DNA of 64,000 bases from Pyrrhoderma lamaoense. Its lineage: Eukaryota > Basidiomycota > Agaricomycetes > Hymenochaetales > Hymenochaetaceae. Position numbers and translations under genes: made by a program. The stretch is taken from contig NBAZ01000037.1 in assembly GCA_002794735.1 (NCBI GenBank), positions 1 to 64,000 on the forward strand, in the 5' to 3' direction. Shown here in pieces: positions 1 to 64,000 of the stretch (within the stretch, counting starts at the first letter, position 1; each line of letters begins with the position of its first letter). The notes beneath the pieces are model-generated. The model ran no database searches. It had not been told where the DNA came from and saw only the letters and a program-made list of their open reading frames with translations.

Positions 1-71
1 AATGATATGACTATGATACTTTAGATGGAAATATCACATTTGAAAAAGTCTGGGAGATCCTAAGAAAGTAA
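1..71 (+). pseudogene. 3' end of a FunK1-like kinase gene (cut by window edge)
   Basis: Positions 6-71 read as the last ~21 codons of a FunK1-type kinase like its neighbours: a YDYDTL block followed by VWEILRK and a stop at 69-71. The codon just upstream (3-5) is TGA where the other copies have Gly, so this copy may be mutated or the frame may be broken; too little lies in the window to decide. It ends in the LRK tail typical of all plus-strand members, and is the convergent partner of the gene at 285-1364. Confidence 0.6.
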
Positions 72-284
72 TGGAGACCCTATACATATATATTGTATAG
101 TTACCGTAATAGTAGTGGATCTTGTTTTCTCACTTTGAATTTTATGTAAATATGTAGTCTCCAACCTTGTAATTCAAATTGTATCAACCTTGAATCCTCA
201 AGTCATCGTATATTCTAAACCAAGTAGTACATCATAGTAACTATCTACCATCAGTCGAAACAGACGAAGAAAAGAGAAATGACC
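72..284 (+). repeat. Convergent 3' spacer, copy 1
   Basis: Spacer of about 210 bp between two convergent kinase genes. It carries the same blocks, in the same orientation, as the spacers at 2858-3060, 5640-5843, 8426-8625, 12381-12559 (diverged) and 15125-15326: a TTTCTCACTTTGAAT block, then AGTAGTACATCATAGTAACT, then a CAGTCGAAACAG block. It presumably holds both 3' UTRs and poly(A) signals. Its fixed orientation shows the array is a direct tandem repeat. Confidence 0.75.
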
Positions 285-1364
285 CTAAACCTTCATAATA
301 TCCCAGATTTTCTCAAATGTGACATTTCCGCCTAATGTGTCATAGTCAAACCCTTCAATCTCCCAATCCTTTCCCAGATATCCCCCGTCTTCCAAGAGGT
401 TATACCGCACCTCATCTAACTTGTCATAGCCAATGTGAAATAGTTTACCTAGTGGTTTTAACCACGAACTTCTGAGAGGCCGGAAAAATGCAGTATTGTC
501 TGGATTAAACGTTGTAAAAGCGCATTTCTTAGCAGCTATTGCGCGGGAGTCGCTATTAAGAATCCATTCATCATACACATTCTGAGCAGCCGATCCCGGT
601 ATCACAACCTTTTTTCCTTTATCAAAGAATCGTGCATCCCAATACATCACATAGAAGATAGATTCAAGGTCAAATCGTTCTCTATGTTCTGGGATCTCAT
701 CCTGAAATATATCGAGATGCAGACTGATTGCCATGAATGGACGCGTTCCTGTCCTAACACCTTTGTGGTTCTTCAACATAGAATTCCTTGTTATTGCAAG
801 GTCGAAATCGATCAATACCCCATTTATTTTTCCATTCACTCGTCGGTACATCAGGTTCTGACGACTGATGTCTCGGTGCATTATTTTGTGCTCGCTAATA
901 GCAAGGAAATGTATACCTGTGTTGAGTTAAAATGAGAACGTGATTAGTGTACGGACATGCTCACCAAGAACGATATGCCTGATGGCTTCCTTGTAGTCCT
1001 CGAGATCATCAAGAAGATAGATAGGTGATAGCGGTTCAATTACAATCATGCGTTGCAACATATCTTGGTCATTAATAGTTTTCAAAAACAGTCCCTTCCG
1101 TGATCCTGCAGTGATCTCCTTTATATCCGTCCACCAGTACACGCTCGGAAGACAAGATGAGAGTTTCCTGTTCTTCAGACTATACAGTTCCAGTAATTCT
1201 GGTTCTTCGGATGCTTCATTGTCCATTACGTCGTCCAGTACTTTCCTTGCCTTTTCAATCATATCATATTCACTTCCCCTGTCCGACCATAACCAGCTTG
1301 TCTTCAGTGCCAATGTGCCGTTCGTAGCCCCGCCCACCATATTTGTGAAATGAAAAGCGCCCAT
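285..1364 (-). CDS. FunK1-like protein kinase, array copy 1
   Basis: Two exons (1364-965 and 916-285) with a 48-nt GT..AG intron give 343 aa. The start is the MGAF-type ATG shared with the copies at 4560, 6923 and 14051. Visible kinase elements: beta-3-like LALK with Lys21, catalytic loop MHRDISRQN with HRD at 147-149, IDFDLA at 170-172 (DFD in place of DFG, as in this family), then an RTGTRPFMA activation/P+1 segment. It lacks the long N-terminal region and most of the Gly-rich loop of typical FunK1 proteins, so it is a short form. It carries C-terminal cassette type A (GKLFHIGYDKLDE) and the minus-strand tail WDIMKV. It is divergent from 1805-2857 across a shared 440 bp promoter. Substrate unknown. 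Confidence 0.85.
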
Positions 1365-1804
1365 TTTTCTTCAGTCATCAATCTGGCTTTCTTGCATGCA
1401 ACTTCCCAAGTCTTCAGACATTGCTCATCGTAGGATTGAAAGAAATGCGACACGCTAATGTCTGATACGCACGTGTTCGGTTTATGAAGAGAAACTAATA
1501 TATAAGTCTACATTTGTGCACCACCTCAAACAACTGAGTATACTACACATATTTTACTTATATCACATACCTCAGTGAATGAGTCTGTTATTTTCTAATT
1601 TGAAATAAATTACAGTGAGCAAAAAATAGTGAGGTAAATGTATTCACTCGTGGCAGCTTCCACCAGTGAAGACTTCCGTGACTTAGGTCTTGTTATGATT
1701 ATAGAATAAATGTGTTTTACCGATGTTTTTTCAATTAACTTGTTCTGAAACGCACTTATTTCTTCGTGAACAACAGAATCTCTCATCTCTTCCACGGCTA
1801 TGAC
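1365..1804. promoter_or_regulatory. Bidirectional promoter between kinase copies 1 and 2
   Basis: This 440 bp stretch separates the start codons of two divergent kinase genes and contains no gene of its own. Its reverse complement is almost base-for-base identical to 4122-4559, so the two regions are the same promoter in opposite orientation. A TATATA-like stretch lies near 1498-1506, about 135 bp upstream of the minus-strand ATG. Promoter function is inferred from position and conservation. Confidence 0.6.
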
Positions 1805-2857
1805 ATGAGTGACTATCAGACACTCCTTATAGTGAAGACGAGCTGGCTATCGTCAGACCGAGAATGTGAATATGATATGATTGAAAAAGCAAGGGAAGCG
1901 CTGGACGACATGATGGACAATGAGGTATCCGAAGAACCAGAATTACTTGAACTGTATAGTTTGAAGAACAGGGAACTCTCGTCGTGTCTACCGAATGTGT
2001 ACTGGTGGAGGGAACTAAAGGAGATCGCGGCAAGATCACGGACAGGACTGTTTTTGAAAACATGTAACGATAAAGACATAGTACAACGTATGACTGTGCT
2101 TGAACAACTGTCGCCTATCTATATCCTTGATAACCTTGAAGACTACAAGGAGGCCATCAGGCATATCGTTCTTGGTAAGATTGTCTCTTTACTATTCATA
2201 TCTTTTATCTAAAATACTACAGGAATCCATTTCCTTGCTATCAGCGACCAGAAAATTATGCACCGAGACATCAGTCGTCAGAATCTGATGTTCCGACGCG
2301 TGAATGGGAGTGTGAATGGAGTATTGATTGATTTCGACCTCGCGTCGACAAGGGAGTCTATGTTGAAGAGTCACAAAGGTGTTCGGACAGGGACGCGCCC
2401 ATTCATGGCAATCAGTCTGCATCTTGGTAGAGGTCAGAATGAGATCCCAGAACATAGAGAACGATTTGACCTTGAATCTATCTTCTATGTGATGTATTGG
2501 GATGCACAATTTTTCGATAAAGGAAGAAAGGTTGTGCTACCGGGATCTGCGGCTCAGAATAGTTATAATGATTGGATTACATATAACGATGAGACCGCGA
2601 TAGCTGTTAAGAAAGACGCTTTTATAAGGCCTATTCCAGACATAACTGAATTTTTCGAACCTCTTGAGGATATATGGCTGTATTCACTAGGCTTTATGTT
2701 TTACACTGGATACAACGAACTGGATGACCAGAGGAGCACGCTCAGAAGGAGAAGGAAAGATAGGCTCGTTAAGGATTGGGAGATTGAAGGATTTGACTAT
2801 GATACATTAGGAGGAAAAGTCACTTTTGAAAGAGTCTGGGAGGTCCTAAGAAAGTAG
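1805..2857 (+). CDS. FunK1-like protein kinase, array copy 2
   Basis: Exons 1805-2174 and 2223-2857 with a 48-nt intron give 334 aa. The ATG chosen begins MSDYQT, shared with the copies starting at 4121, 7373 and 13613; an upstream in-frame ATG at 1766 is not conserved. Lys11 is the beta-3-like lysine, HRD is at 137-139 and DFD at 160-162. The body is the GRGQNEIPEH variant, identical over most of its length to the copy at 3061-4121. The C-terminal cassette is type C (FFEPLEDIWLYSLG, with basic TLRRRRKDR) and the tail is the plus-strand WEVLRK. It converges on the copy ending at 3061/3129. Confidence 0.85.
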
Positions 2858-3060
2858 TGTATACCTCACATATTTTTTTACATAGAAGTGAATCTTTATT
2901 TTCTCACTTTGTATACTATGCAAATATGTAGTCTCCAACCGTTATTCAAATTGCATCACCCTTGAATCCTTAAGTCATCGTATTTTAACTACAAAGTAGT
3001 ACATCATAGTAACTATCTTTTATGCGCCAGTCGAAACAGAAGAAGAAAAGAGAAATGATC
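2858..3060 (+). repeat. Convergent 3' spacer, copy 2
   Basis: About 200 bp between two convergent kinase stops, with the same ordered blocks and orientation as spacer copy 1. It sits at the centre of the large inverted repeat 285-5639 and acts as its non-inverted loop. Confidence 0.75.
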
Positions 3061-4121
3061 CTAAACCCTCATAATATCCCAGATTGTCTCAAACGTGACA
3101 TTTCCGCCTAATGTGTCATAGTCAAACCCTACAATCTCCCAATCCTTTCCCAATCCTTTCCCAACTTTTCCTCCTTTGCCAAGAGGTCATTTCGCACCTT
3201 CTTCAGTTTGCCGTAGCCATCGTAAAGTAGCTCACCCAGTGGTAGTAACCATGATTTTATGAGAGGCCAGAAAAAATCAGTTATGTCTGGATTAAGCGTT
3301 GTGAAAGCGTCTTTCTTAACAGCTATCGCGGTCTCATCGTTATATGTAATCCAATCATTATAACTATTCTGAGCCGCAGATCCCGGTAGCACAACCTTTC
3401 TTCCTTTATCGAAGAATTGTGCATCCCAATACATCACATAGAAGATAGATTCAAGGTCAAATCGTTCTCTATGTTCTGGGATCTCATTCTGACCTCTACC
3501 AAGATGCAGACTGATTGCCATGAATGGGCGCGTCCCTGTCCGAACACCTTTGTGACTCTTCAACATAGACTCCCTTGTCGACGCGAGGTCGAAATCAATC
3601 AATACTCCATTCACACTCCCATTCACGCGTCGGAACATCAGATTCTGACGACTGATGTCTCGGTGCATAATTTTCTGGTCGCTGATAGCAAGGAAGTGGA
3701 TTCCTGTAGTGTTTTAGATAAAAGATATGAATAGTAAAGAGACAAGCTTACCAAGAACGACATGCCTGATGGCCTCCTTGTAGTCTTCAAGGTTATCAAG
3801 AAGATAGATAGGTGATAGTTGTTCAATAACAATCACGCGTTGCACCACATCATGTTCATTAGTAGTTTCCAGTAACAGTCCTGTCCGTGATCTTGCAGTG
3901 ATCTCCTTTAGTTCCCTCCACCAGTACACAATCGGTAGACACGACGAGAGTTTCCTGTTCTTCAAACTATACAATTCCAGTAACTCTGGTTCTTCGGATA
4001 CCTCATTGTCCATCATGTCGTCCAGCGCTTTCCTTGCTTTTTCAATCATATCAGCCTCACTTTCCCTGTCTGACAATAGCGAGCTTGTCTTCAGTATATG
4101 GGGTGTCTGATAGTCACTCAT
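3061..4121 (-). pseudogene. FunK1-like kinase, array copy 3, 3'-frameshifted by an 11-bp duplication
   Basis: Exon 1 is 4121-3752, then a 48-nt intron, with exon 2 from 3703. The reading frame stops at 3129 (about 314 aa) because the 11-bp unit AAAGGATTGGG occurs twice in tandem near 3141-3165. Without the extra copy the frame would run to 3061 and end in WDIMRV like other minus-strand members. HRD and DFD are intact, so a protein shortened by some 25 residues with an altered tail could still be made. Exon 1 and most of exon 2 mirror copy 2 (1805-2857) almost exactly. The C-terminal cassette is type B (GELLYDGYGKLKK). Confidence 0.75.
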
Positions 4122-4559
4122 GTCATAGCCGTGGAAGATGAGAGATTCTGTTGTCCACGAAAAAATAAGTGCGTTTCAGAACAAGTTAATTGAAAAAACA
4201 TCGGTAAAACACATTTATTCTATAATCATAACAAGACCTAAGTCACGGAAGTCTTCACTGGTGGAAGCTGCCACGAGTGAATACATTTACCTCACTATTT
4301 TTTGCTCACTGTAATTTATTTCAAATTAGAAAATAACAGACTCATTCACTGAGGTATGTGATATAAGTAAAATATGTGTAGTATACTCAGTTGTTTGAGG
4401 TGGTGCACAAATGTAGACTTATATATTAGTTTCTCTTCATAAACCGAACACGTGCGTATCAGACATTAGCGTGTCGCATTTCTTTCAATCCTACGATGAG
4501 CAATGTCTGAAGACTTGGGAAGTTGCATGCAAGAAAGCCAGATTGATGACTGAAGAAAA
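4122..4559. promoter_or_regulatory. Bidirectional promoter between kinase copies 3 and 4 (inverted)
   Basis: 438 bp between divergent ATGs. It is the near-perfect reverse complement of 1365-1804, so the MGAF-type gene is now on the right and the MSDY-type gene on the left. A TATATA-like stretch near 4421-4430 precedes the plus-strand ATG by about 135 bp. Confidence 0.6.
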
Positions 4560-5639
4560 ATGGGCGCTTTTCATTTCACAAATATGGTGGGCGGGGCTAC
4601 GAACGGCACATTGGCACTGAAGACAAGCTGGTTATGGTCGGACAGGGGAAGTGAATATGATATGATTGAAAAGGCAAGGAAAGTACTGGACGACGTAATG
4701 GACAATGAAGCATCCGAAGAACCAGAATTACTGGAACTGTATAGTCTGAAGAACAGGAAACTCTCATCTTGTCTTCCGAGCGTGTACTGGTGGACGGATA
4801 TAAAGGAGATCACTGCAGGATCACGGAAGGGACTGTTTTTGAAAACTATTAATGACCAAGATATGTTGCAACGCATGATTGTAATTGAACCGCTATCACC
4901 TATCTATCTTCTTGATGATCTCGAGGACTACAAGGAAGCCATCAGGCATATCGTTCTTGGTGAGCATGTCCGTACACTAATCACGTTCTCATTTTAACTC
5001 AACACAGGTATACATTTCCTTGCTATTAGCGAGCACAAAATAATGCACCGAGACATCAGTCGTCAGAACCTGATGTACCGACGAGTGAATGGAAAAATAA
5101 ATGGGGTATTGATCGATTTCGACCTTGCAATAACAAGGAATTCTATGTTGAAGAACCACAAAGGTGTTAGGACAGGAACGCGTCCATTCATGGCAATCAG
5201 TCTGCATCTCGATATATTTCAGGATGAGATCCCAGAACATAGAGAACGATTTGACCTTGAATCTATCTTCTATGTGATGTATTGGGATGCACGATTCTTT
5301 GATAAAGGAAAAAAGGTTGTGATACCGGGATCGGCTGCTCAGAATGTGTATGATGAATGGATTCTTAATAGCGACTCCCGCGCAATAGCTGCTAAGAAAT
5401 GCGCTTTTACAACGTTTAATCCAGACAATACTGCATTTTTCCGGCCTCTCGTCAATTCATGGTTACTATCACTGGGTGAACTATTTTACGATGGCTACAG
5501 CAAACTGAAGAAGGTGCGAAATGACCTCTTGGCAAAGGAGGAAAAATTGGGAAAGGATTGGGAGATTGAAGGGTTTGATTATGACACATTAGGCGGAAAT
5601 GTCACATTCGAAAAAATCTGGGAGATCCTCAGGAAATAA
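4560..5639 (+). CDS. FunK1-like protein kinase, array copy 4
   Basis: Exons 4560-4959 and 5008-5639 with a 48-nt intron give 343 aa. From the start codon to the FNPDNTAFFRPL block it appears identical to copy 1 on the opposite strand. It then switches to cassette type B (SLGELFYDGYSKLKK) and ends with the plus-strand tail WEILRK. Lys21, HRD (147-149) and DFD (170-172) are present. The abrupt switch inside exon 2 marks a recombination or conversion breakpoint near 5450. Confidence 0.85.
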
Positions 5640-5843
5640 TAGATGCCTCGCATATATGTTACATAGCAGTAAACCAGAAATTTCTCACTTTGAATACTAC
5701 GTAAATACATAGTCTGCAACCTTGTAATTCAAACTGAATCACGCATGGAGCCTGAAGCCATCTTATATTCAAAACCAAGTAGTACATCATAGTAACTATC
5801 TACCATTCGCCAGTCGAAACAGATGAAGAAAAGAGAAATGATC
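5640..5843 (+). repeat. Convergent 3' spacer, copy 3
   Basis: About 200 bp between convergent stops with the conserved TTTCTCACTTTGAAT and AGTAGTACATCATAGTAACT blocks, in the same orientation as the other spacers. Confidence 0.75.
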
Positions 5844-6923
5844 CTAAACCTTCATAATATCCCAGATTTTCTCAAATGTGACATTTCCGTTTAATGTGTC
5901 GTAGTCAAACCCCTCAATCTCCCAATCCTTTCCCAGATATCCCCCGTCTTCCAAGAGGTTATCCCGCACCTCATCTAACTTGTCATAGCCAATGTGAAAT
6001 AGTTTACCTAGTGGTCTTAACCACGAACTTCTGAGAGGCCGGAAAAATGCAGTATTGTCTGGATTAGACTTTTTAAAAGTGCATTTCTTAACAGCTATCG
6101 CGGTCCCATCGTTATATGTAATCCAATCATTATAACTATTCTGAGCCGCAGATCCCGGTAGCACAACTTTTTTTCCCTTATCGTAGAATTGTGCATCCCA
6201 GTACATCACATAGAAGATAGATTCAAGGTCAAATCGTTCCCTATGTTCTGGGATCTCATCCTGGCCTCTACCAAGATGCAGACTGACTGCCATGAATGGA
6301 CGCGTTCCTGTCCGAACACCTTTGTGGCTCTTCGCTACAGAATTCCTTGTCGACGCGAGGTCGAAATCAATCAATACTCCATTCACACTCCCATTCACGC
6401 GTCGGAACATCAGATTCTGACGACTGATATCTCGGTGCATTATTTTGTGCTCGCTGGTAGCAAGGAAATGTATACCTGTGTTGAGTTAAAATGAGAACGT
6501 GATTAGTGTACGGACATGCTCACCAAGAACGATATGCCTGATGGCTTCCTTGTAGTCCTCGAGATCATCAAGAAGATAGATAGGTGATAGCGGTTCAATT
6601 ACAATCATGCGTTGCAACATATCTTGGTCATTAATAGTTTTCAAAAACAGTCCCTTCCGTGATCCTGCAGTGATCTCCTTTATATCCGTCCACCAGTACA
6701 CGCTCGGAAGACAAGATGAGAGTTTCCTGTTCTTCAGACCATACCGTTCCAGTAATTCTGGCTCTTCGGATGCTTCATTGTCCATTACGTCGTCCAGTAC
6801 TTTCCTTGCCTTTTCAATCATATCATATTCACTTCCCCTGTCCGACCATAACCAGCTTGTCTTCAGTGCCAATGTGCCGTTCGTAGCCCCGCCCACCATA
6901 TTTGTGAAATGAAAAGCGCCCAT
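5844..6923 (-). CDS. FunK1-like protein kinase, array copy 5
   Basis: Exons 6923-6524 and 6475-5844 with a 48-nt intron give 343 aa. Exon 1 is the MGAF type, nearly identical to copies 1 and 4. The exon 2 body is a different variant (STRNSVAKSH, GRGQDEIPEH), closer to the MSDY-associated body, so the two exons have different histories. Kinase residues Lys21, HRD and DFD are intact. It has C-terminal cassette type A and the minus-strand tail WDIMKV. It is divergent from copy 6. Confidence 0.85.
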
Positions 6924-7372
6924 TTTTCTTCAGTCATCAATCTGGCTTTCTTGCATGCAACTTCTCTTAACTTCAGACATTGCTCATCGTAGGACTGAAA
7001 CAAGTGCGACACGCTTATTGTTTGTTATACACGTGTCCCGTTTAGGAAGAGTAACTAACATATAAATATATATTTGTGCACCACCTCAAACAACTGAGTA
7101 TACTCAATATATTTTACTTATATTAATACCACAGTGAATGAGTCTGTTATTTTCCAATTTAAAATAAATTACAGTGAGCAAAAAATAGTGAGGTAAATGT
7201 ATTCACTCGTGGCAGCTTCCACCGGTAAAGACTTCCGTGACTTAGGTCTTGTTATGATTATATGATTATAGAAAAAGTGTGTTTTACCGATGTTTTTTTT
7301 CCCATTTACTTGTTCTGAAACGCACTTATTTTTTCGTGAACAACAGAAACTCTCATCTTCCACGGCTATGAC
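6924..7372. promoter_or_regulatory. Bidirectional promoter between kinase copies 5 and 6
   Basis: 449 bp between divergent ATGs, in the same orientation as 1365-1804 but clearly more diverged: substitutions and small indels, for example in the block around 7010-7060. It contains no gene of its own. Confidence 0.55.
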
Positions 7373-8425
7373 ATGAGTGACTATCAGACACCCCATATAC
7401 TGAAGACAAGCTGGCTGTCGTCAGACCGAGAATGTGAATATGATATGATTAAAAAAGCAAGGGAAGCGCTGGACGACATGATGGACGTTGGAATAACCGA
7501 AGAACAGGAATTACTGCAACTTTATGGCCTGACAAATAGAAGACTCGCATCTTGTCTTCCGAGCGTGTACTGGTGGATGGATATTAATGAGACCACTGCA
7601 GGATCACGGACGGGACTGTTTATGAAAACTTGTAGTGGTAAAGATGTGGTACAACGTGTGATTGTACTTGAACCGCTATCACCTATCTATCTCCTTGATG
7701 ATCTCGAGGACTACAAGGAAGCTATCAGGCATATCGTTCTTGGTGAGCATGTCTGTATACTTTTCATGCTTCTTATCTGATTTACTACAGGAATCCACTT
7801 CCTTGCTATCAGCGACCAGAAAATTATGCACCGAGACATCAGTCGTCAGAATCTGATGTTCCGACGCGTGAATGGGAGTGTGAATGGAGTATTGATTGAT
7901 TTCGACCTCGCGTCGACAAGGGAGTCTATGTTGAAGAGTCACAAAGGTGTTCGGACAGGAACGCGCCCATTCATGGCAGTCAGTCTCCATCTCGGTAGAG
8001 GTCAGAATGAGATCCCAGAACATAGAGAACGATTTGACCTTGAATCTATCTTCTATGTGATGTACTGGGATGCACAATTCTTCGATAAAGGAAGAAAGGT
8101 TGTGCTACCGGGATCTGCGGCTCAGAATAGTTATAATGATTGGATTACATATAACGATGAGACCGCGATAGCTGTTAAGAAAGACGCTTTTATAAGGCCT
8201 ATTCCAGACATAACTGAATTTTTCGAACCTCTTGAGGATATATGGCTGTATTCACTAGGCTTTATGTTTTACACTGGATACAACGAACTGGATGACCAGA
8301 GGAGCACGCTCAGAAGGAGAAGGAAAGATAGGCTCGTTAAGGATTGGGAGCTCGAAGGATTTGACTATGATACATTAGGAGGAAAAGTCACTTTTGAAAG
8401 AGTCTGGGAGATCCTAAGAAAGTAG
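7373..8425 (+). CDS. FunK1-like protein kinase, array copy 6
   Basis: Exons 7373-7742 and 7791-8425 with a 48-nt intron give 334 aa. The start is MSDYQT-type. Exon 1 diverges from the other MSDY copies after about residue 35 (VGITEEQELLQLYGL), whereas exon 2 is almost identical to copy 2, including cassette type C and the LRK tail. HRD (137-139) and DFD (160-162) are intact. The contrast between exon 1 divergence and exon 2 identity indicates segmental gene conversion. Confidence 0.85.
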
Positions 8426-8625
8426 TGTATACCTCACATATTTTTTTGCATAGAAGTGAATCTTTATTTTCTCACTTTGTATACTATGCAAATATGTAGT
8501 CTCCAACCGTTATTCAAATTGCATCACCCTTGAATCCTTAAGTCATCGTATTTTAACTACAAAGTAGTACATCATAGTAACTATCTACCATTCGCCAGTC
8601 GAAACAGAAGAAAAGAGAAATGGTC
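8426..8625 (+). repeat. Convergent 3' spacer, copy 4
   Basis: About 200 bp between convergent stops, nearly identical to spacer copy 2 (2858-3060) in its first half and in the same orientation. Confidence 0.75.
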
Positions 8626-9684
8626 CTAAACCTTCATAATATCCCAGATTTTCTCAAATGTGACATTTCCGTTTAATGTGTCATAGTCAAACCCCTCAAT
8701 CTCCCAATCCTTTCCCAGATATCCCCCGTCTTCCAAGAGGTTATCCCGCACCTCATCTAACTTGTCATAGCCAATGTGAAATAGTTTACCTAGTGGTCTT
8801 AACCACGAACTTCTGAGAGGCCGGAAAAATGCAGTATTGTCTGGATTAGACTTTTTTAAAGCGCTTTCCTTAACAGCTATCGCGGTCTCATCGTTATATG
8901 TAATCCAATCATTATAACTATTCTGAGCCGCAGATCCCGGTAGCACAACCTTTCTTCCTTTATCGAAAAATTGTGCATCCCAGTACATCACATAGAAGAT
9001 AGATTCAAGGTCAAATCGTTCTCTATGTTCTGGGATCTCATTCTGACCTCTACCAAGATGCAGACTGACTGCCATGAATGGACGCGTTCCTGGTCGGACA
9101 CTTTTGTGGCTCTTCAACATAGATTCCCTTGTCGACGCGAGGTCGAAATCAATTAATACTCCATTTACTTTCCCATTCACTCGTCGGTACATCAGATTCT
9201 GACGACTGATGCCTCGGTGCATTATTTTGTGCTCGCTGGTAGCAAGGAAATGTATACCTGTGTTAGATTAGAATGGGAACGCAGATAGTATATAGACATG
9301 CTTACCAAGAACGACATGTCTGATGGCCTCCTTATAGTCTTCGAGATCATCAAGAAGATAGATAGGTGATAGCGGTTCAATTACAATCACGCGTTGCACC
9401 ACATCATGATCTTTACAAGTTTTCAAAAATAGTCCCGTCCGTGATCCTGCAGTGATCTCCTCTATATTCCTCCACCAGTACACGCTCGGAAGACAAGATG
9501 AGAGTTTCCTATTCTTCAGACCATACAGTTGCAGTAATTCCTGTTCTTCGGTTACTACAACGTCCGTCATGTCGTCCAGCGCTTTCCTTGCTCTTTCAAT
9601 GATATCTGCCTCACTTTCCCTGCCTGTTTCAACCCAGCTTATCTTCCATACTGACATGCCATTCGTGATGCCACCACCAGCCAT
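8626..9684 (-). CDS. FunK1-like kinase, array copy 7, catalytic Asp changed to Gly (HRG)
   Basis: Exons 9684-9306 and 9257-8626 with a 48-nt intron give 336 aa. It begins with a third exon 1 type (MAGGGITNG). The catalytic loop reads MHRGISRQN: the HRD aspartate, the catalytic base at position 142, is Gly through one transition (GAC to GGC) at about 9217. DFD is retained. The frame is otherwise open, so this is a candidate pseudokinase and not a decayed gene. It has C-terminal cassette type A and tail WDIMKV. Its divergent partner is copy 8, but the intervening region is 1.37 kb and not ~440 bp. Confidence 0.8.
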
Positions 9685-11053
9685 GTAAGAATAAACGAAG
9701 AATCTCCGTCTCGAAAGTCATTAAGACATTACTTGCGCATCCTAGGTCTCAGGTGTTGTTCCTTGCGGGAAAATGGACGCACTGTAACTGTGGCTGTACG
9801 CAGATAACCGATACGCACGTGTCCAGTTTAGAATTTGTAATCTTCTGCGCCATGTGTATTGTGTAATAATGATGGCACTTACTAGTGAGTGGCTAGGTGA
9901 ACAGAAGTTGACCGTTGCAGCTTGTGTCGCATGGCTGTGACTCAGGCCCCGCTATGTTTTCCATGTAATTCTCACTGTCAGGGAGGGCCCGCCATCACTT
10001 GACGTCGTGTGGATCATTCCAAGTGAGGCAGGATACCGTCTATTCCAACGTTAACACAGAGATTGTGTTACTAAGTCGCAGAGTGGTATATTAGCCATTT
10101 ACCTCGTTAATTGATACATGACAGATGTTGTCCTTCCGTAGGGAGAAAACAGTCGTATTTGCGGATAGTGATGACGCTTTTTCGAGTGCCCACTCTCATA
10201 GCTAAACCGATTTTTTTTCGGAAATCCTGTAAAGAATGACTTGGCCCAAAGATTGTTGTTGTCCTTTCTCCTTTTTCTATGTAAGTTGTACCGGGTCTTC
10301 TTCAAGAAACCGTCGTAAGGAATGACCCGTCAATACCTTCTACTTATTAATCCGTGAGTAGATCTTCTGAAGCCCATGATAGAGCAGTCTGAAAACACGG
10401 TAACGAAACCTTCAGAAAAAGTACAACAAAGTAACGTCTTCCCATAAGTATTCCCACTTCACAACGCCACCGTTACAAGAACGTCCTTCGACCCATCCGT
10501 TTCCTCCAGATCGATTCTGGGCGAGTATACTGCGCCAGGCCTATCATGGTACGCCAACCATAGCTATTCTGGCAAAGTAGAGATTCTGAAGGAAGACGTA
10601 CATGTACTTCCAACTCAGGGCTGGTACAAGGTAGCATATTTACTTACTTAGTACTAACAGTTATCACCTTACAAACACTATGTAGTAGTGGCCACTTCCT
10701 TTTCCAATTCATGTTATTTCATATGAAAATTCAAAAACAATATTTTCAGCAATCTCGGCAATTTAACATGAAACTTAAGAAAAACGCCCTACTTGTTTTT
10801 AGTGAGATACAATGCAAAATATTTTGATAGTTTTCATATACACTTATTGTGTTGAAAATGCTGATTGATACGCCTTCACGAGGTGGAAACTCAGAAACTG
10901 GCTTACATGTAATTTACTCTGTGCACAATGGTAATGCATGTCGCGTTCCTCTTTTCCTTACAACGAACGAAGTCCTCGGAATCGGCAGGTTGCATGCACG
11001 AGAACATGCTCTAGTGAATACTGAACAGAGCAGAACTTCTTCACTTTACATAC
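9685..11053. repeat. Expanded divergent region between copies 7 and 8; right part is one arm of an inverted repeat
   Basis: 1.37 kb between divergent ATGs. From about 9985 to 11053 it is repeated in inverted orientation at about 16386-17445, for example the segments around 10099-10300 versus 17112-17330. It is unrelated in sequence to the ~440 bp promoters of the other pairs. I see no convincing gene: short open frames differ in frame between the two arms, which argues against coding. It presumably contains the promoter of copy 8. Confidence 0.65.
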
Positions 11054-12112
11054 ATGGCAGGTGATGGAAATACAAAGGGCACATTAGTATTGAAGACGAG
11101 CTGGGTACCATCAGGTAGGGAAAGTGAGGCAGATGTCATTGAAAGAGCAAGGAAAGCGCTGGACGACATGACGGACAATGAAGTATCCGAAGAACCAGAA
11201 TTACTGGAACTGTATGGTCTGAAGAACAGGAAGCTCTCATCTTGCCTCCCGAAGGTATACTGGTGGAGGGATATTAAGGAGATCACATCAAGATCCCGAG
11301 CAAGTCTGTTTTTGAGTAGATGTAACGATAAGGAAATAGTACAACGGCTGACTGTGCTTGAACAACTGTCTCCTATCTATCTTCTTGATGATCTCGAAGA
11401 CTACAAGGAGGCCATCAGGCATATTGTTCTTGGTAAGCATGCCCGTATACTATTCATAACTTTTATCTAATTTACTACAGGAATCCACTTCCTTGCTACC
11501 AGCGAGCAGAAGATTATGCACCGAGACATCAGTCGTCAGAACCTGATGTACCGACGAGTGAATGGAAAAGTAAATGGAGTATTGATCGATTTCGACCTCG
11601 CATCGTCAAGGAAGTCTATAGCGAACAGCCACGAAGGTGTTCGGACAGGAACGCGTCCATTCATGGCAGTTAGTCTCCATCTTGAAATATTTCAGGATGA
11701 GATCCCAGACCATAGAGAAAGATTTGACCTTGAATCTATCTTCTATGTGATGTATTGGGATTCGCAGTTCTTCGATAAAGGAAAAAAGGTTGTGCAACCA
11801 GGATCGGCGGCTCAGAATGTCTATGATGAATGGATTCTGAATAGCGACTCCCGCGCAATAGATGCTAAGAGGGGCGTTTTCACAAGACTCATACCAAACC
11901 AAACTGCATTTTTCAGGCCTCTCAGAAGTTCATGGTTAAAACCACTAGGTAAACTATTTCACATTGGCTATGGCAAGCTAGATGAGGTGCGGGATGGCCT
12001 CTTGGAGGACGGGGGATATCTGGGAAAGGATTGGGAGATTGAAGGATTTGACTATGACACATTAGGCGGAACTGCCACTTTTGAAAGAGTCTGGGAGGTC
12101 CTAAGAAAGTAA
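11054..12112 (+). CDS. FunK1-like protein kinase, array copy 8
   Basis: Exons 11054-11432 and 11481-12112 with a 48-nt intron give 336 aa. The start is MAGDGNTKG-type; Lys14, HRD (140-142) and DFD (163-165) are intact. The body is the LEIFQDEIPDH variant and the C-terminal cassette is type A, found otherwise only on minus-strand members, but the tail is the plus-strand WEVLRK. Exon 1 is closely related to copy 11 on the other strand (shared SRSRASLFLSRCNDKE block). Confidence 0.85.
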
Positions 12113-12118
12113 TGTATG

Positions 12119-12380
12119 CCCAATAGATGCTAAGAAAGGCGTTTTTACGAGGCCTATTCCAGACATAACTGCATTTTTCGAACCTCTTGAGGACACATGG
12201 TTGTATCCATTAGGCCGAATTTTTAATACGGGCTACACCAAACTAGATGGCCAGAGGGGCAAGCTCAGAAGGCGAGGGAAAGACAGGTCCGCTAAGGATT
12301 GGGAAATCGAAGGATTTGACTATAATACATTGGGAGGAAATGTATCATTTGAGAAATTCTGGGGGATCCTAAGAAAGTAG
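12119..12380 (+). pseudogene. Orphan 3' fragment of a FunK1-like kinase
   Basis: Starting within 7 bp of the stop of copy 8, this stretch reads in one frame as the last ~86 codons of a kinase of cassette type C (FFEPLEDTWLYPLGRIFNTGY, tail WGILRK) with stop at 12378-12380. It begins at the AIDAK block, the same place where copy 8 has that sequence, so it looks like the leftover of unequal crossing-over in exon 2. It has no start, exon 1 or catalytic loop. Confidence 0.75.
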
Positions 12381-12559
12381 TGGATAACTCACACAAATAT
12401 GTTATGTAGTATTGAATCTTTATTTTCTCACTTCGAATACAATGTAAATACTTAGTTCATAACCTTAAATCGCCTTATATTCTAGAGTAAGTGAAAAAGA
12501 AATATAGTATTCTATCTACCATTCACCAGTTGCAACAGAATAATAATGATAAAATGACC
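12381..12559 (+). repeat. Convergent 3' spacer, copy 5 (diverged)
   Basis: About 180 bp between the fragment's stop and the stop of copy 9. It keeps the TATTTTCTCACTT and CTATCTACCATTCACCAGT blocks in the common orientation but is the most diverged spacer. Confidence 0.6.
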
Positions 12560-13613
12560 CTAAAGCCTCATAATACTCCAGATTTTCTCGAATGTGACAT
12601 TTCCGCCTAATGTATTATAGTCAAATCCTTCGATTTCCCAATCCTTAGCGGACCTGTCTTTCCCTCGCCTTCTGAGCTTGCCCCTCTGGCCATCTAGTTT
12701 GGTGTAGCCCGTATTAAAAATTCGGCCTAATGGATACAACCATGTGTCCTCAAGAGGTTCAAAAAATGCAGTTATGTTTGCAGTGTAACCCAGTCCAAAA
12801 ACGCATTTTTTTAAATCTATTATGCAACCGTCGTCACTTTGGACCCATTTATCGTATTCTTTCTGAGCCGTTGATCCCGGTAGCACAACCTTTTTTCCTT
12901 TATCAAAGAATTGTACATCCCAGTACATCACATAGAAGATAGATTCAAGGTCAAATCGTTCTCTATGTTCTGGAATCTCATCCTGACCTCTACCAAGATG
13001 CAGACTGACTGCCATGAATGGACGCGTTCCTGTCCGAATACCTTTGTGGTTTTTCAACATAGAATTCCTTGTTGTTGCAAGGTCGAAATCGATCAGTACT
13101 CCATTTACTTTTCCATTACCTCGTCGGTACATCAAATTTTGACGACTTATATCTCGGTGCATAATTTTCTGCTCGCTGATAGCAAGGAAGTGGGTTCCTG
13201 TGTTAGATTAGAATGGGAACGCAGATAGTATATAGACATGCTTACCAAGGACGATATGCCTGATAGCCTCCTTATAGTCTTCGAGATCATCAAGAAGATA
13301 GATAGGTGATAGTTGCTCAATAACAATCACGCGTTGCATCACATCATGTTCATTAGTAGTTTCCAAAAACAGTCCTGCCCGTGACCTTGCCGTGATCTCC
13401 TTTATATCCCTCCACCAGTACACATTCGGTAGACACGACGAGAGTTCCCTGTTCTTCAAACTATACAGTCCAGTAATTCTGGTTCTTCGGACATCACAAC
13501 GTCCATCATGTCGTCCAGCGCATCCCTTGCTTTTTCAATCATATCAGCCTCACTTTCCCTGTCTGACAATAGCCAGCTTGTCTTCAGTATATGGGTGTCT
13601 GATAGTCACTCAT
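12560..13613 (-). pseudogene. FunK1-like kinase, array copy 9, with two 1-bp frame breaks in exon 1
   Basis: Exon 2 (13197-12560) is fully open with HRD, DFD, cassette type C and tail WSIMRL. Exon 1 should start at 13613 (MSDYQT type), but two single bases are missing relative to copies 2 and 3: one near 13595 (a four-base C/G run has three) and one near 13469 (TT to T in CAGTTCC). The frame is therefore broken twice. Because similar single-base losses occur in conserved single-copy genes elsewhere in this window, they may be sequence errors and not real mutations. Confidence 0.65.
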
Positions 13614-14050
13614 GTCATAGCCGTGGAAGAGATGAGAGTTTCTGTTGTCCACAAGAAAGTAAGTGCGATTCCAAACAAGTTAATTGAAAAATCATCGGTA
13701 AAACACACTTTTTCTATAATCATATAGTCATGACAAGACCTAAGTCACGGAAGTCTTCACCGGTGAAGCTGCCACGAATGAATACATTTAACTCACTGTT
13801 TTATTACTCACTGTAATTTATTTTAAATTGGAAAATAATAGCTTCATTCACTGTGGTATATGATATTAGTAAAATATATTGAGTATACTCAGTTGTTTGA
13901 GGTGGTTCGCAAATAGATATTTATAGATTATTTGCTCGTCATAAACCGGACACGTGCGTATCAGACATTAGCGTGCCGCACTTCTTTCGATCCTACGATG
14001 AGCAATGTCTGAAGACTTGGGAAGTTGCATGTAAAAAAGACTGAAGGAAA
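13614..14050. promoter_or_regulatory. Bidirectional promoter between kinase copies 9 and 10 (inverted)
   Basis: 437 bp between divergent ATGs, in the same orientation as 4122-4559 (MSDY-type gene left, MGAF-type gene right) and moderately diverged from it. No gene of its own. Confidence 0.55.
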
Positions 14051-15124
14051 ATGGGAGCATTTCATTTCATCAGTATGGTGGGAGGAACTACGAACGGCAC
14101 ATTAGTACAGAAGACAAGCTGGCTATTGTCAGACAGGGAAAGTGAATATGATATGATTGAAAAAGCAAGGGAAGCGCTGGACGACATGATGGACAATGAA
14201 GTATCCGAAGAACCAGAATTACTGGAACTGTATGGTCTGAAGAACAGGAAACTCTCGTCGTGTCTACCGAATGTGTACTGGTGCAGGGAACTAAAGGAGA
14301 TCATGGCAAGATCACGGGCAGGACTGTTTTTGAAAACATGTAACGACATGGTACAACGTATGACTGTGCTTGAACAACTGTCTCCTATCTATCTTCTTGA
14401 TAACCTTGAAGACTACAAGGAAGCTATCAGGCATATCGTTCTTGGTGGGCATGTCTGTATACTTTTCATGCTTCTTATCTGATTTACTACAGGAATCCAC
14501 TTCCTTGCTATCAGCGACCAGAAAATTATGCACCGAGACATTAGTCGTCAGAATCTGATGTTCCGACGCGTGAATGGGAGTGTGAATGGAGTATTGATTG
14601 ATTTCGACCTCGCGTCGACAAGGGAGTCTATGTTGAAGAGTCACAAAGGTGTTCGGACAGGAACGCGCCCATTCATGGCAGTCAGTCTCCATCTCGGTAG
14701 AGGTCAGAATGAGATCCCAGAGCATAGAGAACGATTTGACCTTGAATCTATCTTCTATGTGATGTACTGGGATGCACAATTCTTCGATAAAGGAAGAAAG
14801 GTTGTGCTGCCAGGATCCGTGGCTCAGAATAGTTACAATGATTGGATTACATATAACGATGAGACCGCGATAGCTGTTAAGGAACACGCTTTCAAAAAGT
14901 CTAATCCAGACAATACTGCATTTTTCCTGCCTCTCAGAAGTTCGTGGTTAAAACCACTGGGTGAACTATTTTACGATGGCTACAGCAAACTGCAGAAGGT
15001 GCGAAATGACCTCTTGGCAAAGGAGGAAAAGTTGGGAAAGGATTGGGAGATTGAAGGGCTTGACTATGACACATTAGGCGGAACTGTCACATTTGAAAAA
15101 ATCTGGGAGATCCTCAGGAAATAA
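14051..15124 (+). CDS. FunK1-like protein kinase, array copy 10
   Basis: Exons 14051-14444 and 14493-15124 with a 48-nt intron give 341 aa. Exon 1 is MGAF type with a two-residue in-frame deletion (NDMVQR where relatives have NDKDIVQR) and Cys for Trp in the VYWC motif. The exon 2 body is the GRGQNE variant otherwise typical of MSDY genes. The C-terminus is a hybrid: LRSSWLKPLG from type A runs straight into GELFYDGYSKL of type B, an internal junction near 14965. Tail WEILRK. HRD and DFD are intact. Confidence 0.85.
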
Positions 15125-15326
15125 TAGATGCCTCGCATATATGTTACATGGAAACAAACCAGAAATTTCTCACTTTGAATACTACGTAGTTACATAGTCT
15201 CCAATCTTGTAATTTAAACTGAATCACGCATGGGGCCTGAAGTCATCTTATATTCAACACAAAGTAGTACATCATAGTAACTATCTACCATTCGCCAGTC
15301 GAAACAGAAGGAAGGAGAAATGACCT
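15125..15326 (+). repeat. Convergent 3' spacer, copy 6
   Basis: About 200 bp between convergent stops, very close to spacer copy 3 (5640-5843) and in the same orientation. Confidence 0.75.
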
Positions 15327-16385
15327 TTAAGTCCTCATAATATCCCAGATTTTCTCAAATGTGACATTTCCGCCCAATGTGTCATAATCAAACCCCTCAA
15401 TCTCCCAATCCTTTCCCAACTTTTCCCCCTTTGCCAAGAGGTCATTTCGCACCTTCTTCAGTTTGCCGTAGCCATCGTAAAATAGTTCACCCAGTGATAA
15501 TAACCATGAATTGATGAGAGGCCGGAAAAATGCAGTTATGTCTGGATTAAGCGTTGTTAAAGCGTGTTCCTTAACAGCTATCGCGGTCTCATCGTTATAT
15601 GTAATCCAATCATTGTAACTATTCTGAGCCACGGATCCTGGTAGCACAACCTTTTTTCCTTTATCGTAGAATCGTGCATCCCAATACACCACATAGAAAA
15701 TAGATTCAAGGTCAAATCGTTCTCTATGGTCTGGCATCTCATCCTGAAATATTTCAAGATGCAGACTAACTGCCATGAATGGGCGCGTTCCTGTCCGAAC
15801 ACCCTTGTGGCTCTTCGCTATAGAATTCCTTGACGATACGAGGTCGAAATCAATCAATACTCCATTCACTTTCCCATTCACGCGTCGGTACATCAGATTC
15901 TGACGACTGATGTCTCGGTGCATAATTTTCTGCTCGCTGGTAGCAAGGAAATGGATTCCTGTAGTAAATTAGATAAAAGGTATGAATAGTATATAGACAT
16001 ACTTACCAAGAACGATATGCCTGATGGCCTCCTTGTAGTCTTCAAGATCATCAAGAAGATAGATAGGCGACAGTTGTTCAAGCACAGTCAGCCGTTGTAC
16101 TATTTCCTTATCGTTACATCTACTCAAAAACAGACTTGCTCGGGATCTTGATGTGATCTCCTTAATATCCCTCCACCAGTATACCTTCGGGAGGCAAGAT
16201 GAGAGCTTCCTGTTCCCCAGATCATGCAATTCCAATAGCCCTGGCTTTTCAGATATCTCATTGCCCATCATACCGTCCAGCGTTTCCCTTGCTTTTTCAA
16301 TGATATCTGCCTCGCTTTCCCTACCTGATGGTACCCAGCTCGTCTTCAATACTACTGTGCCCTTTGTATTTCCATCATTTGCCAT
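15327..16385 (-). CDS. FunK1-like protein kinase, array copy 11
   Basis: Exons 16385-16007 and 15958-15327 with a 48-nt intron give 336 aa. The start is MANDGNTKG-type, matching copy 8; an upstream TTG at 16418 is not a plausible eukaryotic start. HRD (140-142) and DFD (163-165) are intact. The body is of the LEIFQ type, the C-terminal cassette type B, and the tail minus-strand WDIMRT. Its upstream region is the inverted copy of that of copy 8. A plus-strand divergent partner, expected to the right, is not recognisable. Confidence 0.85.
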
Positions 16386-17445
16386 GTATGTAATGTAAAG
16401 AAGTTCTGCTCCGTTCAATATTCATAGAGCATGTTCTCATGCATGCAACCTGCCGATTCCGAGGACTTCGCTCGTTGTAAGGAAAAGAGGAACGCGGCAC
16501 GCATTACTATTGTGCACACATGTATATCGGGTAGCGAGTAAATTAAGCCAGTTTCTGAGTTTCCACCTCATGAAGGCGTATCAATCAGTATTTTTAACAC
16601 AATAAGTGTATATGAAAATTATCAAAATATTTTGCATTGTATCTCACTAAAAACAAGTAGGGCGTTTTTTTAAAATTTCATGTTAAATTGCCGAGATTGC
16701 TGAAAATATTGTTTTTGAATTTTCATATGAATTAACATGAATTGGAAAAGGAAGTATCCACTACTCATAGTGTTTGTAAGGTGATAACTGTTAGTACTAC
16801 CTTGTACCGGCCCTGAGTTGGAAGTACATGTACGTCTTCCCTCAGAATCCCTACCTTGCCAGAATAGCTATGGTTGGCGTACCATGATAGGCCTGGCGCA
16901 GTATACTCGCCCAGAATCGATCTGGAGGAAACGTATGGGTCGAAGGACTTTCTTGTAACGGTGGCATTGTGAAATGGGAATGCTTCTGGAAGACGTTACT
17001 TTGTTGTACTTTTTCTGAAGGTTTCGTTACCGTGTTTTCAGACTGCTCTATCATGGGCTTCAGAAGATCTACTCGCGGATAAATAGGTAGAAGGTATTGA
17101 CGGGTCATTCCTTACGACGGTTTCTTGAAGAAGACCCGGTACAACTTACATAGAAAAAGGAAAAAGGACAACAACAATCTTTGGACCAAGTCATTCTTTA
17201 CAGGATTTCCAAAAAAAATCGGTTCAGCTATGAGAGTGGGCACTCGAAAAAGCGTCGTCACTATCCGCAAATCAGACTGTTTTCTCCCTACGGGAGGACA
17301 ACATCTGTCATGTATCAATTAACGAGGTAAATGGTTAATATACCACTCTGCGACTTAGTAACACAATCTCTGTGTTAACGTTGGAATAGACGGTATCCTG
17401 CCTCACTTGGAATGATCCACACGACGTCAAGTGATGATGGGCCCT
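16386..17445. repeat. Right arm of the second inverted repeat (partner of 9985-11053)
   Basis: Upstream region of copy 11. Read in reverse complement it matches about 9985-11053 over its whole length with scattered substitutions and small indels. No gene is supported. Together with copies 8 and 11 it makes an inverted repeat with arms of about 2 kb around copies 9 and 10. Confidence 0.7.
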
Positions 17446-20039
17446 CCTGACAGTCAGACTTAATGGTTAGAAAAATCCGACAGAGGTTGAGAGTGGAAGG
17501 ACATTCTTTCTTTGGAGATGAGAACGTCCCAGATTTCACAGAATATATATACACGAATTTCTCTAGCACCAACAACTCCAGGTGAGGCTGTATCCTCCGG
17601 AAGAGCGAAACGAGTAACCTCAGGACAAGATAAAGCACGAGAACTGAAAAGGGAAAAGGTGCACTAAACAGTTCGAACGCACTAGACATTCCTACACTGT
17701 CTGCACAAAAATCGGGTAAATATGCTCTTGCAAGTATGAACTTCGTAAACAATCGGAGATTTGTATTCTCCCCTTTGTAAAGTACAATGAGTTGCGGTCG
17801 TCGTATCACGACAAGGCAGGTTCCGTATACTTGCCCTTATCGATATAGGTCAGGCGGTGCCTTGTCGAAGACTTCGTTTCTGGGCCTTCAATTTGCTCTA
17901 TAATAGACTCAAGTTTAACTAGGATTGAGAACGGAATGCCATTCTCTTATTTGTAAAGATGAAGATAATAGGGTTATCTCATCCTACGAATACGAGAAAG
18001 ATGTTTGAATCAACATCTCGGTGTGAGACTATATTCTCTGGAGTCAGGAAACGGGCAGCGGATGAAGAAGAAGGCGAGATTGGATTTACTTGACCTCTTG
18101 ATACAAGAAGGAACGCTCAACAATCGATGAAAGTTTTCAAGATCTTACTTGGTTACATCGAAACATATCATTAGCTCCTTTCTCAGTCAAACTGGGTGAG
18201 AGAGGAGGAGGGTGAACAGAAGGAGTGTAGTCGCTAATTCACATGTACATGGTCAGCTATATCCCCCCTAGCTCGTGCTATAAACGTCAATATTAGTGGA
18301 TTCTGGTGGATACTCTTAGGATTCTCGGAGATAAAAACGACTTAGTTTTCTTAAGGGCAATATTAAAGAAGGAGACCACCACGTGATATATCTAGAATAA
18401 AATATAAGATTGAGGTTCAATCGATTTCTACGTGATGCATTCAGTAATAGGATGCACATGTGTTTGATAAAAGGAAGAGAGGTTGATGTAGAGAGGTTGA
18501 GATGATACGTAGAAGAGTTCTAAGAGTAATCAAGTGGATAGAACGAAAAATGTTTATGGCAATAATCTATAGTGTAAATATGCTTTTTCTGAGTTTTTTA
18601 TAGGAAAAAAGCATTAAGTTTTTCGAGAGGAGTACATAGATATGTAGTTTACCCTAGTTTCTTCATATATCGCTACTTTCATCATCAAAATAGACCGCTG
18701 AATCGTCTGAAGATCGGTTTGTCTCATCTGGATTCTGGGACCTCCTTATCTTCCTAATCAGTATTCAGACTGTCGATTCTGAGAAGACGTACTCCCTCTT
18801 GAGCACCCTTGTGGTTCTACACAGACCTCCGTGTCGAAGCCGATCAAATTCAAATTATATCTCATCCACTTTCCCATGTGCTCGACGGAGCATTAGCTTC
18901 TTTTGGATTAAACCCCTGTACATTATTATTTCTCCTGCTAATAGAAAAGGGACAAATGAAGTCAAATGTTCAAGTAAGATCAGATAGCATACCATGCTCC
19001 ACTCGTATTGTTGCTATTCTCTCGATTATATTTTTCCACTGCGTCCCCTTGGACAACTGAGTTTTTGTTAGGTCATCTAATTGCTTCAATGAGCTTGTAT
19101 ACGCTTTCATTCTCTCTGTACATCGGTACCAAGCATATCTTCTGTATATAATATCCGTAGATTCATTACTAGTTGCTTGAAACATCCAGACGGTTTATGA
19201 TACCCAGGACCTTTCAAGAGTTCCTTTTCAAATAGAGTGAGAGTATTAACGCGTATTAATTGGAAAAAGATTGCGTATATCATTGTATTGTGCCAGCCGG
19301 GTAATAGACATGTATCAGTATTCTGAGTATAATGCTGAGTATTATCTGTTGCAAATATGCATGTGTTAGAATTGAAATTGATTGCGGAAAACGGGTTGAT
19401 CATAATTACTATCTTAATACTAATTTCATTCTAAAAAGCAAAAGTGACTTAGCCAGTGAATCTCTTTATTTTTAAGCAAAAGAATTCCTTTAAGTTCTAC
19501 AGTCTTCCGAGAAGTGTATTTGTAAAGGAATGAGTGCAGGTACAGATATGTTTTGGATTGTCCATGATCTTCTCACTTCCTAGTCCCACAACGAATTCTC
19601 ACAATTGCTAATATAGTAGACACACATAATCATCCATTAAAAGATACATGTTTGCTTATGTGTTTATATAGTTAACGAACATATCAGAGGAGGTAATGGT
19701 AATAAAACAGACTGTACGGATGCAGAAGAACTTGGAAGACAGAATTCGAATTCGAAAGCGAAATGTGATAGGCGGTAAGAAGGATTAGAAAGAGCCGAAC
19801 AACCGAAAAGAGTGAGTGAGAGAGACAAAAAAGAGAAGGAAAGAAAACAATAAAATAGAGGGTCGAAAAAAGAAATTAAAGGGAGCGGGAGCTATTTTCA
19901 GATGCTGATTATGTAAATGAATATGAATGCACTGTGATCAAAGTTTGCAAATGAATGGAGACAATGCTAGCGTACAAGTGAATGAAAGATGGAAATTAGT
20001 GACACCAGTGTCTTCACTCAGTCGAAAAAAGAAACTAAA
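17446..20039. other. Gene-poor flank of the kinase array
   Basis: Apart from the kinase relic at about 18660-18935, I recognise no gene here. A minus-strand open frame of about 144 codons spans 17375-17809 but overlaps the inverted-repeat arm, lacks recognisable domains, and is not conserved in frame in the other arm, so I do not call it. The segment after about 19700 is purine-rich and leads into the 3' end of NOT2. Confidence 0.5.
18660..18935 (-). pseudogene. Strongly decayed relic of a FunK1-like kinase
   Basis: The plus strand here preserves, in order, degenerate versions of the reverse complement of kinase exon 2: TTCTGGGACCTC (from TTCTGGGATCTC), CAGACTG, CCCTTGTGG.TCT, GTCGAAGCCGATCAAATTCAA (the DFD region), CCACTTTCCCATGTG and CGACGGAGCATTAG (the catalytic-loop region). 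No open frame survives. It is far more diverged than any array member, so the family was in this region before the recent copies arose. Confidence 0.5.
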
Positions 20040-21995
20040 TTACATTGCCGCAGCTGCTACCCCAAGGCCTGCAAAACCCCTTTGTGCTTGTTGAGTGAGC
20101 GAAGCAGCATTTATCCCTGGAACACCATGGGTATTGGGTCCATGCCCAAGAGTTTGTCCTTGTACTTGACCACCGGCAGACCCGACTCCAACATTCGCAT
20201 TCGTAGGTTGCAACGTTGATCCTGCGAAAGCCGGCGCGTCTTTGTTTTCAAGGTCAGCATACATGACGGTGAACTCTTTTACACTCTTTTCCCACGACTC
20301 TGGATCCCAGTACGTAAAGAAACCTTGCTCGCCTGCACCGTTGTCAATCGTCTTTGTTGGTCGTAATCGACCAGACTCTTTTGTAAGCCATAATCGAAGG
20401 TCCTTGTTGTACCTCCAATTCCGAGCAAATCTGTAAGGATAGATATATCAATTGGAGGAAAAGGGGAGTAGAAAATTGTAAATACAATTCTTGAGCCGCA
20501 ACTTCTTGAAGAGCATCTCTAGGGTGGGCATAAAACATGTAAAAGAGTGTCTCTTCACTGAATGCTTGTGCTTTGTTTGGGCCGGGAGGTGGTGCATTTA
20601 CGTTATAACATTGAGGAAGACTAAAATCTGGTTCAACAGTGTGCGCTGCCGATGAGTCCGACCACGGTGTGATGAAAGTTGAAAATAGTGACCTAAACAG
20701 AAGGTAAGATTTGTATTCATTTCCTTAGAGGTGCACCGCATACCCCTGGGTTTGCATATCCAAGCCCATTGTCCCAAGATCGGTACCTATTGAAAGTAAA
20801 TTTTGGTCTGCATCTGCATTCTTTATTGCACTAAGTAATCCAAGTAAACCCCAACGGTCTGCAGCGGATGTTAAAATCTGTTGAGCTGGTGTTTGGGGTG
20901 CTGCACTTGCTGCACCAGCGTTTGGTTGTACTGCACTATCTCCCGAACTAAAGGCTGGTTGAGATTGTTGTTGGGGGAATGTATTTGACATCCCTGGAGG
21001 TACTCCGGGTTGTTGTCCCAAAGCTATACTTCCATTCATACCCGTAGATGCTGTATTACCGACACCATTCCACGTTGCAAGTTTCGATGATGCCCTCTTA
21101 TCGGAGTCACCTTGAATATTCCCTCGTTGCGTTCCACTTAAGTTTAGTAAGCCCGGAGGCAGGGTCTGTCGGTTTTCGAATCCATTCAATCCCGGTGGAT
21201 GGGTCGTAACGTCTTGGCCAGAGGATGTTTGCGGTGGTTGCTGTTGAGATGCGGCTGAAGGGGGTTGGCCACCTAAGGCTGGAAAGTCGTCCGCTGTAAA
21301 ATCTCTCGATTGCGCAGCGGTACCCACACCAGAAGTTCCTTGACCCGGGCCTTGTCCTGCTCCTCCAGGAGGTACACCCGTCCCCGCTTGACTAGCATAA
21401 CTTGACGATAATGTAGTCATTGGACTATTTGCAACAGCGTTTGTATTTGTCGATCCGGAGCTTAAAGCTGGAAAATCGTTTGGATCTAATGCGACTTCAT
21501 TATTTATTGTGTTCGCTTGTGAGCCTGAGATATTAGGAGTTGAAATATGAGGTTGAAGAGAATTCGACGGTTGTTGCTGTTGATTCGGAGGCTGCTGAGG
21601 TTGTTGTCCTAATGCTATCGAGCCTTGTAGCTGCTGGTGTGCTTGTGAGTGCTGCTGAGGTTGACTTTGCTGTGGTTGTTGCATTCCCCCACCAAATGGA
21701 AAACCAGGTTGTCCACGTTGTTGTAGAAAACTGGGGAAGGCAAAACCATGTTTTGACCCGCTGTTCGATGGGTGTTTGGTAGTCCTGGAAAGCCTTGTTG
21801 CAAGGTATTCCTAGGGGGCATGCCAAAGGCACCTGCGGGGTTGTACGGAGTGCGAAATTGCCCTCCAAGTGTTTGAGCTGGTCCTAGAGTAGGAGGGCGC
21901 TGAGGCGGTTGACCTGCATGATAGGCAATTAAGAATATTGAGATTATGACGAAAAAATCGCAGAGAAAGGCGACAAACGTACCTGGCCTATTCAT
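20040..21995 (-). CDS. NOT2: CCR4-NOT complex subunit NOT2
   Basis: Scaffold subunit of the CCR4-NOT deadenylase and transcription regulator. Exons as read: 21995-21983 (a 13-nt first exon, MNRPG), 21913-20744, 20692-20486 and 20430-20040, with introns of 69, 51 and 55 nt. The long middle exon is Gln/Pro/Ser-rich and carries two DFPAL motifs (DPNDFPALSSG, TADDFPALGG). The last exons hold the NOT2/3/5 C-terminal domain: ETLFYMFYAHPRD, the AAQEL-FARNWRYNKDLR junction, WLTKES and YWDPESWEK. The frame changes once near 21745-21760 without a plausible intron, consistent with one missing base. It is divergent from HNT1, 235 bp between ATGs. Confidence 0.85.
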
Positions 21996-22230
21996 GTTAT
22001 ATTTTTAGTCTCGTCCTTATGTCGATTATATGTGTTTTGAGGGAGATGATTGGGCTTGCTTTGACGATGTGCTACTAGCGTAGATGCGTTGTCTGTGGCA
22101 CTTTGATTTGAGTGGTGCGAATCGACTACCGCTTTAAGAAGCTATCATAACCGTCAGCTAATCTCCAAGACTTCTCCAAACCAATAAGAACATCGCGTAT
22201 ACTACGGTATAGTATAAAATAATCACAGTC
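21996..22230. promoter_or_regulatory. Shared upstream region of NOT2 and HNT1
   Basis: 235 bp between divergent start codons, so both promoters must lie here unless they extend into genes. No clear TATA box seen. Confidence 0.5.
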
Positions 22231-22995
22231 ATGGCTGCATCTGCGAGGTTGAGTACCGCATACTTGTCTTACTCATATCAAAACCACTCAGCTCAATCAT
22301 AGATCTATCGCTTCTTGTATATTCTGCAAGATAATCAAAGGTATAGGAACACTGTTTTGAGATGTTTGTATGATGCTCGTCTATTTATATCGCAACCATC
22401 AGGCGAAATACCAAGCTTTAAACTCATTGAAACGGACTACACGTGAGTTATTACTCTCTATATATAAAAAAAAGTACTAATATCATGAAAGGTATTCATT
22501 TCTCGACATTGGTCCCCTTTCACGAGGACATGCCCTAGTTATTCCAAAAGGTTCTTCGGCCATTGACTCTTTCAGATGTGCACTTTCCGTTACTTAGTCC
22601 GAAAATTGTACTAGATCACGGAGAAAAGCTCGTCGATGTCGACGACGCTTTCCTCACTGATACGCTTGTGGTGGCAAAAAGAATCGCCAAAGCTTTAGGC
22701 AGCGACAATTACAATATTCTCCAGGTATGCGCACGTTTGAAATATAGATAATTCAAAATTCAAATCTATCTCCTCAGAATAATGGAAAATTGGCACACCA
22801 AGTTATTAGTTACGATTAATCTACTGGCAGGATGTCTGACTAGTTCTTGCTTCGCTTTAGGAAGTCAATCATGTCCATTTCCATGTGATCCCAAAGCCAA
22901 ATGAGTCTCAAGGATTGGTAATTGGCTGGCCACAGCAAAAGGCTGATATGGATGACCTTAAAGCTCTTCATGAAGAGCTTAAATCAAAGCTGTAG
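22231..22995 (+). CDS. HNT1: HIT-family nucleotide hydrolase (Hint/HNT1-like)
   Basis: Histidine-triad phosphoramidase or AMP-lysine hydrolase family. I read seven exons: 22231-22247, 22303-22340, 22403-22442, 22492-22550, 22615-22724, 22778-22801 and 22861-22995, with GT..AG introns of 49-64 nt. The product is about 140 aa. Signatures: SCIFCKIIKGEIPSFKL at the N-terminus, DIGPLSRGHALVIPK, and the triad NHVHFHVIPKP (His-x-His-x-His) near residue 100. The length fits a Hint monomer. Two exons are very small (17 and 24 nt), so automated gene callers are likely to miss this gene. No frame break is needed. Confidence 0.9.
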
Positions 22996-23257
22996 TGGTT
23001 CTTGTCTACGTCTTTCATTTGGAAATCGTGTTAACCTTGCATATCATAGGACCTAAGATGACTGATGGAAAGTATAAACCATGGGGAAATTAGCGATAGC
23101 TACCAGATTTAGTATGATGTCGCAGTTGCTAGCTTGTATACAAACTTGTCTCTGGAAGTTGTACCATTCTTGGCAATGACATTCACGTGAACGGACATGA
23201 TGGTTCACATGGGAAAAAGTAACAAATGTGTATAGACGTATGAAAGTATGCAAGTAG

Positions 23258-24162
23258 CTAACTCTGAGCCAATTCTGCCTCCATACCTTCTAGATCAAGT
23301 AGATCAGCTTCAGATATCTGTAAGTCATCTTCTGGGACGAGGTCAACTTGTATTGCCTTGATGTGACCTATTAGTATGCATTGATACATCGAAATCATAT
23401 AGAAAGCACTGACTTTGTCAAATGTTTCTACACCTTCTTCTAATTCCTTGATTAACCTCTCCGTTTCTGCGCATTCATTCTTCCAATCTCTATCATTTTT
23501 TGCTGGGAGCTCTGCGCCCCTATTGGCCTGATAGTCGGCGCCTTCATTCCCCTCTATCCCAGCATGACCTTTGACGTATTTGAATTTAACGCGTTGACCA
23601 AGTAACCCTCGATGACGCAATAGAGAGAGAACATATTTTATGAGATCCCTATTGATGACCGGTTCGCCCTTACTATTCACCCAATTTTGTTTTTCCCATT
23701 TTTGAAACCATTCAGTTAGACCTAGTATGGATATCATTAGCACTACTTCAAGTACAATTTGAAGGGAAAATGAGTCTAACAATTGATTGAGTATCTTGAG
23801 TCCGTCTTAATCAAAAGATTCCGAGGTCCGTATAAAGGCCAGGTTTCCAGTGCTCGTACGATGGCCTTGGAGGAACAAATTTTAGTTTACATTAGGAGAC
23901 GAGGAAGATTCACTGACGATGAGTTCAGCTCTATTGTTTGTTTGTTGTCCAGGGCAGCGCTCAGCAATGTTTCTAAAGTTTTATGGGATAGACGATTATT
24001 ATAATTTTCTGAGATGCAGTATCAGAACTACCTTGGGTCGTCTTTGCCCCACCACACACCAATACCAGCAACACTGCCAGGCTTTCCATTACCTTTACAT
24101 GCGCCATCTGAGTATACGACGTCCCAACCTTTCTCTTCTAGTTCAGGGCCCTCACTCTTCAT
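23258..24162 (-). CDS. RNH1: Ribonuclease H1 (catalytic domain only)
   Basis: Degrades RNA in RNA-DNA hybrids. Exons as read: 24162-24032, 23972-23918, 23865-23781 and 23721-23258, with introns of 59, 52 and 59 nt. All four catalytic acids are visible: Asp in VYSDGACKGNG, Glu in NNRAELI, Asp in IKTDSRYSIN, and Asp in GIEGNEGADYQA. The protein starts nearly at the catalytic domain (MKSEGPELEEKGWDVVYSD), so the N-terminal hybrid-binding domain of yeast RNase H1 is absent. The last ~60 residues are acidic and may contain one more intron that I could not fix. It is divergent from the BUB2-like gene. Confidence 0.87.
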
Positions 24163-24773
24163 AGTAGTCGGTTTGGGGTGAGGGTGGAGAGGGTGGAGAT
24201 AAGCGTGGAAGGGCAAGTGAGAGGTTTTGAGGACAAACCGATGAAACTGTCTGCATCTCGCCGGTTGTTAAACTTTTTGTATTTAGCCCCCGTATACCCC
24301 TTCACCTGCTCCTCACACTCACTCCTAGTCATGATAAATAGGTATTGAAGTATTTTATTAGTATCCTATACAGTTTATACATGCTGATTGAATTGACGCC
24401 CGCATACCAGGAAGAGTAAACACCTGGTATCCTTCCTTTAGCCACAGCATAGAATCCCGCTTTTGGCATGGTATTTGATACCACAGCGATGTATGTGCGC
24501 CGAGCGCGCGAGGCGATGCCACGGGAAGCACAAAGAACTAATATCGTGAAAGGAAAGCAGTTGGCATATGTTTTTAAGAGAACTACGGCGCTTGAAATCC
24601 AAATTAGTAAGTAACAGCTGTTACTGTATCTTACTGATTCAGGACATCCAATAAGCATTTCCTCACGTGATAGTGTTACATCGGCTGGCACAGGAGCATG
24701 TCACTTCGCCTACTCGATCGCTTTCCACCTTTACTATTATCAGTATAGGCTCATAGATATCAGCAGGCCTAGT
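24163..24773. other. Intergenic region between RNH1 and BUB2-like gene
   Basis: 611 bp between divergent ATGs. I see no conserved coding sequence or repeat, only short unconvincing open frames. Presumed to hold both promoters. Confidence 0.4.
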
Positions 24774-25952
24774 ATGGCAGATGGAGATGCTGCAAGGGCG
24801 GCAAAGACTTTCAATCGTATCCTTAGCCAACCGAAATCAAGTACATCAAGTAATAGAACGGACAAGAATGTCGAGGACGGAATTAAGAAGCTCCGCCGAA
24901 TAATACTTGTTGATGGTATTCCTCACCAAATCGTATGTACAAGCAACATAATCTCACGGATATCCGAGCTTACAGAATGATAGGATCCAGATCTGCGACC
25001 AAAAATCTGGAAAATACTCCTTGGGGTCAATAATCTTTCTGCTGATAAATATCTTCGTTACGTTGGGCGTGGGCCTTGTGAGTTCAAGGAAAAGATTCGA
25101 AATGATACATTTCGCACATTAGCTACCGATAGAGGTTCAAAGAACGTGTTCGTGAGGATATGCTTGTTCGCCTGCTTGATGCTTTTGTATGGAGAAACCA
25201 TGAACGACAAGAGCAGGCAGAGCAGGCCCATATCTCATCTCCTCTTTTGACCTTTACATATGTACAAGGGATGAACGTGCTAGCTGCGCCATTTCTGTAT
25301 ACTATGCCCTCAGAACTCGAAGCCTTTTTCTGTTTTGCAAGGTTTATCGAGTATTCATGCCCCCTATATGTTCAACAGACTCTAGAAGGTGTTCATAGGG
25401 GTTTGAAGGTTTATATGCTCATAATCTTAGCTTGGATGAAACGAGAATCTGACCTTGTCATTTAATCAGCTCCTGGATAGATGCCTTAAGATCGTAGATG
25501 CGGAACTATATGATCATCTCCGTTCAAAGCGTCTCTCGGCAGAGATATATGCATTTCCTTGTAAGTAAACACCACGTCTTCTTTCAGCTTTATCTGTACT
25601 TACATATATCCGCTTAGCGGTAATGACGTTATGTGCTTGTACCCCTCCGCTTGATCAAGTTTTGCAATTATGGGATTTTCTTCTTGCCTTTGGGGTCCAT
25701 CTCAATGTGTTATGCGTCATTGCTCAGCTTCTTCTTATGCGAGACGAGCTCATGATGAGTAAGAGGTTGGTGTCATATCAAGAAAGTTTGAAATGCATAT
25801 TTTGACATTCCACTTTAAGTCCAATGAAACTTCTTCGCACCTTCCCTCCTCTTGAAGCCCAGCCCATCATTGGTATCGCTGTTACCCTTGTCCGTGATAT
25901 TCCCGCCGACTTGTATGACGAACTCGCACGTCATCCATATGAAGTCCGATAG
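24774..25952 (+). CDS. BUB2: BUB2/Cdc16-like TBC-domain GTPase-activating protein
   Basis: Predicted GAP subunit for the Tem1/Spg1 GTPase of the mitotic-exit/septation network. Exons as read: 24774-24932, 24984-25408, 25470-25560, 25618-25765 and 25820-25952. TBC signatures: the arginine-finger motif IRNDTFR (IxxDxxR), the glutamine-finger motif YVQGMN (YxQG) and the EAFFCF block. The IYAFP-SVMTLCACTPPLDQVLQLWDFL stretch and a C-terminal RDIPADLYDELARHPYEVR are typical of this subfamily. One frame break near 25133, between ATDR and FKERVRED, fits a single missing base. The BUB2 assignment within TBC proteins is by overall pattern and size (about 310 aa). Confidence 0.8.
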
Positions 25953-26458
25953 ATGCATTTTCCCCCTTATTCTTCACCATTTTCTTTTGCTTTGTTACTG
26001 TCTTGCCTACACTAATTTACTTTCATGGACTATATGGATCACAAATTTCTTAATATCAGTGCTTTCATATAGTAAGCTCCTTTTATCTCCTTCTACTTCA
26101 GTATTTATAATTAAACGTAATCTCTTCCTTAGCTTAGCTTACCCCATATGTTTTTTTGAACTGTTGTTGTTGTTATCGTTTTGTATGCTATCTGTATAAG
26201 AAGACACTCTCTAAACACTGGAATAATTGACTACAAGCAAAAGCTAATGTAAGGAATCTTTTAAATTTGCAAGTGTGCTTGCTTTCGTTGATGTGAGTGG
26301 TCTCGAATATACATTTCAAAACATAAGTTTATAAAACTCCTTTTACACAAAAAGTACATCATTTTGTACGAAGAGCTAAAAAATGTAGTTTGTGACTAAA
26401 TCAGATTGATACTTTCATCATCGACGAACAATAGACAGAAAGGTTTACTGAAAGGCTT
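25953..26458. other. Convergent intergenic region
   Basis: 506 bp between the convergent stops of the BUB2-like gene and the cellobiohydrolase. AT-rich, no gene seen; holds both 3' UTRs. Confidence 0.4.
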
Positions 26459-27873
26459 TTAGAAAGTCGAGCCAATACTTCCAAACCTGATGTTTGAGAA
26501 TTTGACAGAAGAATTAGGACTCTGGGATTCAACGTTCGAAGGTACTCCAGATGAGGTGGAACACGGTCCACGCGAGACACCTGGTTTTGATGCATCAGCA
26601 CCAACGGGGTAGTCGCTGTCGAGCCAGAGCATATTTGCTGCATGGTCATCCCAGATACTCATAACAAGAACCATTCCAGTATCAAATGCGCTACCCATAG
26701 TCTTGAGCCCTCCACGATCCTCAAAGGAGTTTGTATCTCCAAAGGCGGTCTTTTGAGCGTTGCAGAAATCATCCGTAATAGAATCAAAGGTATCCATGCC
26801 GGAGATCTTGGTAACAGAGTTCTGAATAACTTCACCATTTTGGACGTACAAACGCCGGATCTCGCTGAGAGTGCCGGAGGTTGTGTTGTCGGAGGTGATG
26901 AATTGTGTGACGACCGTAAACTTAGAGTTGGTGTCGACCTTTAAACCAGGTCCAAAGAATGATTGATCGCCCATGCGCCACGAATTGAAGTCGCAGCCAT
27001 CTTTATCACAGATTCCGTCGTACCGTTCAGTGCCATCACCGCAGTCTGTTCCCTCACAGCGAACTTGGCCAGAGACAGTGCATACATGAGGTGTGTAAGC
27101 AGCTGCCATGGAGTTAGCTTCCCAAACATCCATCTCGTTACAGCATGCACCGTAGTGGCCAGTACCAGCATTAATATCATTGGAGGATGGTGTCCAGTCG
27201 AGAACGTTAGCCTAACATATGAAAGGTAAGTATGAAAAAGCTTTCTCAATAAATGTCTAGGACTACTTACCTCGCCATTAATGAACTTGATATCGTGAGG
27301 GCACTGAGTGTCACAATAGCCTGTTCCATACTTGGCCCCAGCCTTGTTACCAGAGAAGCGGGAAATACCACCATCTTCATCCATTTCCACAAAGTACAAG
27401 GCTCCGTTAAGCCCACAAGGCAGATTTGATACGTCGACGTCGAAAGTGAATTCTTGGTTCTTGAGTTTGAACATCCGATAATGAGAATCATCGGCCATGA
27501 GGTATACACGAGATCCGATGTTAGCTCCAGTGACGAATTTCAGAGTGAGCTCGTTTCCCGAAGTCGTGATTCCGTACGTCCCAGAATAATCGGCTCCGTC
27601 AAGGGCACAGTTGGCTGCGCATGTAACAGGGTCTGGACACAAGCTTGTGTCCCAAGTGTTGCCAGTGTAGCAGTTCGTATAACCGCTCGTTGTGTGTAGC
27701 CAGCGCCAATTCGAGTCGAGAACTACAGATCCAGAGATAGATTGGCAGCTTCCACCAGCTGAGCATGACTCGACAGAGAGAGCGGGGTGATTCTCTGCTG
27801 TATTCGTCCCCACTTGCTGCCCGTGTACGACAGCTAGGAGTGTCAAAGAAAGAAGTACAGCAGCAGGAAACAT
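26459..27873 (-). CDS. GH7 cellobiohydrolase (cellobiohydrolase I type), no CBM1
   Basis: Secreted enzyme that releases cellobiose from cellulose reducing ends. Two exons (27873-27271 and 27211-26459) with a 59-nt intron give 450 aa. The signal peptide is about residues 1-18 ([17 protein letters not shown], then QQVG, the usual mature N-terminus). Family landmarks: [44 protein letters not shown], and the catalytic motif [10 protein letters not shown] with nucleophile Glu and acid/base Glu in ExDxxE. It has many paired cysteines. It ends at RFGSIGSTF, the end of the catalytic core, with no linker or cellulose-binding module. The frame is intact throughout. Confidence 0.95.
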
Positions 27874-27942
27874 GAGTAAGTTAAACCTTTCGCTGAAACC
27901 TTCTAGCCTGGCTGATGATGCTAGACCTTTCGTTGGTTGTCA

Positions 27943-27953
27943 TCTTTTATACA
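27943..27953 (-). promoter_or_regulatory. TATA box of the GH7 gene
   Basis: Reverse strand reads TTGTATAAAAGATG about 75 bp upstream of the GH7 ATG, a good match to a TATA box at a suitable distance. Function is inferred from sequence and position. Confidence 0.5.
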
Positions 27954-28408
27954 AGACAGAACGGAAAAATATATGCAACGATCAAAGATTTCATCAACTT
28001 GATCCCCGACTTGTCAAGTTTTGCCAAGCTTCCGAAACCGAGCATAGTATATAGTTAATTAATTTGTTACCGAAAAGTGTCCGGATAATTAAGAAATGTT
28101 GATCTCGTGAGCAGCGTACGGAAAACAAAGTAATCGCTATGTCTCCTTTGTTTGTACGTGTATATGGCCGTATGATTAAAGAAGACTACTCATGATATAT
28201 CTTATATTACTCTCTTCGACTCTAATTTCTGACAAGCGAAAAAATTCCGAAATACATGTCTATTTTTCCAGCCGAGAAAGGCAATATAGTTACGATACTT
28301 TTCAAAATCTAGGAATAAAATATCATAATCTTCATACTAACACCCAAAGTCCCTTTTACTCTATTTCTATAAGAGTTCAAAGAAGAGTTTCTCTCATGGC
28401 TGTAGCAA
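27954..28408. other. Upstream region of the GH7 gene
   Basis: About 450 bp between the GH7 promoter and the stop of the esterase gene. No coding sequence seen; presumably GH7 regulatory DNA and the esterase 3' UTR. Confidence 0.35.
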
Positions 28409-29594
28409 TCATATCCCATGCTCCTCTCTTGCCTTTTCATTCAATATCCTCTGGTTCTGGTCCCGTGTAGGTATTCCATCAAATCCGTGTCCAACATCCT
28501 CGAACCGGCGATGCCGGACCGAGATGCCAACACTACGCAGATGATTCGCATACTCATCAGCTTCGTGTGCGAGGTAGTCGTAAGCGGCTGTGAGAATTGT
28601 GGTAGGTGGGAGTTTTGATATAGTTTCGTCGGTGGCAAGAGCTGGTGAAACTAGTGGATTAGATACATCCCGGGGAGGAGGAAGGTACGCTTTCTGCCAG
28701 CGAATTATGATTTTTAGTCTCATGATAGCTCGTTTTGTATTACTGATGAGTTTGTAAACTTACAAGAAAAAACCGGGATAGCCACTGTGGGAGAACACGG
28801 CTGGATCAACCCGTGCCAGTTTCTCCTCATACGGAACAGCGATGTTTAATACTGGGTATAGTAAGCATTGTGCCACTATCTTCGCTTCATTTGGGAGTGC
28901 ACGACTGACACAAAGGGTGGATAGAGCACAAGCAAGGTTTGAACCTGCACTTCCCCAGATATACCAATCCGTGAAGAGTCGATCTGTATTAAAGATGCAT
29001 TGGGTTTCTGATATTTGTGTAGAAGAGTGTTTAGATTTCCTCTGAGATTGGAAATAAGTAGCAGTATCTGGATGTACTCTGCAAGAAAAAAAATAACAAA
29101 CCTAGCTATCCATGATGCAACTTGAAAAATTTGCTCAAGAGCATACGGAAAGGGATACTCTGATAAGGTAGATAAGCTGTCAGGCTTGTTTTTTATATCA
29201 CAGTCAGACGTACGAGGTGCTTTCCGATAATCTGGAGAAACAACAATCGTACCCACTTTGTCTGCTAAATATCTACAGATGGCGCCTCAGTTTCTGGCCG
29301 GCCTCTGATATATCAGACTCGATTAAGTATGTAGTCTATTTATACTAGTAGCTTGTCATACATCGACCATCCTCCTCCGTGTAGATGCATGATTACTCCA
29401 CGACGACACTTACTCTCCAGATTTCTTGGTATGTAGATACAGATTCTACACTGCCCCGTGGAACCTGTATCGATGTTTGTCCTGATTCGATTTTTATCAT
29501 AAGCTAGTATTAAAGGCAAGCTAGCTATATCAACCAATATTTGAAGCAAAACTCCAACTGTCGTGACGGTTAGTTGGATGATAATTACACGCAT
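28409..29594 (-). CDS. HSL-type alpha/beta hydrolase (esterase/lipase), frame broken at the nucleophile elbow
   Basis: Abhydrolase_3 family. From ATG 29594 (hydrophobic N-terminus, residues 1-30), exon 1 carries the oxyanion-hole motif MHLHGGGWS. A second exon gives CRYLADKVGTIVVSPDYRKAP and YPFPYALEQI, then SRIGISG. The nucleophile motif follows, but split between two frames: ISG in one and SAGSNLACAL in the next, at 28953-28956 (a four-base C run on the plus strand), as if one base is missing. Downstream AAYDYLAHEADEYA and DVGHGFDG supply the acid and His. Introns include 29101-29042. The substrate cannot be told from sequence. It could be a recent pseudogene or a sequence error. Confidence 0.75.
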
Positions 29595-29935
29595 GTTACA
29601 TACATAGGAGTATGCGAAACTTCTCTAACCGAGATCGGGTGTTAAGGTGATTTAGGTCAAGCCCGGAGCTTTCGGTGGACATAGTTGCGTTCCTTTGTAG
29701 ATAAAGTTATGGTGCCAATGAAAACAACATACGGTTATAAGTGATAATGTAATGATGTAATGAAATGAGATATAGGCATCTGATAATAAATTGTTAATAT
29801 CACCACGGATACATAAAGATTATTTTCCCACGAATTGGGCTAAACAAAAATTTCGACTACACTTTCATCCACTTTAGGCAATGAACGCATCATATTTAAT
29901 AACGAAAAAATCCTCTAAATAGCTAGAGGATGTCC
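29595..29935. other. Intergenic region between esterase and RPC9
   Basis: 341 bp between divergent starts, AT-rich, no gene recognised. Confidence 0.35.
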
Positions 29936-30746
29936 ATGGAAGTATGCGGCTAGTCAGTATCAGAGCGTCAGTATGTTTGTGCTAATGTGATTGTTAAGGT
30001 GGTCTCTGCACGCTCTGCGTTGCTATCGAATTATGAAGTATTAGTGCTTCTGAAGGAGCTCGAAAGCGACCAGCTTGCACGCCAAAAGACTGCTTTACGA
30101 ATTAAAAAGGAGGAGGAGGAACGCACATCTAATGGCGTTTCAGATACAGCAACTATACAGTCCAGTGCCGCCTTACAGGAAGGCATATGTGAAAATTTAA
30201 GAACTGTTGAATTTGAGGTGGGTTTAGCTGTTTCCCACGCTTCCCAAGCTCTTACTATAAAAAACATAGGCAATCCAGTACTTAGAGGCAGAATATCAAC
30301 CTACTAGATACCAGTCTCCAGAAGCCATCACACAACTTATAAAGGCACTGGGAAAGTTTGATCTGACCAAAGCAGAAAAGTTGCAGATTGCAAACCTTGC
30401 CCCCAGCAATTGGTAGAGCTCTACGTCGTACGTAGCTAGTGCTAACTTTTATCGATATATTTCCTGCTGAAGCCGCATATAGATCGTCGAAGAAATAGAA
30501 GAGAGGCTTGGACATTCTATCATGGAAGAAATAATTGAATTGGTAAAGTCATCTCTTCAAACCCCAGACGTTGAGCTTCTAGAAAGGAAAGAAGCACAGG
30601 CTGTTATGAGCTACGGAGAACATGATGCTGAATATGAAGAGCGATCTGGTTGGGAGGGGGAGGATGATAATGTAGAGGATGAGTACGATGACATGGGTGC
30701 AGGTGCTGGTATTGAGGGTGATTTAGAAATGGGTGATGAAGACTAA
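29936..30746 (+). CDS. RPC9: RNA polymerase III subunit RPC9 (Rpc17)
   Basis: Pol III stalk subunit of the Rpb4/CGRP-RCP fold. Exons as read: 29936-29941 (six bases, ATGGAA), 29999-30217, 30270-30427 and 30483-30746, with introns of 57, 52 and 55 nt. Landmarks: SARSALLSNYEVLVLLKELE at the N-terminus, then ENLRTVEFEAIQYL, QSPEAITQL and LTKAEKLQIANLAP. After the last intron comes IVEEIEERLG and a strongly acidic tail of about 35 residues. One base appears missing near 30410, between LAPS and VELYV. The tiny first exon is supported because joining it restores an MEVVSARSALLS start like that of yeast Rpc17. Confidence 0.82.
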
Positions 30747-31050
30747 ATCAGTGTCTAAGTTTCATTGTAAGATTAATATAAATTATTAAGCAACCCGCGT
30801 ACATGTGTATTTAATAGTATTAGAATACCGCCTTAAAATGAGTGGCATTGATTCACAGACTTATAAACCACACAATCATACGACGTCTCGTATGGATCAT
30901 TTGTAGAGAGTGGTGAGGCTCGTGTGAGTGCATTAGTAACATAATTATAAACTGACGTGCATGATCATGATGATGTATTGATTGTCGCGTGTGGTTCTTT
31001 CCCGCTTACTTTTTTATCAGTTCTGCTACTGAACACTCAATGTACAACTC
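30747..31050. other. Intergenic region between RPC9 and RPAP1
   Basis: 304 bp, AT-rich, no gene recognised; RPC9 3' UTR and RPAP1 promoter. Confidence 0.35.
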
Positions 31051-34000
31051 ATGGTTCAACCAATGCACTCCCCATCCCTTGTTGGCTTAGTGGTGGAGCG
31101 AGAAACTAATAAAAGACCTGACAAAAACAATTTCCCATCCTTCAAGCAATCCTCAAGTTCTACAGGATTTCCATCTGCACAACATCGTTCGAAAAGTGCT
31201 TTTGCCCGCTTGAGAGAGGCAAAAAGAAATGAACTCAGCGCAGATGCACATGGAATATCGAAAGATGAAAAAATCACCACTGTACCTGTAGTTCAAACAA
31301 GTGGAAGTTTACGCTCGGTGAAGAGTGGAGAAAATGAAGAGTACGATTCACTAAAAGGTAGGCTTCGTCCTCTAGTACATATACGATACTAATCACTAAG
31401 GCCTCTGGCTTGATAGTAACAGACCATAATGACAAAAAAGGATCATCGGAGATCACAGCTATATCTAATAACGATTCCAGTGAAGAGAAATGGAAACTGC
31501 AAATGCAAAGGGATAACAATCGTGTAGTTGAAGCAATGACGGAGGCTGAGCGTGCACGTCACGCGGAAGAAATAATAGAACAGCTCGGCCCGAGTATAAA
31601 AGAGTTATTGCAGAGGGTGAGGGAGGCACGCGCGAAACCTCAACATGTAGAAAGTATTGGTGAAAATAGTGAAGGTTAGTTAAATAACTTTGTCTTTATC
31701 TTTGACGAACTGTCGCTAATGCTATTCTGTCTGGTGCTTTTTATGTTAATACTTTTTCACATTCGAGCAGAAACTCCAAGAGAAACTCAAGATACCTCTG
31801 TAAGCACAGAAGATGATGAGAAACTGTCATCCAGCTCAGTAAATCCTGAATCTCTCGATGAGAGCGGCGCGCTGGTCGAGCTTGCTCAACCTTCCCCAAA
31901 AAGCTATCTATCCATAAAGGTATAATTCTCTACTACACCAACTCCAGATGGCTGATGATTTACTATTAGGCCGTTTCTCCCCTCCCGAGGTATTTTGACC
32001 TCTCCAATATCGAGAAGCTCCTCACCTGGGAGGAATGCAGCGCGTAAACTGCGTTTCGCGGATGTTACGCCTAATGATATTCACGTTTATCAGTCTGAGC
32101 CATCATCTCCGCGTCGACCTCTGGCTCTTCTTCCCCGCCTTTAGACTCTGATAAAGCTCATACCATCCCGCTAGGCTTTGACTCGGCCAAGCCAAGGCTA
32201 CTTTCCACCAAAGTGTCAGCATCAGGTATTCAACCTGCAGAAGGAACCCCAGAGGATATCCGTAGACGCTTCTTTCCTCATCTCCCGCCAAATGACCTTC
32301 TCTGGAGTGGATTGAGGGTAGCAATGAGGGAGACTCGCAGTTTGATGATGTACCCCGGTTTGACTTAGCGGGTACAATTATCCCTAAACCTCAGAGATCG
32401 AAGCTTCCAACTCATCTTGGACTACACCATCATGCTGGATCCCCGGTTGCCGGATATACGGTTGACGACCTGTTGCTTCTGGGACGTTCAAGTGTCCCAG
32501 CACAGCGGACAACTATGTTGGCAGTTTTGGCAAAGATAATACGAAGAGTCGTTCTACATGAGGATTCTGTTTCCGGACTACAAGACTGCAACGGTCTGCG
32601 TAATAAGGCGCTTATCGTGGGCCTTTCGGCTCTTGTGGAGAAGGGGAGCTTAGGTGTCCAAGCTATTGATTTGATCTGGGCATGTATCGTGTTTTGGGAT
32701 GAAGCTCTTGTAGGGGACACGGAGGGTGTGGAGCTGAAACCTTCGGCTTTGAATACTGATGAAGAAGCCGGTTCAGAAGGACTTTCCACTTCTGATCCAA
32801 TATCCGGTATACCCTTCTCTTCTCTCCTTCCTAAAATTTCGACGCTTCTTGAGGCAACGGATCTCCCATCGGAATCTTTATCTCAGTTATTGGCCATTAT
32901 CCATCGGTTGGCTCGCCATTCTGTTCAAATCGCGACTCTTATAGTCGAAACACCTCAACTCGTCTCAAACATAGTGCGCGTTTTCCTCCTTACTCCTATC
33001 CCCCTCTTGAGAATGGTCCCCTCCCGAACCCGTCTGCTCTCACTTTCCTCCGTACTATTGCCCTTTCTTGTAGAGAAAATGCACGACATTAGTTGGTCCA
33101 TCGGATGCCCTACTGCGGTTCGTTACGACGGCAGTACCGCCAACCTCCTCACCGTTCCCTCGTTTCATCGCCAACTCACTCTTGTGTGGAACTCTTGATC
33201 TTTATTCTGCTTTGGCGCGCTATGGGATTTATTCTGGAATCGCAACAACTGCAGTTGAACCATTCGGTCGATTGGCGGCATACATATCTGGGGACAATCA
33301 ACAAAAGTCAACTACCGATGAGAAAATTGATGAACAAGTACGGATCTCATGGCTACGGCTGCTTTCTGACTGGTTAGTTTGTGCGCGTGACCCCCACAGA
33401 ACGTCGCCTACACATGACCTTCTTTGGAGTCAGGTGGTAGGGTGGACATGGAGTGATGATTTGCTTCTACTGCGTAAAAAGTTATCAGACACGCCAGATG
33501 AAAATCATGCGTCCCCGCGTTTATGGGGCATCTTTGGGGTGCGTTAGCCGCGTGGATGGAGGGTTGCCGTGTTAATAGTCCAAGGGCAGGAGAGAAAGAA
33601 CGAACTGATCTTAATACCATCATTGAGGAAAGCTGGATATCTGGACCTGAACAAAGGGTATTGAAACTGAGCATCCAGAGTCTTCAAGAAGTGCTGAACT
33701 CTAATCCTATCTCAGACGGAAATTCAGATTTGATAATATCGAAATTATCCGATATAGGTTTGGTGCTCAGCCAGTATCTTAGGCTGTGCGTGGCTTGCTG
33801 CTCTCCTAGTGATACCGATAGTGGGTCACCAGGTGTACCAAAATGGGTTTTCGATAGTTTCGATCTTTTACTCGGGTTCCCTCGTTCTCTTCTTGTTGAT
33901 CCCCTGCTGCAGCGTGCTTCGCAAAAATATATTCGAACTGAGGCTTCTTTACGTTCCAGGATACACTACGTACACCTTCGACCTGTTACTGCGTTCCTCA

Positions 34001-35516
34001 TGTCGTATGCTAGGTTATGGAGACGGATCTCGCTAAACAAGGAGGATTGGCTAGTCTTTGGTTTCATCCTGCTTGAGCGCTTATTACCGGGTGATGAAGA
34101 GCATGCATTGTGGCTTGTTGGCGAACTCATTGGGACTCTGGAGTTGAAAATGCACTGGGGAAACAAGCTTATCTTGTTAAAACCGTTCCTCGACTACTCG
34201 ATTTGTCCGAACGACACACTTTATCTCTCACCGACTTTTCCAACACCGCAGTCTTTACAGCGCATTACAACTCAGTGTACTCCTGCAAATCACTTTGATG
34301 ATGTCCAAACTTCTCCGTTCGGGCTGCCTTTGGACCGGAATTGGCCACGTATCGCTCTAGATCATCTTCTTCGCTCAGGAACGTCTCCAGTACTTACGGA
34401 CCCCAAGGCCGTACCTGATTCGTGGTCTGCTTCGGAGACGGATCTAGTGCAGGGATCTCTGGCACTCTTACTTTATGTTTCGGACGCATTCTCCAAAATC
34501 AAGGATCCCGCGATTTGTGCATTCTCGCCAAAGGCAGAAGATGTAGTATTTGCGTGTATGCAAGTGTTTATGCTTGAACATAATCAACAGGAGGTGCCTA
34601 ACAATGAGGAAGTTTTCCGAGATGTGCTCGTTGGACAGCTCATGGATAAGCTCTTAAAACCATACACATATGGCTCTTTCTGCCTCCAACAAAAGGACTC
34701 ACTCCAGCAGTCGAAGTCGAAACTTCTGGGGCGTGGGATATACCTACTGATACCGGCTTGGAAGTAGTATCGAAAAAATTCCTTGGCAAAGGAACTCCAT
34801 TCTTCCAGTTTTATACCGATTTCATAGCACTATACGATGCAATCTCTTTCTCTCATCGCACTTTTGCTCGCCTGCTTCTACCCCGACTAGTATGAGCTAC
34901 GCACTTGACTATCGTAAACTTCTCTGGGTGACTATGGACACATTCTTCGCACGATAAGGACTCCTATAGAGGACGTCATCGTCCCTAGCAACTCTTACGG
35001 AATAAAATCATACCTTTATCCTGTGGACACTGATCCGGAAATGGTGGGCTGGTACTTACGCGCACTCATAAAGTGGCCAGCACTAGAGGGATTTATAAAA
35101 TTCGTTGCTGTGCATCATGTTGCGAGTAACATCTGGCCCGATTTGCAGCGTGGGCTTGGGATGGTGGAAATCTTTCAGCGGAGGCTACTAATAACCATTC
35201 TAATCCCATAGCTGCTCCATCTGCCAGTTTACGTGAAAAGCGTTCCCGAGTATTATTGTCTGCGGTTCTCGATCAAGCTGGGGAAGAGTCTGTTAAAAAC
35301 GTACTTTGTTATAAGCAAAAGCAGATCGGGTTGTCAAGTGCACCGGGCATCCTTCTTCCACCTTCCTGTTTCTTAACCTGTTCACCATCATCAGATCCTA
35401 ATTCGGACATAAATCTAGTCAAAACAAGGCTTGATATCGTTCAGCGATGGGGTAACGCATCTCTTTTAGACAAGGTTACAAAAGTTTTTGCTTCCTTGTC
35501 ACAGGGACCCAAGTAG
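31051..35516 (+). CDS. RNA polymerase II-associated protein 1 (RPAP1/Rba50-like), many frame breaks
   Basis: Assembly and nuclear-import factor for RNA polymerase II. Exons 31051-31357, 31417-31674, 31771-31919 and a long exon 31970-35516; total over 1250 codons. The N-terminal RPAP1 motif HAEEIIEQLGPSIKELLQRV is encoded at about 31560-31620; the C-terminal-domain signature KLRFADVTPN.IHVY lies near 32050. Then FFPHLPPND, RFDLAG and a long helical C-terminal region follow. The frame shifts about ten times, near 31983, 32138, 32297, 33003, 33089, 33526, 34681, 34883, 34930 and 35160, each compatible with one missing base. No premature stop substitution is needed, so the gene is probably intact in reality. 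Confidence 0.78.
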
Positions 35517-36194
35517 CTTTTTTATTCCCCCCTCTTCGCCTTTTTGCTATTTCCATTAATATTTTGACTATTCTCTCCTTTTCTTCCTTTGTTGCTCTCC
35601 GTATATGTATGGTTTGGGTTATACTGGTTATATGTTTGTTCGTACCTTAGGACACAGCATCTAAGCAATATCTAGATACATTCTTCTTTATCTACTTCAA
35701 AGCCTTCGTGGTATGTAGCGCTAGTACTCTTGTTCTTTGTTCCTTTGTATTCTGTATTCTCCTTCTAATTAATTAATATCTATCTACCCTAAAATGTGTT
35801 TTTTTTCGTACGTGTAGAAAGAAAGAACGGTTGTCTTTTCGGGAATATAGGCTAGTTAGAATTATGCTTTGATATACATATATATTTATACATGTCTAAT
35901 GTGTCTAAAAAGTACAACAAAGGTACAAAAACTCTGATACAGTGTTCATCCCATGTGCTTTCCGAATAGTGCTGACAAAAAAAAAGTATAAGAATAAGAA
36001 TGTGCGATGATGGACAATGCTAAGAAAAGAAATGCATGCTGTCTAGAAGTCATGATATAGTGAAAACAGGATGATAGTGGGCTATAGTGAAAAACTGGGT
36101 ATCGTATTGGAATTACAATGCTGATACTTGAAACAAAGAAAAACTTGAATAGCGAATGATGTAAAATCAAAGTGAAAAGTTATCATTTATCTTT
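35517..36194. other. Convergent intergenic region RPAP1-RAD52
   Basis: 678 bp of T-rich then A-rich DNA between two convergent stops. Contains no recognised gene. Confidence 0.4.
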
Positions 36195-38449
36195 TCATGC
36201 GTTTGGGTCATGTAAGTCTTGCATCCCAAGTGGCGCAAGAGGTCTTCTTGGGCCTTGATTCTGGTTATGAGCTTGTATTTGGGGGCGTGCAGTATTATCG
36301 TTTATTCTACCGCGTTGTTGTTCATTAATATCAGAGTTTGAGCCCCTACAATATAAAAGATCATGATCACTGTCAATGCTTTCGTACTCTTTGTCTAAGT
36401 CCCTATATATAATGGAACGTGTGCGTACCCAGTCATGTCTGCAGCAGGTCGCTTCATCCCGGCTTGAGCGACCTCTCCTGCACCGGTGTCTCTTACATCC
36501 GACTCACGCGATCCACTACCATTTGAGGCTGAGGACGGTGCTGACGTCCTGCGCGTCGTCATACCTAAGCTAGCAGGACCTCTTGCATGATCTTGCCTTG
36601 ATTCTTCGGTGCATTTGGATTCAAGTCTCTATCCTCTTTCTTTGCTGCCTGATAGCCAATATCTGCCTAGCGATCTCATCTTCAGGGCTTCACCAAAATG
36701 ATCACGAACACCATCAGCACTGTTTGTAACTCCCCGCATCCATGACCACTGCATGACCTTCTACAGAGCCCGAGCCTGTTTAATAGAACTTATACAGCTT
36801 TTTGCACTGCGTCCGTAGCCGTGGCGTTGTTGCTGAATCCTTGCTGCTGAGGTTCGTTTATATCTCTTGGTCTCACTCCTGTTTCGTTGTAAGAACTTTC
36901 CACATCAGTAGACACACTCCTCCGGTCAGCAGCGCAACCCTCATCGAATTTAATCGCTCCGCCAATTCCCTCATCAAGTTCGATGGGTCGGCCCATATCC
37001 GCAGCTTGCTCCATCCCGAGCAACAACTCACTTTCACACTGATCAAGAGCCGCTGTTAGCTCGTCATCATCCAACTCTAACGAGTATAACTCAAACGAGT
37101 CTAATTCATGCATTGAGCTCTGACTTTTCCACGAGTTCAATTTTTCAATCACTTTCTGTGAGAGTATTGGAGGTGAGCTTCGGTCACGTTGTTCAGACGG
37201 GCTTACGGAATCTGGCTTATTCCCCACTTGCCTTCTGGCTTGTTACTCGCTTGACCCAAGGCTGTAGAGGCCGTGGCAGCATTTGAGGTTGAAGCCTGTT
37301 GAGCATTCATGTGGGGGGTTGTCTTCTCCGTCTTGGAGGCTGATTGGGGGCGAGGTATAGTACGCGGAGGCGTGCTGGTAGCTACTGGGCGTACGTGAGG
37401 CGGGATCGCACTAACTGGTCTAGACTGGCCAGTATTTTTTGATGTCATTGTTGATGATGAGCTAGCACCTGGCGGTTTAGATACAACAGGTGGCAGATTG
37501 CTATTTGTATATGAACCGGAAGCAATATTTGACTTATTATTGGATACCGGTTCTTCATGAGCCTCGTATTCTGGTCGTCGGTGTAGTGAAAACTTATCCA
37601 GTTTACTCTTGAATATGAGGAATATGAGGAATGTGGGTAAGTAGCCGTACGAGAGTCAATATGCGGAAATTAAAAGAATACTCACAGGAGGCACTTTAAT
37701 TTTCACGATTTCTTGGGTATAGTGTTTGTCGTACAAACAGTTCCCAAGCAGATTCCCAAAATTTCGCAAAGCTCGCTTGAGAGCATCTGTTATTGCTTCC
37801 TTCTTACACTAAATGATCGAAGATAAAAAACACCATTGATGGTATTGAATACATTAGCATCTAAAATAAATGATGTTATATGCGTATGTATTCGTACCTT
37901 ATCCAGAGCGGCCCCTTTATTCCTGGAGTTCTCTAACATTCCATATCCCACATCTTCATGGAATGTTCCGTCACGTAGGGTTACCCTTACAATGGCAGAA
38001 ACACCGACGTTGAATCTCCTAGTTTCCTCACTGTAATCAACGAAGTCAGTGTTTAGATTGACAACACTAGAGTTCCAGCCATTAAATCCGAAAACTTCGT
38101 TCGCAAGTTCAATTATCTTCCAGCCCTCTGCGTAAGTAAGCTTGGGGCCTCCCCCGGGGCCAGGACGGGTAGAGATATACTCTGGACCAAGTTTTCTTTG
38201 AAGCTTTGCTTGAAGCTCAGCGATTTTCAGAGAGGTATTGGCGAAGGATGCATCTTGGTATAGTGTTGAATTTGGATCTGCCGCAAAGAAGGATTGGTTT
38301 GGGATGTTTTTTGTACTCCCTCCGGGAATAAAGCAAGAACCATTGTCTGCGACAGGATATCGTCGTTGTTGAGGGAATGGCATATATGAGTTGTTCATCT
38401 GACACGAGAAAGACATCTCTCCATTTGTCGCTACCGGTGATCCAGCCAT
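36195..38449 (-). CDS. RAD52: DNA repair protein RAD52
   Basis: Mediator and strand-annealing protein of homologous recombination. Exon 1 is 38449-37898, exon 2 37808-37686, exon 3 from 37607 downward. The conserved annealing domain spans exons 1-2: [67 protein letters not shown], then [19 protein letters not shown] and [11 protein letters not shown]. The C-terminal half is Ser/Pro/Gln-rich. A frame change near 37224 (G run) fits a missing base. Further frame changes occur between 36790 and 36200, where recognisable pieces ([47 protein letters not shown]) suggest the C-terminus runs to 36195. The 3' exon structure below 36790 is uncertain. Confidence 0.85.
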
Positions 38450-39002
38450 ATGAGATTATGATACGTTGCTCCCTGATTATTTCACTTCACGAAAGTCGTC
38501 AAAGTGTTTTCCCTTAGCCTGGGTAGGGATCAGATTTCGATAGGCCGTTTAAATTTTGATAGAATTCAACAACTCTTGTTCTTTATATTTTTATAAAGAT
38601 GAGCAAACGATCCTTATGTTCAGTAGGTAGCAGAGCAAGAGTATCGATTTCTTCGGGTAGAGAACGAGTGTAAAGTTGAAGAAATATAGAGCGCTGATGA
38701 TGGAGAGGAGTAGACAAAGGGGGTACGCGCAACTGAGTCGTGCGCGGTCACGGTTTATATGGGAAATAACGCGTGAGTGCGTGACCAATTATCACGTTAC
38801 TGTCACACCGTATTATCACTTATATGGTAAACGATATTTCTCACGTTTACATAGCATGAGCCCCAGGAGGTACCTATTTCTCAAGCCTAATGAGTCAAAG
38901 TAATCGTGATGATATTCTTCAATTAGAGACAGTATATGTATAAGCTAGTATCACAAAAGCCTTTGTTACTGTTTCCAGTCAGAATCAGTCATGTAAGTAA
39001 AT
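38450..39002. other. Upstream region of RAD52
   Basis: 553 bp, no gene recognised. Presumed RAD52 promoter and 3' UTR of the secreted-protein gene. Confidence 0.35.
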
Positions 39003-39982
39003 TTATACTATCCCTTTGACGCGTATCAGCTCTCTACTACCATTGATAACTTGCTTCTCGTAGCTAATCAAGCAACTATTCGCATTGATCTAGATGTTTT
39101 TTTAATGAAAAATACTATTATGGCGAAAACTTCAATCTGATAGCAACAACTTACGTGATACTCCATAGATTATCTGTCGCCGAGCATAAGCCACCAGTTC
39201 CAGCATTAGCTGCAAAGCAATCCTGATTCAGTAATCCTCCAGCCACCGCCTAAAAAAAGGTATTTCCATAAGCAAAAAACCTGAATTAAGCACCCTAAAG
39301 CTCTTTATGAAAACATACAAACTCGTCCCAGCAATATTCCAAGGGATCAGACGCTGATTGTTATTGAAAGAGAACGCACAGCTCTCAAAAGAGACAATCT
39401 CGATTGTATTGGGCTGGACAACGAAAGATGGACCCCCTACCTCGGAAACGGTATGCATGGAGTCAAGTAGTATAGAGCAGTCAACAGGGTTAGGTCCTTG
39501 CATAGTAACATTAGTGCAGATGCAGGATGCTTTGAGTTGCAATAATCAGTCATGAAGAAGTAACGCCCGCAGAGATTAAATATCAGCCAGGTATGTATAT
39601 TTGGCTACGCGAAATCTAATCATTACATACCACTGACTCCACATTGGCATTCCGGAGAAGGGTGCTTGCACTCTGCAGCACTCCTCACCTCTAAAGGAAG
39701 AGTTTCCCCTAATAGTATACCTGTCCCCGCCTCAGATCCTCTCGAATCCGAGTTTCCCGATGAACAGAAGAACGTTGTCCGTCGCAACTCGTGATCGTTG
39801 ACGAGAAACACTGTCGAGTTCGTCATCGTGGCTTCTGACTCGGAACAGCCAACAAATGCGAATGCGAGTGAATCGAGCGTGGTGGTAGCCTCGACGATAT
39901 GAGATAATTGCATGAGAATACCACTAAAGACGACAGCGAAAAGACCAAGACCAAAGCTGTAAATACTTGGAGACCTGGCCAT
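39003..39982 (-). CDS. Small secreted cysteine-containing protein, unknown function
   Basis: ATG 39982 opens a signal peptide or anchor of about 30 residues (FGLGLFAVVFSGILMQLSHIVEA). Exon 1 (39982-39631) ends with CKHPSPECQCGVS. A 101-nt intron joins it to exon 2 (from 39529) beginning CICTNVTMQGPNPVDC. Further downstream, DCFAANAGTGGLCSATDNL is encoded at about 39240-39160, followed by a plausible intron and a short last exon ending near 39003. The junction between exons 2 and 3 does not stay in frame as read. I do not recognise the family. Pattern: signal peptide, clustered C-x-C cysteines, no catalytic motif. Candidate extracellular or wall protein. Confidence 0.5.
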
Positions 39983-40913
39983 CTCTTTGTTTGAATGCTA
40001 GGGGATCTATACGTCTACCCCCCCCCCACCCCCCTAATTATATCCATCTACACTGAGCAATGAGATCCTCTGATGCATGGCACTGTTAGGGGCTGGATGA
40101 AGGGGAAGGGGGAGGGGAAAGGTGTGAATTACCCAGGGGGGCTTTCCGCATGTTACTCGTTCCTTGATGCTATGAATATCGAAGGAAAGTTTTCCACATT
40201 AACTTAATGTGAAGCCCCCCCCCTCTGTGTGAATAACCCAAGCTCGAAAGGAGGATAGAAAGCAAATGTAGCTAGTGGTGCCTTGGACCTTTATCGGGGA
40301 ACGGTAGGAGGGGGGAGGGGGGGACCTAACTTCTACTCTACACCCCCCCCCCACGAATTCATCCCCCCCCACAGTCAAAACTCAGAAGGGAAACCAAGAA
40401 AAGGAGGCGACACAACACAAATGGTTTTTTTTTATGACACACTACACACACTAACACCTACAAACCAGACTGATCACCCCCCCCCCCTTTTTTTTTTTAT
40501 ATAAACTATAACTAATAAGGAGAGAGGGAGAGATCCTTCTCAACGACCCAAGAGAAGTAAATACGGTTCAACTGTTCACTGTTCATGATCAATGCCATAA
40601 AGAAGGTGATTACCCCAGATACTTCAGAGATAAAACAGTTCACACTTTTCCACCGCCATCGAATATTTAAAGTCACGCAGGAACATCTTGGAAAGAAAAA
40701 GAAAAACTGGGTATCGTAACTATATCCGTAACTATATCCAAAAATGGTGCGTCTCTCGTCTCTGGAATGGATCACGGATCCACATATCCATTGACCGCTT
40801 ACTTTTTTTTTTTTTAATAATTTATGTATAACCTTCCTGATGATGATGATGATGAATGAATGGTATCACACTAATCACTATCAAGCCTACTAATACTAAG
40901 ACACGTTTCTCTT

Positions 40914-40956
40914 TTCTCTCTCTCTCTCTCTCTCTCGAGCAGCAGCAGCAGCAGCG
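40914..40956. repeat. (TC)n followed by (AGC)n microsatellite
   Basis: About 22 bp of alternating TC ending in TCGAG, then five or more AGC triplets up to 40956. No open frame covers it, so it is non-coding. Confidence 0.8.
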
Positions 40957-41704
40957 TCGCGACTTCTTTCTTTTTTTTTTCAATGAGGTTACTCCGCATA
41001 GCTATAGGGTTCCATGAATTATCTACTTATCTAACTTGTCGTTATATACTATACTACTATACTACCCTACTACTATACAAAAGTCATATCCCATATAACA
41101 TATAACCGAACTATAGCCACAATATTTTATGTTTTCCAACAATAATAAAAGGTTTATGTATAAAATCCTAGTTATCATACCCCAACCCAACTACCCAACT
41201 ACTACCCACTAAATAAGCTATAAACTAAATAAACTAATAAACTAAACAAACTAAACCATTACTTCCTAATATCCCCTTCCGATTCCTATACTGATTACTG
41301 AGTACTGATCGATCGTACTACTTTTGCTATCCTCCCCCCAGTAACCCAGTAAGACATAAAACTCACATACATATCAAACATACATATCATACCATACCAT
41401 ATATATCAATCTATCAATCTATCAATCTGATCTCCTCTCTATTCTTCTCTTTTTTCTTTTCTTACTTTCTTTACTTTCTTTACTCCCCATACACCATACG
41501 TCCCATATAACTCATATAACTCATATAGATAGCAGGATAGCACAGGGGTATAAGCTTGATAAGCTTAATAACGGGTGTATCAGGTATCGAATTCACACTC
41601 TAACACTAAACACACTAAACACACTAACACACTAAACACGGCTTAATAACAGTATATTGGGGGGGGGGGGTAAAAAAAAAACAGGGTTATTCCAGGGGTA
41701 TATA

Positions 41705-41728
41705 ACACACACACACACACACACACAG
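41705..41728. repeat. (AC)n microsatellite
   Basis: About 12 AC dinucleotides in a row followed by AGCACACAGCAG. It lies 35 bp right of a G12/A10 mononucleotide pair at 41659-41681. Confidence 0.8.
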
Positions 41729-42195
41729 CACACAGCAGAACAGCAGTTAGACAGCAACAGAAACAGAAACAGAAACACGAACGACGAACGTCGTGTTAAA
41801 AGTTAAAGTTAACAAGGGTCGAGAGGGGGATGAGAGAAAGAGAAGAAAAAAAAGTCAAAGTCAGTTGTGTGAGTTGTGTGAGTTGGGTGAGAGTGAGATG
41901 TGAGAGGCAAAGGCAAGATATGTAGATGTAGATGTTAGATGGTAGATGTAGTAGAGTGGTCGAAGTGAAGAGAAAGAGTTGTATGTTCAATGTTGTTGTT
42001 GTGTTGTTGTATGTTCAATGGTTGTTGTGTTTCTTAACCCTCCGCCGTCCTTCCCCCCCCCCCCCTCCCCAATTGCGTGTAATAAAAAAAAACTTTAAAA
42101 AAAAGGACTCAAAAAACAAGAAAACAGAAAACATAACAAACAGCGCCGCCGCCGACGACCCAACCCACCCCCCCACACACCCCACCACTTTACTC

Positions 42196-44246
42196 TCAAG
42201 CAGTCAAATCACACACCCCAGGCCGTCTCGCACACCACTCGGGCTGTAACGAAATCGTCCTCACACCCCTGTTCCTAAACCGATAGCTCACATCATGTAA
42301 CCGAGCGAGCGCACCGAGCGTCGAGTTCCCGTTCGGTCCAGCTCCGTATACACTATCCGTCGTCTCCGTCGTGTCGGTGGAGGTATCGTCATCACCAGAA
42401 GAGAGAAGAAGAAGAGAAGAGAGCCTCGGAAGCCCATCAGGCATCGTCTCTCCCGTCCAGAACACCTCAGCGCCCGAAGCGGCTCGTGGCCAGACGATCG
42501 AATCGAGGTTCTCAGGTCCGGATTGTTCAGTCCACAAGAGCGACTCGCCTCCCTTGACGAGCGTCGTAAGCGACGTCGATGTAGAGTCAGAGTCAGAGTC
42601 GGAGTCAGAGGTGAGGTTCGCATAAGGATCAAATGAATACGTCTTTTGCCATGTCTTGAACGGATCACACCACGAGTTCCCGTCGACGAAATCGCCCACC
42701 CATCCACCCGCTCCACAGTCGAGGTAAAAGTAATCAGAGGCGGCGTGGACGAGGTTGAACCCTTTTTCGGCGACGGCGCGGACGTCGTCGGATGAGATCC
42801 AGACCATGACGATCGTCGAGGGGTCGAGGGTGATGTTATGGTCAAGTACCATCTCTAAACAAGGGTTGATGAAAAGAACAAAAAAAAAAATCAGTTAGTC
42901 CTTCATATACGAATGGCGCGCGTGCCGTACCTTCCCAAACGACAGGCGTCTTCCCCATATCAATCAACGCCCTATGCGTATAATTCACAAATCCATCCAG
43001 AGCGTCCTCAATCGTCAAACCAGTCTCGTTCAACGCTTTCTGCGTCTGCTCATCCTCCGCATAACACTGCGCGTTCACCTCATCCCCCCGTACTAAACAT
43101 CTTGGACTTGGTCAACAACGCAGCGTTGCTCAACAACTCGGCTGTAAAGTTTCTCGTCGACTCTGACGTGAGACGGAGTTGGCCAGCAGGAGGTTCGGCG
43201 GCGTACGACGCCCAGGGGTGGCTTCCGCACACGCGATGTGTTCCGGGAACGCTTTGGAGATGGCGCTTGTGTGACCGGGCGTGTCGATCTCGAGGAGGAC
43301 GTCAATCCCGCGTTCACCGGCATATTGGATGATGTCTGACACGTCTTGTTCGGTGTAGATAGAGGAAGGAGAGTAGGCGGCTGAGTTGGCCAGTTGGGGG
43401 AAGGCGGTTAGGAGGAGAGGGAATGATTGGGAGTCGACGATGTGCCAGTGGAATTGGTTTAGTTTCACCCAGGACATCGCGTCTAGCGTACGCTTTATGT
43501 CGGAGATGGGGAAGCTGCACAATTGGGTTCGTTAGTAGTACGCTGTAGTTTAGTAAAAGAAAGCGTGTGAGACATACAAGTTCCTAGCGGTATCGAGCAT
43601 CATACCTCTGTACGGCTGCAGACATCAAAGTCAGTGAGTATGTCGAGCGGGAAAAAGAAGAGAGCACGAGCGATCCACTCACGAAAGCGGGAGAGTCCTC
43701 GATCTGAACGGGCGTCTGAGTGGCAAACACATCCTCCCCGACGGTGTAGAACAGTTGTCCAAACGTGGTGAGTCCTCTGAAGAGACCGAGGGTGGTATTA
43801 GCCACCAGTGTGGCGTTGGACCCATCACTCGGAACGGCCAGTGTATACCCTTCATCCCTGTCCTCGAGAGCCTTGACAGACTCGTCAAAGATGGAGGACA
43901 CAGAGTCGCCGTCAGCGCCAGACAAGGAGAGCACGAGACCCTGAAGAGACTGAGCTTGGGAGAGAGAGGAGGAGAGAGACGCGCCGCGGTCCGGGACGAG
44001 AGGGGCCAATGCATCTGATTTAAGGAAGCTGGCTGCACGTGCGATGGCATCTTGGAGATCTGAAGGCGGACTATCAAACTCGGTCGAGATCTCAAAACTG
44101 TTCGACAGTCGGACGGTCGTGTTCCCCGTGGATAGTTGGCGAGGGATGGGCCATAACGCGTTGACCGTCGATGGACCGAGAGAGAGGAAGGCGAGTGGGA
44201 GAGAAAGGGAGAGTGAAAGGAGAGAACGAGTCGATTTTCGTTTCAT
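42196..44246 (-). CDS. Secreted GH20 beta-N-acetylhexosaminidase, frame breaks at the active site
   Basis: Cleaves terminal GlcNAc from chitooligosaccharides or glycans. The start at 44246 (MKRKST) gives a signal peptide of about 28 residues; an upstream in-frame ATG at 44318 would bury it. Exons as read: 44246-43683, 43615-43578 (38 nt), 43514-42931 and 42854-42196. The N-terminal GH20b-like domain begins at ALWPIPRQL. Catalytic-domain motifs: YRGMMLDTARN, FHWHIVDSQSFP and DTPGHT. The DE catalytic pair lies in the STGG..DEVNAQCY region. Two frame breaks occur: about 43217 (between AEATP and WASYAAEPP) and 43084-43089 (a six-base C run inside the DE motif). Both look like homopolymer losses. 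Codons are more GC-rich than in neighbouring genes. Confidence 0.85.
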
Positions 44247-46535
44247 GTCGTCAGTGTCAGTGTTAGTGAAGTGAAAGAGGAGGGGAGCGAACGAAGAGAG
44301 ATGCAATAAATATTTCAATCCAGCCTATTTCTACCCAGCGAAGGGGAGGGGGGAAAGACATTAATATTGCAATTCAGACCATGCACTTTCCCTTATTTAT
44401 CCTTAATTAGCCGCCCCTCCCTCCTCCTCCTCCCGCCAGCAACAAACAAACTCGCAAAGTTATCGATATCGCTCTCTTTTTTTTAGTAAACAAAAACACA
44501 AAACGAAAAAAAAGATCGGCGATCAAATGGGACTCTTTTAGGCGAGGAGCTGGGGGGGGGAAGCGTCTAAACTCAAACGGAACGTCCGTTTTGATACTCG
44601 CTCTCTTAGCCGTGCGCACTCTCGTCGCTTACCTCTCACTGCAGCCAAGACAGAGAGCAACTTGTCCGACTCGGTCTCTCGTCTCTCGCCATCTTCCTCC
44701 ATTCTCTCCTTCTGTCTTGCTTCGTTGATTTGATGATTTGATTTGATGATTTCTTCTTACGTTCAGCCTTCTTACCCGTCCATCATCATGATCATGTGCC
44801 CCCACATCTCCGGTGACCTTTGTCAACTGCTAGCTGTCAACCCCCCCCCCCCTTTCAGCTCTCTTTCCCTACTTGGTCTTTCCTCCGTTCTCGCAAACTC
44901 TCTTGCATATATCAAAAAGCCTCTGGTTGCCCCTTAGACATTTTATTGATCAATCATCAATCATCAATCATAACTCTCGATATCCTACTCAATATCCCTC
45001 CACCACTTCACGGACAACAAACAATAACCATCTACCCCCACAAAGCCCACTCTATCTACAGACTTCGTGGCTAAGTTTTACCTTTAAATATACAAGTAAA
45101 ATACACGTAAACCGTTCAATAAATAACTTTTCTTTCCCCCCCCCCCCTCGTGCCTCGTGCCCCGTGCCCCGTGCCCCGCTTTTTAAATCCCCTCCCCCCC
45201 CTCCCCGGGTGTAACGGACGGACATAACGGAACGACTGAATCCTCCTCCTCCTCCTCCTCGGTGAACATCTAGGACCCGGAGCTGCAGTGGCCGTGTGTG
45301 TGGATGGAGGCCGAAGTGGTCCAAAGTCAGCCAATATCATATCATTATACATGTATATCTCCATAATCCAAAAATACGTTCAACATAGAAAGCAATGGGG
45401 TGGGGGGGAGGGGGGGGGTAAAGGGTGAAAATGTTTAATGTTTAATGTTTAATGTTTAAAAAGTAATATAAGTAATACTACTACTAGTACTAGTACTAGG
45501 AACGCGAACAAAGAATCAAAGAAGGAAGAGGTCCCCATGCGGGTCTGCGTTGGGTTGGGGTGGGTGTTTCCCCCTCCGTGTTCCATGTGCATACATAGAT
45601 ACAATGATAATCATTATCATAAAGGGGGTGAATGGTATTTTTGGTCCTTGTAGCTGTAGCGCTGAAGAGCTATTCATAGTCCCAATAGCGGGGGGGGGAG
45701 TATCTCCATTACCCATTTAAATTTTTATTTATTTATTTTTGAAACTACTTCGTACTAAGTACGTGTGTTACGCTTCCATGATGATGATGTAGAAACAAAT
45801 ATTAATGGAAACAACGAAGAACCAAAAAGGACCGGAAAATACAGAAAGAAACAAAAAGGAAAAAAAAAAAAAAGAAAAAAAAGAAAAAAGATAGACTCAG
45901 AGAGAGAAAAAAAAAAAAGAGAGAGAGAAACGGAAATCATACCCCCTAGGTATGTATACACTTTATCCTAGTCAGCAAAAAAAAAAAAGAAAGAAAAAAG
46001 AGGAAAAAGGAAAAAGGGAAAAAGGAATATCAGAATATCAGAGAATATCACGTACTCAGTTTTACTTTGAATACTTAATACTTAGGATTTGCTCCAGAGG
46101 GGTTGGGTGGTTTGGTGGTTGATGCCCCCTCATCTTTCGTTTGATGCGTTTTGATCCCCTCCCCCCTCTTTTTCGTTTTCTCTTTTCTTTTCTTCCTTTT
46201 CTTTCTTTTTCTTTCGTTCTTTGGTTTTTCCGGTTCTCTATAATATTAATATATATTATTATAAGCAAAGGTGTGACAAAAAACAGAAAGAGGGGGAGGC
46301 GGAACAAAACAACAGAGAGAGGGGGGGGGGGGGAAGCGGGATATAAATATCCAAAACGAACAACATACAAACTAAAGCTAAAGAGGTAGTTTTTATTCAA
46401 AACGACCGAAGCGTTATATAGAGCTGGAAAGATAGAGAGAAGAGGAAGTACAGAAGCTAGGGTTCGAGATTTAATGACTACGCATAATCACTCAAGAAAG
46501 AACGAGAAACCAATGGGTAAAGGGGGGGGGGGTCT
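44247..46535. other. Low-complexity intergenic region
   Basis: 2.3 kb without a recognised gene. Many C, G, A and T runs (for example 44848-44857, 45137-45146, 45403-45418, 45850-45930, 46321-46333), short tandem repeats such as TTTAATG (45432-45456) and CTACTAGTA (45480-45498), and TCCTCC repeats near 45241-45258. Several long open frames here only translate these repeats. Confidence 0.6.
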
Positions 46536-48918
46536 TCATAGTAATAAATCATCCCCACCTCCTCCAGTAGCACTACTACCAAACGAACCAAACTGATTCT
46601 GGGTTGCTTGAGCTCCAGCTCCAGAACCTGAACCCGAACCCCAGATAGAAGCCTGCGCTTTCTCCTTCTCCAAATCTTTCATACTCTTCACCCCTGCCGC
46701 TCCCTTCCCACTTGCACTCGCACCCGCACCAGAAGTCTTCCCACCAGCCGATCCAGAGCTTAGAGACATGTTCCATAAGTCATCAAACCCAGTTGACCCT
46801 GAGCTCGTTCCCGTTTTCTTTCCTGCAGCTGCAGAAGCAGCAGAGGCATTGTTGTTGCTGTTATTGGCGGCGGCAGCGGCCATACCCATACCCATACCTA
46901 TACCTGAGGCAGGTCTTATTCCACCTCCCATACCACCCATACCCATACCCATGCCCATGCCCATACCAACACCCTTCCCAGAGTTACCCAAGCTCGTACC
47001 AGTACTCGTCGGCTGAAGGGGCTGCATCATCGGAGCACTCTTCATAACCTGTGGCGGAGGAGTGCCGTCATCCCCGCTCCCATGCCCATACCCATTCCAC
47101 CTGCCGAACCAAATAGTGAAGAAGAACCCCCTGGTCGGGCTGTCACAGGCGAGACGGGACGGATGCTGAAGATCCGAGGGCGTCAAATATATTTGTTGCC
47201 TTCGTCATCGTCTGCCCTGTAGCGATTGTCGATTGGCTCTTCGGTTGGGTGATAGGAGCAGGAGAGTTCGGTGCAGCTTGGAAGTCCGCAAAGTCATCGT
47301 CATCTGCCATATCAACGAAAAGAATAAGGAAAGGAAATTAGAAGCTAGAAGAGTTTTTGAGAAGAGATAGATTGAAAGATGACGAACCGTCTAAACCGGC
47401 AAGAGCAGGTAAAGCCTTCTCTACTGCCTTTCCAGGAGCCGCTGAAGGAGGCGCAGAGACCGGCGCTGCAAAATCATCATCATCAAAGCCAAGTAAATCT
47501 ACCACCTTTTCTTGAGATTTTGACGAAGCAGCGTTTGCAGTAGCCGCTGACCCACTTCCACCGGAAGCAGCAGCCGTGGAAGATGAGTTCCGGGGAGGCG
47601 CAGAATCGGTCGCAAGAGAATTTGAGCGACGAGGAGCGGGGATTTCGTCATCACCTGCATTGTACTCGTCAAATTGACGTCGGCCAGAGTCATCTCGGAA
47701 ACCGCCACTTGAGCTTCCGCTATACCCGCCATAATCTAGTTAGCGTCATATAATTGTAAGTAAGGGGATGGCAATAGTTTGTTAGGGAGTTTGCACCAAC
47801 CACGGTCATAACCACCCCCATAGCTTCTGCTTCCACTTGAGAAGCTGTCACTTCCAAAACCTCCATAGCGAGATCCAGTGCCAACAAAGGACGTGGGATC
47901 GTTCCCAGTCCCTGTATATTTATTTCTATTTGCTTTTGCTTTCCTTCTTTCCGCTCGAATGCGATCAACGTCCATCAATAGCTCGGAAAGTTCTTTTGCA
48001 CGATTTCGGACTAGACGCGAAGATACGGTTATTTCGATTATAAGATACAAAATCAAACATTAGAGACAAGAACAGTATAGGGCGTCGCGCTTTACGCACC
48101 GTTTATGCCTTGATCCTTGCCCTTGTCGTCGATATAGTGGAAATTGCGAAGCATTTTAATAGTCGAGAGGTGTGATCGTGCATCATCTACAACACGTTCA
48201 CTTCCATGTTTGATGATATATTCAAGCAGTTGAAGAGCCTATTATAGATATTAACCAATAAGAGTCCGTTGCTTCTGGAAACATGGAGGAGAGAGTGAAT
48301 ATACTGTACTTTGTAGATTTCGCGCCATTGTCGCGCTTCTTTGTCCATAAAACGGGAATATATACAAGGCATGATTTCATTGAACTGTTGGCTGCATAGG
48401 GGTAGAACATTAGCACGTATACTTGTGGCAGCCACATGATTCCGTATCCTTGAAAGCTCACAAGTTAAAAGTTCTGTTAGAATCCCCGAAAAAGTTAGCT
48501 TACACTAGAAGAAGAACTCTATAAGATGCTTACCCTGAGGCAATCTCTTGCATAAGTGTAGAACTTGCACCCCTGCGAATGTGTCAAGTCAGATAAATTC
48601 AAATGTTGACTCCTGGTGCAGCCACGGAAGATATGAGAATAGTAGTGAGGAAGCATACCATGGCTCATCGTTGGTTGCCTCCCGGACCTTTGCCTCCATC
48701 TCACTAACATTGAGAACCATATTTTTGGCCTTCAAGAAAGTACATAAACAGGATGATTATGAGCCATACATAAAAGGGGAAAGAGGAATTTAGTTGTTAG
48801 AAAGTGTTCATCCGGAAACAGGGTACCACGTCAAGAAACACACTTGGTTGTACATTGACTTGATGTCGTATAAAGTTACTTGGGAGATAGCATTGCTCAG
48901 AGACTCGAGCCGATCCAT
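46536..48918 (-). CDS. Ent3/epsinR-like ENTH-domain clathrin adaptor
   Basis: Clathrin adaptor for trans-Golgi/endosome traffic. The ATG at 48918 starts MDRLESLSNAISQVTLYDIK. The ENTH domain continues through several small exons: KNMVLNVSEMEAKVREATNDEPWGASSTLMQEIAS, QQFNEIMPCIYSRFMDKEAR, then YIIKHGSERVVDDARSH, MLRNFHYIDDKGKDQGIN and RNRAKELSELL. The small exon after ASG could not be fixed exactly. The tail is Gly/Ser-rich and contains LLGFDDDDFAAP and DDDDFADFQAA, acidic-Phe motifs of the kind that bind clathrin-adaptor ear domains. Then follows a GMGMGMGMGM repeat encoded by a microsatellite, and the stop at 46536. The tail half may contain frame breaks. Confidence 0.82.
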
Positions 48919-49324
48919 GGTGAGATTGAAGGAATAATCTGAGTTTACAGTCCGTGTGTTGTGAGGAGAAGTGGAGGAAAGGTGGGGATGAACCTGGTAT
49001 GTAGCAACACTTCAGCAGGCTTTGCTTACATGTAAACGGTTGTGTGTCTGTACGCGGTGAAACTCTTGTCTCGAATTGGCAATTGGCCCACGTGTACAAG
49101 TGAGAGGGGGCAATCTTAATCCTTAATTTCTATCCTAGTAACTACTGATACGTCGTAAATAGTGCTGGAGACTAAGTTCCGACCGCAGTAAATCTCTATA
49201 TTCTACGAAGAAAGTTAAGAATTGGCATACGAAGTACATTGTTACAGAAAAAGTTCGAATTCTAAGCGGTTAACTTCACGATAGAGTTACATGAAACAAT
49301 AATCAAATGACCTCATCAATTATA
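48919..49324. other. Intergenic region between ENT3-like and membrane-protein genes
   Basis: 406 bp, no gene recognised; presumed ENT3-like promoter. Confidence 0.35.
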
Positions 49325-50750
49325 TCAAGGAACAGAAGCGATAGAAACTGCGGTAGTTTCCCCAGTTGTCGTCTTTGATGTCATGCTGGAAGGAAGAGTG
49401 CAAGAGTTGTCTACTTGCACACTACTCCTGTGTCCTTGCTTTTTCAAATGAAGTGTGATTCGGGATATAGTAGTCACGGTTGTTCTGTGAGAATAAAATC
49501 GGACTACTGTCAGTAACATAAAATCAAAGAGGGAATGAATCAGTTTATTACAATTGCACAAATTGACCAAATATGTTCTTTAATCCGGGCTAAAGAGTGG
49601 ATAGAGCTTCATCAACAACGTTCATTCATGGAGATGTAGGATGAGACTTACCGGAGCAAAAATCAACATAAACGTTAAGACCTGTATAAAATTGCTCAAA
49701 CATTCGATTTGATCAATACGTCTGGAGATACTTACCAGATTTACCGTTAAAAGGATGCTATAGTATGTGATACCATCGTTTTGAAGAGTACGGAGAAGTG
49801 CATTCGGTGTAGTGCACACCCGAAGTATTGCTCTCGTCTTGAACAGCGTGAGAGCAAGGACGGCTGTATCGAATGCGACTGGGAGAGCAGTAGAAAGTGG
49901 TGCGAGTCTCCTATATTTGGGATCAAATATCAGAGTACAGCTATATATTCCCGGGTGTGAGGAACCGCTGGATTATCATACGTTTGTCAGCGCATACAAT
50001 GATTCGGGGTACATGAAATGATATCATACGCACGCACTGCGGAGGAAAGCATGAACGAGAAGAATCCGATTGGCAAAAGCCATAAGATTCCGAGGATCAT
50101 CTGGACTGGACGATTATTTCCTCCGTAAAGAGCATTGACTCTATCAGAGGGATGGGTGAGCAAAAATGAAGGGATTGATAACATGCAAACCTTAAGATCA
50201 TCATCAAACCTGCGACTGCGAAAGCTGTAACCGCGGTTGCTCCTTCATACTTAACAAATTTAGCACAGATATCGACATTGAAATCCGAAGATATATAGGC
50301 TATAGTACCTTCTGTTACATGTGAAATCCTTATCATTTTAGCGGAATACGCACCATATAAATTCAAAATGAAGGCTAAAGGAAAGATGTAGCGGTTCTTT
50401 TGCACTGTGATCAGATATTGAGCTATCACTGAAATAAGATAGCCTACGACAAAGAATAGGTAGACAACTAGATCACTATTTAGTATGATATGAATGATCA
50501 AAGGGGAGTGTGGCATTACTCACCAAGTCCTTTACGTCCAAACCAGATATAGTATACTTCATCAGGAACTGTGAGTATATGATCATATATAAGAAGTGTG
50601 TAGCTCGCTAGACCAACGTACTAAAGGAGGAAAATCAATTCGTAGTTGTTGATAGAGGATACAGTACTTACGTTAGTCGCCAGACTTGGGTTGGTTATGA
50701 TTGGCTTTAGGTGGTTAATAATATTGATAATCGCATGACTTACATGCGTT
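49325..50750 (-). CDS. Seven-helix integral membrane protein, DUF6533-type
   Basis: Multi-exon gene read from about 50750 down to the stop at 49325. The first recognised exon gives NPSLATN. The next gives YVGLASYTLLIYDHILTVPD followed by EVYYIWFGRKG, the signature of the DUF6533 N-terminal domain common in Agaricomycete membrane proteins. Later exons supply further hydrophobic helices: YLISVIAQYLIT, AVTAFAVAGLMMILR, ILGILWLLPIGFFSFMLS, STALPVAFDTAVLALT, and GITYYSILLTVNL with LTFMLIFAP. The cytoplasmic tail ends TTGETTAVSIASVP. No ATG was found in frame just upstream of NPSLATN, so the start is unresolved. Function unknown; the topology resembles receptors. Confidence 0.7.
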
Positions 50751-51808
50751 GCTTCTCGTGCACCGGATTAAGCATAGTAAGCTATACGTAGGCTGTTAAT
50801 ACTGACTGCAAGGGGAGACTGAGTGATCATTGTCGTTGCAGATGGGGTATACTTAGGTGGCTGACTAGTCTGCATCAGTATGAACCCGAATATAGTATAA
50901 AATTAGATCCTATTGGGCAGTCATACCGCTTCAATGGCAAAAAGCAGTGATAATTTGACACTCGTTTGTTAGAGAGAAAGTTTGGGAGCAGCATAGGATA
51001 GTCGAAGAGTGATGTGCCCTGAAAAGAACTTGATTAAATTTACCTGTTTTGCTTTGAGCCCCGCTTCTCTTCCGCTTCTGAGAATCTGTCATAAGCACTA
51101 GATTGTTCATCACAAACAATAATTGATTACTACATCGTGTAACATCTTTATACAAAAATATCGAAGAGCGAATCCTCAATTGTTTATAATAACGGGACTT
51201 AAAGTCAGATTGAATTGAGGCTCTTCTGGTCCTCTGATCGAGAGCAAAAAATAAGACACCAGAACTACCAGGCACAGAAAAGATGAAGAAATAGAACTAT
51301 TCCCAGTCTGCACATTGTCTAAAAGTCAGCTGTGAGGGACGGAACAAGTTATGATGGGATCAAATGGCGATCTGATCTTGTGGTCATCTTTCGGCTGAAA
51401 AGAGAGGAGCCAAAACAAGTAATTAGTTCTCAAGTACCTGAGAACGAGGCCTGCCTGTGTGTTTGCAGCTTCTGCCCAAACGATCCAAGCCATCCATCTT
51501 TCGTTGTTGTTGTCGTTGTCGTCGTCGTCGCTGCCGCCGTTGACGCTTCTACGTTGAACTATCTTCACTGACACCGTCAAGGTCGTAAATATTCGTCTCT
51601 TGCTAGACCGGCAGGCCCGCTGGTCTTGTCTAGACTTACATACACACACACAAAAAGGATAATTCATTCGCGTCCACAGCGGCAGGCCACACTTTCACTC
51701 TCCTAGCCACGCCGACTCGACGTCGGTTATATACAGCCTATCACACTTTCTTCTTTTGCGCCAGATCGCCACTACCCTCTCTTTCTGTATTCTAAAGTGC
51801 ATATCGCC
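50751..51808. other. Intergenic region upstream of VTS1
   Basis: About 1.06 kb between the membrane-protein gene and VTS1, which are divergent. Contains a (GTT/GTC)n stretch at 51499-51532 and short unconvincing open frames. No gene recognised. Confidence 0.4.
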
Positions 51809-54110
51809 ATGTCTTTGCGCCCGCCTTCGACTAGTCCAAGCCCTTCTCCTGTCCCGAATGGCACCCCAAAGTCTAGTGCCCGTGCATCGATGGGTCCATC
51901 TGGTCGTCCTGCTCCCATTAATCTCGTAAATCCTCCTGCCTCCCCTAGACCCGGAACAGGTCGTCCGACAAGCGAGCTTCTTGGAGGATCAGGCATATTC
52001 CAGACTCCTGAATGTACGTACCACACTACTTCTGGTCTTTGATTTTACAATTCCCACTTATTGTTTTATTTTTATTTTCTTCTAAATTCAGCTGAGGCAA
52101 TTGACCAATGGTTTGAGAATCTTCAAAACTATGAGGCCACTCTTGTAAGTCCGCTTCGTTTTTATCTGTTACCCTTTTTATCGAGGGCGGCTCAACTGAC
52201 CAATATGCAGGAAGAGATGGCGGCCGCTTCCCTTGATGTCAACTTCAAAGAGGAGCTCAGTGCTATTGAACAATGTGGGTTACATTCTTTCTGTTCAGCT
52301 TTGAGCTATCTCTTATTTTTTCAATGTTCAGGGTTCAGAGTTCTGTCTGAGGCTGAGCGCACGGCCGCTCTTTACAGTCTTTTACAACATTCTACACAAG
52401 TACAGATTCGTTTCTTCATAACCGTCTTGCAGCAGATGGCACGAGCAGATCCGATGACTGCTCTTCTCAGTCCCAACGCTGGAGGCTCTATGCAAAGCCA
52501 AATGGAGGCGAAATTAGCTCAGATGGGACTTAAATCTCCCGGCCTCAAGTCCAACATGCCATCTTCACCATCGACCCGTAACTTCAGCGGAAATATCCCG
52601 GGGAACCGTCAATCACTTGCTGTCGAATCACCATCAAACTCCTTCCTTTCTCCGGATTCGGCGGCAATCTCTGGGAATAATGATGCTGCAGCAACGCTCG
52701 CACAACAGCGAGCAAAACTCAAAGCGAATGCTGCTCATCGTATCTCTGCTCCCGCACTTGCTGGGGCCGGTGGTGCAAATGTTTGGGGTGGTTCAGGCGC
52801 TAATGCTCTAGGACAGGTTGCCGAACGTTCTAGTGATTCTGAAGGTCAGGAACTCACAATTCCTGCACCATCTACAAATGGTGCGCGCCCAAAGAGCACG
52901 GATTTCAGTGGTCTGTTACGTTCCCCCGCTTGAGCACTGTTGCAGCCGAAAGTGATGCTCTCGAACCTCAGTTAAGTCCGATGGTTAGTGGAATTGGGCA
53001 AGCATGGTAAACACACCTCGCGACTTCATGTTTGATGTTCCTCAAGGCGGAGGTCAGAATCTTGATGCCGCGGCTACCAAATTGGCCAATTGGCAAGTTG
53101 GTAACTCCGGTGGTCGTTTCAGTCTTGATGATGCAAAGAAATTCAGACGCACTTCTAAAAGTAATGGTTCTGATGGTGTTGCTAATACCGCAACGAACAA
53201 TCCTATTGTTAACAATGCCGTGTATGGTGATGATGGAAATATTGTAAACGTTGGTCCTCAGAGAGGTGGACGTGTTCAACCGGGAGGCAATGGTTTGGGA
53301 TGGTCCGGTAACAACGGTATGCGAAGCCCAGCACTTTCAAATGTCTCTTCAGGAAGATTTGGAAGTGACGATGGAGGCCTCGCCGCAATGAACATGAACC
53401 CGGCTGCATTTGGTTTAGGAATCCCGTCGCCTGGTTTACCCGGCTTAGGAGGTATGGGCAATATGAGTCAGCTTATGGCAGCTGCACAATTGGGTCAATT
53501 ATCACCGATACAGATGCAACAATTGCAAATGAGTATGAGCATGATGAACATGAATGGTCTTAGCGGTATGAACATGGGTCTACCCGAAACACAAATGCAA
53601 GCTCTTCTCGCTGCCCAGATGGCCGCGAATGGCTTCATGCCCACTGGATTGAGCCCATTCCAGATGAATGGTCTTGGACAAAACTCACTACTCAACGCCA
53701 TGGGTGGACGCGGAGGAGGTGCCCGTTCATCGTCACGTGCCGGTGGGTCAAACACGGGGAGGGAACGCAGCAACAACGGACGCGAGAACAACGGAAAAGA
53801 TAAGGACGATGAAGTCGATCCGGCGTTGTTGAATGACGTCCCGGCTTGGTTGCGTAGTCTCCGTTTGCATAAATACACACCGAACTTTGAAGGCATGTCC
53901 TGGCGCGAGATGGTCACGATGGACGAGAACGCGCTTGAAGCGAAGGGTGTCGCTGCTCTTGGTGCTCGTCGTAAAATGTTAAAGACGTTCGAAGCTGTAA
54001 GGAACAAAATGGGTGTTGAAGTGCCGAATTCTGGCAATGCTGAAGCTGCCAGCAATGGAACTGGTAATGAGGGCGCAAGTGCTGGAGAGGCTGCGTCGGC
54101 TTCTGGATGA
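51809..54110 (+). CDS. VTS1: VTS1: SAM-domain RNA-binding post-transcriptional regulator
   Basis: Smaug/Vts1 family; binds Smaug-recognition-element hairpins and recruits CCR4-NOT. Exons as read: 51809-52013, 52092-52144, 52211-52274 and 52332-54110. The N-terminus has [18 protein letters not shown] and [22 protein letters not shown]. The C-terminal SAM domain (about 53820-54030) reads [20 protein letters not shown], then [23 protein letters not shown] Met/Gln/Asn-rich linker lies between. Two frame breaks, near 52925 (five-base C run) and 52993, each fit one missing base and sit within a conserved [14 protein letters not shown] block. The effector partner NOT2 is also encoded in this window (20040-21995). 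Confidence 0.88.
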
Positions 54111-54556
54111 AGCCTTTGATAAATTCGATTTGCTTTCTTTAATCATGGAAATTTTTTTGTTGACACCTGGATCTTAGCGGGTTTTGTTTGTGTTTGAAGT
54201 TATGGGTAGAAAACCTTTTACGGCAGTTATGGAAAGCGATCCTAAATCTTACTTCTTTTTCTTTACTTTTTTCTACTATCACCAATGTGTTTCGTTTCTC
54301 TCCAAAAAACGAACGATTTTATCATGCAATCATATTACCGTCTTGTTTTCTACTTTCTCCGAACCATCATATGAAGCAGGTCTCTTTTGTTGACTTGTTG
54401 TAACTAATTAGCATCTGATGCCACCGCTCAGTGTACATACAGCTTTGATACCTATATTCTATATCTATTACATACATCCATTTATCTACTGTGCTTTATG
54501 AATCGTTCCTTGGGTTGAAAATAAGAGTAGACACTACTTTAGTAGGAGTGCGATGT
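54111..54556. other. Convergent intergenic region VTS1-calpain
   Basis: 446 bp between convergent stops, T-rich after VTS1, no gene recognised. Confidence 0.35.
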
Positions 54557-57500
54557 TTACAGATGCAAGTTTCTACTGAGCTGCCCACGACAGAGCTGAC
54601 TAGAAATCCGAGCAGGAGCTTCTTTCTTTGTGTAGATCCGAAGCCCCAGCAAAATATTGTCTGCTTCGTCTTCGATGATTTGTTTTTCGACAGCTCTGAA
54701 ATAGTCATCTGGATGTTCCACAGGTACCATTCTATGCTCATGTTCAAGACCTCCTAGTTGGTAGCATTTAGCGCAAAGATCGTAGGTCGAACAGATGAGA
54801 CATGTCCAGCGCGTCCCGACGATAGACGCAATCTGTGAATCTTGTTAGTTGTCATATTCGTAAATTACGGAGCTGGTGGAGGGGAGGGGCATTGTATAGA
54901 AAGTACCTTGCATCCAGAACATGCTACGTCTTGATGAGTAGGTAAGGACACCACGACGGACTGCGAAGGAGACGGACTACGTCGAGAGTGTCGGCAATGA
55001 CAGCAGCTATGGCTGCGACTACGACTACGACTACGACTGTGATTGCGACTGCGGCTGTGGGCTTTGCTCCGTCCTCGACTTGGAGAACGACTGGACATAG
55101 CAGACGAATCTACCAAAATCGTCAACTTTTGATCATCAGTTTGTGCCTTCTCCTTCTCTCCTTGAATTCCATATTCCGTTGTGTCTCTTGGACTGTGATA
55201 CCTTCCTTTTCTGTGGACGTTTGTACTTCTTCGTCTTTCTTTTTGGTGCTAGATTCGACTATAGTCACTGATTCTTCGATCTTGAGTGACGTTACTACTT
55301 TAGTCAATGATTCTACTGTTTCGCTCCGTTCCTTGAGAAGAGGATCCTCGTTACTTGCATTTACTGGGGAAGTTACAGCTTCACCGATGATTGGTTTGAA
55401 TCTGGCTTCTATAAGCTTTCGTCGTTCTGACTGAGCCTTTAGATCTTGCTCTTGAATTTCATTCAAGTCTCGACCTCCGAGTTTCTCAACAGGGATTTTT
55501 ATAAAGTTCCTCCACTTCCTATTATCGAAATCTTTTGTCAGATGCAATTTTCTGTTACGAAAGTGGAGAGAGACTCACTTCTCATCAAAGTTCGAAGCGA
55601 GTGATTTACTTCGAGCTAACTGCCCGAAAATGTTTGCTAATTTAAACTCTGGCCACGTCGAGATTCTTTCGATGAAAGTGGATCTCTGAATGAGAGAGTT
55701 TATTAAGTTAAACTCATATTTTTTCAGAGGTCGGGCTGAAGAAATACTCACCAATACTGTATTGATCACTAACTTCCTGAGACGTACATGTACAACATAT
55801 TCTCCTGCCTCTAAGTCGATAAGTAATGTCTGGCTTCTACACTGCCAATAAGAGTGATCTGGAACTGTTAGACTCTCACTCTCACCCTTTTTGAAAAGGG
55901 CAAAATCGAAGGTCCAGACTGTTGAACTCGATACTGGTTGGTAAAACCTATCGTCTGACTGGGATAGTACAAGTATTGCTTCAGACGCTTCAGGGAGTGA
56001 GAAGGAAACTACACCAATTTTATCAGCACTGATGTGACAGAAGCTACATACGAACTCACACGAAACGTCTCCGTAATGCCAAGCATTGAGGTAAGGAGGA
56101 CTAACAACATCAATCCAATGGCTACTTTGTACCCAGGTTGGATCAAATAGTTGAGTACGGCCTACATATGTCCAAACCGACAGGAAATCGGTATATTCCA
56201 TGATAAATACACCATCATCACCGAATTCATGATCGAGTTCTTCTCTTACATCTAACCATTCTTTTGTCCATTCCTTTGAACCATCTGACCAACGACCAGT
56301 CCATTCGCTTCTCCCCAAGGATTCCTTATTTTAAGAAACTTCTTGTCTCTGACTTGAATAGCCTTCAAAACGGTATACGTATGGTCATAAAAGATACCTG
56401 AGATGTCGTTTAAACCATATTCACAGATTGGAAGGAGAAAAGGTGGATAATTACCTTTAACATGTTCATCCTTTGCACCACTAGGTTTGGTGACACAGGT
56501 AGTAAATAATAAGTCTTCGTTAGCCCTTAAGAGATCATTTTCCCAAAAGGCGTTGACATCCATTATATCCTAACAGTATGGTGAAACCGGATTAGATTAT
56601 ATGTCTTAGTTAGAAACATGATTTACTTACCTTCATTTCAATAATCTCAGAGATACCACTTTTCACGAGAAAAATGTAATTATTAAAGGTCTCTTTGAAG
56701 ATAGAAAGGCATCATACCCTGTAAGGTCTTCAATGCCCTCAGTTGCAAATCCGCCGTCAAGCGAGGCATAATCTCCGTGTATTTTGGCATAAGCTTTTTC
56801 CATGAGCGGCCTGGATTGGGTAATAGGTCGTCAATAAACTCTGCATCAATGGGTTACATCCTGGCCAGCTCTCTTACACCCAAGTTTCGTTCTCTTGTGA
56901 AGATCGAGCAAAGAGTAAAGTCTTTCCACCTTTACGTGCAACTTTATCATACAAATCTCGATCGTAATGGTAAGTGACACGCGCCTATAGTACAATTAGC
57001 AGAGAGCATATAGAAAGGATATGAAAACTTGCATCATCTTCAGCACTGTCCCATTTACGGACTTTAGTTGGCAAGTAACTGTTTACACAAGTTAGCGTAG
57101 ATCCGAAACACTGATACTTATCATTGAATGTTTAGTCACTTACTCGTCAATGATAACATCGACCCATTCACCGTCACGACAAAATATGAAGCCATATACT
57201 CCAACCATGGGATCTTGCTGTAAGTTGAATATATTTAGTATCTCCTTTTCAGCCCATAAGGAAATAATTTCTTACTTCAACACATAACTTGTTGATTAGT
57301 TCGGACTTAGTGGCAATAGCCGCCATTGCGCTGAGAAACCAACAATCTCCTAGGTCCCCTTGAACTATATCAGATGCTGCTGCCCCTGTAATATCATTCA
57401 CAATCAGTTTTATGATGACGTGTACATGCACCTGACATTTCATACCATTAATATAGAAGCTAGGCTCCTCGAAGATATCTGTTACCCGGAGGACATCGGA

Positions 57501-57841
57501 AGCAATGGACACTCGTTCACTACCAGGATAATTGGTACAGAAGTCCGTGTCATTATGAATATCCCACTCTGTATCACTGAGACTTTCTTAGGATTTGTGA
57601 GATTTTTAGAATAGTCATCATACATGAACTTGCGGTTCCTTTTCCTACAATCTTTTGCTATTTTTTGCACCTTGGCTCTACACCGTTCAGTGACTTTCTG
57701 TAATTCCTCAGTGATGAGCAGCCCAGCCCGTTGCTCTTGTTGAGCAAAAAACGTTTTCTTTTTCAAAGGCGCATGTCTAAGATCATCCCCAGACCTAAAC
57801 CGAGTTGCTAGAGAGGACAAAGAGTTGAATACAGTGGTCAT
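54557..57841 (-). CDS. Calpain-type cysteine protease with C-terminal ZZ zinc finger
   Basis: Intracellular CysPc-family protease. Start at 57841 ([10 protein letters not shown]); the earlier in-frame GTG at 57877 is not used. The catalytic triad is visible: Cys in [11 protein letters not shown] (~57336), His in [12 protein letters not shown] (~56382), Asn in IRNPWGE (~56322). A beta-rich domain follows ([16 protein letters not shown]), then a charged coiled stretch and an SR-dipeptide run ([12 protein letters not shown]). The ZZ finger reads [17 protein letters not shown] and HEH (C-x2-C pairs plus His). The C-terminus is [18 protein letters not shown]. There is no EF-hand domain. Many short introns. 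Frame changes near 57550 and 55135 may be missing bases. Exon borders between 57250 and 56580 are approximate. Confidence 0.82.
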
Positions 57842-59018
57842 TTGTGAGAGATGGTTTGAAGGATTCGCAGGGAGCACCCATACACTTTTATATGATATCT
57901 TATGTTGATCAAGGGCGCCTCGCCCATATAAAACGGAACAACCGGTCTAAGATTCACACCAGCAACATGATCTCATGGAACATGATGTCGCTATAGATCG
58001 AATACCCGTCTTTTGAAATCATTTCCCATATAGAAACAGTCATCATAGGGCTGTGTAGAGAGTATAAGAAACCGACAGTAACAGTCTGGTTTGAGTTCTT
58101 AAGCAGGAAGGCTCCTGCAAAAGCTGATGCCGTTCTCCGCCGCCCGTGAGAGGAGCGCTAATTGCATAAATATGAGAGTCAGGTGAGATAATGAATTTAT
58201 GTCCAGATTGTTAGCCGCTTTATGACCGTACTACAAGTTGATGACAGCATCCAGTTGCGTGGGACTACTTTTTGTTACATTATGTAATCCAATAGCACCC
58301 CTATGTTCACACTATAATAGTGTTACATAATTTATGTTCTCTTGTATGGACTGTATCTTGAAGGCATGATCAGGCGTTTCTCGGGACAGGTATTTATATA
58401 TAATATCTGAATTGTACTGAAAACTCTTAGCACCCATCAGAATGAGGGTATAGAGGACCAAACTTGATATATCATGACATTAGTACTACTTCTTGTTTCT
58501 ATTACGAACGAAATACTGTCACTGTCACTATCACTATTCTGAGCAAATCGATATGAAGCGTCTAGGTGCACTAAGATCTTACTTAACTGAAGAAGTTTTT
58601 AGATCTGTCCAATATTCTTCAAAGCCAATTGATACAAGAAGACACTTCTCCACGATGCAATCTATAGATCTCGAGATACTACTCGACTAGTGTTTGTTGC
58701 TTCTCTAAAAAGCCTGACTATGGTCTGCAAACTATTTCGAAATACCGCTACTAACAATGGTGCAAGAACACGAGATTTATAAATAATACTCGCGATGATG
58801 TATGCTCATCGGAAATCGAATCACACTGCTATCCTGGAGAACAACTCTATTGTACACATATCATACAAAATGGATCTTTCGCATGAGACGACATCAGGAT
58901 GCTACTAGTAATGTCATGCTAAACGACTGATTGACGCTTGTGCAGCTCCCATGAGACCTATGGCGGCAAAATATGAACTCCCCATCCATAGCAGCTCATA
59001 AGAAACAGTAACATACCT
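57842..59018. other. Intergenic region upstream of the calpain gene
   Basis: About 1.18 kb with no recognised gene; several short open frames lack domain content. Confidence 0.4.
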
Positions 59019-59270
59019 CTACTTTCTTCTTCCACCAGTGTTTCTGGTCGGAGTTCCACCAGAGGCGCCGGTAGAAGTTCTATTTGCACCAATTCCTGGA
59101 GTTTCAGAGATACGAGCGGAGGGTGATTGTGTTCTAGCGGGGGATGAGTCTTTCCCAGTGGCAGGGGCGGTTCTTGCCTTGAAAGCAAAGTCAAATCAAG
59201 GAGCAGAACTATGATAAGTCAAAGCACATACCTGTGATGTCGGAGGGGTCTGCTTCTTTGGTGCTGGCAT
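59019..59270 (-). CDS. Small basic Pro/Ser/Thr-rich protein, hypothetical
   Basis: ATG at 59270 followed by MPAPKKQTPPTSQ, a 54-nt GT..AG intron (59231-59178), then ARTAPATGKDSSPARTQSPS and TGASGGTPTRNTGGRRK with a stop at 59019-59021. The product is about 66 aa, rich in Pro, Thr, Ser, Gly, Arg and Lys, with no domain. A good donor (GTATGT) and acceptor lie just past the stop, so if a base is missing here the gene could continue with another exon near 58960. Function unknown; the existence of the gene rests on the consistent splice sites. Confidence 0.4.
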
Positions 59271-60207
59271 TATATCTTATATAGACTGTATGTAAATGGG
59301 CTTCTTCTGTGAAGACTTTGGATACTGATACAGACTCTTTACTCCTTGTGCTTATATATACTTTCATCTCCCTCCACATATTGGTGGGAAATCCTTCAAA
59401 AGGTGATTTAGAAGAGAAACTTATTCATCAAGAAGACGCACAAAGATCTCAATTTTTCCGAATACACTCCGCGTCAGATTCCAATCTACTTACCATATCC
59501 AGTTCGTATAACGAGGTCTTGACTTGGAACTTCTCAATCACGTCAACTTCTCACTTCGTAATTCTCCTCTTCGACTTCTTCAAACGGTGGGTGTGTCATT
59601 TGCTGGCAACCTGAGGCCTTTTACATAACTTCTCCAATCCATTCGAGATCATGATAGTCGTCTACAGAAGTCGTTACGTAGGTAATAATAGTGAATGGGC
59701 CCAATGTTAGTACATGTTTCCAGTTCTTTATTATCCATAATTCTAGCGATAGGGAGTTTTCATATGACTAATTGTCTTCGGATTATAATCTGCATCCATG
59801 TCTTGTTTTGTGTCATACACCTGATCTTTGTACATTGAAAAACCATGCGCAAATATCAAGCAACCTTCTTACTTAATCCCTAATTCAAATATCTTATAAA
59901 ATGTGTATGTAAATGTAGGTGTACGTAATGCAAACTATTCATACAAAGTAACTGTAAACTTGTAATCTCTAAATCCATAACAACAAATTACTACCACGGC
60001 TGATATTAGGATGGGTTTGAGCAAAATTTTATATGTACTGTGCTTGTATTGTCTCTTACACTTTGCGAGTTATGACATCACATACATATATATTGCTTAC
60101 TTATGATTCTTTTGTATTATGCAGACGGACTCTTATTTCAAGCCTCTTCAATACGCTTAATTGGAGCATTTTCAAGATACAGACAGTATCATTCATCATT
60201 GTTGCCA
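59271..60207. other. Intergenic region upstream of the kinase pair
   Basis: 937 bp, AT-rich, no gene recognised. Confidence 0.35.
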
Positions 60208-62290
60208 ATGAAAGTTACTCAAAGAGCAGAAAAATCAAGTAACGGAGATAATAAAGGTAAGAAGAAGGAGGGAAATGATGATAAAAAGAAGGAAAATAAA
60301 AATGTGCAAAAGCCAACAGAAACAGTTTCCACAAGTGGAACTGGAATTTCAGATTTTAGATTTATAAAGTCCTTGGGAGAAGGAAACAACTCAGACATAG
60401 TTGGGGTAAGTTTAAGCAATGAATTTTCTTCATTAATCTAGAAAATATCTCTAAATAATGTCTCATTGCAGCTTTTCACACTCAGGGAAAGTGCAAAAGA
60501 TACTTCAAAATGGAAGCATTTGTTTGGTCAACTGATTGCAATCAAAATTATCAGAAAAAAAGCAAAAGCATCAGGAGAAATAATTGCGAGGGAGGCATTA
60601 GCATCACGGGTATTACCAAAAAATATTTATCTTGTACGTGATACTATCTTATGTTCCAAGTTTCTTACTGAAGGCTAGCCTTAGATGAAATATCACGGGT
60701 TCGCTGAAGATCAGGACCTCCACTACATACTAATGGAATATGGGGCGGGTGGTAACTTGCATTACAATATGAAACGATTGATGTACAAAGATGAGAATTC
60801 TCTTAACACTCTCATAGAAGCTTTTAGGTATGTACGTCGATGTAATCTAGTTTCCTGTGCTTCCATAATATTTACTACCAATATCTCTAGATGTACTGCG
60901 TCTGGGCTTCATTCAATGCACAGATCGGGTTTAGTACACCAAGATATAGCGTCAGTGCCGAGAATATTGATTTAGAAAGTGCATATTAATCTATTTTATA
61001 TACTCTTAGATCAGGCAACGTATTAATGCGATCAAAAACAGGTGGAGAATGCATGATCTCGGATTTTGGAACGTTCGTGCTACATACATATCCATTATAT
61101 ACGCTAAGGAAGTTGGACTGATATTATTTTATAGACTATATATTCCAAGCTCAATGAAGGCTCCAAATCATATCCTTACAACATATTACTTTGTATCACC
61201 AGAACAGGCGAATGATAAGCGCGGAGGATTTCCCTCAGATGTTTGGGCACTAGCGTAAGTCCTTTGACCGATATGTTGTATGTCAATTGTGCCAATCGTA
61301 GGCATAAAAGAATGTTATTTGGTTCAATGTCAATGGGTCGATACCTTTTTTCAAAAGATGACAGTCCTGACGCAATATTCAAGCAAATCAAAGATGGGTC
61401 TGCAGTAGATTCACTCAGAAAACAGTGCCCCCTTTACAAGCTAGACAATGGTAAGAGATATGATTATTGTTTGAAATACTTAATTTCATAACTAAACCTG
61501 AAACTGAAGGTAGAGAACTTATGGACGGTATGCTTCGGATGGAACCACACCTTAGATTCACCATGGATGATGTTGTGAATCATCCGGTGAGTACATTCAA
61601 TAGACAGCAATATCTTCTTTCATCTGAAAAATTATTATATTATAGTTTCTCACAGGTACATGCAGGCACTATCTACTGTAGCGTAAGGGTCAAGCTGATA
61701 TACGTCTATAGGGAAATCATCTGAGACCCCGACTTCCGCTGTCTCTAAACCTGCCGGGCCACATGCCACTTCGATGGCAGCCATTATAGCGCAGACTAGA
61801 AACCTAAATGTAGGACCTCCAAACAGACGTAAGATCTCACATTACATGACGCCTAAGTATATCTCTGATTCTAGTACATCGTAGCCGGGGCATCTCTGAG
61901 TACGACGTCCATTCAAAACAAGACGACAGCAGGTAGACCTAGGAATATGCACGCCCAACAAAATGCAAGTACACCAAGGGCACAAGATAGAGGTAAGTGG
62001 GACATATATAATGCTACTATAGAGATTTAAAGTCCGTGTTATCAGCTGTCAGAATAACAAGCGGTTTAAATACCTCACATAAATCCAGCCTTACAGTGAG
62101 ACGCGGACCAGACGGTGAGTCTGGAATTGGGTCGTTTTTAGTACAATATCGCTGATAAAGTATGTATGTAGTTCATGCTAGCTCAGATATATCCTCAGCA
62201 AGGGAAAAGAAATAGTCGTATGCTTTGACTACTTTTGTGATGCTTGCAGGGGGTATGAATGAAGATTCCAAATCCGAAAAGGTTTTCTAA
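60208..62290 (+). CDS. Protein kinase with HQD catalytic loop (kinase A of tandem pair)
   Basis: Ser/Thr-type kinase fold over at least eight exons: 60208-60405, 60472-60633, 60685-60827, 60891-60950, 61010-61076, ~61150-61254, 61302-61450, 61510-61586, then several small exons to a stop at 62290. After a Lys-rich N-terminus come the Gly loop SLGEGNNSD, QLIAIKII (beta-3 Lys), YILMEYGAGGNL, and catalytic loop LVHQDIASGNVLM: Gln replaces Arg of HRD, with Asp and Asn kept. Then ISDFGTF, YYFVSPEQA and SDVWALA. The catalytic residues suggest it can be active. The C-terminal tail past 61590 is Ser/Thr/Pro-rich and less certain. An in-frame ATG at 60103 is possible but an acceptor site overlaps it. 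It is paralogous to the gene at 63065 and clearly distinct from the FunK1 array. Confidence 0.78.
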
Positions 62291-63064
62291 AAATAATATT
62301 AAGAAGAATAAATAGAAATAAATATGAGTAAATACGTTTACATACACATTCCTAACAACGGACCTAAAAAATGACTCTCATTAGTACCTAAAGCTCGATA
62401 CGACGTAGCCCTGCTATTTAGCGTGATTGAAAGTCTCATAATAAGATACGTAAATTGACTCATACATCAAGCTTACTAGCCCTTCAATATCTACTATGCT
62501 GCGCTTATTCCTACTAAAAACAGAGAAATTGCAATGTATATTCCCATCTTCTCCGTCAGAGATCCCGGTCTAGACACATTGCTCTTAAGGTTTGGTCTGG
62601 AGTTTTGACAGAAAAACTGCCCTGGGGTTCTCCGGAGGAAACTGCACAAATTTTGTAATTTCCCCGATTTCTTTCCTTAACTTTAAGTAGTACGGATCCA
62701 TATATATATGGCTATCATCATAGGTCTCTCTTTTCTAATGAAAGGGGAGGAATATCAACGAATACAGGAGGACGAAGTTGAAAAATTGAGCTCAGTGGAT
62801 GGAGAGAAATATTAATTAGACTACCCATAGGCGATTTGGTGAGTTGGAAGATACCATTATTTGCATGCAAACTAGCTACTAGCTTGATGCAAAGCATAAT
62901 CTCGTAATAATGAATTGCACCAATCTCGATACTCCTTAGTATTGTATGTCTGATATTGCGCCTCATAGATGCATGTTAAATTTGCTTTATTTTCGGGGTG
63001 ATTTGCATATAATCTAGTATTTAAATTGAAGTTGAGTCTGATGCTCCATAACTGCTCTTAAAAA
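62291..63064. other. Intergenic region between the two kinases
   Basis: 774 bp, AT-rich, no gene recognised. Confidence 0.4.
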
Positions 63065-64000
63065 ATGCTTAAGAAGCTTGCTAAAAAGGACGATAATAAT
63101 GATAAAGGGAAAAAAAAGGCAACACAACAAGCTCCAGCTCCAAGACCTGCACCAGCTACAGCTGAGAGTTCTAGCACAGCTCCAGCTTGGATGTCTGATT
63201 TCTCTTGTGGAAGTATACTGGGAGAAGGGACATGTAGTACCGGTGTCCAGGTGAGTCACAACAGGGCTTTGTTTGAGAGTAACGTGTGTAAGAGATACTC
63301 TGATAGCTTTGCAGGCTTCGTAAAGACAAAATAGCTACATCAAGGTTTTCGGACTTAGGGTCCAATTTGGTCGCAATCAAAACTATACCAAAGAAATATT
63401 ATTCAGGTTTTGTTGTGGAAGGGATCGCTAATGATGTCTTTAATAAAAATGGAAGACATGCGAATATTGTAAGTTCTTACAAACTTCACATCTACCTTAC
63501 AATAACAGATATTACCGTTCAGGTGCGATACCGTCATTTTATACATGAACCGATTACGGAGATATCTTATGTGATAATGGATTATTATGACGCGGGTACT
63601 CTATTACATCATTTTCCACGGTTCAAAGATGGAAGTGACAGCTCAAAGGCTACGCTCAAGAGTATTTTCAGGCATGATTTTTATTTTTTTACTTAGACTG
63701 ATAACTTGTCACCTGACCTCAATTAATCGCAGGGGTCTTGCAAGTGGGCTTTCATATTTACATGGGCTTAGAATAAGACACCAGGATATCAAGTGAGTTC
63801 TAGCTTTTCTGAGATGTGGCTTGTTTATCGAACAAGTGATACAGACCAGAAAATGTTTTAATGAGAAACAAACCGGATGGTGGTCTCATTGCATATCTCG
63901 CTGATTTCGGATCGTTCGTACCATGTTTTCATGGATGGTTGCTGGACATATACTGATACCAACTGTATTGTAGAATGTACATGTCTGATCCTAGGCTAGC
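63065..64000 (+). CDS. Protein kinase with HQD catalytic loop (kinase B, cut by window end)
   Basis: Paralogue of kinase A in tandem. Exons as read: 63065-63250, ~63314-63468, 63523-63674, 63733-63792, 63845-63917, and one beginning about 63975. After a Lys-rich, Ala/Pro-rich N-terminus: Gly loop SILGEGTCSTG, LVAIKTIPKK (beta-3 Lys), YVIMDYYDAGTLL, catalytic loop IRHQDIKPENVLM (HQD again) and YLADFGSF. Exon positions in the loop and DFG regions match kinase A. One intron (63675-63732) seems to use a GC..AG border. The exon 1-2 join is one base out of frame. The C-lobe lies beyond the window. Confidence 0.75.

Follow-up and report, generated by a model that had tools for sequence, protein, structure and literature searches.

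How can the genes of a direct tandem array keep their 3′ ends sorted by strand while the bodies of the same genes are turned round? The question is raised by positions 1–17466 of a contig of the basidiomycete Pyrrhoderma lamaoense, where divergent pairs of FunK1-kinase genes are repeated in a direct tandem array. The window, i.e., the whole stretch of DNA analyzed, is N-free and comprises 64,000 nucleotides (contig C37 of genome G000, positions 1–64000).

Layout of the FunK1 kinase array

FunK1 kinases, whose functions are still to be elucidated, are recognized by the replacement of the catalytic-loop lysine with serine in the motif HRDIS, according to the available part of the source (PMC3203195). 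The spliced product of L285 scores 85.9 bits on the profile PF17667 (FunK1/Pkinase_fungal; cut-off 24.1), with a match that covers profile positions 173–385 of 387 and leaves the beginning of the profile unmatched; the profile test on spliced protein covered L285, and the other near-complete genes were placed by exon 2 matches. HRDIS is found in 10 of the 11 near-complete copies and HRGIS in L8626. By profile and HRDIS motif, the array genes are assigned to the FunK1 family, and their N-termini are short relative to that of a 656-aa FunK1 open frame on contig C22. Nine of the 11 near-complete genes have intact open reading frames and are under selective constraint, with a median dN/dS of 0.36 (36 pairs of the nine clean genes).

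Each core is composed of the promoter, both first exons, and most of exon 2, and core orientation alternates along the array. In unit 1, the MGAF-type gene L285 (285–1364, minus strand; two exons, 343 aa, left-type end) and the MSDY-type gene R2857 (1805–2857, plus strand; 334 aa, right-type end) flank a divergent promoter at 1365–1804 with its MGAF side to the left, and unit 3 has the same order in L5844 (5844–6923, minus; MGAF-type, 343 aa) and R8425 (7373–8425, plus; MSDY-type, 334 aa). The core is flipped to MSDY-left and MGAF-right in unit 2, with L3061 (3061–4121, minus; MSDY-type, frameshifted near the C-terminus) and R5639 (4560–5639, plus; MGAF-type, 343 aa, right-type end), and in unit 5, with L12560 (12560–13613, minus; MSDY-type, exon 1 broken) and R15124 (14051–15124, plus; MGAF-type, 341 aa). 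Cores of a different kind occur in unit 4, which pairs the MAGG-type L8626 (8626–9684, minus; 336 aa, HRD changed to HRG) with the MAGD-type R12112 (11054–12112, plus; 336 aa), and in unit 6, which has the MAND-type L15327 (15327–16385, minus; 336 aa), turned relative to R12112. In addition, a right-type gene is truncated by the contig start to its last 71 bases (R71, 1–71, plus), R12380 (12123–12380, plus) is an extra right-type 3′ gene fragment, and a fragment at 17560–17844 (plus) has 73% DNA identity to the start of the 656-aa frame on C22.

The first-pass annotation had described a direct array with alternating inverted cores and had proposed a comparison of the array with itself, which bears the description out. 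By self-BLAST, the unit 1 core (301–2656) is an inverted match to the unit 2 core (5623–3270) at 96%, units 2 and 3 also match in inverted orientation (90%), and 8–4072 matches 5576–9626 directly (90%). The convergent spacers were rightly said to point the same way, as five spacers and the piece at the left end all share one orientation when aligned; s1 (2858–3060) is a near copy of s3 (8426–8625), and s2 (5640–5843) is a near copy of s5 (15125–15326).

Gene ends and exchange between copies

All 13 3′ ends had been reported to carry terminal motifs specific to their strand. The 13 positions and motifs are correct at the DNA level, but the lock spans the last 28 bases only, and four of the 13 need qualification: a frameshift close to the end of L3061 puts the motif at 3061 out of frame, 12560 belongs to the gene with the broken exon 1, 12380 to the fragment, and 71 to the cut gene. 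Among the 11 near-complete genes, every left gene differs from every right gene at four positions of the last 60 bases, and none of the 461 other 6/5 splits has as many separating positions. The fully strand-diagnostic positions are confined to the last 28 bases, stop included.

Left and right genes are sorted in the tree of the gene ends and mixed in the trees of the gene bodies. On the 3′-terminal block, for which the program warned of a long branch of R12112, the side label changes once (support 100/100; 1 of 500 shuffles as low); it changes four times in exon 1, four times in early exon 2, and three times in late exon 2, where 378, 388, and 89 of 500 shuffles, respectively, were as low (left rows), and all these trees are of recombining sequences, which can mislead. 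The flanks beyond the left and right gene ends are unrelated, so that a lock this narrow is probably a passive limit of homology. One of the four FunK1 copies placed in C22:1–50000 of the same genome (c22d) breaks the lock.

Units 1 and 2 share an exact inverted tract of 1,288 bp with sharp edges (474–1761, plus, and 4163–5450, minus), which takes in part of the MGAF exon 2, exon 1, and most of the promoter; the next longest exact repeat is 282 bp. The longest identical run is 891 bases between L285 and R5639 and up to 281–282 between convergent neighbors, while it is 41–84 bases in the five pairs of divergent partners, compared with a median of 58 in the 45 other pairs. None of the 20 exact matches of at least 100 bp in 1–17500 links divergent partners, and the recent exchanges are between units, not between the partners of a pair.

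When each pair was permuted 200 times, 102 shared tracts exceeded every permutation (58 opposite-strand in 30 pairs; 44 same-strand in 25 pairs). This figure does not equal the number of events, as tracts overlap among related genes. Because the shuffling drew on all alignment columns, among them promoter columns that are poorly conserved or non-homologous, a conserved exon stretch can exceed the permutations without any exchange. Among two-state sites of the 11 genes, the four-gamete test fails in 36% of site pairs less than 150 bases apart and in 48–65% of those farther apart. Junctions and tract ends are scattered over different sites in each gene, up to approximately 28 bases 5′ of the stop, and late exon 2 of L12560 groups with three right copies (100/100). 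Protein P0001 matches L15327 at 96% and P0002 matches L12560 at 94%, ends included in both, and the chimeric combinations of body and end seem to be old and kept in relatives. A set of 21 related ENA proteins (P0004, P0005, and P0132–P0150 of 32, the rest being more distant or of other length) shows high four-gamete incompatibility, in 342 of 561 site pairs.

The promoters were turned along with the exons. Direct matches between units 1 and 2 break off at 1308 and resume at 1833, skipping the promoter; turned round, the unit 1 promoter aligns over four units of the window and two outside copies (one partial), and no self-inverted match longer than 10 bases was found in it among the matches listed. 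The region of R12112 (9961–12096) is an inverted relative of that of L15327 (17466–15343). In the spacer tree, s1 pairs with s3 (100/98) and s2 with s5 (99/100), the MSDY exon 1 of L3061 groups with that of L12560 (98/98), and in the promoter tree, unit 5 clusters with C19, both MSDY-left, at 89/97. Promoter orientation takes one change when unit 2 is left out; it takes two on all six promoters, which is chance-like (295 of 500 shuffles as low), and two when unit 1 is left out and unit 2 is kept. The single-flip reading therefore depends on regarding the unit 2 promoter as converted. Unit types A and B each have spacers and MSDY exons of their own and resemble heritable lineages, and since these types are linked to core orientation, a single old flip may be enough to explain the MGAF/MSDY units. 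The MAGD/MAND orientation needs a separate event.

Origin of the inverted cores

An array with this arrangement, mosaic, end of homology, and pair of unit types, all directly observed, was probably made by old inverted-repeat recombination together with tandem duplication and orientation-blind gene conversion. FunK1 genes with short N-termini stand here in divergent pairs repeated in tandem, and at least two rearrangements via inverted exon-2 homology would have reversed cores, one perhaps accounting for the MGAF/MSDY units and another concerning the MAGD/MAND gene. Both unit types would then have multiplied as tandem blocks of approximately 5.57 kb, and gene conversion among copies in either relative orientation may continue to reshuffle exon blocks. 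The ends would look strand-locked because left/right homology stops at the stop codon, so that every exchange must resolve before it. We infer the order of these events, the route of the flip (crossover or gap repair), and any present activity. In this one assembly, the core flips are most likely old, a leftover of ordinary recombination and conversion and not an active genetic switch. Of the within-pair exon 2 recombination that had been suggested earlier, the physical core inversion stands, and the inverted homologous exons are its likely substrate, but a continuing process does not fit the short runs between partners.

Recurrent flipping inside divergent pairs today, by crossing over between the inverted exon 2 copies, is unlikely. 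The inversion of the unit 2 and unit 5 cores against those of units 1 and 3, the perfect tract of units 1 and 2 with most of the promoter, the strand-random gene bodies, and the unclustered orientation on the tree of all six promoters would fit it, as would the repeated re-inversion of a flanked Saccharomyces region (PMC9731477, as far as available). However, identical runs of divergent partners do not exceed 41–84 bases, no exact match of at least 100 bp links them, unit types are tied to spacer types, and relatives keep the combinations of body and end. Furthermore, a recent whole-core flip should leave uniform core similarity, whereas the MSDY exon 1 adjoining the perfect tract differs at up to 19 of 50 bases.

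An assembly artefact, in which repeats of 1–2 kb were misjoined in order or orientation and copies were equalized by polishing, is very unlikely. The ends of C37 and C19 both fall inside FunK1 genes, and the perfect inverted repeat would make 1762–4162 ambiguous for short reads, but the assembled order recurs collinearly in the next block for 4 kb (8–4072 and 5576–9626), each unit has its own diverged sequence, the window has no N, and most genes are open. Inverted repeated stretches are present on C22, C42, and C51 too: four of nine self-matches of at least 250 bp are inverted in C42:32001–52000 and five of 11 in C51:1–20000, matches being taken whatever the gene, including an inverted one of 3.8 kb at 99.6%.

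It is highly improbable that gene conversion alone moved exon sequences between left and right genes with no physical inversion; the numerous conversion-like opposite-strand tracts would agree with it, but the promoter between the genes is no inverted repeat of itself and was turned along with the exons, as was approximately 1.08 kb upstream of MAGD/MAND.

Bacterial shufflons exchange C-terminal ends through invertible segments by means of a recombinase and short fixed sites. A programmed shufflon driven by a site-specific recombinase is hardly credible here, its likeness to the array in invertible segments and exchangeable C-termini being superficial: tract ends vary with no fixed crossover site, the exchange covers only about nine codons, and no match to Phage_integrase (PF00589) or Resolvase (PF00239), the tyrosine and serine families searched, was found in G000 at E 0.001, a search that an intron-split domain could escape. 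The shufflon-like ongoing flipping envisaged in the first-pass annotation is not supported, given the scattered junctions, the absence of matches to either domain, the seemingly heritable unit types, and the combinations kept in relatives; nor would a flip swap the catalytic half against the C-terminus, as had been thought, since altering only about the last nine codons leaves the functional half in place.

Known systems and wider meaning

The flip/flop (FF) region of Saccharomyces chromosome XIV, a 24-kb segment between two 4-kb repeats that is repeatedly re-inverted and polymorphic, appears to be the closest precedent in the available part of its description (PMC9731477). As in the FF region, gene-bearing inverted repeats would be homogenized by gene conversion with occasional inversion as a by-product (PMC9731477); unlike it, the repeats here are exons of kinase genes that recur in a tandem array of several units, and the one assembly gives the flips an old appearance. 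The array has the inverted homologous arms flanking re-oriented DNA of such a homogenized-inverted-repeat model, while recent homogenization of the arms within a unit is absent in the five pairs (runs of 41–84 bases). Human inverted-repeat inversions likewise involve recurrence, with gene conversion as a competing explanation, but their recurrence is demonstrated across individuals and primates, and the available account does not concern a tandem gene array (PMC3961182). The FunK1 expansions of Paracoccidioides and Coccidioides share the family, the active-site serine, and lineage-specific duplication enriched in non-syntenic regions, but inverted cores, strand-locked ends, and conversion are not described in the accessible text (PMC3203195). 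No earlier description of FunK1 inversion, conversion, or tandem arrays, or of such divergent pairs, was found in literature lying mostly outside subscription journals.

Inverted homology inside divergent pairs can thus reverse cores while the gene ends stay put, and strand-sorted ends with strand-random bodies provide a clean signature for recognizing such arrays. Frequent exchange among copies means that single-gene FunK1 trees are to be read cautiously. Should core orientation prove to be polymorphic, this array would offer a natural setting in which to study, in a filamentous fungus, how gene conversion inverts DNA. A bolder but unlikely idea is that FunK1 arrays are a recombination-driven diversity generator, with isolates or nuclei differing in kinase mosaics and core orientation. 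If so, inverted and direct units would serve as mutual donors, the resulting variation might be of use in recognizing self or rivals, and the incompatible site pairs of the 21 proteins would be its population trace.

Two further candidates were rejected: two haplotypes in the assembly, as an 8-kb flank piece is single-copy in the genome, and an RNA element, as the window has no Rfam match over the gathering score. The window also encodes a GH7 protein that is 89% identical to its Pyrrhoderma noxium counterpart.

The FunK1 array and its alternating cores

A tandem array of kinase genes occupies positions 1–17466 of the window, which is the start of contig C37 in the assembly searched (30.65 Mb, 72 contigs). 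The near-complete genes have two exons each with a 48-bp intron between them, and nine of the 11 possess an ATG-to-stop open frame of 334–343 amino acids. The spliced L285 (genes are named L or R, for the left, minus-strand, or right, plus-strand, member of a divergent pair, followed by their 3′-end position) matches the Pkinase_fungal (FunK1) profile at positions 173–385 of 387, and HRDIS, described as a FunK1-type motif in a passage of PMC3203195, is present in 10 of the 11 near-complete copies. Compared with a longer form of the family, a 656-amino-acid open frame on contig C22, the genes of the array are short at their N-termini. The median dN/dS was 0.36 (36 pairs, nine clean genes), which is only a rough guide because the copies exchange sequence. 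Since contigs C37 and C19 both terminate within FunK1 genes, the array probably extends past the window.

The array pattern is real and well-defined. All 3′ ends reported in the first-pass annotation were found at their positions, and the spacers of convergent genes have one common direction in alignment. The described alternation of cores (promoter, first exons, and most of exon 2 of a divergent pair, or unit) was likewise recovered: the core of unit 1 (301–2656) corresponds to that of unit 2 (5623–3270) reversed, with 96% identity, units 1 and 3 being MGAF-left/MSDY-right and units 2 and 5 MSDY-left/MGAF-right. The intergenic promoter is re-oriented together with the exons, and no self-inverted promoter matches of more than 10 bases were listed. 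Direct copies at 90% link 8–4072 with 5576–9626. The pattern extends beyond MGAF/MSDY, as the MAGD gene lies on the right of unit 4 and its relative MAND on the left of unit 6 (9961–12096 versus 17466–15343, inverted match, 90%).

Left- and right-specific gene ends

The genes were split into four blocks with one tree per block: exon 1, early exon 2, late exon 2, and the end (the final 55 bases of coding sequence together with the next 130). In the end-block tree, one branch with support of 100/100 divides left from right and sorts 13 of 13 window ends, with only one of 500 shuffles of the side label equally low. The side label changes four, four, and three times in the exon 1, early exon 2, and late exon 2 trees, matched in 378, 388, and 89 of 500 shuffles, respectively (left rows). 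Four positions located 12–28 bases before the end of the stop codon fully discriminate left from right in 11 genes, and none elsewhere in the gene does so in these 11. Beyond the stop codon, the flanking sequences of left and right genes have an identity of 0.3–0.5, approximately that of a gapped alignment of unrelated sequence. Because left/right homology stops there, this strand lock is, on the sequence evidence, the expected residue of any homologous exchange.

The program flagged the long branch of R12112 in the end tree, which arises because a fragment of another gene lies downstream; R12112 is assigned to its side by its last codons. Directly after its stop lies a second right-type 3′ gene fragment (12113–12380), of which 12163–12362 is inverted relative to 12777–12578 (96.5%). 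Four more copies could be placed on C22:1–50000, three of which (c22a, c22b, and c22c) fit the lock when read in reverse. The fourth, c22d, breaks it: c22c and c22d are convergent with left-type ends on both, and have in common a 762-bp inverted stretch of 99.6% identity (C22:37525–38286 and 39637–40398).

Exchange between copies and a proposed order of events

The best reading of the array is an old inversion combined with duplication and orientation-blind gene conversion. Among the array genes, 239 two-state sites gave four-gamete failures in 36% of site pairs less than 150 bases apart and 48–65% of those farther apart, which speaks for exchange. In a permutation scan of the same genes, 102 shared tracts exceeded all 200 permutations of their pair, 58 on opposite strands (30 pairs available) and 44 on the same strand (25 pairs); because conserved exon columns were shuffled together with promoter columns that align poorly, and because related genes yield overlapping tracts, the 102 are neither an event count nor a strict test. 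The longest exact repeat joins 474–1761 with 5450–4163, 1,288 bp without a single difference, while the second longest within 1–17500 is 282 bp. Beside this tract, MSDY exon 1 differs at up to 19 of 50 bases. Such sharp edges disfavor a recent whole-core flip and fit partial conversion, since conversion of one part would leave them.

The first-pass annotation had attributed the alternation to switch-like recombination between the two genes of a divergent pair. No recent trace of this reaction is visible, given that identical runs between partners reach at most 69, 69, 84, 41, and 52 bases in units 1–5; the longest runs between convergent neighbors are 281, 282, 99, 34, and 83 bases, and L285/R5639 share 891 bases (median of 45 other pairs, 58). 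The switch interpretation is thus not supported, and a genome-wide search for Phage_integrase and Resolvase domains gave no match, with the limitation that a domain split by introns might escape detection. The perfect inverted tract could have misled the assembler in this single assembly of one isolate, but the order as assembled stays collinear with the following block across 4 kb.

For the inversion and conversion reading, spacers s1 and s3, lying after the MGAF/MSDY units, pair up (support 100/98), as do s2 and s5, lying after the MSDY/MGAF units (99/100), and the copies of MSDY exon 1 in units 2 and 5 (98/98). Among the promoters, unit 5 clusters with the C19 copy (89/97; both are MSDY-left), separately from units 1, 3, and C22; the unit 2 promoter joins that of unit 1 owing to the perfect 1,288-bp tract. 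Orientation changes twice in the promoter tree (n = 6), which 295 of 500 shuffles equal or undercut, so the number is not below chance; it changes once without unit 2 and twice without unit 1. A single old flip of the MGAF/MSDY core, by crossover or by gap repair with a turned template, would have been followed by duplication of a two-unit block (direct period 5.57 kb) and then by a conversion in which unit 1 was the donor for part of unit 2. This one-flip reading comes from a small set with moderate support and hinges on the unit 2 promoter being counted as converted. The MAGD/MAND gene would require at least one additional event. In the unit 4 intergenic region, C22 homology (MAGG half) stops at 9960 and unit 6 homology (MAGD half) starts at 9961, a sharp junction that makes unit 4 look like two half-units fused.

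The end of L15327 is 96% identical to the ENA protein P0001; in late exon 2 this gene clusters with R5639, R15124, and L3061, yet its terminus is left-type. Similarly, the end of L12560 is 94% identical to P0002; in late exon 2 this gene falls with three copies from the right side, and its terminus is likewise left-type. If these proteins are orthologues, as we infer, both body/end combinations would be older than the divergence from their sources. In 21 further ENA relatives (approximately 185 amino acids), which could be alleles or paralogues, 342 of 561 two-state site pairs fail the four-gamete test (49/186 at <30 residues; 105/109 at 60–90 residues), so inter-copy exchange seems common across the family. 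The array resembles inverted repeats in Saccharomyces, with kinase exons here serving as the repeats; sections of PMC9731477 describe such repeats as homogenized by gene conversion, with occasional crossovers inverting the intervening DNA, and orientation as unchanged in the laboratory through approximately 53,800 mitoses and 950 meioses. By analogy, the array probably relies on the same general machinery.

Related loci and neighboring genes

A 13.3-kb insert (C22:16688–29944) interrupts a FunK1 gene and has identical 1,055-bp terminal inverted repeats, an apparent 8-bp target duplication, and a KDZ transposase (PF18758) match in one of three open frames tested; these features suggest a KDZ DNA transposon of very young age. 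Window positions 1–587, with which contig C37 begins, are 99.3% identical to C22:29946–30530, the first ~353 bases without difference; this would be either a repeat common to both places or a join that the assembly left unresolved. C19 and C37 could be adjacent: the former breaks off inside the MGAF gene of a unit with MSDY on the left (C19:436111–437728), and the latter opens with the 3′ end of a right-type gene. FunK1 matches also occur on C42:32001–52000, with a 3.8-kb inverted copy of 99.6% identity. The neighbors in the window are ordinary: a GH7 cellobiohydrolase (26459–27939), a Rad52-family repair protein (37790–38455), and a GH20 enzyme (42196–42894). Among the matches listed for the GH7 protein, identity is 89% with the Pyrrhoderma noxium enzyme, which marks the source organism as related to that species, and no higher than 79% with the 119 others.
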